A stretch of 39,707 bases of DNA from positions 1-39,707 of the IMG/VR virus record IMGVR_UViG_3300028044_000025; one strand, given 5' to 3'. The position numbers were made by a program, and so were the translations under genes. The stretch is from a virus. Positions within the stretch are counted from its first letter, which is position 1. Every line of letters starts with the position of its first letter. Positions 1-39,707 of this stretch are shown here, piece by piece. Below the pieces are notes generated by a model that saw only the letters and a program-made list of their open reading frames with translations, searched no databases and was not told where the DNA came from.

Positions 1-759
1 AACGGTATTTATGTAGTTAAAGCATCTGGTGCTCCAGATCGCTCTACTGATGCAGATACAGGTGCAGAACTTACTGCAAGTTTTGCGGTATTCGTAGAAG
101 AAGGAACTGTTAACGCAGATTCTGGATATGTATTAACTACAGATGGCGCAATTACAGTTGGCACTACAACACTTACCTTTACCCAGTTTACTGGATTAGG
201 ACAAGTTGTTGCAGGTGATGGTCTTTCTAAGACAGGAAACACACTAAACGTTACCGCTGGAACTGGTATCAGCATTACTGGTGATGCAGTTACAAACGAA
301 GGTGTACTTTCAATCACTGGCACAGCAAACCAAATTTCTGCAACTGCATCAACTGGTGCAATTACATTATCTGGTCCACAAGATTTACATTCAGGAGCAA
401 CTCCATCATTTAGCGGTGTAACAGTTGGATCTGTAACTCTTACAGATGCTCTTATAGGAACTGCTCTTGCTACCGCTTCAACATCAGCAACAACAATTGA
501 TACATGGTCAGTAGCAACATATTCAAGTGCTAAATATATCGTACAGATGAAAAAGGGTAACGATATTGAAGTAATTGAAGTTCTAGTTACAGTTGATGGA
601 TTAAATAACGTTTACTTAACAGAATATGCAGATGTAATCAGCAATGCTGAACTAGGAACAACTAACGCTGTTTACAACGGTGGAAACGTTCTTCTTCAGG
701 TAACTGGTGCAGCAGCAGATACTGCTGTTAAAGTACACAAGATTTATATTGAAGCATAA
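1..759 (+). CDS. Tail fibre / virion structural protein, C-terminal part (5' partial)
   Basis: The frame is open from base 1 to the TAA at 757-759, giving 252 visible residues; the start lies upstream of the window. The sequence is rich in Gly, Thr, Ala, Val and Ser, with short beta-strand-like repeats typical of phage fibre shafts. Residues 1-80 hold a module beginning NGIYVV, followed by a conserved pattern (Arg-x-x-Asp, FVEEGT, then a TFTQFTG-like strand). A related module occurs near residues 575-680 of the fibre at 1287-3692, so the two proteins share a building block. A middle stretch (GDGLSKTGNTLNVTAGTGI) is a common fibre repeat type. The next gene starts 19 bases after the stop and probably shares the transcript. 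Function as a fibre or other tail-tip structural protein is inferred from composition and neighbours. Confidence 0.75.
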   Translation, partial: NGIYVVKASGAPDRSTDADTGAELTASFAVFVEEGTVNADSGYVLTTDGAITVGTTTLTFTQFTGLGQVVAGDGLSKTGNTLNVTAGTGISITGDAVTNEGVLSITGTANQISATASTGAITLSGPQDLHSGATPSFSGVTVGSVTLTDALIGTALATASTSATTIDTWSVATYSSAKYIVQMKKGNDIEVIEVLVTVDGLNNVYLTEYADVISNAELGTTNAVYNGGNVLLQVTGAAADTAVKVHKIYIEA

Positions 760-778
760 TTAGGAAAAGAGGCTAGAA

Positions 779-1240
779 GTGGCAACTGTAAATAAAGATT
801 TTAAAGTAAAGCATGGTTTAGATGTAAACCAGGGCGGTACCTTTGGAGGAACCGTTACAGTTGCTACTCCTACCGAAAACACACACGCAACAACAAAACT
901 ATATGTAGATAGCAAGGGAGCCGTTGCTGCACCAGCATCAACAGCACCAGCAACTCCAGTAAATGGGCAGTTATGGTTTGATACAGAATCACGCCACATA
1001 TCTGTATATTCTACTGATCAGGCTGAATGGATCATGATTGCTACATTTTCAGATACCGCTGACCTTAGACAGCATATCCACGATACTGCAATTGATGGAA
1101 CAGGACTTATTGTTTCAATATTCCAAGATGCAGGATTTTATGATTCAATATTTACATCTACAGAAATTGCTGGATTTTACGATTCAGAATACTGGAATAA
1201 CAGCTACGACGGCGGAAGCCCATTAGATAATTTTAGTTAA
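779..1240 (+). CDS. Small phage structural protein (fibre-associated)
   Basis: A 153-residue protein with a GTG start, chosen because AAAAGAGG at 765-772 sits six bases upstream. The N-terminus (MATVNKDFKVKHGLDV) and the following VTVATPTENTHATTKLYVDS are phrases seen at the front of phage fibre-type proteins; the second resembles the 'AATKQYVD' phrase also present in the next gene. The middle contains NGQLWFDTESRHISVYSTD, a typical surface-strand pattern of virion proteins. The C-terminus has two close copies of an aromatic motif (AGFYDSIF and AGFYDSEYW). It lies between two fibre genes, so a role in the tail-tip or fibre assembly is likely, but its exact function is unknown. Confidence 0.65.
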   Translation: MATVNKDFKVKHGLDVNQGGTFGGTVTVATPTENTHATTKLYVDSKGAVAAPASTAPATPVNGQLWFDTESRHISVYSTDQAEWIMIATFSDTADLRQHIHDTAIDGTGLIVSIFQDAGFYDSIFTSTEIAGFYDSEYWNNSYDGGSPLDNFS

Positions 1241-1245
1241 TTATC

Positions 1246-1254
1246 TGATATAAT
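1246..1254 (+). promoter_or_regulatory. Extended -10 promoter for the large tail fibre
   Basis: TGATATAAT, with the hexamer TATAAT at 1249-1254 and the TGn extension. Transcription would begin near 1261, leaving about a 26-base leader that contains the ribosome site GAGGAGA (1274-1280) before the ATG at 1287. No convincing -35 box is visible. Confidence 0.6.
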
Positions 1255-1286
1255 ACTACAAGAGACCACTAACGAGGAGACTATAA

Positions 1287-3692
1287 ATGGCAACAAGAAT
1301 GCAACAGCGCAGAGGAACTGCAGCTCAATGGGTTTCTACAAACTCTGGCAACGGTCCTATCCTCAATGCTGGTGAAATCGGATTTGAAACCGACACAAAT
1401 AAATTTAAAATTGGTGATGGAACAAATCACTGGATCAACCTTGATTACTTCATTGATGCTAACTCAACAGTAAACCCAGCATTTGGCTCAAGCATTGTTT
1501 TTGAAGGTGCAACTGCGAATGCTTTTGAGACGACAGTTCAGGTTACAGATCCAACTGCTGATAGAATTTTAACTCTTCCAGATTCAACAGGAACGATTGC
1601 CACACAAGAATATGTAGATTCAGCAGCAGCTAATGCAACTTTTGATTCAGCTTCTGCAGCAGGTACTGGACTTGACTGGAATGCTTCTACTGATCAATTT
1701 AATATTGATTCAACTGTAACAACCAATGATGGAGTACAGACCCTTACAAATAAAACATTAACTAGCCCGACAATTACTGGAGCTACATTTAATGATTCAT
1801 CTATAATCTTTGAAGGTTCGTCTGCAGATGCTCACGAAACTACTCTTACAGTAACAAACCCTACAGCAGATAGAACAATTACATTCCCTGATGCAACAGG
1901 AACATTGGTTCTATCTGATGGCAGTGGAAACCTTGCAGTTTCTGGTAATCTTACAGTAAATGGAGCTACAACATATTTAGTATCTAATGAACTTGTTATT
2001 ACAGATAAAAATATAATTTTAGCAGCAACAGAGTTTCCAACAAATATAACAGCAAGCGGTGGTGGAATAACTGTTAAGGGCACTACAGATAAAACTTTTT
2101 CATACAATGACTCATCTGATACATGGTCTTCATCAGAAAGCCTAAACCTTCCTTCTGGAAAGTCTTACAAGATAAATGGAGTTAATTTAGGAGCATTCAG
2201 TGAAACATTAAGCAATAAAACTATCTCTAGTTCAGACAATACTATTTCTATTGCTCCTTCAAACATATCTGGTGTTACTGTAACTGCAACACAAATTAAC
2301 TATCTAACTGGAGTAACCTCAGCTATTCAAACTCAGATTACTGATAAAGCACCTCTTGCTTCACCATCATTTACTGGAGACGTAGTTCTTCCATCAACAA
2401 CCTCAATAGGCGATGTTTCTTCAATAGAAATAGGTTATGTTAATGGCGTAACTTCTGCAATTCAAACTCAGCTAAATAATAAGCAAGCAGTTGTTGCAAA
2501 TGTTTCTGATACTGAAATTGGATACCTTGATGGTGTTACTTCTTCCATTCAAACACAATTAGATGATAAATCAACTGCCTCTAAGACTGAAACTCTTACA
2601 AATAAAACTTTAACCTCTCCAGTCATCAACACACCTACTGGAATTACAAGTTCAGATGTAGGACTTGGAAGTGTTAATAATACTTCAGATGCAGACAAGC
2701 CAGTTTCAACTGCAACACAAACAGCACTTGATCTAAAGGCAAACCTATCAGGAGCAACATTTACTGGCGCTATAACGCTTCACGCCGATCCATCATCATC
2801 GTTACACGCAGCAACTAAGCAGTATGTTGATAACACAGCATCTGGAATTATTGCAAAGCCACAGGTACTTGGAGCAACAACAGCAAACATTGACGCTACA
2901 TATAGCAATGGAACAGCAGGCGTTGGAGCAACACTTACACACAACACGAACGGTGCATTTCCTGCAGAAGCAGGTGGAGCAAGTGGATGGGCTGTTGGCA
3001 AGGGTATTCTTGTAAAGAACCAAACTAACAAGGCTCAAAATGGTAGATATTTTATTTCAAACATGGGATCTGCCTCTACTCCTTATGTACTTACTCGCTG
3101 TGGATATTGCGATGAAGCATCAGAAATTCCAGGAGCATATATCTTTGTTCAAGATGGAACAAACGCTGGAACTGGATGGATTCAAGTAGTAGCCGATCCA
3201 ACAACATTTGTTGTAGGAACAGACAACATTGATGTTTATCAATTCTCAGGATCAGGAACAATTACAGCAGGCACAAATATTTCTGTAAGCGGAAATGAAG
3301 TTTCTGTAGTTGCCACTCCTTCACTTTCAGGAGTTGCTTTCTCAGATGGAACACAGACAACAGAAGGTGTTCCTTCACGTACACCAATTATTCAGAAGAC
3401 AGCATCATATACACTTTCAGAACTAACTGAAAGAGATGATTTAATTGAAATGTCATCATCTTCAGCGATTACTCTTTCAATTCCTACAGATGCTACACTA
3501 AATTATCCAATCGGAACATCTATTGATATTCTTCAAACTGGAACAGGTCAGGTAACAATTGCAGCAGTAACACCTGGAACTACAACAGTAAATGCAACAC
3601 CAGGCTTAAAACTTCGTACAACTTGGTCATCTGCAACTCTCTTTAAGAGAGCAGCAAATACATGGGTTGTCTTCGGCGACTTGACAGCGTAA
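1287..3692 (+). CDS. Large tail fibre / receptor-binding protein
   Basis: An 801-residue fibre. The first 50 residues (MATRMQQRRGTAAQW, then AGEIGFETDT and KFKIGDG) match the N-terminal domain found in many phage tail fibres and in the major tropism determinant family, which attaches the fibre to the tail. The body is built of repeats: two 37-residue units starting SSIVFEG/SSIIFEG (residues 68-104 and 171-207), TNKTLTSP phrases, and three GVTSxIQTQ units (about residues 342-424). An AATKQYVD phrase follows, then a module near 575-680 shared with the protein at the left edge. The C-terminal 130 residues (from about SRTPIIQKT) look like a separate beta domain that may be the knob. GAGGAGA at 1274-1280 gives a good ribosome site. 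The likely role is host-surface recognition, inferred from family resemblance. Confidence 0.8.
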   Translation: MATRMQQRRGTAAQWVSTNSGNGPILNAGEIGFETDTNKFKIGDGTNHWINLDYFIDANSTVNPAFGSSIVFEGATANAFETTVQVTDPTADRILTLPDSTGTIATQEYVDSAAANATFDSASAAGTGLDWNASTDQFNIDSTVTTNDGVQTLTNKTLTSPTITGATFNDSSIIFEGSSADAHETTLTVTNPTADRTITFPDATGTLVLSDGSGNLAVSGNLTVNGATTYLVSNELVITDKNIILAATEFPTNITASGGGITVKGTTDKTFSYNDSSDTWSSSESLNLPSGKSYKINGVNLGAFSETLSNKTISSSDNTISIAPSNISGVTVTATQINYLTGVTSAIQTQITDKAPLASPSFTGDVVLPSTTSIGDVSSIEIGYVNGVTSAIQTQLNNKQAVVANVSDTEIGYLDGVTSSIQTQLDDKSTASKTETLTNKTLTSPVINTPTGITSSDVGLGSVNNTSDADKPVSTATQTALDLKANLSGATFTGAITLHADPSSSLHAATKQYVDNTASGIIAKPQVLGATTANIDATYSNGTAGVGATLTHNTNGAFPAEAGGASGWAVGKGILVKNQTNKAQNGRYFISNMGSASTPYVLTRCGYCDEASEIPGAYIFVQDGTNAGTGWIQVVADPTTFVVGTDNIDVYQFSGSGTITAGTNISVSGNEVSVVATPSLSGVAFSDGTQTTEGVPSRTPIIQKTASYTLSELTERDDLIEMSSSSAITLSIPTDATLNYPIGTSIDILQTGTGQVTIAAVTPGTTTVNATPGLKLRTTWSSATLFKRAANTWVVFGDLTA
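1488..1907 (+). repeat. Duplicated 111-base fibre unit (1488-1598 and 1797-1907)
   Basis: Two in-frame copies encode nearly the same 37 residues, each beginning SSI(V/I)FEG, with T(A/V)DPTADR/TNPTADR in the middle and (P/L)D(S/A)TGT near the end. Between them lies a TNKTLTSPTITG phrase. They are protein-level repeats of the fibre shaft; the DNA has diverged, so the duplication is not recent. Confidence 0.7.
2310..2558 (+). repeat. Three GVTSxIQTQ units in the fibre shaft
   Basis: In-frame 27-base blocks at 2310-2336, 2445-2471 and 2532-2558 encode GVTSAIQTQ, GVTSAIQTQ and GVTSSIQTQ, each preceded by an I-x-Y-(L/V)-(T/N/D) phrase. This is a common pattern in trimeric phage fibre shafts. Confidence 0.75.
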
Positions 3693-3713
3693 TAGGATAA
3701 AGGGGAATAAAAA

Positions 3714-4547
3714 ATGGCAGCAGGTAAGAAGATAGGCAAGAAGTCCCAAGCATCAAATGACTTTCTAGTACCATCTCAGGTAACTTCATTAACAGCTACT
3801 GATGTTGGTACAAGTAGACCATACTTAGCTACAGCCAATACAACTTCTGCAGCTTCTGCTGCTGGAACTGGAGCATCTGTAAATCTTTCTTGGACACTTC
3901 CAGCAGGATCTCCAGCAGCCACTTCTTATACAATTACTACAACCCCATCAACATATACTGTTAATACTGGAACTTCAGGTACAACTTATACTTTTCAAGG
4001 ACTAGCATCAGCAACAAGTTATACGTTTACAGTAGTAGGAACTAATGCTTCAGGATCTTCTGTTTCAGCAACATCATCTTCTGTAACAGCTACAACTGTT
4101 CCAGCAACAATGTCAGCTCCAACAGCAACTGCCCAGGTTAATCAAAACTCTGTTGCTTTTACTGCACCAGCAAATGGCGGTAAGGCAATCACTGGATATA
4201 CAGTTACTGGAAGCGATGCAACAACTGGTACAGGAGCCTCATCTCCAATTGTAATTGCTGATACTGCAGGAACATCACAGACATATACCGTAGTAGCAAC
4301 AAATGGCAACGGAAATTCACTTGCATCTCCCGCTTCAAATAACGTAACAACTTTAGCACCAAGCTTTTTCTCACCACCGTTCTTCCCACCGTTCTTCCCA
4401 CCGTTCTTCCCACCGTTCTTCCCACCAAGCTTTTTCTCACCACCGTTCTTCCCACCTTCATTTGGATGCCAAGTATGCGGCATCTGCTGCCTGTACGGAC
4501 CATGTGAATATGGCTGTGGCCCATGCGACTTTTGGTGTGACGACTAG
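3714..4547 (+). CDS. fn3-domain virion protein with PPFF repeats and a cysteine-rich tail
   Basis: A 277-residue protein with AAAGGGG (3699-3705) eight bases before the ATG. After a basic N-terminus (MAAGKKIGKKSQ) come two fibronectin-type-III-like domains: about residues 20-130 (the YTF-GLASATSYTFTV phrase is diagnostic) and 132-215. Residues 217-249 are a Phe-Pro-Ser stretch of alternating PPFF units. The last 27 residues carry eight cysteines in the order C-x2-C-x2-CC-x4-C-x3-C-x2-C-x3-C, then DD. Such a tail could bind metal or form disulfides. The fn3 domains suggest a surface decoration that binds carbohydrate or other virion proteins. The downstream cassette encodes prolyl-hydroxylase-like enzymes, so the PPFF tract is a candidate substrate (inference). 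I know of no assigned function. Confidence 0.75.
   Translation: MAAGKKIGKKSQASNDFLVPSQVTSLTATDVGTSRPYLATANTTSAASAAGTGASVNLSWTLPAGSPAATSYTITTTPSTYTVNTGTSGTTYTFQGLASATSYTFTVVGTNASGSSVSATSSSVTATTVPATMSAPTATAQVNQNSVAFTAPANGGKAITGYTVTGSDATTGTGASSPIVIADTAGTSQTYTVVATNGNGNSLASPASNNVTTLAPSFFSPPFFPPFFPPFFPPFFPPSFFSPPFFPPSFGCQVCGICCLYGPCEYGCGPCDFWCDD
4374..4457 (+). repeat. 12-base tandem repeat encoding PPFF
   Basis: Four perfect copies of CCACCGTTCTTC run from 4374 to 4421. A fifth copy lies at 4440-4451, reached through a spacer encoding PSFFS that duplicates the spacer just before the first copy. The unit length is a multiple of three, so gain or loss of copies keeps the frame. Near-perfect identity suggests recent expansion. 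Confidence 0.9.
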
Positions 4548-4552
4548 AGATA

Positions 4553-4561
4553 TGGTATAAT
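4553..4561 (+). promoter_or_regulatory. Extended -10 promoter, leaderless type
   Basis: TGGTATAAT, with TATAAT at 4556-4561 and only six bases before the ATG at 4568, so the expected start of transcription coincides with the start codon. A weak TTGGTG at 4532-4537 could serve as a -35 box with an 18-base gap. No ribosome site lies inside the implied transcript. Confidence 0.7.
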
Positions 4562-4567
4562 AAAACT

Positions 4568-4807
4568 ATGATAATGAACGTATATAAAGATGAAAATATA
4601 TTGTTTTCTACAAAAGATAGTGTTTTAATAACATTTTTTGAAAATTTAGAAAGCAATATAGAGTATCAAATAAAGCCAAGCAATTCTGGTAAGAATTTTC
4701 ACATAAATTATAAACTTAATGGTGAAGATCAGCTAAAACTAGGTGTTCCAGAATATATTGCAGAAGCAATAGTTAACAATTATAGATTTGATATTGTAGA
4801 TGACTGA
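4568..4807 (+). CDS. Small protein of unknown function (leaderless, first gene of the accessory cassette)
   Basis: A 79-residue acidic protein that I do not recognise. It starts directly at the predicted transcription start of the promoter at 4553-4561, which supports the ATG at 4568; a second in-frame ATG two codons later is possible. The sequence has beta-strand-like stretches (NILFSTKDSVLITFF, YQIKPS) and no membrane segment, signal peptide or cysteines. The end overlaps the next gene by eight bases, so translation of the zinc-ribbon protein is probably coupled to it. It begins the transcript that seems to lead into the oxygenase genes, but nothing in the sequence ties it to their chemistry. 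Confidence 0.6.
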   Translation: MIMNVYKDENILFSTKDSVLITFFENLESNIEYQIKPSNSGKNFHINYKLNGEDQLKLGVPEYIAEAIVNNYRFDIVDD

Positions 4808-5039
4808 TAGCTTAACTCCTTGGGAAAGATATAAGCAAAACCTAGGAGAAGCAAGACCCTGGGATATATTAAATCCAAAAATAGAACATGTAAGTCAAGA
4901 AAAGCTAGAGCATAGGCTAAGCATATGTGAGGCTTGCCCAGAATTAATAAAACTAACTCACCAGTGCAAAAAATGTGGATGTTTTATGAAAGTAAAAGCA
5001 AAAATAGAAATTGCAACATGCCCACTGAAAAAGTGGTAG
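4800..5039 (+). CDS. Small zinc-ribbon protein
   Basis: A 79-residue protein whose ATG overlaps the previous stop. It opens with a Trp-rich segment (TPWERYKQNLG, ARPWDIL), then has CEAC at about residues 42-45, C-x2-CGC at 58-63 and CPLKKW at the end, giving enough cysteines for one structural zinc site. Proteins with this layout (PW-RY near the start, CPELIKLT-x2-CKKCGCFM, C-terminal CP-x2-KW) are familiar from marine and freshwater phages, often near 2OG oxygenase genes; no function is established that I can name. The neighbourhood and overlap suggest it acts with the oxygenase cassette, or is a small partner or DNA/protein-binding factor; this is inference. Confidence 0.7.
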   Translation: MTDSLTPWERYKQNLGEARPWDILNPKIEHVSQEKLEHRLSICEACPELIKLTHQCKKCGCFMKVKAKIEIATCPLKKW

Positions 5040-5083
5040 AATTACATATATAGATTATATACATAGATAGGGGTAAAATAAAA

Positions 5084-5737
5084 ATGCAATCTTTCTTAAA
5101 TAAAGAAGAAATATTTCCTGGCATATTTGTTTATAGAGATGTAATTAAAAAAGATTTAAACATAATAGAAAGAGTTGAAGATTTTATTAAAAAAAATCCG
5201 CAACAGTCATGGCAAGAGGCAATGGTTGGCTATCAACAAAAATTTCCAGAATATAGGGATTGCCTAGACTTTAAAATTCAAAAAAACACAAATCCAAGTA
5301 TTGGTCCTCAAGATGTTGAACTAAATAATATTTGGCAGGATGCCTATAACGCACAGATTAATGCCGTAACTGATTATTGCACAATGTACAACATTAAAAT
5401 GGAATATTGGGAAGCAATGAATTTTATTAAATATGGCCCAGGACAACATTTTCAAGAACATGCAGACCATGGTTTTTCATATATAGCAACAGTTTCATTA
5501 GTTGCTTACCCCAATGATGACTATGAGGGTGGAGAGTTGTTTTTTCCAAAGCTTAATGTTAACATAAAGCCCAAGGCTGGAGATTTATACATATTCCCAT
5601 CAACATATTTATTCTCACATAGAGCAATGCCAGTAACTAGTGGATTAAAATATTCTATTGTAACTATGTTAGATTATAATGATAATACTCACAATATAGA
5701 ATATCAGTCATTGATTCAAAAAAGACTAAATCCATAA
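5084..5737 (+). CDS. 2-oxoglutarate/Fe(II) oxygenase 1 (prolyl 4-hydroxylase-like)
   Basis: A 217-residue protein with the double-stranded beta-helix oxygenase signature in its second half. The iron-binding residues are visible: His126 and Asp128 in the HAD motif, and His179 in LFSHRAM. Lys189 (SGLKYS) is placed to bind the 2-oxoglutarate carboxylate. Between them lies the DDYEGGELFFP phrase and KPKAGDLYIFPS, both typical of the P4Hc/2OG-FeII_Oxy_3 group. These enzymes couple decarboxylation of 2-oxoglutarate to hydroxylation of a protein side chain, often proline, though phage members have unproven substrates. TAGGGGT (5068-5074) is a ribosome site. The stop overlaps the next ATG as TAATG. 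It is the first of five such genes in this cassette. Confidence 0.88.
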   Translation: MQSFLNKEEIFPGIFVYRDVIKKDLNIIERVEDFIKKNPQQSWQEAMVGYQQKFPEYRDCLDFKIQKNTNPSIGPQDVELNNIWQDAYNAQINAVTDYCTMYNIKMEYWEAMNFIKYGPGQHFQEHADHGFSYIATVSLVAYPNDDYEGGELFFPKLNVNIKPKAGDLYIFPSTYLFSHRAMPVTSGLKYSIVTMLDYNDNTHNIEYQSLIQKRLNP

Positions 5738-6438
5738 TGTACACAATAGATGTTTATGAACTTAGAGAGGGATATGGGAAACTAGATCCTCTTTCTATTA
5801 AAAGAGAATGGATGGATGAAACATGGGATGCCCACGCATACAAGTGTTTTCCAGTTACCCTAACTAACGGTCTTGGATGGGGAATATCTTTTCCAGAAGA
5901 CATCACTTTTATTTGGGACGGAATATCAGACACTAGTCCAGACCATGTAAGGGTATTGTCTGGCAATGAATATGTTTCTACTGGAAGATCAAATGCCACA
6001 ATTAGTTTTAATACTGGACTGATGTTTAGAACTGATCAAAATACAAGCATATTGCAGATGCCAGTTCCCAATCAATTTATTGATGGTATTCAACCATTTA
6101 CAACTCTCATAAGTACTTCCTTTTATAAGGGGGAGTTGCCATGTGCATGGAGAATAACTAGGCCAAATGTAGAAATTACAATTAAAGCAGGAACTCCTGT
6201 GATATCTATTTTGCCAATATCTTTGGGAAACATTAATAATTCTGAAATGGTAGTTAAGTCTATCAAGGATTTACCAACAGACCATTTTAATGATTTTGAC
6301 TATTCCAGCATAGTTTATGAGCTAAATAAACAGGGTAAGTGGTCTAATTTTTATAGAGATTCTGTAGACCCAGATGGAAAAAGCATAGGATCACATGAAG
6401 TAAAGTCAATTAGGCTAAAGGTTGTTGAAAATAAATAG
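5737..6438 (+). CDS. DUF6065-like protein within the oxygenase cassette
   Basis: A 233-residue protein starting inside the TAATG overlap with oxygenase 1, with no ribosome site of its own, so translation is probably coupled. It lacks an HxD...H iron triad in the pattern of its neighbours. From memory it resembles the DUF6065 family: an early FPV-x-LTNGLGWGI-like strand, a DGIQPFTTLIST segment, then WRITRPN and an AGTPVISILPISL strand. That family has no firmly assigned biochemical role. Its fold looks beta-rich and cupin-like by eye. Being the only non-oxygenase sandwiched in the cassette suggests it works in the same pathway, perhaps as a substrate-binding or second-step enzyme; this is inference. 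Confidence 0.6.
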   Translation: MYTIDVYELREGYGKLDPLSIKREWMDETWDAHAYKCFPVTLTNGLGWGISFPEDITFIWDGISDTSPDHVRVLSGNEYVSTGRSNATISFNTGLMFRTDQNTSILQMPVPNQFIDGIQPFTTLISTSFYKGELPCAWRITRPNVEITIKAGTPVISILPISLGNINNSEMVVKSIKDLPTDHFNDFDYSSIVYELNKQGKWSNFYRDSVDPDGKSIGSHEVKSIRLKVVENK

Positions 6439-6458
6439 ATTTTTATTTTATATAAAAA

Positions 6459-6467
6459 TGGTAGAAT
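6459..6467 (+). promoter_or_regulatory. Probable extended -10 promoter for oxygenase 2
   Basis: TGGTAGAAT, one mismatch from TGnTATAAT. Transcription would start near 6474, leaving a 32-base leader with the ribosome site GGGAGG at 6494-6499. It follows an AT-only inverted repeat (6440-6460) after the previous gene. Confidence 0.45.
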
Positions 6468-6505
6468 AGATATATAAATAGTCGCATGTATTAGGGAGGT
6501 AAGAT

Positions 6506-7183
6506 ATGGAAATAACAAATAAAAACCACTTGGTTGGCGCTCCAGTGTCAGCAACGCCGTCTGGATTTTTTGGTAATTCTATGGACAATATTGTAGAATT
6601 AGAAAATTTTTTAACACTAGAAGAAAGAAAAAGATTATCAGATTTTGCAATGAACAATAAAGTTTGGGATATTACTGAAAGTCACAAAGATGAAGATGGT
6701 CTTGTTTTGTATGATGCAAACATTTGGGCTAATAGAGTGGCAACATATTTTTCTTTAATGAAGTCAGATCCTTCTATTTTAGACTTAATTCAAGATATGA
6801 TTAGAAGGCTTAAAATAGAGGTAGATAAATTTTTTCAGGTTGATGTTCGTGAAACTGGTCCAGCTATTGTTCGTTGGCCAGTAGGTGCAAGACAAGAACC
6901 TCATGCAGATAAAGAATTTCATATTGGAGAAGAGCGTGGAAGACCAAACGATTTTCCACATTATGACATAGCATCTTTATTTTATTTTAATGACGAATAT
7001 GAAGGTGGTGAGCTTTATTTTCCACTTCAAGGTATTGAGTTCAAACCAAAAGCTGGAGCAGCATACTTTTTCCCAGGAGATAGGTATTATGTTCACGGCG
7101 TAAGACCAGTAAAATCTGGACATAGATTTACATCACCATTTTTTTGGACTATAATGAAACATACAGGAGAAAGACAACCATGA
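6506..7183 (+). CDS. 2-oxoglutarate/Fe(II) oxygenase 2
   Basis: A 225-residue member of the P4Hc-like group. Iron ligands are His133 and Asp135 (PHADKEF) and His197 (YYVHGV); Arg207 (SGHRFTS) is the expected 2-oxoglutarate anchor. The DEYEGGELYFP and FKPKAGAAYFFPG phrases match the group. An N-terminal segment (about 1-45) before the helix-rich part is not shared with oxygenase 1. GGGAGG at 6494-6499 is one of the best ribosome sites in the cassette, spaced six bases from the ATG, and a candidate promoter lies just upstream, so this gene may be made independently of gene 1. The stop overlaps the next ATG as ATGA. The substrate is unknown. Confidence 0.88.
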   Translation: MEITNKNHLVGAPVSATPSGFFGNSMDNIVELENFLTLEERKRLSDFAMNNKVWDITESHKDEDGLVLYDANIWANRVATYFSLMKSDPSILDLIQDMIRRLKIEVDKFFQVDVRETGPAIVRWPVGARQEPHADKEFHIGEERGRPNDFPHYDIASLFYFNDEYEGGELYFPLQGIEFKPKAGAAYFFPGDRYYVHGVRPVKSGHRFTSPFFWTIMKHTGERQP

Positions 7184-7995
7184 GCAAACTAGAATATGTA
7201 GAGATTTACCCAAAAGTAGACGTATACAGAAATGTATTAAAAAGCCCTGAGCAAATGTATAAGGTAATGAGTGAGTCAGAAAAAACATCACAGGGAAAGT
7301 ATTTCTTAAAAACATGGGATCCATGGGCACACTTTGGTACATACACTCAAAAGAAAGATATGCGTGAAATTACATCAGAGCAGACAGATGAAGAAATGTT
7401 CATAAAAGAAAAAGCATTTGTTGATGAAGTAGAAGATGCATACAATAAGGTAATTTTAGATTATGTAGAAAGACAGGGTATAAATCTGCCAGATGGGTGG
7501 AGGTTTAGTGGATGTTCTTATTCCAAGTATAATCCTTCACTTGATCTAATGAATAATAAAATGACTATGCAGTATCATACAGATCACATAACCTCTCAAA
7601 AAGATATGCCTGGAGAGAAGTTTTTTATAACATGCACAATGTATATAAATGATGATTATGATGGTGGAGACATTGAATTCTTTATAGACGATAAACTCAT
7701 TAATCATAAGCCAGTCGCTGGAGACATACTGGTGTTTCCATCTACAGAGCCATATTATCATGGTGTAAAAACTATTGAAAAGAATGAAAAATTTTTTGTA
7801 AGAAATTTTGTCATGATTCCATTTGATGGAACTAAAGAATGGCTAAACAATCAAAAAACTTTTGGTGCATACAAATGGGCTCAAATGGAAGCTGAAAGAA
7901 TTAAGTACGAAGATCCAAAAAATATGAGATATTTACAAAATGGAAAACCAGTCTTGTATGATGAATTGCCCAACATAAAAGGAGATAAGAAATAA
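7180..7995 (+). CDS. 2-oxoglutarate/Fe(II) oxygenase 3
   Basis: 271 residues, taking the ATG at 7180 rather than the upstream ATG at 7144; AGGAGA (7165-7170) is well spaced for 7180, and the upstream start would overlap the preceding gene by 40 bases. Iron ligands are His133 and Asp135 (YHTDHIT) and His194 (YYHGVK). The 2-oxoglutarate anchor is Lys204 or Arg208 (EKFFVRNF). The strand pair NDDYDGGDIEF and KPVAGDILVFPS fits the family. Compared with the other four, it has a longer N-terminal part and a C-terminal tail of about 55 residues rich in Trp, Tyr, Lys and Glu. It joins oxygenase 2 by ATGA and oxygenase 4 by TAATG, so these three are translated together. Confidence 0.85.
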   Translation: MSKLEYVEIYPKVDVYRNVLKSPEQMYKVMSESEKTSQGKYFLKTWDPWAHFGTYTQKKDMREITSEQTDEEMFIKEKAFVDEVEDAYNKVILDYVERQGINLPDGWRFSGCSYSKYNPSLDLMNNKMTMQYHTDHITSQKDMPGEKFFITCTMYINDDYDGGDIEFFIDDKLINHKPVAGDILVFPSTEPYYHGVKTIEKNEKFFVRNFVMIPFDGTKEWLNNQKTFGAYKWAQMEAERIKYEDPKNMRYLQNGKPVLYDELPNIKGDKK

Positions 7996-8753
7996 TGGAA
8001 AGAGATATGATTATAACAAGACATAAATCAGACATTGTAACTTATGAAAACTTTCTTACTAAAGAAGAATGTGAGTCTATCATAAAGGTGTTAGACATAA
8101 AGATGGAAAAGGGCGAACTATCATGGATGCCAATTTCTTTTTATGAGTCATACTCATCTGGAATGCCAGAAGTAAATGACCCAGATACAATTGCTTGTGG
8201 ACTTCCAGGAGACTTTTTTCAGGTTTTAAGACAAAGGGTGATTAATGCAACAGCAGATATGGCTGATAAAAATCCTGAACAAATGTCACAGATAAGCTGG
8301 CACTCTCAACGATGGGCTCCAGGAGCATTTGCAAATATGCATTCAGATAATACTGATAATGACGGACATTCTGGAGCATTTACTAGAAGCAGATATGCAA
8401 CATTTATTTATCTCAATGATGACTTTGAAGATGGTGTTTTAAACTTTAAGAATGGTTTAACAATAATTCCACAAGCTGGAAAACTTGCCACGTTTGCTGG
8501 AGGCTTTGAGAATATGCATGAGGTTACAACAGTTAAGAAATCAATCAGATACACTCTAGGTTCATTCTGGGATGATAGAGAAGAGTCAGATTATCCACAA
8601 GAAGTTAGAGATGCTTGGGCAGAAGAGCTTGCTAAGGTGAGGGCATATCAAAAAGAAGAACAAAAACAGTGGGAAGAAATAAGACAAGATGGTTTACGAA
8701 TAAAGTCTGATGGGTCTAAATATCCAGCAAAAGATGTAGAAGGTGATAAATAA
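7995..8753 (+). CDS. 2-oxoglutarate/Fe(II) oxygenase 4
   Basis: 252 residues starting in a TAATG overlap; AAAAGGAGAT upstream is a ribosome site, and Met5 is an alternative start. Iron ligands are His116 and Asp118 (NMHSDNT) and His175 (ENMHEVT); Arg185 (SIRYTLG) should bind 2-oxoglutarate. The usual DDYEGGEL strand is changed to DDFEDGVLNF. This copy is the most divergent of the five by eye, with an insertion (TDNDGHSGAFTRS) after the HxD motif, and a charged, coiled-coil-like C-terminus (residues about 195-252) ending in Asp-Lys. These differences suggest a different substrate from copies 1, 2 and 5. Confidence 0.85.
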   Translation: MERDMIITRHKSDIVTYENFLTKEECESIIKVLDIKMEKGELSWMPISFYESYSSGMPEVNDPDTIACGLPGDFFQVLRQRVINATADMADKNPEQMSQISWHSQRWAPGAFANMHSDNTDNDGHSGAFTRSRYATFIYLNDDFEDGVLNFKNGLTIIPQAGKLATFAGGFENMHEVTTVKKSIRYTLGSFWDDREESDYPQEVRDAWAEELAKVRAYQKEEQKQWEEIRQDGLRIKSDGSKYPAKDVEGDK

Positions 8754-9386
8754 ATGTACACTATGTTTGATTTAAAAAGTGTTCAAGATGGCATCTATTA
8801 CTTTGAAAATGTTATTAGCTACGAAACAGAACTATTGGATTTAACAAACACGATAGATTTAGACGAAAAATCTCATATAAGAATACCAAAATGGGAGCCA
8901 TGGTATTCTAGTAACGATATGTCAACCATGTATGGTCAAAAAAAGTTTATCAATGTTTCTAATTTAAAAAAATCTACTGGAGATGATTTATTAGATAAAA
9001 ATACTCTTTATATAATAAACAGCTTGCTTATGGCACCAGAGATGTGCGCTATTAATTTTTGCAAGTTTAACAAAATTGATCAATCTGAAATTAATCTAGA
9101 TCTAAACTATATATCTTTAAACAGGTATGACTCTGGAAAAGGTATGGGGCACCACTATGATGGTCAAGACGGAGACTCTAATCTTAGATATTCTTTTGTT
9201 GTGTATCTAAATGATGATTATGAAGGCGGAGAGATTAGCTTTCCAAATCAAAATGTTACCATTAAGCCTAAAGCAGGCAGCCTAGTGATGTTCCCATCTC
9301 AACAGCCGTACATCCATGAATCAAAACCAGTGCTATCTGGAGTAAAGTATATGTATACTACACATTGGGTAAATAAAACAAACTAA
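8754..9386 (+). CDS. 2-oxoglutarate/Fe(II) oxygenase 5
   Basis: 210 residues, directly abutting gene 4, with GAAGGTG (8737-8743) as ribosome site. Iron ligands are His134 and Asp136 in GHHYDGQ and His188 in YIHESK; Lys198 (SGVKYMY) is the expected 2-oxoglutarate contact. The DDYEGGEISFP and IKPKAGSLVMFPS phrases are close to those in copy 1, and the two also end their catalytic domains the same way (S-G-x-K-Y), so copies 1 and 5 may be the most closely related pair. It is the last gene of the cassette; the terminator at 9444-9474 follows 57 bases later. The substrate is unknown. Confidence 0.87.
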   Translation: MYTMFDLKSVQDGIYYFENVISYETELLDLTNTIDLDEKSHIRIPKWEPWYSSNDMSTMYGQKKFINVSNLKKSTGDDLLDKNTLYIINSLLMAPEMCAINFCKFNKIDQSEINLDLNYISLNRYDSGKGMGHHYDGQDGDSNLRYSFVVYLNDDYEGGEISFPNQNVTIKPKAGSLVMFPSQQPYIHESKPVLSGVKYMYTTHWVNKTN

Positions 9387-9443
9387 CAAATAACAATGTA
9401 TTACTTTTCATAATGTAAAGCTGTAACCTTAAAGTAAAGATTT

Positions 9444-9474
9444 ACACGTTCTGTTTGAGCGTGTTTTTCTTTTT
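9444..9474 (+). terminator. Intrinsic terminator after the oxygenase cassette
   Basis: An 8-pair stem (9444-9451 with 9457-9464, one G-T wobble) closes a five-base loop, followed by a run of ten Ts interrupted by one C. It separates the accessory cassette from the reductase gene. The rest of the 165-base gap (9387-9551) holds the next promoter and a leader hairpin; I see no tRNA there. Confidence 0.85.
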
Positions 9475-9481
9475 AAAACCA

Positions 9482-9490
9482 TGATATACT
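9482..9490 (+). promoter_or_regulatory. Extended -10 promoter for the ribonucleotide reductase
   Basis: TGATATACT (hexamer 9485-9490) directly after the terminator. Transcription from about 9497 would give a 55-base leader. Its first bases form a 6-pair hairpin (9498-9503 with 9511-9516), followed by a T-rich stretch and GAAAGG (9536-9541) as ribosome site. Confidence 0.6.
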
Positions 9491-9551
9491 TAACACTACT
9501 TCAGAAAACGTGAAGTGCTCACTTAATTTTATTTTGAAAGGTACATAATAA

Positions 9552-11585
9552 ATGTCAGAAAGCGTATTCTCATTCCGTCTATCAGAGGACTTTGTAACCA
9601 AGTACTCACTAACTCCAGCACCATTTGGATTTTCAGATGCAGGCTCTAACTCACTGGGAGAGATTACATTTATTCGTACCTATTCTCGTGTTAAAGAAGA
9701 TGGAACCAAAGAGCGCTGGCATGAAGTATGCCGTCGTGTAATTGAAGGTATGTACTCAGTTCAGAAGAACCATGCCAAAGACAACCGTCTTCCATGGAAT
9801 GATAACAAGGCTCAGAAGTCAGCACAAGAGGCATTCCAAAGAATGTTTGAGTTGAAGTGGACTCCTCCAGGTCGTGGTCTATGGGCATTTGGTACTCCAA
9901 TGACTATGGAGAAACGTAACTCTGCTTCACTTCAAAACTGTGCAATGGTATCTACTCGTGATCTTGATCGTAATGATCCAGGTGCATTATTTGCTTGGGT
10001 AATGGATGCATTAATGTTAGGTATTGGTGTAGGGTTTGATACCCTTGGACAAGACAAGCAAATGTCTATTTATGCTCCAACTGAGCCAGCATATATCTAT
10101 GAAATCCCAGATACTCGTGAAGGATGGGTAGAGTCTGTTAGATTACTTATTAATTCATTCCTTCGTCAAAACCAACCTATTCAACAGTTTAACTATGACC
10201 TCATCCGACCTCTAGGTGCCCCTATTAAGGGCTTTGGAGGCGTTGCAAGCGGTCCAGAACCACTTATTGATCTCCATACACGGATTCGTAATGTAATCGG
10301 TTCTAGAGCAGGAGAAGCCCTTGATAGCCGTGCCATTGTAGACCTTGTAAATCTTATTGGTACTTGTGTTGTTTCTGGAAATGTTCGTCGTTCTGCTACC
10401 CTTGCACTTGGCGTTCCAGAAGATGAAGGTTTTATTAATCTTAAAAATCCAGAAGTATTTCCTGAAAGAAATTCATATGATCCAGAAAAGCCAGGTTGGG
10501 CTTGGATGAGTAATAATTCTATTGCTGCTGAAATTGGAACTAAGTATGAAGATTATGTAGATTTAATTGCAGACAACGGAGAACCAGGATTTATCTGGCT
10601 TGATGTTGCTCGTAATTATGGAAGACTTGCAGATGCTCCAGATTATAAAGATGCTCGTATCATGGGATTTAATCCATGTGCTGAACAACCACTTGAGAGT
10701 TATGAATTATGCACACTAGTAGAAGTTCATCTTAATCGTCATGATTCTAAAGAAGATTTCTTAAAGACATTAAAGTTTGCCTACCTTTATGGAAAGACTG
10801 TAACTCTTATGCCAACACACTGGCAGCAGACAAACGGTATCATGCAACGTAATCGTCGTATTGGTACATCACTTACAGGTATTGCTGCATTTGCTGATGA
10901 GCACGGTCTTCCAACAACTCGTGAATGGATGGACGAAGGATATAATACAATTCGTCAATATGATCATTCATATTCAGAGTGGCTATGTGTTCGTGAGTCA
11001 GTTCGTGTAACTACCGTCAAGCCATCAGGATCTGTATCACTTCTTTCTGGTGCTACTCCTGGAGTTCACTGGGGACCTGGTGGAGAATTCTATCTTCGTG
11101 CTATTCGTTTTGGAGATCAAGATCCAATGTTGCATTTATTTAAAGCAGCGGGATATAAAATTGAACCAGATCTAGTATCAGCAAATACCTCAGTAGTATA
11201 CTTCCCAGTTGCATCAGGACACAAGCGTTCTGAGAAGCAGGTAAGCCTATTTGAGAAGATTGGTCTAGCAGCAACTGCTCAGAAGTACTGGTCAGATAAT
11301 GGTGTTTCTGTGACACTTTCATTTGACAAGGAGACTGAAAAGAAGTTTATTGCTCCAGCACTCAACATGTACGAGGGACAGTTAAAGGCGGTGTCATTCC
11401 TACCAATGGGAGATAAGGTCTATCCTCAGCAACCATACTCAGAAATCACACGAGAAGAATATAACTCTTACGTGGGCAAGATTGGCAAGATTGATTGGTC
11501 TGCTATCTATGACGGCAATGACAATCTTGACGCTGAGTCAGAGAAATATTGCTCTACAGACGCATGTGAGATAAAGCTGTATTAA
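9552..11585 (+). CDS. nrdJ: Class II adenosylcobalamin-dependent ribonucleoside-triphosphate reductase
   Basis: 677 residues. It reduces ribonucleotides to deoxyribonucleotides using a B12 cofactor for radical formation, supplying DNA precursors during infection; it needs no second subunit and no oxygen. The sequence resembles the monomeric Lactobacillus-type enzyme (RTPR). Visible key residues are Cys130 (LQNCAMVS) and Cys387 (ESYELC), the redox pair; Cys376 in NPCAEQ as thiyl-radical site, with Asn374 and Glu378; and the C-terminal pair Cys667 and Cys672 (CSTDAC) that passes electrons from thioredoxin. The 11-residue gap between Cys376 and Cys387 matches the Lactobacillus enzyme, which is somewhat longer (about 740 residues). 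Arginine is mostly CGT, as in the capsid gene and unlike the oxygenases. Flanked by its own terminator and promoter, it is transcribed alone or into the head genes. Confidence 0.95.
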   Translation: MSESVFSFRLSEDFVTKYSLTPAPFGFSDAGSNSLGEITFIRTYSRVKEDGTKERWHEVCRRVIEGMYSVQKNHAKDNRLPWNDNKAQKSAQEAFQRMFELKWTPPGRGLWAFGTPMTMEKRNSASLQNCAMVSTRDLDRNDPGALFAWVMDALMLGIGVGFDTLGQDKQMSIYAPTEPAYIYEIPDTREGWVESVRLLINSFLRQNQPIQQFNYDLIRPLGAPIKGFGGVASGPEPLIDLHTRIRNVIGSRAGEALDSRAIVDLVNLIGTCVVSGNVRRSATLALGVPEDEGFINLKNPEVFPERNSYDPEKPGWAWMSNNSIAAEIGTKYEDYVDLIADNGEPGFIWLDVARNYGRLADAPDYKDARIMGFNPCAEQPLESYELCTLVEVHLNRHDSKEDFLKTLKFAYLYGKTVTLMPTHWQQTNGIMQRNRRIGTSLTGIAAFADEHGLPTTREWMDEGYNTIRQYDHSYSEWLCVRESVRVTTVKPSGSVSLLSGATPGVHWGPGGEFYLRAIRFGDQDPMLHLFKAAGYKIEPDLVSANTSVVYFPVASGHKRSEKQVSLFEKIGLAATAQKYWSDNGVSVTLSFDKETEKKFIAPALNMYEGQLKAVSFLPMGDKVYPQQPYSEITREEYNSYVGKIGKIDWSAIYDGNDNLDAESEKYCSTDACEIKLY

Positions 11586-11616
11586 TGGTTGCAGTCTGCA
11601 CAGATTCTTAGCAATA

Positions 11617-11625
11617 TGGTATACT
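11617..11625 (+). promoter_or_regulatory. Extended -10 promoter, leaderless type, start of the head module
   Basis: TGGTATACT (hexamer 11620-11625). Seven bases separate it from the ATG at 11633, so the transcript should begin at or next to the start codon; there is no ribosome site. The in-frame ATG at 11627 is only one base from the -10 and could not lie in the transcript. Confidence 0.65.
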
Positions 11626-11632
11626 TATGGTT

Positions 11633-12040
11633 ATGAGTACAACAAATAATCCATTAATTAATCAAAAGACTGGCTTGCCTATTGTTGGTAATGTCCGAAA
11701 AAAGGTAATTGAAAAGAACTATGACTGGGGCCTATACGTTTACAAAAAGGCTTCTGGAAAGTGGTTTACTGACGGAGAAGGCAGTGTGCTTAACATTGAG
11801 TCCATGCGTGGTGATATCTCTAAAATTTCTGAATTAAAAGATGCAGCAAGACACTTTGGAGATCCAGGTGATGGTGATGCAGTGTTCGTTGCTGGACTAA
11901 CAAGAATTAGTGAAGAAGAGCATTCAGAGCAACTTGATCGTATGGTCAATGGCTTAATTCCATCAGTGAATGATTTGGGTGCATGGCATGCAGCACAACA
12001 GACTTTAAAGACTCATGGAAAAGAGGCATTTGATGAGTAA
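11633..12040 (+). CDS. Conserved-looking small protein before the portal gene, function unknown
   Basis: 135 residues from the ATG at 11633, chosen because the promoter at 11617-11625 excludes the ATG at 11627. I do not recognise it. The first 60 residues include WGLYVYKKASGKWFTDGEGSVLNIES, which looks like a small beta domain; the remainder is helical and acidic, with DPGDGDAVFVAGL and HSEQLDRMVNGL. No cysteines or membrane segments. It occupies the position where small terminase-associated or portal-accompanying genes are often found, and the portal ATG lies inside its final codons, so the two are translationally coupled. A role in DNA packaging or portal assembly is possible but not shown by the sequence. 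Confidence 0.6.
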   Translation: MSTTNNPLINQKTGLPIVGNVRKKVIEKNYDWGLYVYKKASGKWFTDGEGSVLNIESMRGDISKISELKDAARHFGDPGDGDAVFVAGLTRISEEEHSEQLDRMVNGLIPSVNDLGAWHAAQQTLKTHGKEAFDE

Positions 12041-13643
12041 TGATGAAGACTACACATACATTTCTGCCAGCTTAAATACACAGGCTGAAAAAGAAAATCC
12101 ATTTAAAGACCAAGACCCATTCAATAAATCTTGGGATATTCTAAAAGACTATGCTGGACTAGATCAAAACTTTCGTAGAAGAACTGCAAGAAACATTGGA
12201 AAAGCACTAGATATAAATAACCCAGCATATCTTGATTCAGCAAATGCAACTCCTTCTGGAGTAGATGCTGGATCAAAAGCTATCAACCCTGGAACGGTAT
12301 ATCGTAATGGATATGGAATTTATGATGTAATTACTCCACCATATAATCTTTATGAACTTGCAAATTTTTATGATACTTCATTTGCTAACCATGCTGCTAT
12401 TGATGCTAAGGTAGCCAATATTGTTGGACTTGGATATTCATTTGAAGTAACAGATCGTACAATGCTAAGTCTTGAAAATAAAGATGATGAGTTGGCAGTT
12501 GGTCGTGCTCGTAAGCGTATTGAAAGAATGAAGCTTGAAATGCGTGACTGGCTAGAAAACCTAAATGATGATGATTCTTTTACCAAGACAATGGAAAAGG
12601 TTTATACAGACGTTGAGTCTACTGGAAATGGGTATATTGAAGTAGGTCGCACTGTTAACGGAGATATTGGCTACATTGGCCACATCCCTTCAACTACTGT
12701 TCGTATCCGTCGTTTACGTGATGGATACATGCAGATCATTGGACAAAAAATTGTTTACTTTAGAAACTTTGGTGCAAAGAATACTAACCCAGTAACAGAT
12801 GATCCACGTCCAAATGAAATCATTCATATCAAAGAATATTCTCCACTCAATACATATTATGGAATCCCTGACATTATTGCAGCACTACCATCATTGATTG
12901 GTGATCAGCTTGCATCACAATACAATATTGATTATTTTGAGAATAAGGCTGTTCCACGATATGTCGTAACACTTAAGGGTGCAAAGCTATCTGGAGAAGC
13001 AGAAGACAAGATGTTCCGTTTCTTGCAAACAGGACTTAAGGCACAATCTCATAGAACTCTTTACATCCCACTTCCTGGTGATACAGACCAGAACAAGGTT
13101 GAGTTTGATATGAAGCCAATTGAGAACGGTATTCAGGATGGATCATTTAAAGAGTACCGTAAGCAAAATCGTGATGATATTCTTGTTGCACATCAGGTTC
13201 CAATTTCAAAACTTGGCGGTACTGACTCAGCAGCAATCGCAGCATCAATTGCACAAGACAGAACATTTAAAGAGCAGGTATCTCGTCCAGCTCAAGGACA
13301 CCTAAATAAAGTAATTAGCAAGATCATTAAGGAAAAGACAGATATCCTTGAACTTAAGTTTAATGAACTCACTCTAACTGACGAGATTACTCAGTCACAG
13401 ATTCTTGAGAGATATGTTAAGACTCAGGTCATGATGCCAAATGAGGCTCGTGAAGCTATTGGTCTTCCACAGCATCCAGATGGAGACGCTCCATTTATTA
13501 TGTCTGCAAGACAGGCTACAGATGCTGCAGCCAACAGTGCTGGTAATAGATCAAGGGATTCAGAAAGAGCAAATAACCAATCCGATGGTCCTGCAACAAC
13601 AACTGGGCGTAATGCACAGGGTGAAGGTAGATCGTCTCAATAA
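12033..13643 (+). CDS. Portal protein
   Basis: 536 residues from the ATG at 12033, preceded by AAGAGG (12020-12026); the upstream in-frame ATG at 12015 has no ribosome site. The portal forms the ring at the head vertex through which DNA enters and leaves and to which the tail attaches. The sequence shows the phage-portal core: DVITPPYNLYELANFY near the N-terminus, the ISNPPNE-like DDPRPNEIIHIKEYSP stretch, YGIPDI near residue 280, the long helix QLASQYNIDYFENKAVP, and the HQVPISKLGG-type motif with GSFKEYRKQNRDDILVAHQ before it. The last 50 residues are a low-complexity Ala/Asn/Arg/Gly/Gln tail. It follows no terminase gene, which is unusual since terminase normally sits just upstream. Confidence 0.9.
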   Translation: MSNDEDYTYISASLNTQAEKENPFKDQDPFNKSWDILKDYAGLDQNFRRRTARNIGKALDINNPAYLDSANATPSGVDAGSKAINPGTVYRNGYGIYDVITPPYNLYELANFYDTSFANHAAIDAKVANIVGLGYSFEVTDRTMLSLENKDDELAVGRARKRIERMKLEMRDWLENLNDDDSFTKTMEKVYTDVESTGNGYIEVGRTVNGDIGYIGHIPSTTVRIRRLRDGYMQIIGQKIVYFRNFGAKNTNPVTDDPRPNEIIHIKEYSPLNTYYGIPDIIAALPSLIGDQLASQYNIDYFENKAVPRYVVTLKGAKLSGEAEDKMFRFLQTGLKAQSHRTLYIPLPGDTDQNKVEFDMKPIENGIQDGSFKEYRKQNRDDILVAHQVPISKLGGTDSAAIAASIAQDRTFKEQVSRPAQGHLNKVISKIIKEKTDILELKFNELTLTDEITQSQILERYVKTQVMMPNEAREAIGLPQHPDGDAPFIMSARQATDAAANSAGNRSRDSERANNQSDGPATTTGRNAQGEGRSSQ

Positions 13644-13665
13644 TTAAGAAAAGTTATAAAAGGTT

Positions 13666-13674
13666 TGGTATAAT
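13666..13674 (+). promoter_or_regulatory. Extended -10 promoter for the protease-scaffold gene
   Basis: TGGTATAAT (hexamer 13669-13674), nine bases before the ATG at 13684. A start seven bases downstream would leave a leader of about three bases and no ribosome site, so the mRNA is nearly leaderless. Confidence 0.65.
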
Positions 13675-13683
13675 AGAAACGCT

Positions 13684-14976
13684 ATGAATATAAATAAAGC
13701 TCATTGGACCACCCAAGGTGATAGTGTTCGCCTATCAATGCCTCTTACAAAGGTTGATGAAGGCCGTCGTATTGTTTCTGGTTTTGCATCTCTAGATAAC
13801 CTAGACAAGCAAGATGACATCGTAACAACAGAAGCATCTATGGAAGCTTTTGCAAAATTCCGTGGGAACATTAGAGAAATGCATCAGCCATCAGCAATAG
13901 GAAAGATGGTTTCATTTAAAGAAGAAAAATATTTTGATCCAGAGTCAAAGAAGTTCTACAAGGGCGTTTTTGTTTCAGCTTACATTTCAAAGGGTGCACA
14001 AGATGCTTGGGAAAAAGTTCTTGATGGAACCTATACTGGTTTTTCAATTGGTGGAAGAATGAACAAGTGGGATGATGCTTATGATGAAGATCTAGAGAAG
14101 TCCATTAGAGTTATTAAGGAATATGATTTGATAGAGTTGAGTCTTGTTGATTCCCCTGCAAATCAGTTTGCAAATATTATGTCAGTTGAAAAAGTTGACG
14201 GTGTAAATACAATAACAGGATCATCAGCAAACACTATTGTTGAAAACGTATTCTGGGATCAAGAGTCTGGACTTATAACTGTATCTGAAAACGAAACAGA
14301 GCTTAGCCCAATATCTGGCGAAGAAATGAAAAATATTGGATTTGTTGAAAAAAATGATTCAGAAAAAACCACAATGATAAAGTTCTTAGTTGATAGTGCA
14401 AAAGGCATTAGAACAATTAAGATAGCAAAGGAGGATAATCCTATGACAGAAAATACAGATGTAGTTGCAGAAGCAACTCCAGAAGTTGAAACAGTTGAGG
14501 TTGCTCCAGAGGCTCCAGCAGAGATTGTCGCAGAAACACCAGAGGTTGCAGCAGAAGTTGTAACTGAAAAGTCAGATGCTGCAGTTGAAGAGGGTACTGC
14601 TCCTTCTATTGAAGAAGTAACAGAGAAGGCTGATGAAGCAATTGTTGAGGTTGCGTCAGCAACAGCAGAAGTTGCTAAAGCAGTTTCTGATATTCAGAAC
14701 TCTGTAACTAATGCCTTGAGCGATCTAGCAGCAACAGTAAAGGCTATGCAGGTTAATGTTGATGCAATCACAAAGTCTCTTGAGTCCGTAACCAATGAGG
14801 TTAAGGAAGTTAAGGGCAGTTTTAATGAGTTTGGAAAGACAGTTGATGCCGTAGTTGCAGATACAGCTTTCCGTAAGTCTGGCGATCTCGGCGAGATTGT
14901 ACAGGAATCACCAAAAGTGATTCAGAAATCCCTATGGGGCGGACGTTTCCTCACAAATTCCGACCTATTTAACTAA
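13684..14976 (+). CDS. Prohead protease fused to scaffold domain
   Basis: 430 residues. Residues 1-170 are an HK97-type (U35) prohead protease: SGFASLDNLDKQDDIV, then His67 (EMHQPSAIG) and Ser121 (TGFSIGGR) as likely catalytic residues, and ELSLVDSPANQ after them. It would cleave scaffold and capsid N-termini during head maturation. Residues about 250-430 are a Glu/Ala/Val/Pro-rich acidic segment followed by a long predicted coiled coil (about 310-395) and a conserved-looking end (WGGRFLTNSDLF), as in scaffolds. An in-frame start at residue 254 with a near-perfect ribosome site can produce the scaffold alone. The downstream neighbour is the capsid gene, 25 bases away. The start is set by the promoter just upstream. 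Confidence 0.88.
   Translation: MNINKAHWTTQGDSVRLSMPLTKVDEGRRIVSGFASLDNLDKQDDIVTTEASMEAFAKFRGNIREMHQPSAIGKMVSFKEEKYFDPESKKFYKGVFVSAYISKGAQDAWEKVLDGTYTGFSIGGRMNKWDDAYDEDLEKSIRVIKEYDLIELSLVDSPANQFANIMSVEKVDGVNTITGSSANTIVENVFWDQESGLITVSENETELSPISGEEMKNIGFVEKNDSEKTTMIKFLVDSAKGIRTIKIAKEDNPMTENTDVVAEATPEVETVEVAPEAPAEIVAETPEVAAEVVTEKSDAAVEEGTAPSIEEVTEKADEAIVEVASATAEVAKAVSDIQNSVTNALSDLAATVKAMQVNVDAITKSLESVTNEVKEVKGSFNEFGKTVDAVVADTAFRKSGDLGEIVQESPKVIQKSLWGGRFLTNSDLFN
14443..14976 (+). CDS. Nested in-frame scaffold protein (internal start)
   Basis: Inside the protease gene, AAAGGAGGA (14427-14435) lies seven bases before an ATG in the same frame (residue 254 of the long protein). It is among the strongest ribosome sites in the window and is hard to explain otherwise within coding DNA. 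The 177-residue product would be the acidic and coiled-coil scaffold without the protease. The arrangement copies lambda, where the scaffold Nu3 starts inside the protease gene C. The scaffold would be made in excess over the protease, which suits a structural helper removed after head assembly. Independent translation is inferred from the sequence, not measured. Confidence 0.7.
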   Translation: MTENTDVVAEATPEVETVEVAPEAPAEIVAETPEVAAEVVTEKSDAAVEEGTAPSIEEVTEKADEAIVEVASATAEVAKAVSDIQNSVTNALSDLAATVKAMQVNVDAITKSLESVTNEVKEVKGSFNEFGKTVDAVVADTAFRKSGDLGEIVQESPKVIQKSLWGGRFLTNSDLFN

Positions 14977-15001
14977 ATAAAATCACTAGGAGGTGAATAA
15001 T

Positions 15002-16129
15002 ATGTCAGAACAAAATAATACAGATCTTCAAAAGTCTTTTAATCATCCCACAGGTGATGGCGTTGCCGTATCAGGTGGAATTGGTGGTGCAGTAGCACAA
15101 GGACCTGATGGAAATCTATCTCCAGCAGCTTCGCTTGGTAACATTGCCACAGCAAACTTTGGAGTCACTACTGGAGCAAACGCAGTAAATCCATCTGGTA
15201 CACCAGGTGGTATTCTAGCACCAGAGCAAGCACGTCGCTTCATTGATTACGTATGGGATGCAACTGTCCTCGCTAAAGATGGCCGTAGAGTCACAATGAG
15301 AGCTAACACAATGGAACTTGAGAAGGTTAACGTTGGAGAGCGTGTCATCCGTGCAGCAGCACAGGCACAGCCTACATTTTCAAATGCAGGTGCAACATTC
15401 TCTAAGGTTGAGCTTACAACCAAGAAGATTCGTCTTGACTGGGAAGTTTCAACAGAAGCGCTTGAAGATAATATTGAAGGTGCAGCACTTGAAGATCATC
15501 TAGTTCGCTTGATGACCAATGCTTTCGCTAACGATATTGAAGACCTCGCTATTAACGGCGATGGATCAACAGGCGACTTCCTTTCAATCATGGAAGGCTT
15601 CGTAAGCCGTGTAAAGACTGATGGAGATGCTCACGAGTCAATCGTGACAGTTTCTAACAATGCATGGACACCAGAAGTTATGCAGGATATCATTCTTGCA
15701 ATGCCACGCAAGTACCGTGCAATCAAGAACAACCTAAAGTTCTATGCTGGTACAGATGCATTCCAGGGTATCGTTAAGAACAACGGTACACTTGCTGATG
15801 CAGTTGCAGAAGCATTTGCAGGACAAATGGCAGGATCAACACAAGCAAATCGTCAGGCTTACCTAGATGGTGGAGCTCAGACATTTGGTGGAGCACGTAC
15901 AACACGTGTTCTTGGTGTTGACGTTCAGGAAGTTCCATACTACCCAGCAGGTTATGTAGACCTTACATTCCCTTCAAACCGTGTATGGGGATTCCAGCGT
16001 GATATCACTGTAAACCGTACCTACCAGCCAAAGAAGGACACAATTGAATACACAGTATTCGTCCGCTTTGGTCTTCAGTGGGAAGAGCTTGATGCAGTTG
16101 CTTACGCAGACGCAGCATCAGAATCATAA
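15002..16129 (+). CDS. Major capsid protein (HK97 fold)
   Basis: 375 residues from the ATG at 15002; AGGAGGTG (14988-14995) is a strong ribosome site six bases upstream, while the GTG at 14993 lies inside that site and is not used. The first 60 residues are flexible, rich in Gly, Asn and Ala. From about RRFIDYVWDATVLAKD the protein shows the HK97-type capsid layout: the E-loop-like segment, the spine-helix region (ALEDHLVRLMTNAFANDIEDLAINGDGS), and the beta-rich A domain with GVDVQEVPYYPAG and WGFQRDITVNRTYQPKKDT near the end. Arginines are mostly CGT or CGC, suggesting strong expression. It assembles the head shell around the scaffold encoded just upstream. Confidence 0.92.
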   Translation: MSEQNNTDLQKSFNHPTGDGVAVSGGIGGAVAQGPDGNLSPAASLGNIATANFGVTTGANAVNPSGTPGGILAPEQARRFIDYVWDATVLAKDGRRVTMRANTMELEKVNVGERVIRAAAQAQPTFSNAGATFSKVELTTKKIRLDWEVSTEALEDNIEGAALEDHLVRLMTNAFANDIEDLAINGDGSTGDFLSIMEGFVSRVKTDGDAHESIVTVSNNAWTPEVMQDIILAMPRKYRAIKNNLKFYAGTDAFQGIVKNNGTLADAVAEAFAGQMAGSTQANRQAYLDGGAQTFGGARTTRVLGVDVQEVPYYPAGYVDLTFPSNRVWGFQRDITVNRTYQPKKDTIEYTVFVRFGLQWEELDAVAYADAASES

Positions 16130-16143
16130 TCAATCTATAGAGT

Positions 16144-16509
16144 TTATTCTCTAATAAGATATAGAGAGGCAGCCCTGAGAATATCGGGGCTGTCTTTCAT
16201 CATTCCTAAGCCAATATTACAATTACGACATAATAGCCCACGAACTTCTCCAGTAGCATGATCATGATCTACAACTAGATTTTCAAAAGATTTACAAATA
16301 GCACACAAACCACTTTGGTCTGAAAATAATTTTTGTTTTTGTCCTTTGATAAAGGTATATCCATTTTGCCTTGCTCCACGTCTATCTTTATAATCTTGGT
16401 TTCTAGTTTTATATCTACAAGAATGGCAAACGTTTACACGTCTTCCATTTCCTTTATTGACAAATTTTTTTTCTTCCATAGTATTTTTACAGTGTATGCA
16501 GGTTCTCAT
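16144..16509 (-). CDS. HNH endonuclease, endonuclease VII-like, reverse strand
   Basis: 121 residues, the only gene on the minus strand. The C-terminal half is an endonuclease VII-type zinc/HNH fold: Cys69-x2-Cys72, the DHDH motif at 81-84, GLLC-x2-C at 91-97 with Asn98, and the LGMMKDSPDIL helix. Two more CxxC pairs (Cys4/Cys7 and Cys28/Cys31) make a second zinc site at the N-terminus. Such free-standing enzymes cut DNA and often behave as homing endonucleases that spread between phage genomes. It sits alone between the capsid gene and the next structural gene and has its own promoter, a typical mobile position. Its relative at 21199 shares the C-terminal motif CNIGLG plus a DxPxxL helix. 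The start is fixed by the minus-strand -10 six bases upstream. Confidence 0.9.
   Translation of the reverse strand: MRTCIHCKNTMEEKKFVNKGNGRRVNVCHSCRYKTRNQDYKDRRGARQNGYTFIKGQKQKLFSDQSGLCAICKSFENLVVDHDHATGEVRGLLCRNCNIGLGMMKDSPDILRAASLYLIRE
16168..16198 (+). terminator. Probable terminator after the capsid gene
   Basis: An 8-pair stem (16168-16175 with 16187-16194, one G-T wobble) with an 11-base loop, then TTTC. The T-run is short, so efficiency is doubtful. It overlaps the last codons of the reverse-strand endonuclease gene. Confidence 0.5.
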
Positions 16510-16515
16510 ATTTAC

Positions 16516-16524
16516 ATTATATCA
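16516..16524 (-). promoter_or_regulatory. Minus-strand extended -10 promoter, leaderless type
   Basis: Read on the minus strand, TGATATAAT, with TATAAT complementary to 16516-16521 and six bases to the ATG (16509-16507). This is the same arrangement as the plus-strand leaderless genes. Upstream lies a run of eight Cs on the + strand (16540-16547). Confidence 0.65.
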
Positions 16525-16580
16525 GATATTCTCCCATAACCCCCCCCATTTTAAATAAAGTGATAGTACTACTCATATTC

Positions 16581-16589
16581 TGATATAAT
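16581..16589 (+). promoter_or_regulatory. Extended -10 promoter for the connector operon
   Basis: TGATATAAT (hexamer 16584-16589) with the ATG at 16606. The transcript would start near 16596, right at the ribosome site TGGAGG (16595-16600), so the leader is very short. The promoter diverges from that of the endonuclease gene. Confidence 0.65.
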
Positions 16590-16605
16590 AGCAGTGGAGG
16601 TCACA

Positions 16606-16944
16606 ATGTCATTAATAGATGAATTAAATAACAAAACTGTATTTGAGCTAAGATCTTATGCAAAGAAAAACAATATTGACCTATTCGGGGTAAGCACAAA
16701 AAAAGATATATTAGAAGTAATTTTTAGTTTTGTACCAAAAGAAACAAAAGAGCCAGTAGTTAAAAAAAAAACACCAACAGAAAAGGTTGCTATATATTCA
16801 TTGCGTAACATGAGCTGGAATGGTGTTGGAGAGTTGACTAAGGGCTATAACATAGTCACTGTAGAGGAGGCTGAAAAATGGGTAACAAACAAGTCCGTTC
16901 GTACAGCCACCCCAGAAGAAGTGAAGAGAGCATACGGTAAATAA
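16606..16944 (+). CDS. Small head/connector-associated protein with SAP/Rho-N-like start
   Basis: 112 residues from the ATG at 16606; the upstream GTG at 16594 lies in the promoter-leader region. The N-terminal 35 residues (DELNNKTVFELRSYAKKNNIDLFGVSTKKDILEVI) have the two-helix pattern of SAP or Rho-N domains, small nucleic-acid-binding folds that occur at the start of phage head and neck proteins. After a lysine-rich linker, the C-terminal part (YSLRNMSWNGVGELTKGYNIVTVEEAEKWV) ends in VRTATPEEVKRAYGK, a type seen in head-fibre or decoration-like proteins encoded next to capsid genes. The place just after the capsid gene suggests a minor head or connector protein. The precise role is unknown. 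Confidence 0.65.
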   Translation: MSLIDELNNKTVFELRSYAKKNNIDLFGVSTKKDILEVIFSFVPKETKEPVVKKKTPTEKVAIYSLRNMSWNGVGELTKGYNIVTVEEAEKWVTNKSVRTATPEEVKRAYGK

Positions 16945-16947
16945 CCC

Positions 16948-17910
16948 ATGGAAGCTTTAAGAGTCCCACCATATCCTATTCTTATTACGTATACCGTCGC
17001 AGAACCAAATACGGAACATATAGTAGAAATCATGGATAAAGATAGAAATGATATTCTTGCAGAGTATGAGGTAGACTCTTCTGCAGATTCAAAGATTGCC
17101 ATAGAGGTTTCTGGAGATCTTACTAAGTATGACGATAGCTACTACTTGGTTGTTTATCAGGAACTAAGAGAGCAAGACTCAATAGTGGTTGAAGATAACC
17201 TAGAAATTAAAAGACCTTACGTTAATCCTCAAAAGCTTGGAACTACTGCATCAGAAATAGCTGAGTACGCACAGTATGAAAGAATAGCAAGAGCAATCAT
17301 TGACTCTGTAACTGGTGGATTTTATTATAAAGTAGAGTGGCTTGATACCACTGGACAAGCTACTGACTACCTACCTATCTGGGACAGAGTTTACAAAATT
17401 TTACAAGCTTATGAAAACTCATCTTTAGTTTATGATGCAAGTCTAGCAGAACCTGTTCTTGGTGAATGGTCATACGATCTAAGTAAAGATAAAACTGCCA
17501 TTGTTAAAAATGCACAAACAACAGGTCTAATTGAAAATAGGTCTCAGCAAAAAGGTTTAAATCTTCAAGTTGCTCCATCAGATTCATTTAATGTTTACGA
17601 TACAGACTACAGCGAAAATGCATATACATTTTCTACTGGAGTAGCATTTCCAGAAGGTTGGGACTATTTGTTCTTACTTGAAATAGGATATAAGGTTGTT
17701 CCACACGACATTTATGAAGCAGCAATGATGTTAATTGAAGATATTAAATGTGGAAAAATAGATTATTACAAGAGATATGTAACTGCTTATAATACAGAAC
17801 AGTTTAGAATTCAGTTTGATAAAACAGTTTTAGACGGTACTGGAAATATGCTAGTTGACAAGATCCTTGATAAATACAAGAAGAGTATAACAAGAATTGG
17901 TATTCTTTAA
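16948..17910 (+). CDS. Probable head-tail connector (adaptor)
   Basis: 320 residues; the ATG is three bases after the previous stop, and there is no clear ribosome site. It lies where the head-tail adaptor of siphoviruses is normally encoded, in the order capsid, adaptor, stopper, completion, terminator. The first 90 residues look beta-rich (LITYTVAEPNTEHIVEI, SYYLVVYQELREQDSI); the middle includes a helical segment (LGTTASEIAEYAQYERIARAIIDSVTGGF) resembling the core of gp6-like adaptors; the C-terminal third is helical (PHDIYEAAMMLIEDIKCGKIDYYKRY). It is much longer than the usual adaptor of about 100 residues, so an extra N-terminal domain is likely. The assignment rests on position and helix content. 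The gene ends in TAATG overlap. Confidence 0.55.
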   Translation: MEALRVPPYPILITYTVAEPNTEHIVEIMDKDRNDILAEYEVDSSADSKIAIEVSGDLTKYDDSYYLVVYQELREQDSIVVEDNLEIKRPYVNPQKLGTTASEIAEYAQYERIARAIIDSVTGGFYYKVEWLDTTGQATDYLPIWDRVYKILQAYENSSLVYDASLAEPVLGEWSYDLSKDKTAIVKNAQTTGLIENRSQQKGLNLQVAPSDSFNVYDTDYSENAYTFSTGVAFPEGWDYLFLLEIGYKVVPHDIYEAAMMLIEDIKCGKIDYYKRYVTAYNTEQFRIQFDKTVLDGTGNMLVDKILDKYKKSITRIGIL

Positions 17911-18356
17911 TGCAATGCGAAGCAACAGACTTTATGTACCCAATGCTTGCAGACATCTATTACCCAATAGTTGATCAAGGAGCATACGGCAACTTAAAAA
18001 AACAATGGGTTCTTGATAGGTCCATAGCCTGTAATTTTGCTCCAACTGGGCAATCTGCTTCAGAAGAAGTAAAGCCAAATGTTAATATCAGCAAAGAAAA
18101 TATTTTACTTGGTAGGACAAAGACTGACCTTCGTATAGCCTCTAATAATGCAAGAAACTCAATTACAAATGTTGTAGTTACAAATATTAGAACACAGCAG
18201 CAAAGCAATATATACATGGAAACCTCTGGAACAAGAGATGGCAAGTCCACCCTTTATGAAATAGCATCAAGCGAAGCTATAGTGGGTCCATTTGGAAATG
18301 TTGAATACTATAAGGTTGTATTGCGAAGATCAGAGAATCAGGCAAGTGACCTCTAA
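17910..18356 (+). CDS. Probable head closure (stopper) protein
   Basis: 148 residues starting in a TAATG overlap, with no ribosome site; the previous gene probably feeds it ribosomes. Small beta-rich protein with CNFAPTGQSASEE near residue 45, where head-closure proteins often carry a similar stretch, and the NKENILLGRTKTDLR region after it. The ending includes GPFGNVEYYKVVLRR. Position between the adaptor candidate and the completion protein supports the stopper role (closing the portal channel to retain DNA). I cannot confirm it from motifs alone. Confidence 0.5.
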   Translation: MQCEATDFMYPMLADIYYPIVDQGAYGNLKKQWVLDRSIACNFAPTGQSASEEVKPNVNISKENILLGRTKTDLRIASNNARNSITNVVVTNIRTQQQSNIYMETSGTRDGKSTLYEIASSEAIVGPFGNVEYYKVVLRRSENQASDL

Positions 18357-19027
18357 TGAAAGTTATAATGAATGACGTCATGTTCAAAAAAGAGATGAAA
18401 AATATTATTGATTACTCTGTTGGATTTTTAGACGGTATCAAAGCAGGAAAAACAAAGTTTTTGAACAACATAGGAATAATGACAAAAGAATTACTAGAAG
18501 AATATATTGACACAAATGCCAGGGTAAATCCAAAAGCACTACACCATATATATGAATGGTCTAAAGTGGGAAGTCCTGATGCACGTCTATATGATATAAA
18601 CTACACAATAAGCAACCTTGGCCTTTCGTTTGTGTCAACGATGAAGCAATCAACATCAATTAAGGATGGCTCATCAGTACCTTTTTATAACAAGGCTAAA
18701 ATTATGGAACAAGGAACTCCAGTAACCATTAGACCAACAAGATCAAGCGTGTTGGTTTTTGAAGATGGTGGAGAAACATTCTTTACTAAAGGCGAGGTTG
18801 TAGTAGATTCACCTGGAGGAATAGAGACAACAGGCTCTTTTCAAAAAGTTGTAGACACATTTTTTAATAGATATTTTACACAAGCATTTTTAAAAACAAG
18901 TGGTTTGCATGAATACTTAAGTAACCCACAAGTTTATAAAAGAAATTTAGCATCAGGAAAAACAATGGGCAGATCAAAAGGTTTGCAGGTTGGTTATAGA
19001 TGGATAGCGAATGCGGGGATTAGATAA
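18356..19027 (+). CDS. Probable neck/tail completion protein (HK97 gp10-like)
   Basis: 223 residues in a TAATG chain. The N-terminal half has a long helix (LDGIKAGKTKFLNNIGIMTKELLEEYIDTNARVNPKALHHIYEW) followed by beta strands (FVSTMKQSTSIKDGSSVPFYNKAKIMEQGTPVTIRP), the layout of gp10-like tail completion and neck proteins that sit between stopper and tail terminator. The GGIETTGSFQKVVDTFFNRYF segment and the basic C-terminus are consistent with ring-forming neck proteins. The length is slightly longer than usual. The assignment depends on layout and secondary-structure pattern. Confidence 0.55.
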   Translation: MKVIMNDVMFKKEMKNIIDYSVGFLDGIKAGKTKFLNNIGIMTKELLEEYIDTNARVNPKALHHIYEWSKVGSPDARLYDINYTISNLGLSFVSTMKQSTSIKDGSSVPFYNKAKIMEQGTPVTIRPTRSSVLVFEDGGETFFTKGEVVVDSPGGIETTGSFQKVVDTFFNRYFTQAFLKTSGLHEYLSNPQVYKRNLASGKTMGRSKGLQVGYRWIANAGIR

Positions 19028-19653
19028 TGGCTAATGATTCACTTTTAAATACACCCGTTCTCTGGGTTAATAAATATCTTGAAGATAAGATTCCTTTGCT
19101 AACCAACATTGAAGTTCCCCTATTTCCTTCAACCCCCTCAATACTAGATGACCTAACTGGGTCATTTCCAGCAGCTGGTGTTATGGGCACATGGGATAGA
19201 CTTGTAAAGATGAACCGTAAAACTCTGCCACACATTAAAAGTGAGCAAATATTATATTATTTTTATGCTACCGCAGAAAATACCATAGAAAATATGGTTC
19301 AAATACAAGAGGCTGTTCTTAGACTTATGGATCGCCTAGATGAAACAGCAGAAGAAGTAAATAACTGGTGCTCAAATAGAGCCATAAATATAGGTACAGA
19401 AGCAATCCCAAATTTAATAGAAAATATGTTCTATTTTCATAACTTTAAGATATACCAGCTTGAAGAGACAAGAGATATCATAGACTTTGGAACTGCCCGT
19501 ACTTATGGTGGAAATAAGATAATTATTGATTTTGAGTACCACCAGATGCCAGAACTAACCTCAAATAACTGGTCTCCAGAGACACCCCCTTCTAGTGGGC
19601 AGGGCTATGAGGTAGCATCAATAAACGGAAAGACTAAAAGAATAGTTATATAA
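19027..19653 (+). CDS. Probable tail terminator protein
   Basis: 208 residues starting in a TAATG overlap. In siphoviruses the gene before the major tail protein usually encodes the tail terminator, which caps the tube and joins it to the head. The sequence starts with a helix near NTPVLWVNKYLEDKIP and a beta-rich middle; the helix TAENTIENMVQIQEAVLRLMDRLDETAEEVNNW is prominent. The end (about residues 165-208, rich in Pro, Ser and Gly) is probably flexible. No motif decides the matter, so the name rests on position and size. The promoter for the tail tube gene begins immediately afterwards. Confidence 0.5.
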   Translation: MANDSLLNTPVLWVNKYLEDKIPLLTNIEVPLFPSTPSILDDLTGSFPAAGVMGTWDRLVKMNRKTLPHIKSEQILYYFYATAENTIENMVQIQEAVLRLMDRLDETAEEVNNWCSNRAINIGTEAIPNLIENMFYFHNFKIYQLEETRDIIDFGTARTYGGNKIIIDFEYHQMPELTSNNWSPETPPSSGQGYEVASINGKTKRIVI

Positions 19654-19658
19654 AAGGC

Positions 19659-19667
19659 TGTTATAAT
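19659..19667 (+). promoter_or_regulatory. Extended -10 promoter for the major tail protein
   Basis: TGTTATAAT (hexamer 19662-19667). A start near 19674 leaves a 57-base leader, with AAAGAGG (19716-19722) eight bases before the ATG. An inverted repeat (GTTTTG at 19669-19674, CAAAAC at 19681-19686) overlaps the expected start site and might be an operator. Confidence 0.55.
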
Positions 19668-19730
19668 TGTTTTGAGGAAACAAAACGCCGTACAACTTAA
19701 TATATACCCTAATAGAAAGAGGTAAAATAA

Positions 19731-20366
19731 ATGGCATACAGTCGTGGAACTAATACCAACATTATTGTTGGTGCAGCTGCACTTTTTATTGCAGATGAAG
19801 TTCTGACTCCAAATACATTGGAGACAGCAGTATCAAGTGAATCGTTTAGAGAGACTCTCGCAGATGATGCATTTTATACAAACGTAGGTTACACCATGAA
19901 CGGTCTTGAATTGCAGTTCCAACCTGATTTCGGTGAAGTACAGGTTGACCAACTTCTTGACGTTGCTAAGCTTTACAAGCAAGGAATGCAAGTAAATCTT
20001 GCTACAGCATTTGCTGAAGCAACTCTAGAGAACTTGCTTTATGCATTGGCATCAAATGATACACAAATTGAAGGAAACAAGTTATCATCAACAGGAAGAG
20101 CTCTTAACCTTTCTGCAGGTGAAATTGGAGAATGTCCAGTTGAGCGTGGTATCGTTGCAGTAGGACCAGGAACTGGTGACTGCGAAGATTCAGCATACGT
20201 AGAGCGTGTTTACACAGCTTATCGTGCACTCTCAATTGAGAATGTAACAGTATCTGCAAAGCGTGATGAGGCTTCAATGTTTGAAGTTTCATTCCGTCTT
20301 CTTCCAGAGGATGGATCAGGATCATACGGTAAGATCGTTGATCGTACTTGGACCCTAGGTTCATAA
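19731..20366 (+). CDS. Major tail (tube) protein
   Basis: 211 residues, with AAAGAGG well placed before the ATG. It stands where the tail tube protein belongs: after the neck genes and before the chaperones and tape measure. It starts RGTNTNIIVGAAALFIADEV, then has alternating beta strands and the segment FYTNVGYTMNGLELQFQPDFGEVQVDQLLD, matching tube-type proteins that stack as hexameric rings. Arginine is almost always CGT, the same bias as the capsid gene, so high expression is likely. The gene has its own promoter and ends at the best terminator in the window (20387-20421), making it a transcript on its own, as expected for a protein needed in hundreds of copies. Confidence 0.8.
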   Translation: MAYSRGTNTNIIVGAAALFIADEVLTPNTLETAVSSESFRETLADDAFYTNVGYTMNGLELQFQPDFGEVQVDQLLDVAKLYKQGMQVNLATAFAEATLENLLYALASNDTQIEGNKLSSTGRALNLSAGEIGECPVERGIVAVGPGTGDCEDSAYVERVYTAYRALSIENVTVSAKRDEASMFEVSFRLLPEDGSGSYGKIVDRTWTLGS

Positions 20367-20386
20367 TAATTAAATAATACGACTTG

Positions 20387-20421
20387 GCCCACCTTGTAAT
20401 GAGGTGGGCTTTGTTGTTTTT
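20387..20421 (+). terminator. Strong intrinsic terminator after the major tail protein
   Basis: A perfect 8-pair GC-rich stem (20387-20394 with 20402-20409) closes a 7-base loop, followed by a T-rich run (TTTGTTGTTTTT). It isolates the tail tube transcript from the chaperone genes, which have their own promoter. Confidence 0.92.
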
Positions 20422-20422
20422 G

Positions 20423-20431
20423 TGGTAAACT
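20423..20431 (+). promoter_or_regulatory. Probable extended -10 promoter for the long tail chaperone gene
   Basis: TGGTAAACT (hexamer 20426-20431) is nine bases from the ATG at 20441, the same gap as at the protease gene. An alternative TATACT at 20435-20440 touches the ATG and would start transcription inside the gene. There is no ribosome site, so the gene is probably leaderless. Confidence 0.5.
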
Positions 20432-20440
20432 TAATATACT

Positions 20441-21157
20441 ATGGCTACAGAGATATATAAAACAAAAAATATTTATTTATTTGACGGTACAGAGGTAGAG
20501 GCTATGCCGTTAAAAATTAAATATTTACGAGAATTTATGGATGCTTTTAAGCATATAAAAGAAACTAAGAATGACGATGAGGCAATGCGGGTTTTATTAG
20601 AGTGTACAAGAATTGCAATGAAACAATATTATCCAAAGATATCTTCTAGTATAGAAGATTTAGAAGATAATATAGACATGCCAACTGTACACGAAATACT
20701 AGACATTGCTGGAAATATTAAAATAGGTGGTGATGAAGAATCTGATGTTAAAGAGCAGGCACAAAAAGGTGATCCAGGTCCATCATGGGAAGAGTTTGAT
20801 TTAGCAAAGCTAGAATCAGAGGTATTTTTACTGGGTATATGGAAAGACTACAAAGAGTTAGAAGCATCTTTATCTTTATCAGAAATAATGGCAATAATAT
20901 CAAGTAAGAGAGAATTAGATTATCAAGAGAAAAAGTTCTTTGCAGCTATTCAAGGGGTAGATTTAGATGAAGCATCTGGGTCTGATCGTGGACAAAAAGA
21001 ATGGGAAGATATGAAGGCTAGAATATTTAGTAATGGAGCAACAAGTGATAGTAACGATGTATTAGCACTTCAAGGACAGAATGCTAAAAAAGCAGGGTTT
21101 GGAATTGGATATGGCTTAGATTACAACGATGAAAGAGACCCAAATCTTTTAAAATAA
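20441..21157 (+). CDS. Tail assembly chaperone, long form (fused G-T type)
   Basis: 238 residues. Residues 1-105 match the smaller paralogue at 21784 (similar phrases: LKIKYLREFM / LKISLLRKFM, LECTRIAMKQY / MECVLIAMEQY, LEDNID(M/L)PTV(H/Y)EI). The remaining part (about 110-238) contains ELEASLSLSEIMAIISSKRELDYQEKKFFAAIQGVDLDE, typical of the extended T portion of lambda-like tail chaperones, which interacts with the tape measure. In most siphoviruses the long form arises from a ribosomal frameshift between overlapping genes; here it is encoded in one uninterrupted frame, so no slip is required. Such chaperones keep the tape measure soluble while the tail tube assembles. Confidence 0.7.
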   Translation: MATEIYKTKNIYLFDGTEVEAMPLKIKYLREFMDAFKHIKETKNDDEAMRVLLECTRIAMKQYYPKISSSIEDLEDNIDMPTVHEILDIAGNIKIGGDEESDVKEQAQKGDPGPSWEEFDLAKLESEVFLLGIWKDYKELEASLSLSEIMAIISSKRELDYQEKKFFAAIQGVDLDEASGSDRGQKEWEDMKARIFSNGATSDSNDVLALQGQNAKKAGFGIGYGLDYNDERDPNLLK

Positions 21158-21183
21158 TTAATTGAAAATGGAATGGGAATGTG

Positions 21184-21192
21184 TGATATACT
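21184..21192 (+). promoter_or_regulatory. Extended -10 promoter, leaderless type, for the second endonuclease
   Basis: TGATATACT (hexamer 21187-21192) with six bases to the ATG at 21199, exactly the gap seen for the other endonuclease and for the gene at 4568. Confidence 0.65.
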
Positions 21193-21198
21193 TATACA

Positions 21199-21741
21199 AT
21201 GAAAACATGTTCTTTTGATAGTTGCACAAATAAATCAATATCGCTTGGGTATTGTGATAAGCACTATCGTAGATTTAAAAAATATGGAAGTGCTGATAAA
21301 GTACATACATTTATCCCCAAGGTATGCTATATAGATAACTGTAATAAGCAGTCAAGATCAAAAGGTTTATGTGAGTTACATTATAGGAGGCTAATAAAGA
21401 CTGGAACCACAGAATACGTAAAGGTAACAAAATCATGTTCAGTTATAGGATGTGAGAGAAAACACGTAGCAAAGAGATTGTGTGGAATGCACTATGAAAT
21501 GAAAACTCAAAAAATATCTATAGATGACAACGCTATAAAAATTATTAATAATCATAGTGGTTTCTGTGATATTTGTGGCACTGATTCACCAGGGTTTGGA
21601 CGTAAAAATTTTTGTATAGACCACAACCACTCCACTGGGTCTGTAAGAGGAATGCTTTGTCAAAAATGCAATATAGGTCTTGGTAATTTTAATGATGACC
21701 CAGAACTTCTAAAAAATGCAATAAACTACCTTAAAAACTAA
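21199..21741 (+). CDS. HNH endonuclease, endonuclease VII-like, with triple zinc motif
   Basis: 180 residues. The N-terminal 100 residues contain three copies of a C-x4-C-x9-C-x2-H motif (Cys4/9/19-His22, Cys43/48/58-His61, Cys80/85/95-His98), each followed by Tyr, likely zinc-binding and used to read DNA. The C-terminal part is an endonuclease VII fold: Cys123-x2-Cys126, DHNH at 141-144, GMLC-x2-C at 151-157 with Asn158, and a final DDPELL helix. This half is the relative of the minus-strand gene at 16144, whose N-terminus is different, so the catalytic module has been joined to different DNA-binding parts. It lies between the two tail chaperone paralogues and has its own promoter, which fits a homing endonuclease that invaded the spot. 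The target site is unknown. Confidence 0.9.
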   Translation: MKTCSFDSCTNKSISLGYCDKHYRRFKKYGSADKVHTFIPKVCYIDNCNKQSRSKGLCELHYRRLIKTGTTEYVKVTKSCSVIGCERKHVAKRLCGMHYEMKTQKISIDDNAIKIINNHSGFCDICGTDSPGFGRKNFCIDHNHSTGSVRGMLCQKCNIGLGNFNDDPELLKNAINYLKN

Positions 21742-21748
21742 GCGTATA

Positions 21749-21757
21749 TGGTATAAT
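21749..21757 (+). promoter_or_regulatory. Extended -10 promoter for the short chaperone and tape measure
   Basis: TGGTATAAT (hexamer 21752-21757). A start near 21764 leaves a 20-base leader with GGGAGGG (21771-21777) before the ATG at 21784. Confidence 0.7.
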
Positions 21758-21783
21758 TGTTTAAACCTATGGGAGGGATCAAC

Positions 21784-22107
21784 ATGGCAACAACAGTGCA
21801 CGAAGCACAGAAGATCAAGCTAATTGATGGTACAGAAATAACTTTAAGACCGCTTAAAATTTCACTTTTGAGAAAGTTTATGGCAAAGTTTGAGGGTATA
21901 GCAGCAGTAGTAGATGACAACGAAAAGTCTATTGACCTGCTAATGGAATGTGTTCTAATTGCAATGGAGCAGTACAAGCCAGAGCTAGCTACAGACATTT
22001 CAGTACTTGAAGATAACATTGATTTGCCTACCGTTTATGAGATTGTTGAAGTAGCTTCAGGAATTAAGATTTCTGATGCAGCAACAATGTTCAGCGGTAA
22101 TGAATAA
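21784..22107 (+). CDS. Tail assembly chaperone, short form (G type)
   Basis: 107 residues from the ATG at 21784, six bases after GGGAGGG; in-frame ATG 21769 and TTG 21757 lie in the ribosome site and the -10 box and are rejected. It is a paralogue of residues 1-105 of the gene at 20441: the same order of IKLIDGTEI, LKISLLRKFM, LMECVLIAMEQY and LEDNIDLPTVYEI, and it ends where that protein's extension starts. It therefore corresponds to the short chaperone form (lambda gpG). With the separate long form, this phage would meet the usual need for both products with two genes. The tape measure follows 24 bases later, where the short chaperone is expected. Confidence 0.7.
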   Translation: MATTVHEAQKIKLIDGTEITLRPLKISLLRKFMAKFEGIAAVVDDNEKSIDLLMECVLIAMEQYKPELATDISVLEDNIDLPTVYEIVEVASGIKISDAATMFSGNE

Positions 22108-22131
22108 TAACTAAATAAAGAGGTATAGTGA

Positions 22132-25100
22132 ATGGCTGATACTCAGTCCAATATTCAAGTAAACATTGATACTGCTCAAGCACTTGCTAGTATCAAAAAC
22201 TTGCAGAGACAGATATCAGCCTTTCATTCCTCAATGGCTAAGGGTGGAGCTGCAGCTAATGCAGTTTCTACCCAGCTTCAGCAAACATTAATTAATTCAA
22301 TAAACGCTACTGGTCAGTTTTCAGCAGGAATAAGAACAATAAGGACTACCACTGAATCTTTTACTAATAGCCTAGAAAAAAATAAATTCTCACTAGGAGA
22401 ATATTTTAGATACGCTGGTGGTGCAACAAAAACTTTCGGCAGACTATTTAAGACTGAACATGACACCATAAATAAAGTAGCAAGAGAAAATGTAAAAGAT
22501 TTACAAACACAGTATATTCGTCTAGGTCGTGATGCTAGCGGAGCAATGAGGTCAATTGCTGTTAGACCTCTAGCTCTTGATATGACTGATCTTGGAACAA
22601 GAACACAGATAGCTGCTCAAAAGCAAGCAATCTTAAATCAACTTTTAAAACAAGGATCAACCAACCTTCTTAACTTTGGTAAAAATACCCAATGGGCAGG
22701 ACGCCAGCTTATGGTTGGTTTTACATTGCCACTTATTGCAGTTGGATCTGCTGCTTCCAAAACATTCATGGATATGGAAACACAGGCTATTAGATTTAAG
22801 AAGGTCTATGGAGATTTATTTACACCCACTGGAGAATCACAGCAAGCATTAAAGGATATTCAAGAGCTGGGTAAAGAGTTTACTAAATATGGCATTGCAG
22901 TTTCAACAACCGTTGGTCTAGCAGCAGAAGCTGCAGCAGCAGGCTTTAAAGGTGTTGATCTACAAAGACAGACAGCAGCAGCAACCAGACTTTCTATTCT
23001 TGGTCAGGTAGAAAGCCAAAAAGCACTTGAAACAACTATTGCATTACAAAATGCTTTCTCAATGTCTTCGGAAAATCTTTCGGAATCAATTGACTTTCTT
23101 AACGCAGTAGAAAACCAAACAGTACTTTCTCTTGATGACATTTCAACAGCTATTCCAAAAGCAGCTCCAGTTGTTCAACAACTTGGTGGTGATGTTAAAG
23201 ATTTAGCTTTCCTTATGACTGCTATGAAGGAAGGTGGAATTAATGCATCAGAAGGTGCTAACGCACTTAAGTCAGGACTTGCATCTTTAATTAATCCAAC
23301 TGGCAAAGCAAACGATATGCTTTTGAGTTTTGGAATTAATGCAAAAAAGATAGTTTTAGATAATAAGGGTGATCTTAAGAAAACTGTTGTTGAATTTGCA
23401 ACAGCTTTAAACATGCTTGATCCACTTAATAGAGCTCAAGCCATTGAGCAAATGTTTGGAAAGTTTCAGTTTGCACGTCTTTCTACACTATTTGCAAACG
23501 TAACAAAAGAAGGAACTCAAGCATCTCGTGTTCTTGATTTAGCTGGAGCTTCAGTTCAAGAACTTGCAGGTTTGGCAGAAAAAGAATTAGGCATGACTTC
23601 AGAGTCTGCTATGAATAAATTTAAGGGTGCTGTTGAAAATCTAAAGCTATCTCTTATTCCGCTTGGAGAACAATTCTTAAAAGCAGTAACACCAATTGCT
23701 GAATTTATTACAAAAGTATTAGACAAGTTTAATGGTTTTAGTGATAATACTAAAAAGATTATAGTTGTACTTACTGGAATAGTTGCAGGCCTTGGGCCAG
23801 TCTTGTTGATGACAGTTGGTTTGGTCATGAACGGTCTTGCAAACATGATTAAACTTTTTTCATTTTTAAAGTCATCATTTAATAAAACTGGACAGGCAAC
23901 TGCAATTCTAGGAACTGAAGTTCAGTATATGACCACTGAACAAAGAAATGCAGCAGCAGTTGCAGCATCTCTTGATCAGGTTCACACTAAACTTGCACAA
24001 ACATTTACCTCTGAAACAACAGCAGTTAATGCACTAACACGAGCATATCAAAGAGCAATTGCAGCTCAGTCACAATTTGTTCCAGTAGCTCCACCCATTA
24101 CTCGTGGACCAATTAAAAAGTTTGCAGACGGAAGACCATTAACCGTTGGCGGTACAGGAAATCAAGATTCTGAACTAGCACTCTTGATGCCTGGAGAGAC
24201 AGTAATACCAACAAAGATGAGTAAAAAGTATGGTCCACTTATTAATGCAATGATTGCAGGAAACATACCTGGATATGAGTTTGGAAAAGAAGACGGAACC
24301 CCTGGAGCATTTTCTTTTGGCGGAAGAGAGTTTCCAGTAAGACAAGCCTCAATCCCTTCAGTAAGAAGATTTATAGCACAAATACAACAACTAGGCGGAG
24401 TAGTCTCTAACATTGATGATGTTATATTTAAAGTACTAGAAGATATGACATCGGAACTTGAAAAAGGTGCAAAGATTACCAAGTCAGGCCTTGAAAAAGC
24501 TATGGCAGCCAGTAATGTAACTGAATTAGCAAAAAGCACAAAGGCAGCACAAGGTGGTTTTGAAGGAAATGCTGGCGCAGTAATGGCGCATGGATTGCCT
24601 AAGATTACACTAACTCCAGAACAAGTAAAGGCATTTGAAGGTACAACAGTTGGAACAAGACTAGCAGACAGAGTTCCAGGTGCACCAGTAACTGGATTAA
24701 GTAATATGGTGTTTCCAATGCCAGCTGCATTTAATCAAGACAGAATGACTGGAGCAGAAGGTGCACAGTGGATAGGTCAAAATAGAACAAGGTTTACAAC
24801 AGATTTTGCTGCACAGGCAGGCCTTAATCCAAATGATCCAGACTTACTTAGATTTGGAACTGCAGTTGGAAAGGCGCTAAAGTCTGCAGCATATAGAGGT
24901 GTAGTTGTAACTCAAGAAGATTTTGAAAGAATAATTAGTCAGGCACTGGAAAAAGAAATATTTGATGTTGGAAAAAATACTTCTACTGCAGTTAAAACAG
25001 CTTTTGCAGATGCAAAAAAAGTTTCTACACTTATGTTCCCAACCGTATCCCAATCTGGAAGAACGGGTTATAGTAGAGTTCCTGTTGCAGAAGATATGCG

Positions 25101-28100
25101 AGGAACAACCGTAGATGGTATACCACTAGCACAAGGGTCATCTTATAAAAATAGAGGCGTTACTGGCGCTCAGCATGAAGCAGCAGATAAGTTTACAATG
25201 AAAGCTGTTAGAGCAAGAGTCCGAAGATTCTTTACTAAAATGCCTAAAGAGGTAGAGCAAGAAGTTAAAGAAGTACTAGATATTAATTCACCATCAAGAG
25301 CTACCAAAAAGCTTGGTAATGATACAGCAACTGGATTTGTTTCTGGTGTTAAGGAACTTAATGATGAGGCAAGGGCTGCTGGTAAACAGGTAGGCTCATC
25401 AGTAGTTTCTGGTGCTACACAAAGTGGAAGAGCACGCAGGGTAGCCACAAGACCTCAAGGACCTGCACCAATTGGAGCTACACCACAACCAGGCATGAGA
25501 ATATTGCCAATCGTTCCTCCAAATCCTAAAGGACCAATTCCTCCAGATCCTAATGGGCCAACTCCAACAACTCAAACAAGAGGGCAGATGCTTGCTGATA
25601 GAGCAAGAGGTGTTGGTACAAGAATGAACTCTATGGGTGGAGGCATGGGTCTTTTGGGAGTCAACATGGGACTTTCAATGCTTCCAGATTTTGCTGGAAA
25701 AGGTGTTATACAAGGAGGTCTTGCAGGCGCCAATCTTGGCATGATGTTTGGTCCTTATGGAATGGCAGCTGGTGCAGCAATAGGATTAGTTACATCTGCT
25801 CTTGGCAATTTGATTGAAAAGCAAAAGCAACACAAAGCCATGACAGAGGCAATGTTTAAGTCAAGTTCATCTGTTGCAGAATTTTTTGGTAACGCTGTTG
25901 TAAATACAACAATGGAAGTGGGAAGACTTAGTAGCGCAACTCTGGCTGCTTCATCATCAACAGAAAATTTAGGAAAAAACTTTGGATATACAAATGAAGA
26001 ACTACAAAGGTTTAGTGATCTAGTTAACTCTCTACCACAAGGTAATCCTCTAAAAGATATTTTGGTTGGACTAGAAGATGTAACTGATCCAGAAGAAATA
26101 AAGAAAATTATAGACAATTTTGTTACAACTCAAGTTGCTGTTGGCCAAACTCTTCCAGAACAAGCTCAAAAGATCTATGATTTAATTTTAGCTCAAAGTG
26201 GCAACCAATCTATGGTTGGGCAATCTTTCTATAATTTTAAAACACAGTCTGAAGCTGTTTCTGCTACACTTAAAAATGCACGTAAAAATTCCGTAGATCT
26301 TGGTAATAGTTTAATTCAACTAACGGGTGCAGCATCTAATAGCTCATCTTTAATATTCATAAAATCAATTATTGACGGTATAGCCGCCTCTGGCATCAGC
26401 GCAGCAGAAGGTTTAAATGCTATGTACTATGCCTATATTAGAATAGGAAATCAGGGTGCAGCAGATTCATTACAAAACCTTAGAAGAATTCAGGGACTTA
26501 CCCAAGCTGAGATAAATAGCCTTATGATATCTGGTACACAGGGATTTAGTTATCCAGTTGGACAAGATACAACACGTAAAGAAATACTAGAAGCCCAAGC
26601 AGAATTTAATAAAACCCTTAAAGAGGAAGGTCTTGTAAAATCAGGAATAAAGCCGTACAAAAATTTGGCTGATGAAAAAACAATTTCTATTAAAAAAGAA
26701 ATTGACTTGTTAAAAAAGAGAAAAAAGATAATTGATGATCAAATTAAAAAAGAAAAACAAATTACAGATGAATTAAAGAAGCAAAATGACTATAGAGATA
26801 AACAATTAAAGATTGACAAAGATATAGTTGAAGCAAAAATACGTGGAGACTATATTGGAGCTGCTATTCTTTTACAAGAAAAAACAAGCTTAACTGATGA
26901 ATTTAATAAAGAAAATCAACTTTCAGCATTGCAGGCTCGTTCTGATGCTCTTCAACAACAGATAGAGGAAAGACAGTCTGTTAGTGATGATATGGTTGCA
27001 GCAATTCAATCCACAACAGATGCTGTTACAACAGGTTCAGCAAACATTGTCACAGCTGTTAGAGAAGCAGGTGGATTTCCAAGTATAGACGGAGATGGAA
27101 GTTTTAAATCACCACTTACTATTGCTTCAGATGCGGCATCAATAAAATCATATATAGAATCAGATAAACCATCAGCTGGAGTTTCAAACGAAGGGGTATC
27201 TGTAGGCACAGTAGCTCCTTCAGCAATTGATGCAGCAAAAGCTTATAATGAAACTTTTGCAGAAAAAATTACTAGGCTGACTCAGCCAGGTCTTAAAACA
27301 GAAATGCAAATGCTTGAAGATTATATCAGAACCCAGATTGTTTTTCCCCCAGACAAAAAACATATTTTTATTGAGATCAAAGGCAGTGATGGTTTATTTT
27401 ATAAATTTAAGGTTGCTAAAGATAAAAATGCAAAAAATGGTTTTATTAGAGTTGGTGATCCAATTAAGAAAGCAGCTGGTGGATACATTGAAAACTTTAT
27501 GGGTGGAGGAAATGTAAGAGGTGCTGGCACTGAGACTTCTGATTCTATAGCTGCATATCTTTCAAATGGCGAATATGTTATTAAAGCAAAATCTGTCAAG
27601 AAATATGGAACAGAAACTTTTGATGCTCTAAATGCTGGAAGGTTTGCTAATGGTGGACTAATTAAAGGATATGATAATGGTGGATTAGTCTCAGGTACAG
27701 GTATGTACAGCGGAAGAATGTTTATCCCACCAAAGTATTCAACATCATATTCTGAACAATACGATCCACGCACCAAGCAACCTTTTAAATTCCCCGCTGA
27801 AGGTGAAACTGTTCATTTTATGGAAGACATGCTGCCACCTTCAATGCGTCCGCAAAAGAGTTTGTTCGGACAATTTAAGCGTCTGTTTACCCCTTCACTT
27901 TGGGGAATAGGAAAAGATGTACGGGGTAAAGATGTAACAGGTGGAGTAGTAGATCTTCCTTATAATGTTGGATATAAAGGTATTTATAAGAATTTACTAT
28001 TCCCAACTGCACTAATGCTAGACAGAGCTACAAGGCTTGGCCCTAGTGGGCCGTCTGGTCTATATGGTAGCCCATTAGCTGGTACAAATAAAAAGAGAGA

Positions 28101-30693
28101 GGCTGAACTATTAGCTAGATCTAGAGCAGAAGGATTTGGCTCAGTCGCACCTGAAGTATTGCTCACCGCAGGACTTGATATGGCAAGTGTTTTTCCACTT
28201 ACTGGAGTTGGTTCTAAAATAGGAAACATAGGATTCAGTCAAGCACAGATTGCAAAAATGGCTGCTGAAAAAGCTGCTCAAAAAGCTGCTACAAGATCAG
28301 CTTTAGAAAAAGCAGGTATTGGACTTCCAGGTATGATGCAGTCCATTCAATCTAGACTTAGTCCACAAGCTGCACTTAGAAAAAAGACCGCGTTTGCTAA
28401 AAATGCTGCAGTTGCAGCAATGATAGGTGCATCAAAACCATTTGCTGAAAATAAACTTTCCTTAATGCTACCAGAGCTAAAGTCAAAAAATTCTGTTTCA
28501 ACTTCTATTACAGCTAAGCCTGGTACTAAAAAACATGCTGGCACTCTTTCTGACTGGGTAGAGCACGATGGCTATAGAATACCAGTTTATCGTGGGGGCC
28601 CTTTTGGAGAAAACGAGTCAGTAATATTTCAAGGAATGGGAGAAGATTTTTCTCCAATTTTAAAACGCGGTCACGTTACAACAGTAATACCTACGTCACC
28701 ATCAGGAATTTTAAAATATGCATTAGACCAAAAGCCAGGAGATAAAAATCTACAAGAATTACTAAATAGTTTTACTGCTGACCCAACAATACCTGGAGTA
28801 ATAGGTAAAAAAGAAGAAGAATTTTTAATGCAAATGTTAGCAAGTTTAAATATAAATCTTGTAAAAAATACAACATTTGGTAGCAAAAGAACATTCTTTC
28901 CTAAGTTAGCGGATAGTCAGTCTACAGAAGGATTAATGACATTTATTTCTTCTCTATTAGGAAATGAAAAAGCATCTTCTATTGTTAAATCTAAAACAAA
29001 AGCTATGAACCCTGAATTAAAAAAGATTGTAGATTCTTATGTAAAAGAAGCAGAGGAGCAACGATCAGCAATGGCTGCAAGAGCTGCTCAAGGGTATGAT
29101 GTAGCACCAACAATAACATTAGACGAAGTTCCAATGATTAGGTCTTATAATCATGGAATAACATACAATAAAGACGGAGACATTGTTGAGCAAGCTGCTG
29201 GATTTCATATATTTAAAGATATATTCGGCCCATCTGGTGGCACTCAAGGAGGAATTGCTAGATCAACAAAGCACTTCACAATAGGAGATTCAGTTCAGCA
29301 AAGAACTGGACATACTAGTGGATCAGTATGGAGTCCAAATCAACCAAAAGTAGTTACCACATTAAGAAATTTAATTGACAACAATGGTAATCCAGAAAAT
29401 TTACATGAAGTAGACAGTTGGTGGATACAGCAATTTGGCAAAGAGTTTAAAATAGGAAGAAAAAACGCTAGCGTTATTCAACCCATTACTGGAAGAAAAG
29501 ACTATATTGAAGAGCTAAAAAAGCTTGGGATATATAAAGAAGGAGAAGAATTTCCAATAATTGCAGAAAACGCTACAAATAAGTCTGTACACTATTTGCA
29601 AAAACCAAAATATTCTGAAAAAGAAATAGAGCAGATACTAAAAGAATTTAGTGATAATCGTTACGAGCTTCCATCAATATCAAGAATACCACAATCAAAA
29701 ATGAACGGAAATCTAAAAAGAAAAGGCTTTCTATTTCAAGATTCACATGGAATAGCTTATACAGCCCATAGATTGTTAGAAATACTTGCCATACAACGTG
29801 CAAAAAAACAAATTGGTATAGATACACCATTTCAAAGACTTCAAGATCATAGCTCATCAAGCATAACTTTAAGTGATGACATAGCAGCGATAGCTCGCAC
29901 TATTGGAGCAAAACCTAGTTCACGCCACAGCGATTCTAGTTTAAGCGATTTAGAAAGCGCTGGAACTAAAGGATTTTTTGATCAAGGCACTGAAGAAAAT
30001 CCAGATTTTAGTAACCCATTTAAACTTCTACAACGGGGTGGAACTTCAAGCACAGAGAATGCACTATCAGCAATGCTAATGCATCAATTTTTTGGAAAAT
30101 ATAGTAGCGGAAAAGTTAGATCAAATTCTACTGACCCCGCGATAAGACTTTCTGAGGCAACAGGGCTGTATGTTCGTCAATTGATGGAATATAGGTCAGG
30201 TGCAACAACAACTCCCCCAAGCTGGGAAGAGTATGTTGCGTTAACAAAAAAAATACAAAAAGACTTGGAAGATAGCAGACTGGCCCTTTCTGCTGGTGGA
30301 TATATCAATAACAGAAAAGTTAAACTTCCTAAGTTTGCTAATGGAGGTTCTATTAAGGGCTATGCAATGGGCGGACTTATAAAGGGACCAGGTACAGGAA
30401 TATCAGATTCAATTCAAGCAGGCTTTGGATATGCTGGTGGAGGATCAATTAGAGTTTCAAATGGAGAATATATTGTAAAGGCATCATCTGTTAGAGATTA
30501 TGGCGTTAAGACAATGGATGCAATTAATAACGGTACCGCAAGAGTTGGCACAGAATCTGGCGGTACAGTGTATAATATAAATATGCCTGTTACAAGTAAT
30601 AATGCAAATCCAGAAATTGTTGCAAATGAAGTTATGAGAAAGCTAAAACTTGAAATAAGCAAGAATAATAAAACAAATAGAGTTGGTGGATAA
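22132..30693 (+). CDS. Tail tape measure protein with inserted unusual domain
   Basis: 2853 residues; AAAGAGG at 22117-22123 precedes the ATG. The tape measure sets tail length and travels into the cell with the DNA. Residues about 215-430 show a TP901-type tape measure core (TTVGLAAEAAAAGFKGVDLQRQ, GINASEGANALKSGLASL). Membrane-like hydrophobic helices lie at about 544-570 and 1174-1229 (Gly/Ala-rich), a proline-rich linker at about 1108-1152, and a Lys/Glu-rich coiled coil at about 1523-1617. A Gly-rich motif that ends in a G-(E)-(Y/T)-V-I-K/P stretch followed by a K-Y-G or R-D-Y-G phrase recurs three times (about 662-718, 1779-1855, 2722-2803). Between the second and third copies, residues about 2137-2720 look globular rather than coiled and lack a match I can name. 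At roughly 0.15 nm per residue, the length would imply a tail of about 0.4 micrometre, less if the globular part is not extended. Confidence 0.92.
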   Translation: MADTQSNIQVNIDTAQALASIKNLQRQISAFHSSMAKGGAAANAVSTQLQQTLINSINATGQFSAGIRTIRTTTESFTNSLEKNKFSLGEYFRYAGGATKTFGRLFKTEHDTINKVARENVKDLQTQYIRLGRDASGAMRSIAVRPLALDMTDLGTRTQIAAQKQAILNQLLKQGSTNLLNFGKNTQWAGRQLMVGFTLPLIAVGSAASKTFMDMETQAIRFKKVYGDLFTPTGESQQALKDIQELGKEFTKYGIAVSTTVGLAAEAAAAGFKGVDLQRQTAAATRLSILGQVESQKALETTIALQNAFSMSSENLSESIDFLNAVENQTVLSLDDISTAIPKAAPVVQQLGGDVKDLAFLMTAMKEGGINASEGANALKSGLASLINPTGKANDMLLSFGINAKKIVLDNKGDLKKTVVEFATALNMLDPLNRAQAIEQMFGKFQFARLSTLFANVTKEGTQASRVLDLAGASVQELAGLAEKELGMTSESAMNKFKGAVENLKLSLIPLGEQFLKAVTPIAEFITKVLDKFNGFSDNTKKIIVVLTGIVAGLGPVLLMTVGLVMNGLANMIKLFSFLKSSFNKTGQATAILGTEVQYMTTEQRNAAAVAASLDQVHTKLAQTFTSETTAVNALTRAYQRAIAAQSQFVPVAPPITRGPIKKFADGRPLTVGGTGNQDSELALLMPGETVIPTKMSKKYGPLINAMIAGNIPGYEFGKEDGTPGAFSFGGREFPVRQASIPSVRRFIAQIQQLGGVVSNIDDVIFKVLEDMTSELEKGAKITKSGLEKAMAASNVTELAKSTKAAQGGFEGNAGAVMAHGLPKITLTPEQVKAFEGTTVGTRLADRVPGAPVTGLSNMVFPMPAAFNQDRMTGAEGAQWIGQNRTRFTTDFAAQAGLNPNDPDLLRFGTAVGKALKSAAYRGVVVTQEDFERIISQALEKEIFDVGKNTSTAVKTAFADAKKVSTLMFPTVSQSGRTGYSRVPVAEDMRGTTVDGIPLAQGSSYKNRGVTGAQHEAADKFTMKAVRARVRRFFTKMPKEVEQEVKEVLDINSPSRATKKLGNDTATGFVSGVKELNDEARAAGKQVGSSVVSGATQSGRARRVATRPQGPAPIGATPQPGMRILPIVPPNPKGPIPPDPNGPTPTTQTRGQMLADRARGVGTRMNSMGGGMGLLGVNMGLSMLPDFAGKGVIQGGLAGANLGMMFGPYGMAAGAAIGLVTSALGNLIEKQKQHKAMTEAMFKSSSSVAEFFGNAVVNTTMEVGRLSSATLAASSSTENLGKNFGYTNEELQRFSDLVNSLPQGNPLKDILVGLEDVTDPEEIKKIIDNFVTTQVAVGQTLPEQAQKIYDLILAQSGNQSMVGQSFYNFKTQSEAVSATLKNARKNSVDLGNSLIQLTGAASNSSSLIFIKSIIDGIAASGISAAEGLNAMYYAYIRIGNQGAADSLQNLRRIQGLTQAEINSLMISGTQGFSYPVGQDTTRKEILEAQAEFNKTLKEEGLVKSGIKPYKNLADEKTISIKKEIDLLKKRKKIIDDQIKKEKQITDELKKQNDYRDKQLKIDKDIVEAKIRGDYIGAAILLQEKTSLTDEFNKENQLSALQARSDALQQQIEERQSVSDDMVAAIQSTTDAVTTGSANIVTAVREAGGFPSIDGDGSFKSPLTIASDAASIKSYIESDKPSAGVSNEGVSVGTVAPSAIDAAKAYNETFAEKITRLTQPGLKTEMQMLEDYIRTQIVFPPDKKHIFIEIKGSDGLFYKFKVAKDKNAKNGFIRVGDPIKKAAGGYIENFMGGGNVRGAGTETSDSIAAYLSNGEYVIKAKSVKKYGTETFDALNAGRFANGGLIKGYDNGGLVSGTGMYSGRMFIPPKYSTSYSEQYDPRTKQPFKFPAEGETVHFMEDMLPPSMRPQKSLFGQFKRLFTPSLWGIGKDVRGKDVTGGVVDLPYNVGYKGIYKNLLFPTALMLDRATRLGPSGPSGLYGSPLAGTNKKREAELLARSRAEGFGSVAPEVLLTAGLDMASVFPLTGVGSKIGNIGFSQAQIAKMAAEKAAQKAATRSALEKAGIGLPGMMQSIQSRLSPQAALRKKTAFAKNAAVAAMIGASKPFAENKLSLMLPELKSKNSVSTSITAKPGTKKHAGTLSDWVEHDGYRIPVYRGGPFGENESVIFQGMGEDFSPILKRGHVTTVIPTSPSGILKYALDQKPGDKNLQELLNSFTADPTIPGVIGKKEEEFLMQMLASLNINLVKNTTFGSKRTFFPKLADSQSTEGLMTFISSLLGNEKASSIVKSKTKAMNPELKKIVDSYVKEAEEQRSAMAARAAQGYDVAPTITLDEVPMIRSYNHGITYNKDGDIVEQAAGFHIFKDIFGPSGGTQGGIARSTKHFTIGDSVQQRTGHTSGSVWSPNQPKVVTTLRNLIDNNGNPENLHEVDSWWIQQFGKEFKIGRKNASVIQPITGRKDYIEELKKLGIYKEGEEFPIIAENATNKSVHYLQKPKYSEKEIEQILKEFSDNRYELPSISRIPQSKMNGNLKRKGFLFQDSHGIAYTAHRLLEILAIQRAKKQIGIDTPFQRLQDHSSSSITLSDDIAAIARTIGAKPSSRHSDSSLSDLESAGTKGFFDQGTEENPDFSNPFKLLQRGGTSSTENALSAMLMHQFFGKYSSGKVRSNSTDPAIRLSEATGLYVRQLMEYRSGATTTPPSWEEYVALTKKIQKDLEDSRLALSAGGYINNRKVKLPKFANGGSIKGYAMGGLIKGPGTGISDSIQAGFGYAGGGSIRVSNGEYIVKASSVRDYGVKTMDAINNGTARVGTESGGTVYNINMPVTSNNANPEIVANEVMRKLKLEISKNNKTNRVGG

Positions 30694-31142
30694 TGGCTTA
30701 TTCAATTCAATCAGGTATACAGGTATCCCTAGATAATGTTAATTGGCAAAAAATTACAGATCATAATAGAGAGCCAATTTCAGTGTCTACAGAGCTTATT
30801 GAAACCCAGGCTAGAATGGCTAACGGTAGAATGAAGAAGTATGTAGTTTCTCAGAAAAATACAATATCAGCATCATGGACATATGTCCCATCAAAAACAT
30901 CTGAAACAGCAGACCTCAACCATGGTGCTGCTTGGCTTGAATCATTTTATAGATCTAATGTAGGGTCTCCAATTTATGTTAAGATAGTAGAGTCTGGACT
31001 AAATGGGTCTGAAGATTTTGTTACTGCACAACATACCTCTAAGGTATATACTGTATTTATGACTAACTTTTCTAAAACCATTATTAACAGAACAAAGGTT
31101 TCAGATTACGTTAGTATGAGCATTGACTTTACGGAGATCTAA
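30693..31142 (+). CDS. Small tail protein after the tape measure (distal-tail-like)
   Basis: 149 residues starting in a TAATG overlap with the tape measure. It sits where distal tail or baseplate-adaptor proteins normally lie, between tape measure and tail hub. The content is beta-rich: IQSGIQVSLDNVNWQKI at the start, an aromatic ASWTYVPSKTSE segment and FSKTIINRTKVSDYVSMSIDFTEI at the end. The end resembles distal tail / tail-tube-like strands that pair with the hub. Length is at the low end for distal tail proteins (they are often 200-300 residues). No enzymatic motif is visible. CGGAGAT close to its end serves as the ribosome site of the hub gene. Confidence 0.6.
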   Translation: MAYSIQSGIQVSLDNVNWQKITDHNREPISVSTELIETQARMANGRMKKYVVSQKNTISASWTYVPSKTSETADLNHGAAWLESFYRSNVGSPIYVKIVESGLNGSEDFVTAQHTSKVYTVFMTNFSKTIINRTKVSDYVSMSIDFTEI

Positions 31143-34100
31143 TGCTAGGTAATGTCAGCTCTTCAGTCTTCACAGGCTCAGACTCAATCACTTTGACACC
31201 AGTAGTTTCTGCAGAGTGGAATCATAATTTATTTAATGCTCCATATATAACTACCGCTGGAATCGGAGAAGAGTTAACGGCAACTGCAATATCACCTTTG
31301 CCAACAGATGTAACACCTACGCTTAAGCCTAACTTTGTAACTAAAAGCTTTGCTATGTTGCGACCAGTTAACGTTCAACCAATTACTACATCAACACCAA
31401 GCGCAAGTGACTTTGCTATAACAAATTCAGTTGTATCTTCATCTAGTATTAATGTTTCTTGGTCTAATCCACCAACTGGAACTGTATTTTATAGAGTTCA
31501 AACAACTGGTCAGTCAGACACAATTTCATCAGGAACAAGCTATACATTTTCTGGACTATCATCAGGCCAATCATATACTATAAGCATTGAGGCATGTAAT
31601 TCTTCGTTTGGTGTTCTTGGTAGTATTAGTCAAATTTTTACAACTCAGTTATCTCCACAAGATATGGTTAGTCAAGGAAAAGTATCATATACTATATCTG
31701 GAGGATCTAGTTCTGCATATAAAGTAGTCACATATGTAAAGACTAGTAGTCCTATTCCAGTAATGATAAATGCATCAGGAAGAGGAACAGGCGTTCAGTA
31801 CGGCTCTGAGTACGTTGAGGCAGACTCTTTAGGATGGACTAAGGTTGTTACCTACGTAGCCTCCCAAAGCTCTGATAACACCTTTGCAGGCTTTGTATAC
31901 ACTATCGCAGCCAACTCCATAAGTGGTGAAACAAATAATCCAATAGTATATTTTACAGAACCTAAAGTATACGCTACCACTTATTTTGATTATCAAAACC
32001 ACTCACTATTTCCAACAGAAATGCCATTTACATATTTTAGGCCAGGGGAGTCATATGTAGGATCAGGTAATACAAAGTCAAACTTCCCATCTGCATTTAG
32101 AAAGATTACCTCTCCAGTGCTTACTGGATATACTACTCCTACATATTTTCCAGTAACTCCAATTTTACAAAATCCAAAGTTTTGTCTTGCCTCTAAGCCT
32201 GTACCAATATTAAAAAATGCTTTACCAACAGATACATCTGCATATAGATATTTTGTTTCAGATGAATCATCAAGAAGCATTACATCTATTTATGAAAAGC
32301 CAATTACAACAAACAAGTTAGTTATTAAATTTAATACATTAATGACTGTGCCAGTTGTTAACATAGCTATTGATGGAACTAACATTACAGTTGACGATAG
32401 TCAAAATATATCACCTTCAGCTAACTCAGAAGGTGGAAGAAGTACTGGAGTCCTAATTCTATACTGGAATGGTTCTGCTTGGACTAAAACAAAGTGGTCA
32501 TCAATGCCACAATTCAGCTCTACTGGATCATTATATTTGTCTACATCATTTAGCAAGATAACTATAACTCAGATAGATCAAAGAACTAATCCAGAATTTT
32601 TATCTTTGACAGGAGAAACACCACCACCTTCAGCAGGACCAACAATTACCTCATTTTCTGCTCAGTGTGCTAACCCTGATAATGGAAGATGTTTATCTTC
32701 ATCAGTTGGTCAAACCCAATCTATTTGGGCACTGTTTAGTTACGCTAACGCATCATCTTATAAAATAACAATGTCTCCCTCAACAACTGCTGGAAGCACA
32801 AAAACAAGCAATGCAAACTCAGACACAGATGCTTATCTTGGACTAGGATCTTGTGGAACAACTTATGCACTAACTTTAACGGTATACGCAGCAGACAACC
32901 AGCAAGGAGCTTCTTCATCTCAGACAATAAACTATACAGTAAACTGCACTTCAACACCAACAGAAATTCCTTCAGCTTCATTAAATGTAGTATCTGATTT
33001 AAAAAGAATGCACGTAGTAGAAATTTCTCCAAGACTTGAGATTGATTTGACAGATTTTGTTCAGTCTGTATCTATTGATAAATCTTTAGATGCAAGCAAT
33101 AGCCTACTTCCCATTTCTTCTCTAAATTCCAACGATGCCCGAATTACTTTATCTGGAATACCAGCTATGATTGGATCAACAATAGTTCCAATTTTTTCTA
33201 GTCAAAGTGATCAGTCATCTACAATATTGGCAAACATGCTAAGAAAAAATATTAAGTTTTATATAAACTTTCATCTTAAAGAATACGCATCACCTAACTC
33301 AAAAATATCGTCAGACACCTATATTCCTGGCGGAGTTTTTTATTCAGACTCTTGGGCTGAAAATGATATTAAGGATATTACAGTTCAATGTTTTGACATT
33401 TCTAGGTACTTACAATCAATAGCAGTAGCAGACTATGTTGTGAATTTAAAGAGGCCATTTGAAATTATAACAAATATTTTAGATTTATCTGGATTTACAG
33501 ACTATGACTATGACTCTCTTTATAGAATATTTGACTCATCAGAAGCTCCAGTAAATCTTTATTATTATTATTGTAATTCTAAAGATTCAACCATTATGGA
33601 ATGCTTAAATGAATTGTTTATAGCTTATCAAATTGGCGCATATATTGATGAGTATGGAGTTATGAAGTTTTTAAGTTTACACAACATATTATCATCTTCA
33701 GGATCTAACCTTGCTTTGACAGATGGCAACATTATGAAAGATGGATTTAATATATCAAATAATGCTAAACCAGGAAAAATTTCTTTAAAATATCAAACAC
33801 CAAAAATTAAACAATCACCAACTGTTCAGAATGTAAACAATGTTGATATAAAAAATTCCCCATCTTATATATACACAACTTCAAATGATGTTGTTTGGAG
33901 CCAGCAAACCGTTGACTCTGTTGGATTTAATTATCTTAAATCAGATATGCTAGAAAATTCCAATATATTTGAGATTAACACTAGTGATTTACTAGATATT
34001 TTTTATACATTTGATATGAGTAATGATGGCTTTGCATTTATTGAAAATGAAATTGTTTCTTTTGCATATAAAGAATACAAGCTGTCAACTCTTAGTGGCA

Positions 34101-36133
34101 GCAAAGAAAAATTTATATCTATTAAAAATAATCTTGATCTTACTTCATATATAGATACATTTATTAAAGAACAAGGTATTGGGCTTAGACTATCTAGTGC
34201 TAAAATTACCTCTGTCTCTGGTAATGGAACTGAGATTACTTATACATCAGCGAATACCTTTAAAGTTGGTGACAGAGTAATGATTGCTGGAGTTGTTCCA
34301 TTTCTTTATAATATTCAAGGTATTATTAGTGAAAGAACAGCAACATCATTTAAGATATTAGGAAAACAAACAGGAACATATGTATCAGGTGGGGAAGCCT
34401 ATATATCTGCAGACTATGACGTCCTCGTAGAACTAACAGGAAAAATTACAAATGTAGAACGTGGTCTATTTGGAACCGTTCCTATGGAACATAAAAAAAT
34501 AGAAGATTTAGCAAGCAAGGGTTTGTCAAAAATAGCTATAACTCCAGGCTTTGAAATATCTAATACAGCACCTACAACATCAATTGTTAACAGTAAGGCA
34601 GAGTACCCTAAACTGCCAGAGGTAAAAAGCATTTCTTTAAGTACAGCAGATTCTGATTCAACACTTATATTTCCAACATCTCAAGTAGACATTGGCTATA
34701 AAACATACTCTGTTAAATTTAAATTAGATGAAGAAGGTGGAGCAGCAGCAGGTTTATTTTTTAATATGACAAGTGCAACTGATCCTACAGGCACATACTT
34801 TGTAGAACTTGCAAGATATAATAAGATTAATCCAAAAACACAGGAACTCTATGATGCACCAACATATAATTACACCCTAAGCATTTATGATCATACAGGA
34901 GCAACCCAGTCATGGGCAGATGTTACTGCTGAGTGTGTTAATATAATTGATAATTTTTCTAAAGTATTAAAGAAAGAAGGTACAGAAGATGCACCTATAT
35001 ATTCTTATGAAAGAGATCAGTGTTTCAATTTAAAGGTGGTTCATTATTTAACAGATGGTAAAGATGGAGAAGATGCAACAGTTGAAGATCCAAAAAACTG
35101 TTTGTTAGTGTTTATAAATAATGTTGAGATAACTGGCTGGCAAATTCCAGGAACAGAGTATAATGGAACTACTGCTCCGTCAGCAACTGGATGGCAAGCA
35201 TCAAAAGTTAATCAGCTTACGGGCCTGGGGCAAAAGCCAACGATACCAGATGACATTAAAATTGGTACAAAATTTGGGTTTTTTGCTTGTAGTATCCCAC
35301 AGAGCATAACTAATCTTTTTCCACCACGTATAAATTATCTTCCAGTCTCTAATATACCAGCGACACTGAGAGAAATACATTCTACTGTAAAACCATTAAA
35401 AGAAAGAAGTGTAAATTACTTCTATCAAGATAGAGAATTTTTAAATGGACTAGTTCAAAAACAACCACTGTATACAAAGTCTCCCACATACCTTATGCAA
35501 ACAACTCCAGAAGTATCTGGAATTAATTATTATGATGTTGAGTATCAAACCCCAGCTGCTGTTTCTGTAGACGTTTTTCCAGTTAGCTATATGATGAAAT
35601 ATTTTCCAGGTAATAAGCCAATAGATAAACAACAAGCTCAGAAGAAAATAGTTGATGAATATTCTCTAGCTTATTCAACACCAATAAATACTGGGTTCAG
35701 ATTAAGAATGGCAATAGCCAATGGATCCCCACATATGGTGTACCTTAAAAAAGACTCTGATGATGTAAACAATGCTACTGTATTTCTAAATCTATTTACA
35801 CAGGAAATAATTGCACCTTCAGATCCAGAAATTATTGAAAGCATTATAGATTATTCTAACTTGTCAGAAACAGTTCAGGTAGACTCAGAGTGGATACAGT
35901 CTAAGCAAGCAGCCTATAAAACACTAAAGGTTGTTCAAAGAGGTATTGAGGGTTTTTCTAAAAATGTATCTTTAAGTATATTTGGCAACCCTTTAATTCA
36001 GGTGGGAGATATCGTAACCCTGTCTTACTCCTTAAATGGCATTGTTGGTCAAAGATATCTAGTACACTCAGTATCTCACAGCTTTAGCCAAGGACTATCA
36101 ACATCTCTAAATCTTAAAAGGATTCAAGAGTAG
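31142..36133 (+). CDS. Large multidomain tail hub / fibre protein
   Basis: 1663 residues starting in a TAATG overlap, with CGGAGAT upstream. Residues about 80-175 are an fn3-type domain (ending SYTFSGLSSGQSYTISIEACNS), and about 180-285 look like a carbohydrate-binding-type beta sandwich. From about 612 (VVEISPRLEIDLTDFVQSVSIDKS) the sequence takes on the character of a phage tail-hub (Tal) protein and continues to the C-terminus, where VVQRGIEGFSKNVSLSIFGNPLIQVGDIVTLSY is the typical hub end. A small beta domain is inserted at about 1017-1088, and a lectin-like (LamG) sandwich at about 1186-1387. The hub would cap the tail tube and carry adhesion domains. Domain borders are estimates. The protein is far larger than a standard hub because of the inserted and N-terminal domains. 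Confidence 0.75.
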   Translation: MLGNVSSSVFTGSDSITLTPVVSAEWNHNLFNAPYITTAGIGEELTATAISPLPTDVTPTLKPNFVTKSFAMLRPVNVQPITTSTPSASDFAITNSVVSSSSINVSWSNPPTGTVFYRVQTTGQSDTISSGTSYTFSGLSSGQSYTISIEACNSSFGVLGSISQIFTTQLSPQDMVSQGKVSYTISGGSSSAYKVVTYVKTSSPIPVMINASGRGTGVQYGSEYVEADSLGWTKVVTYVASQSSDNTFAGFVYTIAANSISGETNNPIVYFTEPKVYATTYFDYQNHSLFPTEMPFTYFRPGESYVGSGNTKSNFPSAFRKITSPVLTGYTTPTYFPVTPILQNPKFCLASKPVPILKNALPTDTSAYRYFVSDESSRSITSIYEKPITTNKLVIKFNTLMTVPVVNIAIDGTNITVDDSQNISPSANSEGGRSTGVLILYWNGSAWTKTKWSSMPQFSSTGSLYLSTSFSKITITQIDQRTNPEFLSLTGETPPPSAGPTITSFSAQCANPDNGRCLSSSVGQTQSIWALFSYANASSYKITMSPSTTAGSTKTSNANSDTDAYLGLGSCGTTYALTLTVYAADNQQGASSSQTINYTVNCTSTPTEIPSASLNVVSDLKRMHVVEISPRLEIDLTDFVQSVSIDKSLDASNSLLPISSLNSNDARITLSGIPAMIGSTIVPIFSSQSDQSSTILANMLRKNIKFYINFHLKEYASPNSKISSDTYIPGGVFYSDSWAENDIKDITVQCFDISRYLQSIAVADYVVNLKRPFEIITNILDLSGFTDYDYDSLYRIFDSSEAPVNLYYYYCNSKDSTIMECLNELFIAYQIGAYIDEYGVMKFLSLHNILSSSGSNLALTDGNIMKDGFNISNNAKPGKISLKYQTPKIKQSPTVQNVNNVDIKNSPSYIYTTSNDVVWSQQTVDSVGFNYLKSDMLENSNIFEINTSDLLDIFYTFDMSNDGFAFIENEIVSFAYKEYKLSTLSGSKEKFISIKNNLDLTSYIDTFIKEQGIGLRLSSAKITSVSGNGTEITYTSANTFKVGDRVMIAGVVPFLYNIQGIISERTATSFKILGKQTGTYVSGGEAYISADYDVLVELTGKITNVERGLFGTVPMEHKKIEDLASKGLSKIAITPGFEISNTAPTTSIVNSKAEYPKLPEVKSISLSTADSDSTLIFPTSQVDIGYKTYSVKFKLDEEGGAAAGLFFNMTSATDPTGTYFVELARYNKINPKTQELYDAPTYNYTLSIYDHTGATQSWADVTAECVNIIDNFSKVLKKEGTEDAPIYSYERDQCFNLKVVHYLTDGKDGEDATVEDPKNCLLVFINNVEITGWQIPGTEYNGTTAPSATGWQASKVNQLTGLGQKPTIPDDIKIGTKFGFFACSIPQSITNLFPPRINYLPVSNIPATLREIHSTVKPLKERSVNYFYQDREFLNGLVQKQPLYTKSPTYLMQTTPEVSGINYYDVEYQTPAAVSVDVFPVSYMMKYFPGNKPIDKQQAQKKIVDEYSLAYSTPINTGFRLRMAIANGSPHMVYLKKDSDDVNNATVFLNLFTQEIIAPSDPEIIESIIDYSNLSETVQVDSEWIQSKQAAYKTLKVVQRGIEGFSKNVSLSIFGNPLIQVGDIVTLSYSLNGIVGQRYLVHSVSHSFSQGLSTSLNLKRIQE

Positions 36134-36140
36134 TCCTTTG

Positions 36141-36149
36141 TGGTATAAT
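36141..36149 (+). promoter_or_regulatory. Extended -10 promoter within the tail-tip region
   Basis: TGGTATAAT (hexamer 36144-36149). A start near 36156 gives a 13-base leader with AGGAGA (36158-36163) six bases before the ATG. It allows the two last genes to be expressed apart from the hub. Confidence 0.65.
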
Positions 36150-36168
36150 TAATTGACAGGAGACAAAA

Positions 36169-36711
36169 ATGCCATATGTTAAAATATCAGACCCTAATAT
36201 TATAGATCTTGCTGCTTGGCACCAAGTTATTAATGTTATTAATCAACACAGCGATACTCTTTCTGCTATCACAAATAATTTTGGTATTAAAGGAACTGCT
36301 GTTACAGACTGGAATGGCGAAACAGAAATTTACGAAGAATTTAATTCTGGCTCACAAAAAATACTTTATGGAAAGATTGTGATTGATACTAGAGCAGGTT
36401 CTGCCCAAGATTTAAACGTAAATAATTATCGTATGTTTTATCAAACAATAGATTTTGATAACGCTCCAAGTGGAACAGCTAGCTTTAAAGCAAAACCAGT
36501 TATAACAACTTCAATATCCCTTCCTGGCTCAACTGTTACATCAGATAGAAACGTTGGTCTTATCTGTACTGTAATTGCAGTAACTCAAACAAGTTTTACG
36601 GTTCGTGTTATTAAGGCAAGAGAATTAACTGCAGAGACAGGCACAACGATTGCTGATCCAAAGCCAATTCAAACTTTTCAAATAAACTGGATTGCTATAG
36701 GACCAAAGTAA
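36169..36711 (+). CDS. Minor tail / fibre-associated protein
   Basis: 180 residues with AGGAGA as ribosome site and its own promoter. The first 45 residues are helical (DLAAWHQVINVINQHSDTLSAITNNFG), followed by a beta-rich part in which the FNSGSQKILYGKIVIDTRAG and FTVRVIKARELTAETG stretches resemble the receptor-facing end of fibre proteins. A similar arrangement (helical anchor then beta domain) appears in small tail proteins next to fibres. It is followed by a TAATG overlap with the big fibre. It has no enzyme motif. Role in linking hub and fibre is inferred from position only. Confidence 0.6.
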   Translation: MPYVKISDPNIIDLAAWHQVINVINQHSDTLSAITNNFGIKGTAVTDWNGETEIYEEFNSGSQKILYGKIVIDTRAGSAQDLNVNNYRMFYQTIDFDNAPSGTASFKAKPVITTSISLPGSTVTSDRNVGLICTVIAVTQTSFTVRVIKARELTAETGTTIADPKPIQTFQINWIAIGPK

Positions 36712-39707
36712 TGGCTAAGGTACCACCTAAGTCTGTTTATAAAAGCCCCAAGTCTGTTGCTAGAAATCAACCCGTAACAATAAGTGTTGATGATCCAAGA
36801 GCAGCTTGGGATAAGATTGGACAGACTAGAGCAAGGTTAGGCTCTGAACTTGAACTTGTTGGATTAGATGACATCCCTTTAATTAGTGGAGGAAAAAGTT
36901 TAACAGCATCGGTTGGTCCACCAACATTGGGTATACCAAAAGATCTAGAAAAATTTGTAAGTCCTCCAAGTAATGGCCAAGAAGCTAAAATTGTATATGG
37001 ATTTGGTGCTATAGTACCAACAGATATTACTAATGTTTCAACAGCCTGGTCAGGATCAAGTCTTGTAGTTACATTTGATTGGGACTATGCAGATCCTGCT
37101 AATGCAACCGTTACAGAATTTATTTTAGAAATAACTTTATCTACAGGCACAGTTCGTCAAACTCCATACGGTTCTTTTCCAGTAAATAGAACACAAACAG
37201 GACAAACAACAACACTTACAAAATCTTTAAATAGATCTACCCTTGGCGTATTTGGAACAAACATTACAAGTATTTGTGTTTATGCTATTGATGCATTTTA
37301 TAATACAAGTGGTAAGGTTTGTGATGCAACAGTTCCTGCATACGTGGTTAACCTACCAGTACCAGTTATTACAGTTACTTCAGCAATGAGTGGATATAGC
37401 GTAGCTTGGACAATTCCAACATCTGTTCAAGATCCAGATGAGGTGTTTGACGCTATTGATATTTATGAATATGAGTCTAGTGCTTCTACAGAACCAACAG
37501 ATGTCACTTATTCAAGGGTATACTTTGATCAAGTTTCACCAGCAAATATTATTACAGTTAATAGTAATGATAGATGGGTAAAGGCAAGATTTTCTTCAGA
37601 TGGAGGAACATACACAGCATTTTCTGCTGCACAAAAAGTAACACCAACATCTCCAGTTACAGTAGACACCACTGGACCAGCCGCTCCAACTGGATCAGTA
37701 ACTGGTGGATTAGAAACTTCTGGAACGATAGGCTTTAATGCTTTCTTAAATATATCTTGGACTGCAGTATCAGATACTACTTTACGAGGGTATAGAATTA
37801 GGTTTAGACCAGTAACTACTCCAGCATCTGCTTACTCTTATGTAGACTCCCCAGGAAATGGAACAACTTTTAGAATTACAGGTCTTGCTTCAGGCACAAG
37901 CTATGAAGTTCAAATTGCATCATATGATGAGTTTAATAACACTTCTTCATCATATCAAACATTAACTAATAGCCCAGTGTCAACTGCTGGATCTCCCTTT
38001 ATAGGAACAAATGTTTCTACAACTGGATACTTTGAAGCTGGAGTTTCTGGAACAGATACAGGAGTTTTTAGATTTGGCTACGGGGTAGCTACTGGTAAAA
38101 GAGGCTTATCATTTAATACAAACAATTATTGGTATATAGATTCATCTCAGTCAGCGTCTTTAAAGGTTGGTGGAGCAGACAACTATGTTACTTGGGACGG
38201 CTCATCTCTTATAGTAGCTGGAGACCTACAGGCTAAAAAAGGATCGTTTAGCGGAAACGTAAACATTGCAAGTGGTGCATCTCTATATAGTGGTACTTTA
38301 ACTGGAAATACCGTTACTGCTTCTGCTAATACTGGTGGTTCATTGTCTAGTGCAGGATACATATTAAATGAAGATGGAATTACATTTTCTAATGGGCTAT
38401 CAGGAAATGATTTAAGACAAACTACTATAGTTGGAGCAAGTGGATTACTCACAACAAATTCAGCAAATATAGGTGGATGGATTATAACTCCAGGCTCAAT
38501 AACAAAAACTGCAAGTGGAGAAGGAAAGATTTCTTTAGACTCAGCAAATGGATACATCTATGTAACTAGAGACGATGTAGAGACAATTACTGCTGGTATT
38601 AATAGTCCAAAAGATGATAACGATAATGTTTTTTGGTCTGGCGGAAGTAATCCAACAGATGAAACAAGCCCATTTAGAGTTAGACTAAATGGAGATCTAT
38701 TTGCAAGCAATGCAGAAATTAAAGGTGTTATAAGGGCTACTAGTGGTGGTTTTGGAACATTTGATCCATCTACTAACCTTATTACAAACGGTTGGACTAT
38801 TAGTACCAATGGAATAATTGCAAAGGGTGAGGGTAGCATTAAAATTGGAAACTATTCAATACAAACTCTTGAGCCAGACGGTTCTGATTTTTCAATAAAA
38901 TATATTGCAGGTAATGAAAACCTAATAAGAACAGATTCTTTTGCTAGCAATGTTGATGATCCAAAAAGAATATTTATAGGTGATAGTACAAGACAGGTTG
39001 AAGTTGCTAAATCAGCAAGCCTATCTGGAGCTGGTTCAATAGTAACTTTGCCAACAAGCAATGCTACAGCTCTAAGTGCTTATCGCTCAGGTGGTCTAAG
39101 AAATATATTTACTGTTTCAGAGTCCGCAAGAAGTGGTTCAACTGGAGACGGAGTAGATTTTAGTGGAAATGTGCTAGATTATCCATCAGCAATTAAGGGT
39201 GACATGCTGATTGTTTATAAAACTACAGGAACCAATCCAGACCCTAAATGGAGAGAGGTAGTCGCAACATACGTAGCCATTACTGGTACAGCCCCTACTC
39301 CAACGCCAACACCTACTCCAACGCCAACGCCAACTCCAACGCCAACACCTACGCCAACACCTACACCAACTCCAACCCCTACTCCTACGCCAACACCTAC
39401 GCCAACACCTACGCCAACACCTACTCCAGTACAAAGCACCTATTACTTTGTTTGTGACGATACACAATGTGGTTCAGTACTTGCCTCATCCGCTCTTGAA
39501 GCAGTTGCACTTGGAAACGCATATTGTCAAGATAATGCAGATCCAGGACTTACAAATAATGTAGCTGGAGGAGTATCACTAACACCAATTCCTGGTTGTG
39601 CTCCAACTCCAACACCTACTCCAACACCTACGCCAACACCTACACCAACACCTACACCAACACCTACGCCAACTCCAACGCCAACACCTACGCCAACACC
39701 TACGCAA
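36711..39707 (+). CDS. Giant fn3 / Pro-Thr-repeat tail fibre (3' partial)
   Basis: The frame starts at the ATG inside a TAATG overlap (36711) and stays open for 999 codons to the window edge, with no stop. Residues about 100-425 contain fn3-like sandwiches, the last one (about 323-425) with a clear [16 protein letters not shown] strand and [18 protein letters not shown]. From about 430 to 860 the protein is beta-rich and repetitive ([36 protein letters not shown]), as in phage fibre shafts. Residues 862-906 are uninterrupted Pro-Thr alternation, 907-964 a small domain with four cysteines ([18 protein letters not shown]), and 965-998 another Pro-Thr tract. It is the likely host-contacting fibre, with linkers between Cys-stabilised modules. 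More modules probably follow outside the window. Confidence 0.85.
39294..39428 (+). repeat. Pro-Thr repeat tract 1
   Basis: Forty-five codons alternate Pro and Thr, using CCT/CCA and ACT/ACG/ACA in a loosely repeating 6- to 12-base pattern (such as CCTACGCCAACA). The unit is a multiple of three, so changes in copy number keep the frame. Confidence 0.95.
39603..39707 (+). repeat. Pro-Thr repeat tract 2 (cut by the window edge)
   Basis: Thirty-four codons alternate Pro and Thr, then CAA (Gln) at the edge. The DNA is very similar to tract 1, so recombination between them could delete or duplicate the cysteine domain in between. Confidence 0.9.

Follow-up and report, generated by a model that had tools for sequence, protein, structure and literature searches.

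Few enzyme genes are as common in aquatic phages as those for 2OG-Fe(II) oxygenases. As a rule they are labelled auxiliary metabolic genes, with targets unknown. Published work puts them in this class, including a role in modulating 2-oxoglutarate levels (PMC10611076; PMC10580990), and a Baltic Sea survey found the viral prolyl 4-hydroxylase to be abundant and its use 'cryptic' (PMC9301287). In the window analysed here (the whole stretch of 39,707 nucleotides of the IMG/VR record IMGVR_UViG_3300028044_000025), five such genes stand behind a gene with tandem Pro-Pro-Phe-Phe (PPFF) repeats. We asked what these enzymes act on.

Results

Gene content of the cassette

The sequence-only reading had described a PPFF-repeat gene followed by five intact oxygenases, a zinc-ribbon protein and a DUF6065-like protein. 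Its coordinates turned out to be exact, and there are family matches for all of these (Table 1). The genes for DUF6171, DUF6065 and the five oxygenases are co-directional and lie downstream of the PPFF gene. For family D, the ATG at 7180 is probably the likelier start than the listed one, because AGGAGA lies upstream of it and it gives a 4-nt overlap with the preceding stop.

Table 1. Coordinates of the PPFF cassette and of two further genes in the window.
Feature	Position	Strand	Remark
Mtd_N-type tail-fibre protein	1287..3692	+	directly upstream of PPFF gene
PPFF fibre protein gene, 277 aa	3714..4547	+	presumed substrate
PSFFSPPFFPPFFPPFFPPFFPPSFFSPPFFPPSF repeat tract	4359..4469	+	within PPFF gene
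Small protein, 79 aa	4568..4807	+	between fibre and zinc ribbon genes; no family match
DUF6171 zinc-ribbon-like protein	4800..5039	+	family match 1e-7
Oxygenase family A1	5084..5737	+	universal array member; PF13640, 5.8e-13
DUF6065 (PF19541)	5737..6438	+	true member, 2.8e-31
Oxygenase family B (core)	6506..7183	+	PF13640, 1.2e-8
Oxygenase family D	7180..7995 (listed ORF 7144-7995)	+	PF13640, 2.3e-8
Oxygenase family C (core)	7995..8753	+	PF13640, 2.1e-7
Oxygenase family G	8754..9386	+	variable last position; PF13640, 5.8e-15
ORF with (TP)n run	36711-39707		right end of window

The PPFF protein consists of an N-terminal segment, an FN3 domain (residues about 51-119; PF00041, 1.3e-10), a second FN3-like stretch, the C-terminal (PPFF)n and a Cys-rich tail, and it ends in APSFFSPPFFPPFFPPFFPPFFPPSFFSPPFFPPSFGCQVC...CDD. 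It has 5 PPFF, whereas shuffling the same residues 20,000 times gave 0-2. The core of the repeat DNA is a perfect 12-bp unit in 4.4 copies at 4374-4426, and the tract contains PPFF and PPxFF/FFxPP without F-P-[FY]-F-P. Some homologues have S74, lambda J-like or intein-like regions, and a fibre gene of the Mtd_N family, as in the window, is the usual upstream neighbour (149 of 192 loci). The FN3 domain, the Mtd_N neighbour and the S74 and lambda J-like homologues suggest a phage tail-fibre or adhesin-like protein, whose location in the virion we infer from domains and neighbours only.

All five oxygenases belong to PF13640 (P4H-like). The HxD...H iron triad and the K/R for 2-oxoglutarate are present in each of them, and of 788 related enzymes at least 99% keep these residues. 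The structure model of A1 (pLDDT 91.7), the one oxygenase of the five with such a fold comparison, folds like peptidyl-prolyl hydroxylases; the enzyme may hydroxylate C4 of a peptide proline. Its best 50 PDB fold matches are all peptidyl-prolyl hydroxylases, with PBCV-1 vCPH (PDB 5c5t, 1.7e-10) first; an algal P4H with (Ser-Pro)5 is also a top match, and the matches include EF-Tu-modifying P4Hs of bacteria. Weak sequence matches link families B and G to PiuC/PKHD and P4H, and family C to P3H1; the sequence search gave no such match for family D. The last position of the array varies, with G in the window and F+E or H in other arrays.

Among 192 PPFF loci, the DUF6065 family occurs in 138, always downstream, and the DUF6171 family in 55. 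The best PDB folds of the DUF6065 model are dUTPases (E 1.1e-4, with a TM of only 0.41 by query); a dUTPase-like jelly roll is tentatively predicted. Since the model matches these folds and not the oxygenase fold, DUF6065 was ruled out as an extra oxygenase. Some loci have a sulfotransferase gene in addition.

Linkage of the repeat and the oxygenase array

In hundreds of mostly uncultured aquatic phages, a putative tail-fibre-like protein that ends in PPFF repeats is directly followed by about five to eight different predicted hydroxylase genes. We counted oxygenases in 110 de-duplicated PPFF loci for which 7 kb or more of downstream sequence was available: the PPFF gene is followed by a median of 6, and in 99 of the loci by at least 3. 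Upstream, 42 of 44 loci have none; expressed as density, the 8 kb behind PPFF genes contain 5-9 oxygenases per 10 kb, versus 0-0.8 upstream. The same holds within a lineage: when 22 same-lineage contigs were picked by their portal gene, at least 6 enzymes were found in 9/11 contigs with PPFF and in 0/11 without. Starting from DUF6065 instead, a PPFF gene is present in 55 of the 63 untruncated loci. We also collected FN3 homologues by a search independent of the repeat. Most of the ones with PP-FF repeats are accompanied by 5-8 enzymes, while those with F-x-P-F-G-type repeats have 0-1 nearby.

Relatives with the oxygenases alone or the Pro-repeat alone, against which the sequence-only reading had staked its proposal, do exist but are rare: about 8 of the 110 PPFF loci lack oxygenases, contig G004 is a further exception, and one small group of DUF6065 loci has no visible PPFF gene. 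Loci with more repeats do not have correspondingly more enzymes (rho 0.17, p=0.10).

No named phage is related to the window by DNA or by its PPFF or DUF6065 protein, neither protein having a homologue among 50,697 named phages. Actinomycetia phage DSL-LC01 has a ribonucleotide reductase in common with the window phage, and no PF13640 matches to A1 or G were counted in it. The host of phages with the cassette is likely to be actinobacterial. A bacterial origin of the repeat was considered and rejected, as the strict PPFFPPFFPP gave only 26 matches, mostly single, across bacterial and archaeal genomes totalling 257 billion bases. In the open-access literature we found nothing on a PPFF repeat or on hydroxylation of phage fibres.

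The enzyme set follows the spelling of the repeat

In the training set, enzyme A2 is present in 62/62 loci with an F-P-[FY]-F-P repeat and in 2/43 others, a rule that was derived post hoc from these same loci. The prediction was then fixed before new loci were fetched, and among these, which a 31-mer filter left non-identical but evolutionarily related to the training set, A2 was found in 26/26 with the motif and in 0/25 without it. A further check gave 18/18, counting the gene at locus L679; this locus at first looked like an exception, which was a miss in ORF calling, as the full A2 gene is present. Other rules fared differently. The rule that family G goes with P-P-x-F-F (20/23 versus 3/82 in training) held in 6/25 new loci and was dropped as a code element; arrays behind pure PPGFFAPP repeats have family H in place of G. 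For families B, C and D, no new locus lacked PP-FF, and their link to it rests on two loci (L304, L306).

One could argue that nothing but physical linkage and common descent ties the repeat to the array, the two recombining as a single block, such that the match reflects lineage and not substrate; the repeat does adjoin the array, and the array types are few and stereotyped. We nevertheless consider this unlikely. On the FN3 tree there are about 20 changes of the motif and of A2, and a comparison of A2 with F-P-[FY]-F-P gave 7 concordant and 0 discordant pairs. When all loci were included, about 10 supported pairs were concordant and 0 discordant (p about 0.002). As a control for linkage we used the Hint or Cys-rich tail, which is encoded between the repeat and the enzymes and does not track A2 (Hint tail: p=0.35; 1.3 versus 1.2 pairs). 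That the Hint tail lies nearer to the array than the repeat does and still fails to track A2 argues against mere linkage. In addition, the array is absent from FN3 homologues that have a repeat without PP.

Discussion

We think it likely that the segment is a dedicated fibre-maturation cassette, in which the downstream oxygenases hydroxylate the aromatic-proline repeat of the PPFF protein. The analysis shows the gene content, intact catalytic residues, linkage, the match of motif and enzyme, and the prolyl-hydroxylase-like fold of A1. The earlier proposal that the enzymes modify the adjoining fibre is strongly supported, on comparative grounds, by near-obligate and strictly downstream linkage, by co-gain and co-loss within a lineage, by the motif match, which held out of sample, and by the tree; hydroxylation of the repeat, the residues concerned, its presence in the virion and the advantage gained are what we infer.

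The 2OG-Fe(II) oxygenases and the PPFF protein would be made from one gene block, and hydroxylation would take place inside the infected cell, either ahead of virion assembly or in the course of it. A1, which every array contains, may act as a peptidyl-prolyl hydroxylase on the basic repeat, and A2 on those prolines that stand singly between pairs of phenylalanine/tyrosine (F-P-[FY]-F-P). Other members might take further positions, such as Phe, Tyr, spacer residues or the second proline of PP. With dense hydroxylation, a repeat that is very greasy could stay soluble and extended; alternatively, it could provide a sticky or further-modifiable surface. Changed stability or host binding of the fibre, as suggested earlier, would be a possible consequence. 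A bolder version, which we offer tentatively and would not quite bet on, is a combinatorial code: the five to eight oxygenases of an array would each recognise their own local sequence within the repeat and together produce a densely hydroxylated, non-collagen material, with spelling and enzyme set co-evolving.

The oxygenases could instead be mere neighbours of the fibre gene and target the host (EF-Tu, a ribosomal protein, nitrogen or 2-oxoglutarate metabolism). The literature on auxiliary metabolic genes treats phage 2OG oxygenases in this way, and the EF-Tu-modifying P4Hs among the fold matches of A1 are in line with it. However, there is no reason to expect host-directed enzymes to follow whether a fibre repeat is present and how it is spelled, five to eight different enzymes per locus would be unexpected, and the oxygenases that we inspected in named phages occur singly or dispersed between genes that are hypothetical or serve replication, without fibre-linked arrays. 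This makes a host target improbable. Given the match between the enzymes present and the spelling of the repeat, the probable target is the phage's own fibre and not the metabolism of the host.

Another virion protein as the target, for example the Mtd_N fibre or the right-end Pro-Thr protein that had also been suggested, is very improbable: the (TP)n run is real and there are known cases of hydroxyproline in repeats of Pro-Thr or Ser-Pro (compare the (Ser-Pro)5 fold match), but the arrays sit directly behind the PPFF gene across lineages and their enzyme content tracks the PPFF-type repeat.

A large class of phage oxygenases thereby gains a concrete candidate substrate, the repeat of the adjoining fibre. 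If our reading is correct, phages possess a multi-enzyme system of protein hydroxylation with which they build a surface fibre, which is apparently unprecedented in named phages, and such genes should be read with caution as evidence of host metabolic reprogramming. Natural variation would then supply a set of motif-specific peptide hydroxylases; as enzyme subfamilies and short peptide motifs are naturally paired, the question is directly testable with synthetic peptides.

Comparison with known systems

The nearest fold relative of A1, PBCV-1 vCPH, is the prolyl 4-hydroxylase of a Chlorella virus, and it is reportedly active on proline-rich peptides and viral proteins. It shares the fold at 19% identity; however, it is a single enzyme of a eukaryotic algal virus, without the array, the fibre-linked cassette or the motif-enzyme matching seen in the phage cassette.

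In collagen and the hydroxyproline-rich proteins, several 2OG oxygenases act at different positions of one repetitive structural protein (C-P4H, P3H1 and lysyl hydroxylase; Cr-P4H on Ser-Pro). The P4H and P3H1 of collagen-type maturation are sequence or fold relatives of the array enzymes. Their substrate is Gly-X-Y, whereas the phage repeat is P-P-F-F without glycine periodicity, and the phage system has all its enzymes in one gene cluster, without the eukaryotic processing machinery of collagen.

The cyanophage 2OG-Fe(II) oxygenases (PF13640, phrog_61) have superfamily and Pfam family in common with the array enzymes. They are under 60% identical, and the inspected ones are single or scattered, not behind a PPFF fibre and without DUF6065.

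Finally, phage tail fibres with FN3 or an S74 chaperone share with the PPFF homologues the FN3 domain, the tail-gene neighbourhood and the S74 or lambda J-like regions. The PPFF protein differs from them in having a C-terminal aromatic-proline repeat, sometimes an intein-like tail, and a hydroxylase array of its own.

Gene order and repeat

IMG/VR lists the source of this 39.7-kb fragment as an uncultured virus. The head maturation protease shares 41% identity with the Streptomyces phage enzymes, and the class II ribonucleotide reductase shares about 60% with its counterparts in Mycobacterium phage Gaia and Actinomycetia phage DSL-LC01, so that an actinobacterial host is likely, judged from these sequences. 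Every gene of interest lies on the plus strand, several of them abut or overlap in an operon-like manner, and the ribonucleotide reductase gene follows oxygenase G. The PPFF repeat lies far above the chance expectation for its own composition. In the repeats of relatives the synonymous codons vary (TTC/TTT, CCA/CCG/CCT/CCC), thus it is the protein sequence that is kept.

Features of the window
Feature	Position	Strand	Remarks
Mtd_N-domain fibre gene	1287-3692	+	21 bp before PPFF gene
PPFF gene	3714-4547	+	
Cassette after PPFF gene		+	small unknown ORF, DUF6171 (zinc-ribbon-like), A1, DUF6065, B, D, C, G
DUF6065 gene	5737-6438	+	
Endonuclease VII/HNH-like ORF	16144-16509	-	antisense, just past major capsid gene; possibly a homing endonuclease
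Endonuclease VII/HNH-like ORF	21199-21741	+	between two phrog_10504 proteins; possibly a homing endonuclease
2853-aa ORF, tail region	22132-30693		Pro-rich segment with 15 Pro among 40 residues
Tail protein	36711-39707		runs off window; (TP)n run at about residues 842-905

Pairing of repeat and array

The pattern PPFFPPFFPP had at least 120 matches in viral contigs; across 257 billion bases of genome sequence from bacteria and archaea there were just 26, mostly single ones. With a profile made from the five enzymes of the window, oxygenase density came to 5-9 per 10 kb within 8 kb downstream of PPFF genes and 0-0.8 per 10 kb upstream; in a set anchored on DUF6065, the downstream density was lower at 6-8 kb. 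In the 110 de-duplicated PPFF loci whose contigs extend 7 kb or more downstream, the median was 6 downstream oxygenases, with at least three in 99 loci and none in 8, while 42 of 44 PPFF loci had none upstream. Oxygenases were a recurrent downstream family (798 genes in 158 of 192 PPFF loci). DUF6065 lay downstream in 138 of the 192, a diverged paralogue of it (hhalign probability 96.7) in 99 and DUF6171 in 55; the usual upstream neighbour was an Mtd_N-type fibre (149).

The pairing was also seen when the loci were chosen in other ways. A search with only the FN3 part of the fibre returned homologues with and without the PPFF repeat: most loci with PP-FF repeats carried five to eight enzymes, F-x-P-F-G-type repeats were accompanied by zero or one, and three loci with (PFF)n plus PPPF (L304-L306) had two. 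F-x-P-F-G-V-F-G is a different fibre repeat type; it occurs without an oxygenase array nearby in the FN3 homologues L319-L321, L324, L325 and L327-L329. Searching with the portal protein retrieved 22 contigs from a single phage lineage; of the 11 with FFPPFF, 9 had at least six enzymes, and of the 11 lacking it, none did. The two exceptions carry the repeat with no enzyme in a 56-kb fragment (G004) or with one (G010). Of the 80 loci anchored on DUF6065, a PPFF gene was present in 55, the upstream side was truncated in 17, and the remaining 8 had a different context.

Enzyme set and repeat spelling

Clustering of the enzymes revealed stereotyped arrays, chiefly A-A-B-D-C-F-E and A-B-D-C-G. Family A has two subfamilies: A1, which every one of the 105 arrays examined contains, and A2, usually in front of A1. 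A2 was found in 62/62 loci with F-P-[FY]-F-P in the repeat, as opposed to 2/43 others. With this prediction fixed beforehand, we scored 51 new loci from two fresh scans, which share few 31-mers with the training loci yet are still related to them: A2 was present in 26/26 loci with the motif and 0/25 without, and A1 in all 51. A third set had A2 in 17 of 18 loci with the motif; in the remaining one the ORF filter had skipped a full A2 gene. A companion prediction for family G failed on new loci (6/25), and a test of B, C and D against PP-FF had zero informative loci, as PP-FF was absent from none.

Could the match between motif and enzyme reflect simple co-transfer of repeat and array? Along an FN3-domain tree, the motif and A2 each changed about 13 times, and the independent supported pairs were 7 concordant and 0 discordant; the full set of 140 loci gave about 20 changes for each trait and about 10 concordant pairs against 0 discordant (p about 0.002). 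Behind the repeat comes a tail, either intein/Hint-like or Cys-rich, that lies nearer to the array than the repeat does. However, the Hint tail did not track A2 (Fisher p = 0.35; tree-based pairs 1.3 versus 1.2), and the weak correlation of the Cys-rich tail with A2 (p = 0.003) was gone in tree-based pairs (0.9 versus 0.9). Simple co-transfer thus fails to account for the match.

Predicted function

Among 788 relatives, 99% or more retain the iron and 2-oxoglutarate ligands, and the nearest solved proteins by sequence profile are Bacillus anthracis prolyl 4-hydroxylase, P3H1, PiuC, the PBCV-1 enzyme and PHD2. The A1 model (pLDDT 91.7) matched the PBCV-1 prolyl hydroxylase best. All 50 matches listed were peptidyl-prolyl hydroxylases; the structure library has many PHD2 entries, so the top ranks, from several different prolyl hydroxylases, weigh more than this count. 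We think it quite probable that the array hydroxylates the PPFF repeat inside the infected cell, with A1 and A2 predicted to act on proline.

For DUF6065 the predicted fold (pLDDT 90.1) is a jelly roll resembling dUTPases, with modest TM-scores; as a speculation, it is perhaps a scaffold. Some cassettes carry extra genes for a sulfotransferase (19 loci), an Asp/Asn beta-hydroxylase (17) or a glutathione-peroxidase-like protein (19), which hint at further chemistry. Such a gene, or one for a TauD-type oxygenase, is present in the cassettes of L274, L206, L064 and L043.

In many PPFF fibres a Hint/intein-like C-terminus replaces the Cys-rich tail (27 of the 98 FN3 fibres scored), among them L140, with a Pfam Intein_splicing match below cut-off, L303, L309 (CIDEDTPI...VVHN), L312, L313 and L331-L333. 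Such fibres possibly process themselves after the repeat.

Comparison with known systems

We found no PPFF protein or DUF6065 relative among 50,697 named phages, and no description of such a system in the open-access literature searched. The freshwater actinophage DSL-LC01 (L660), which has the related ribonucleotide reductase, encodes several collagen-like proteins and a tryptophan halogenase beside a glycosyltransferase near its tail genes, perhaps another fibre-modification system. Virus-encoded prolyl hydroxylases and the hydroxylation of collagen-type repeats are both of known kinds. In the literature, phage 2OG oxygenase genes are classed as auxiliary metabolic genes whose use is cryptic (PMC9301287, PMC10580990, PMC10611076).
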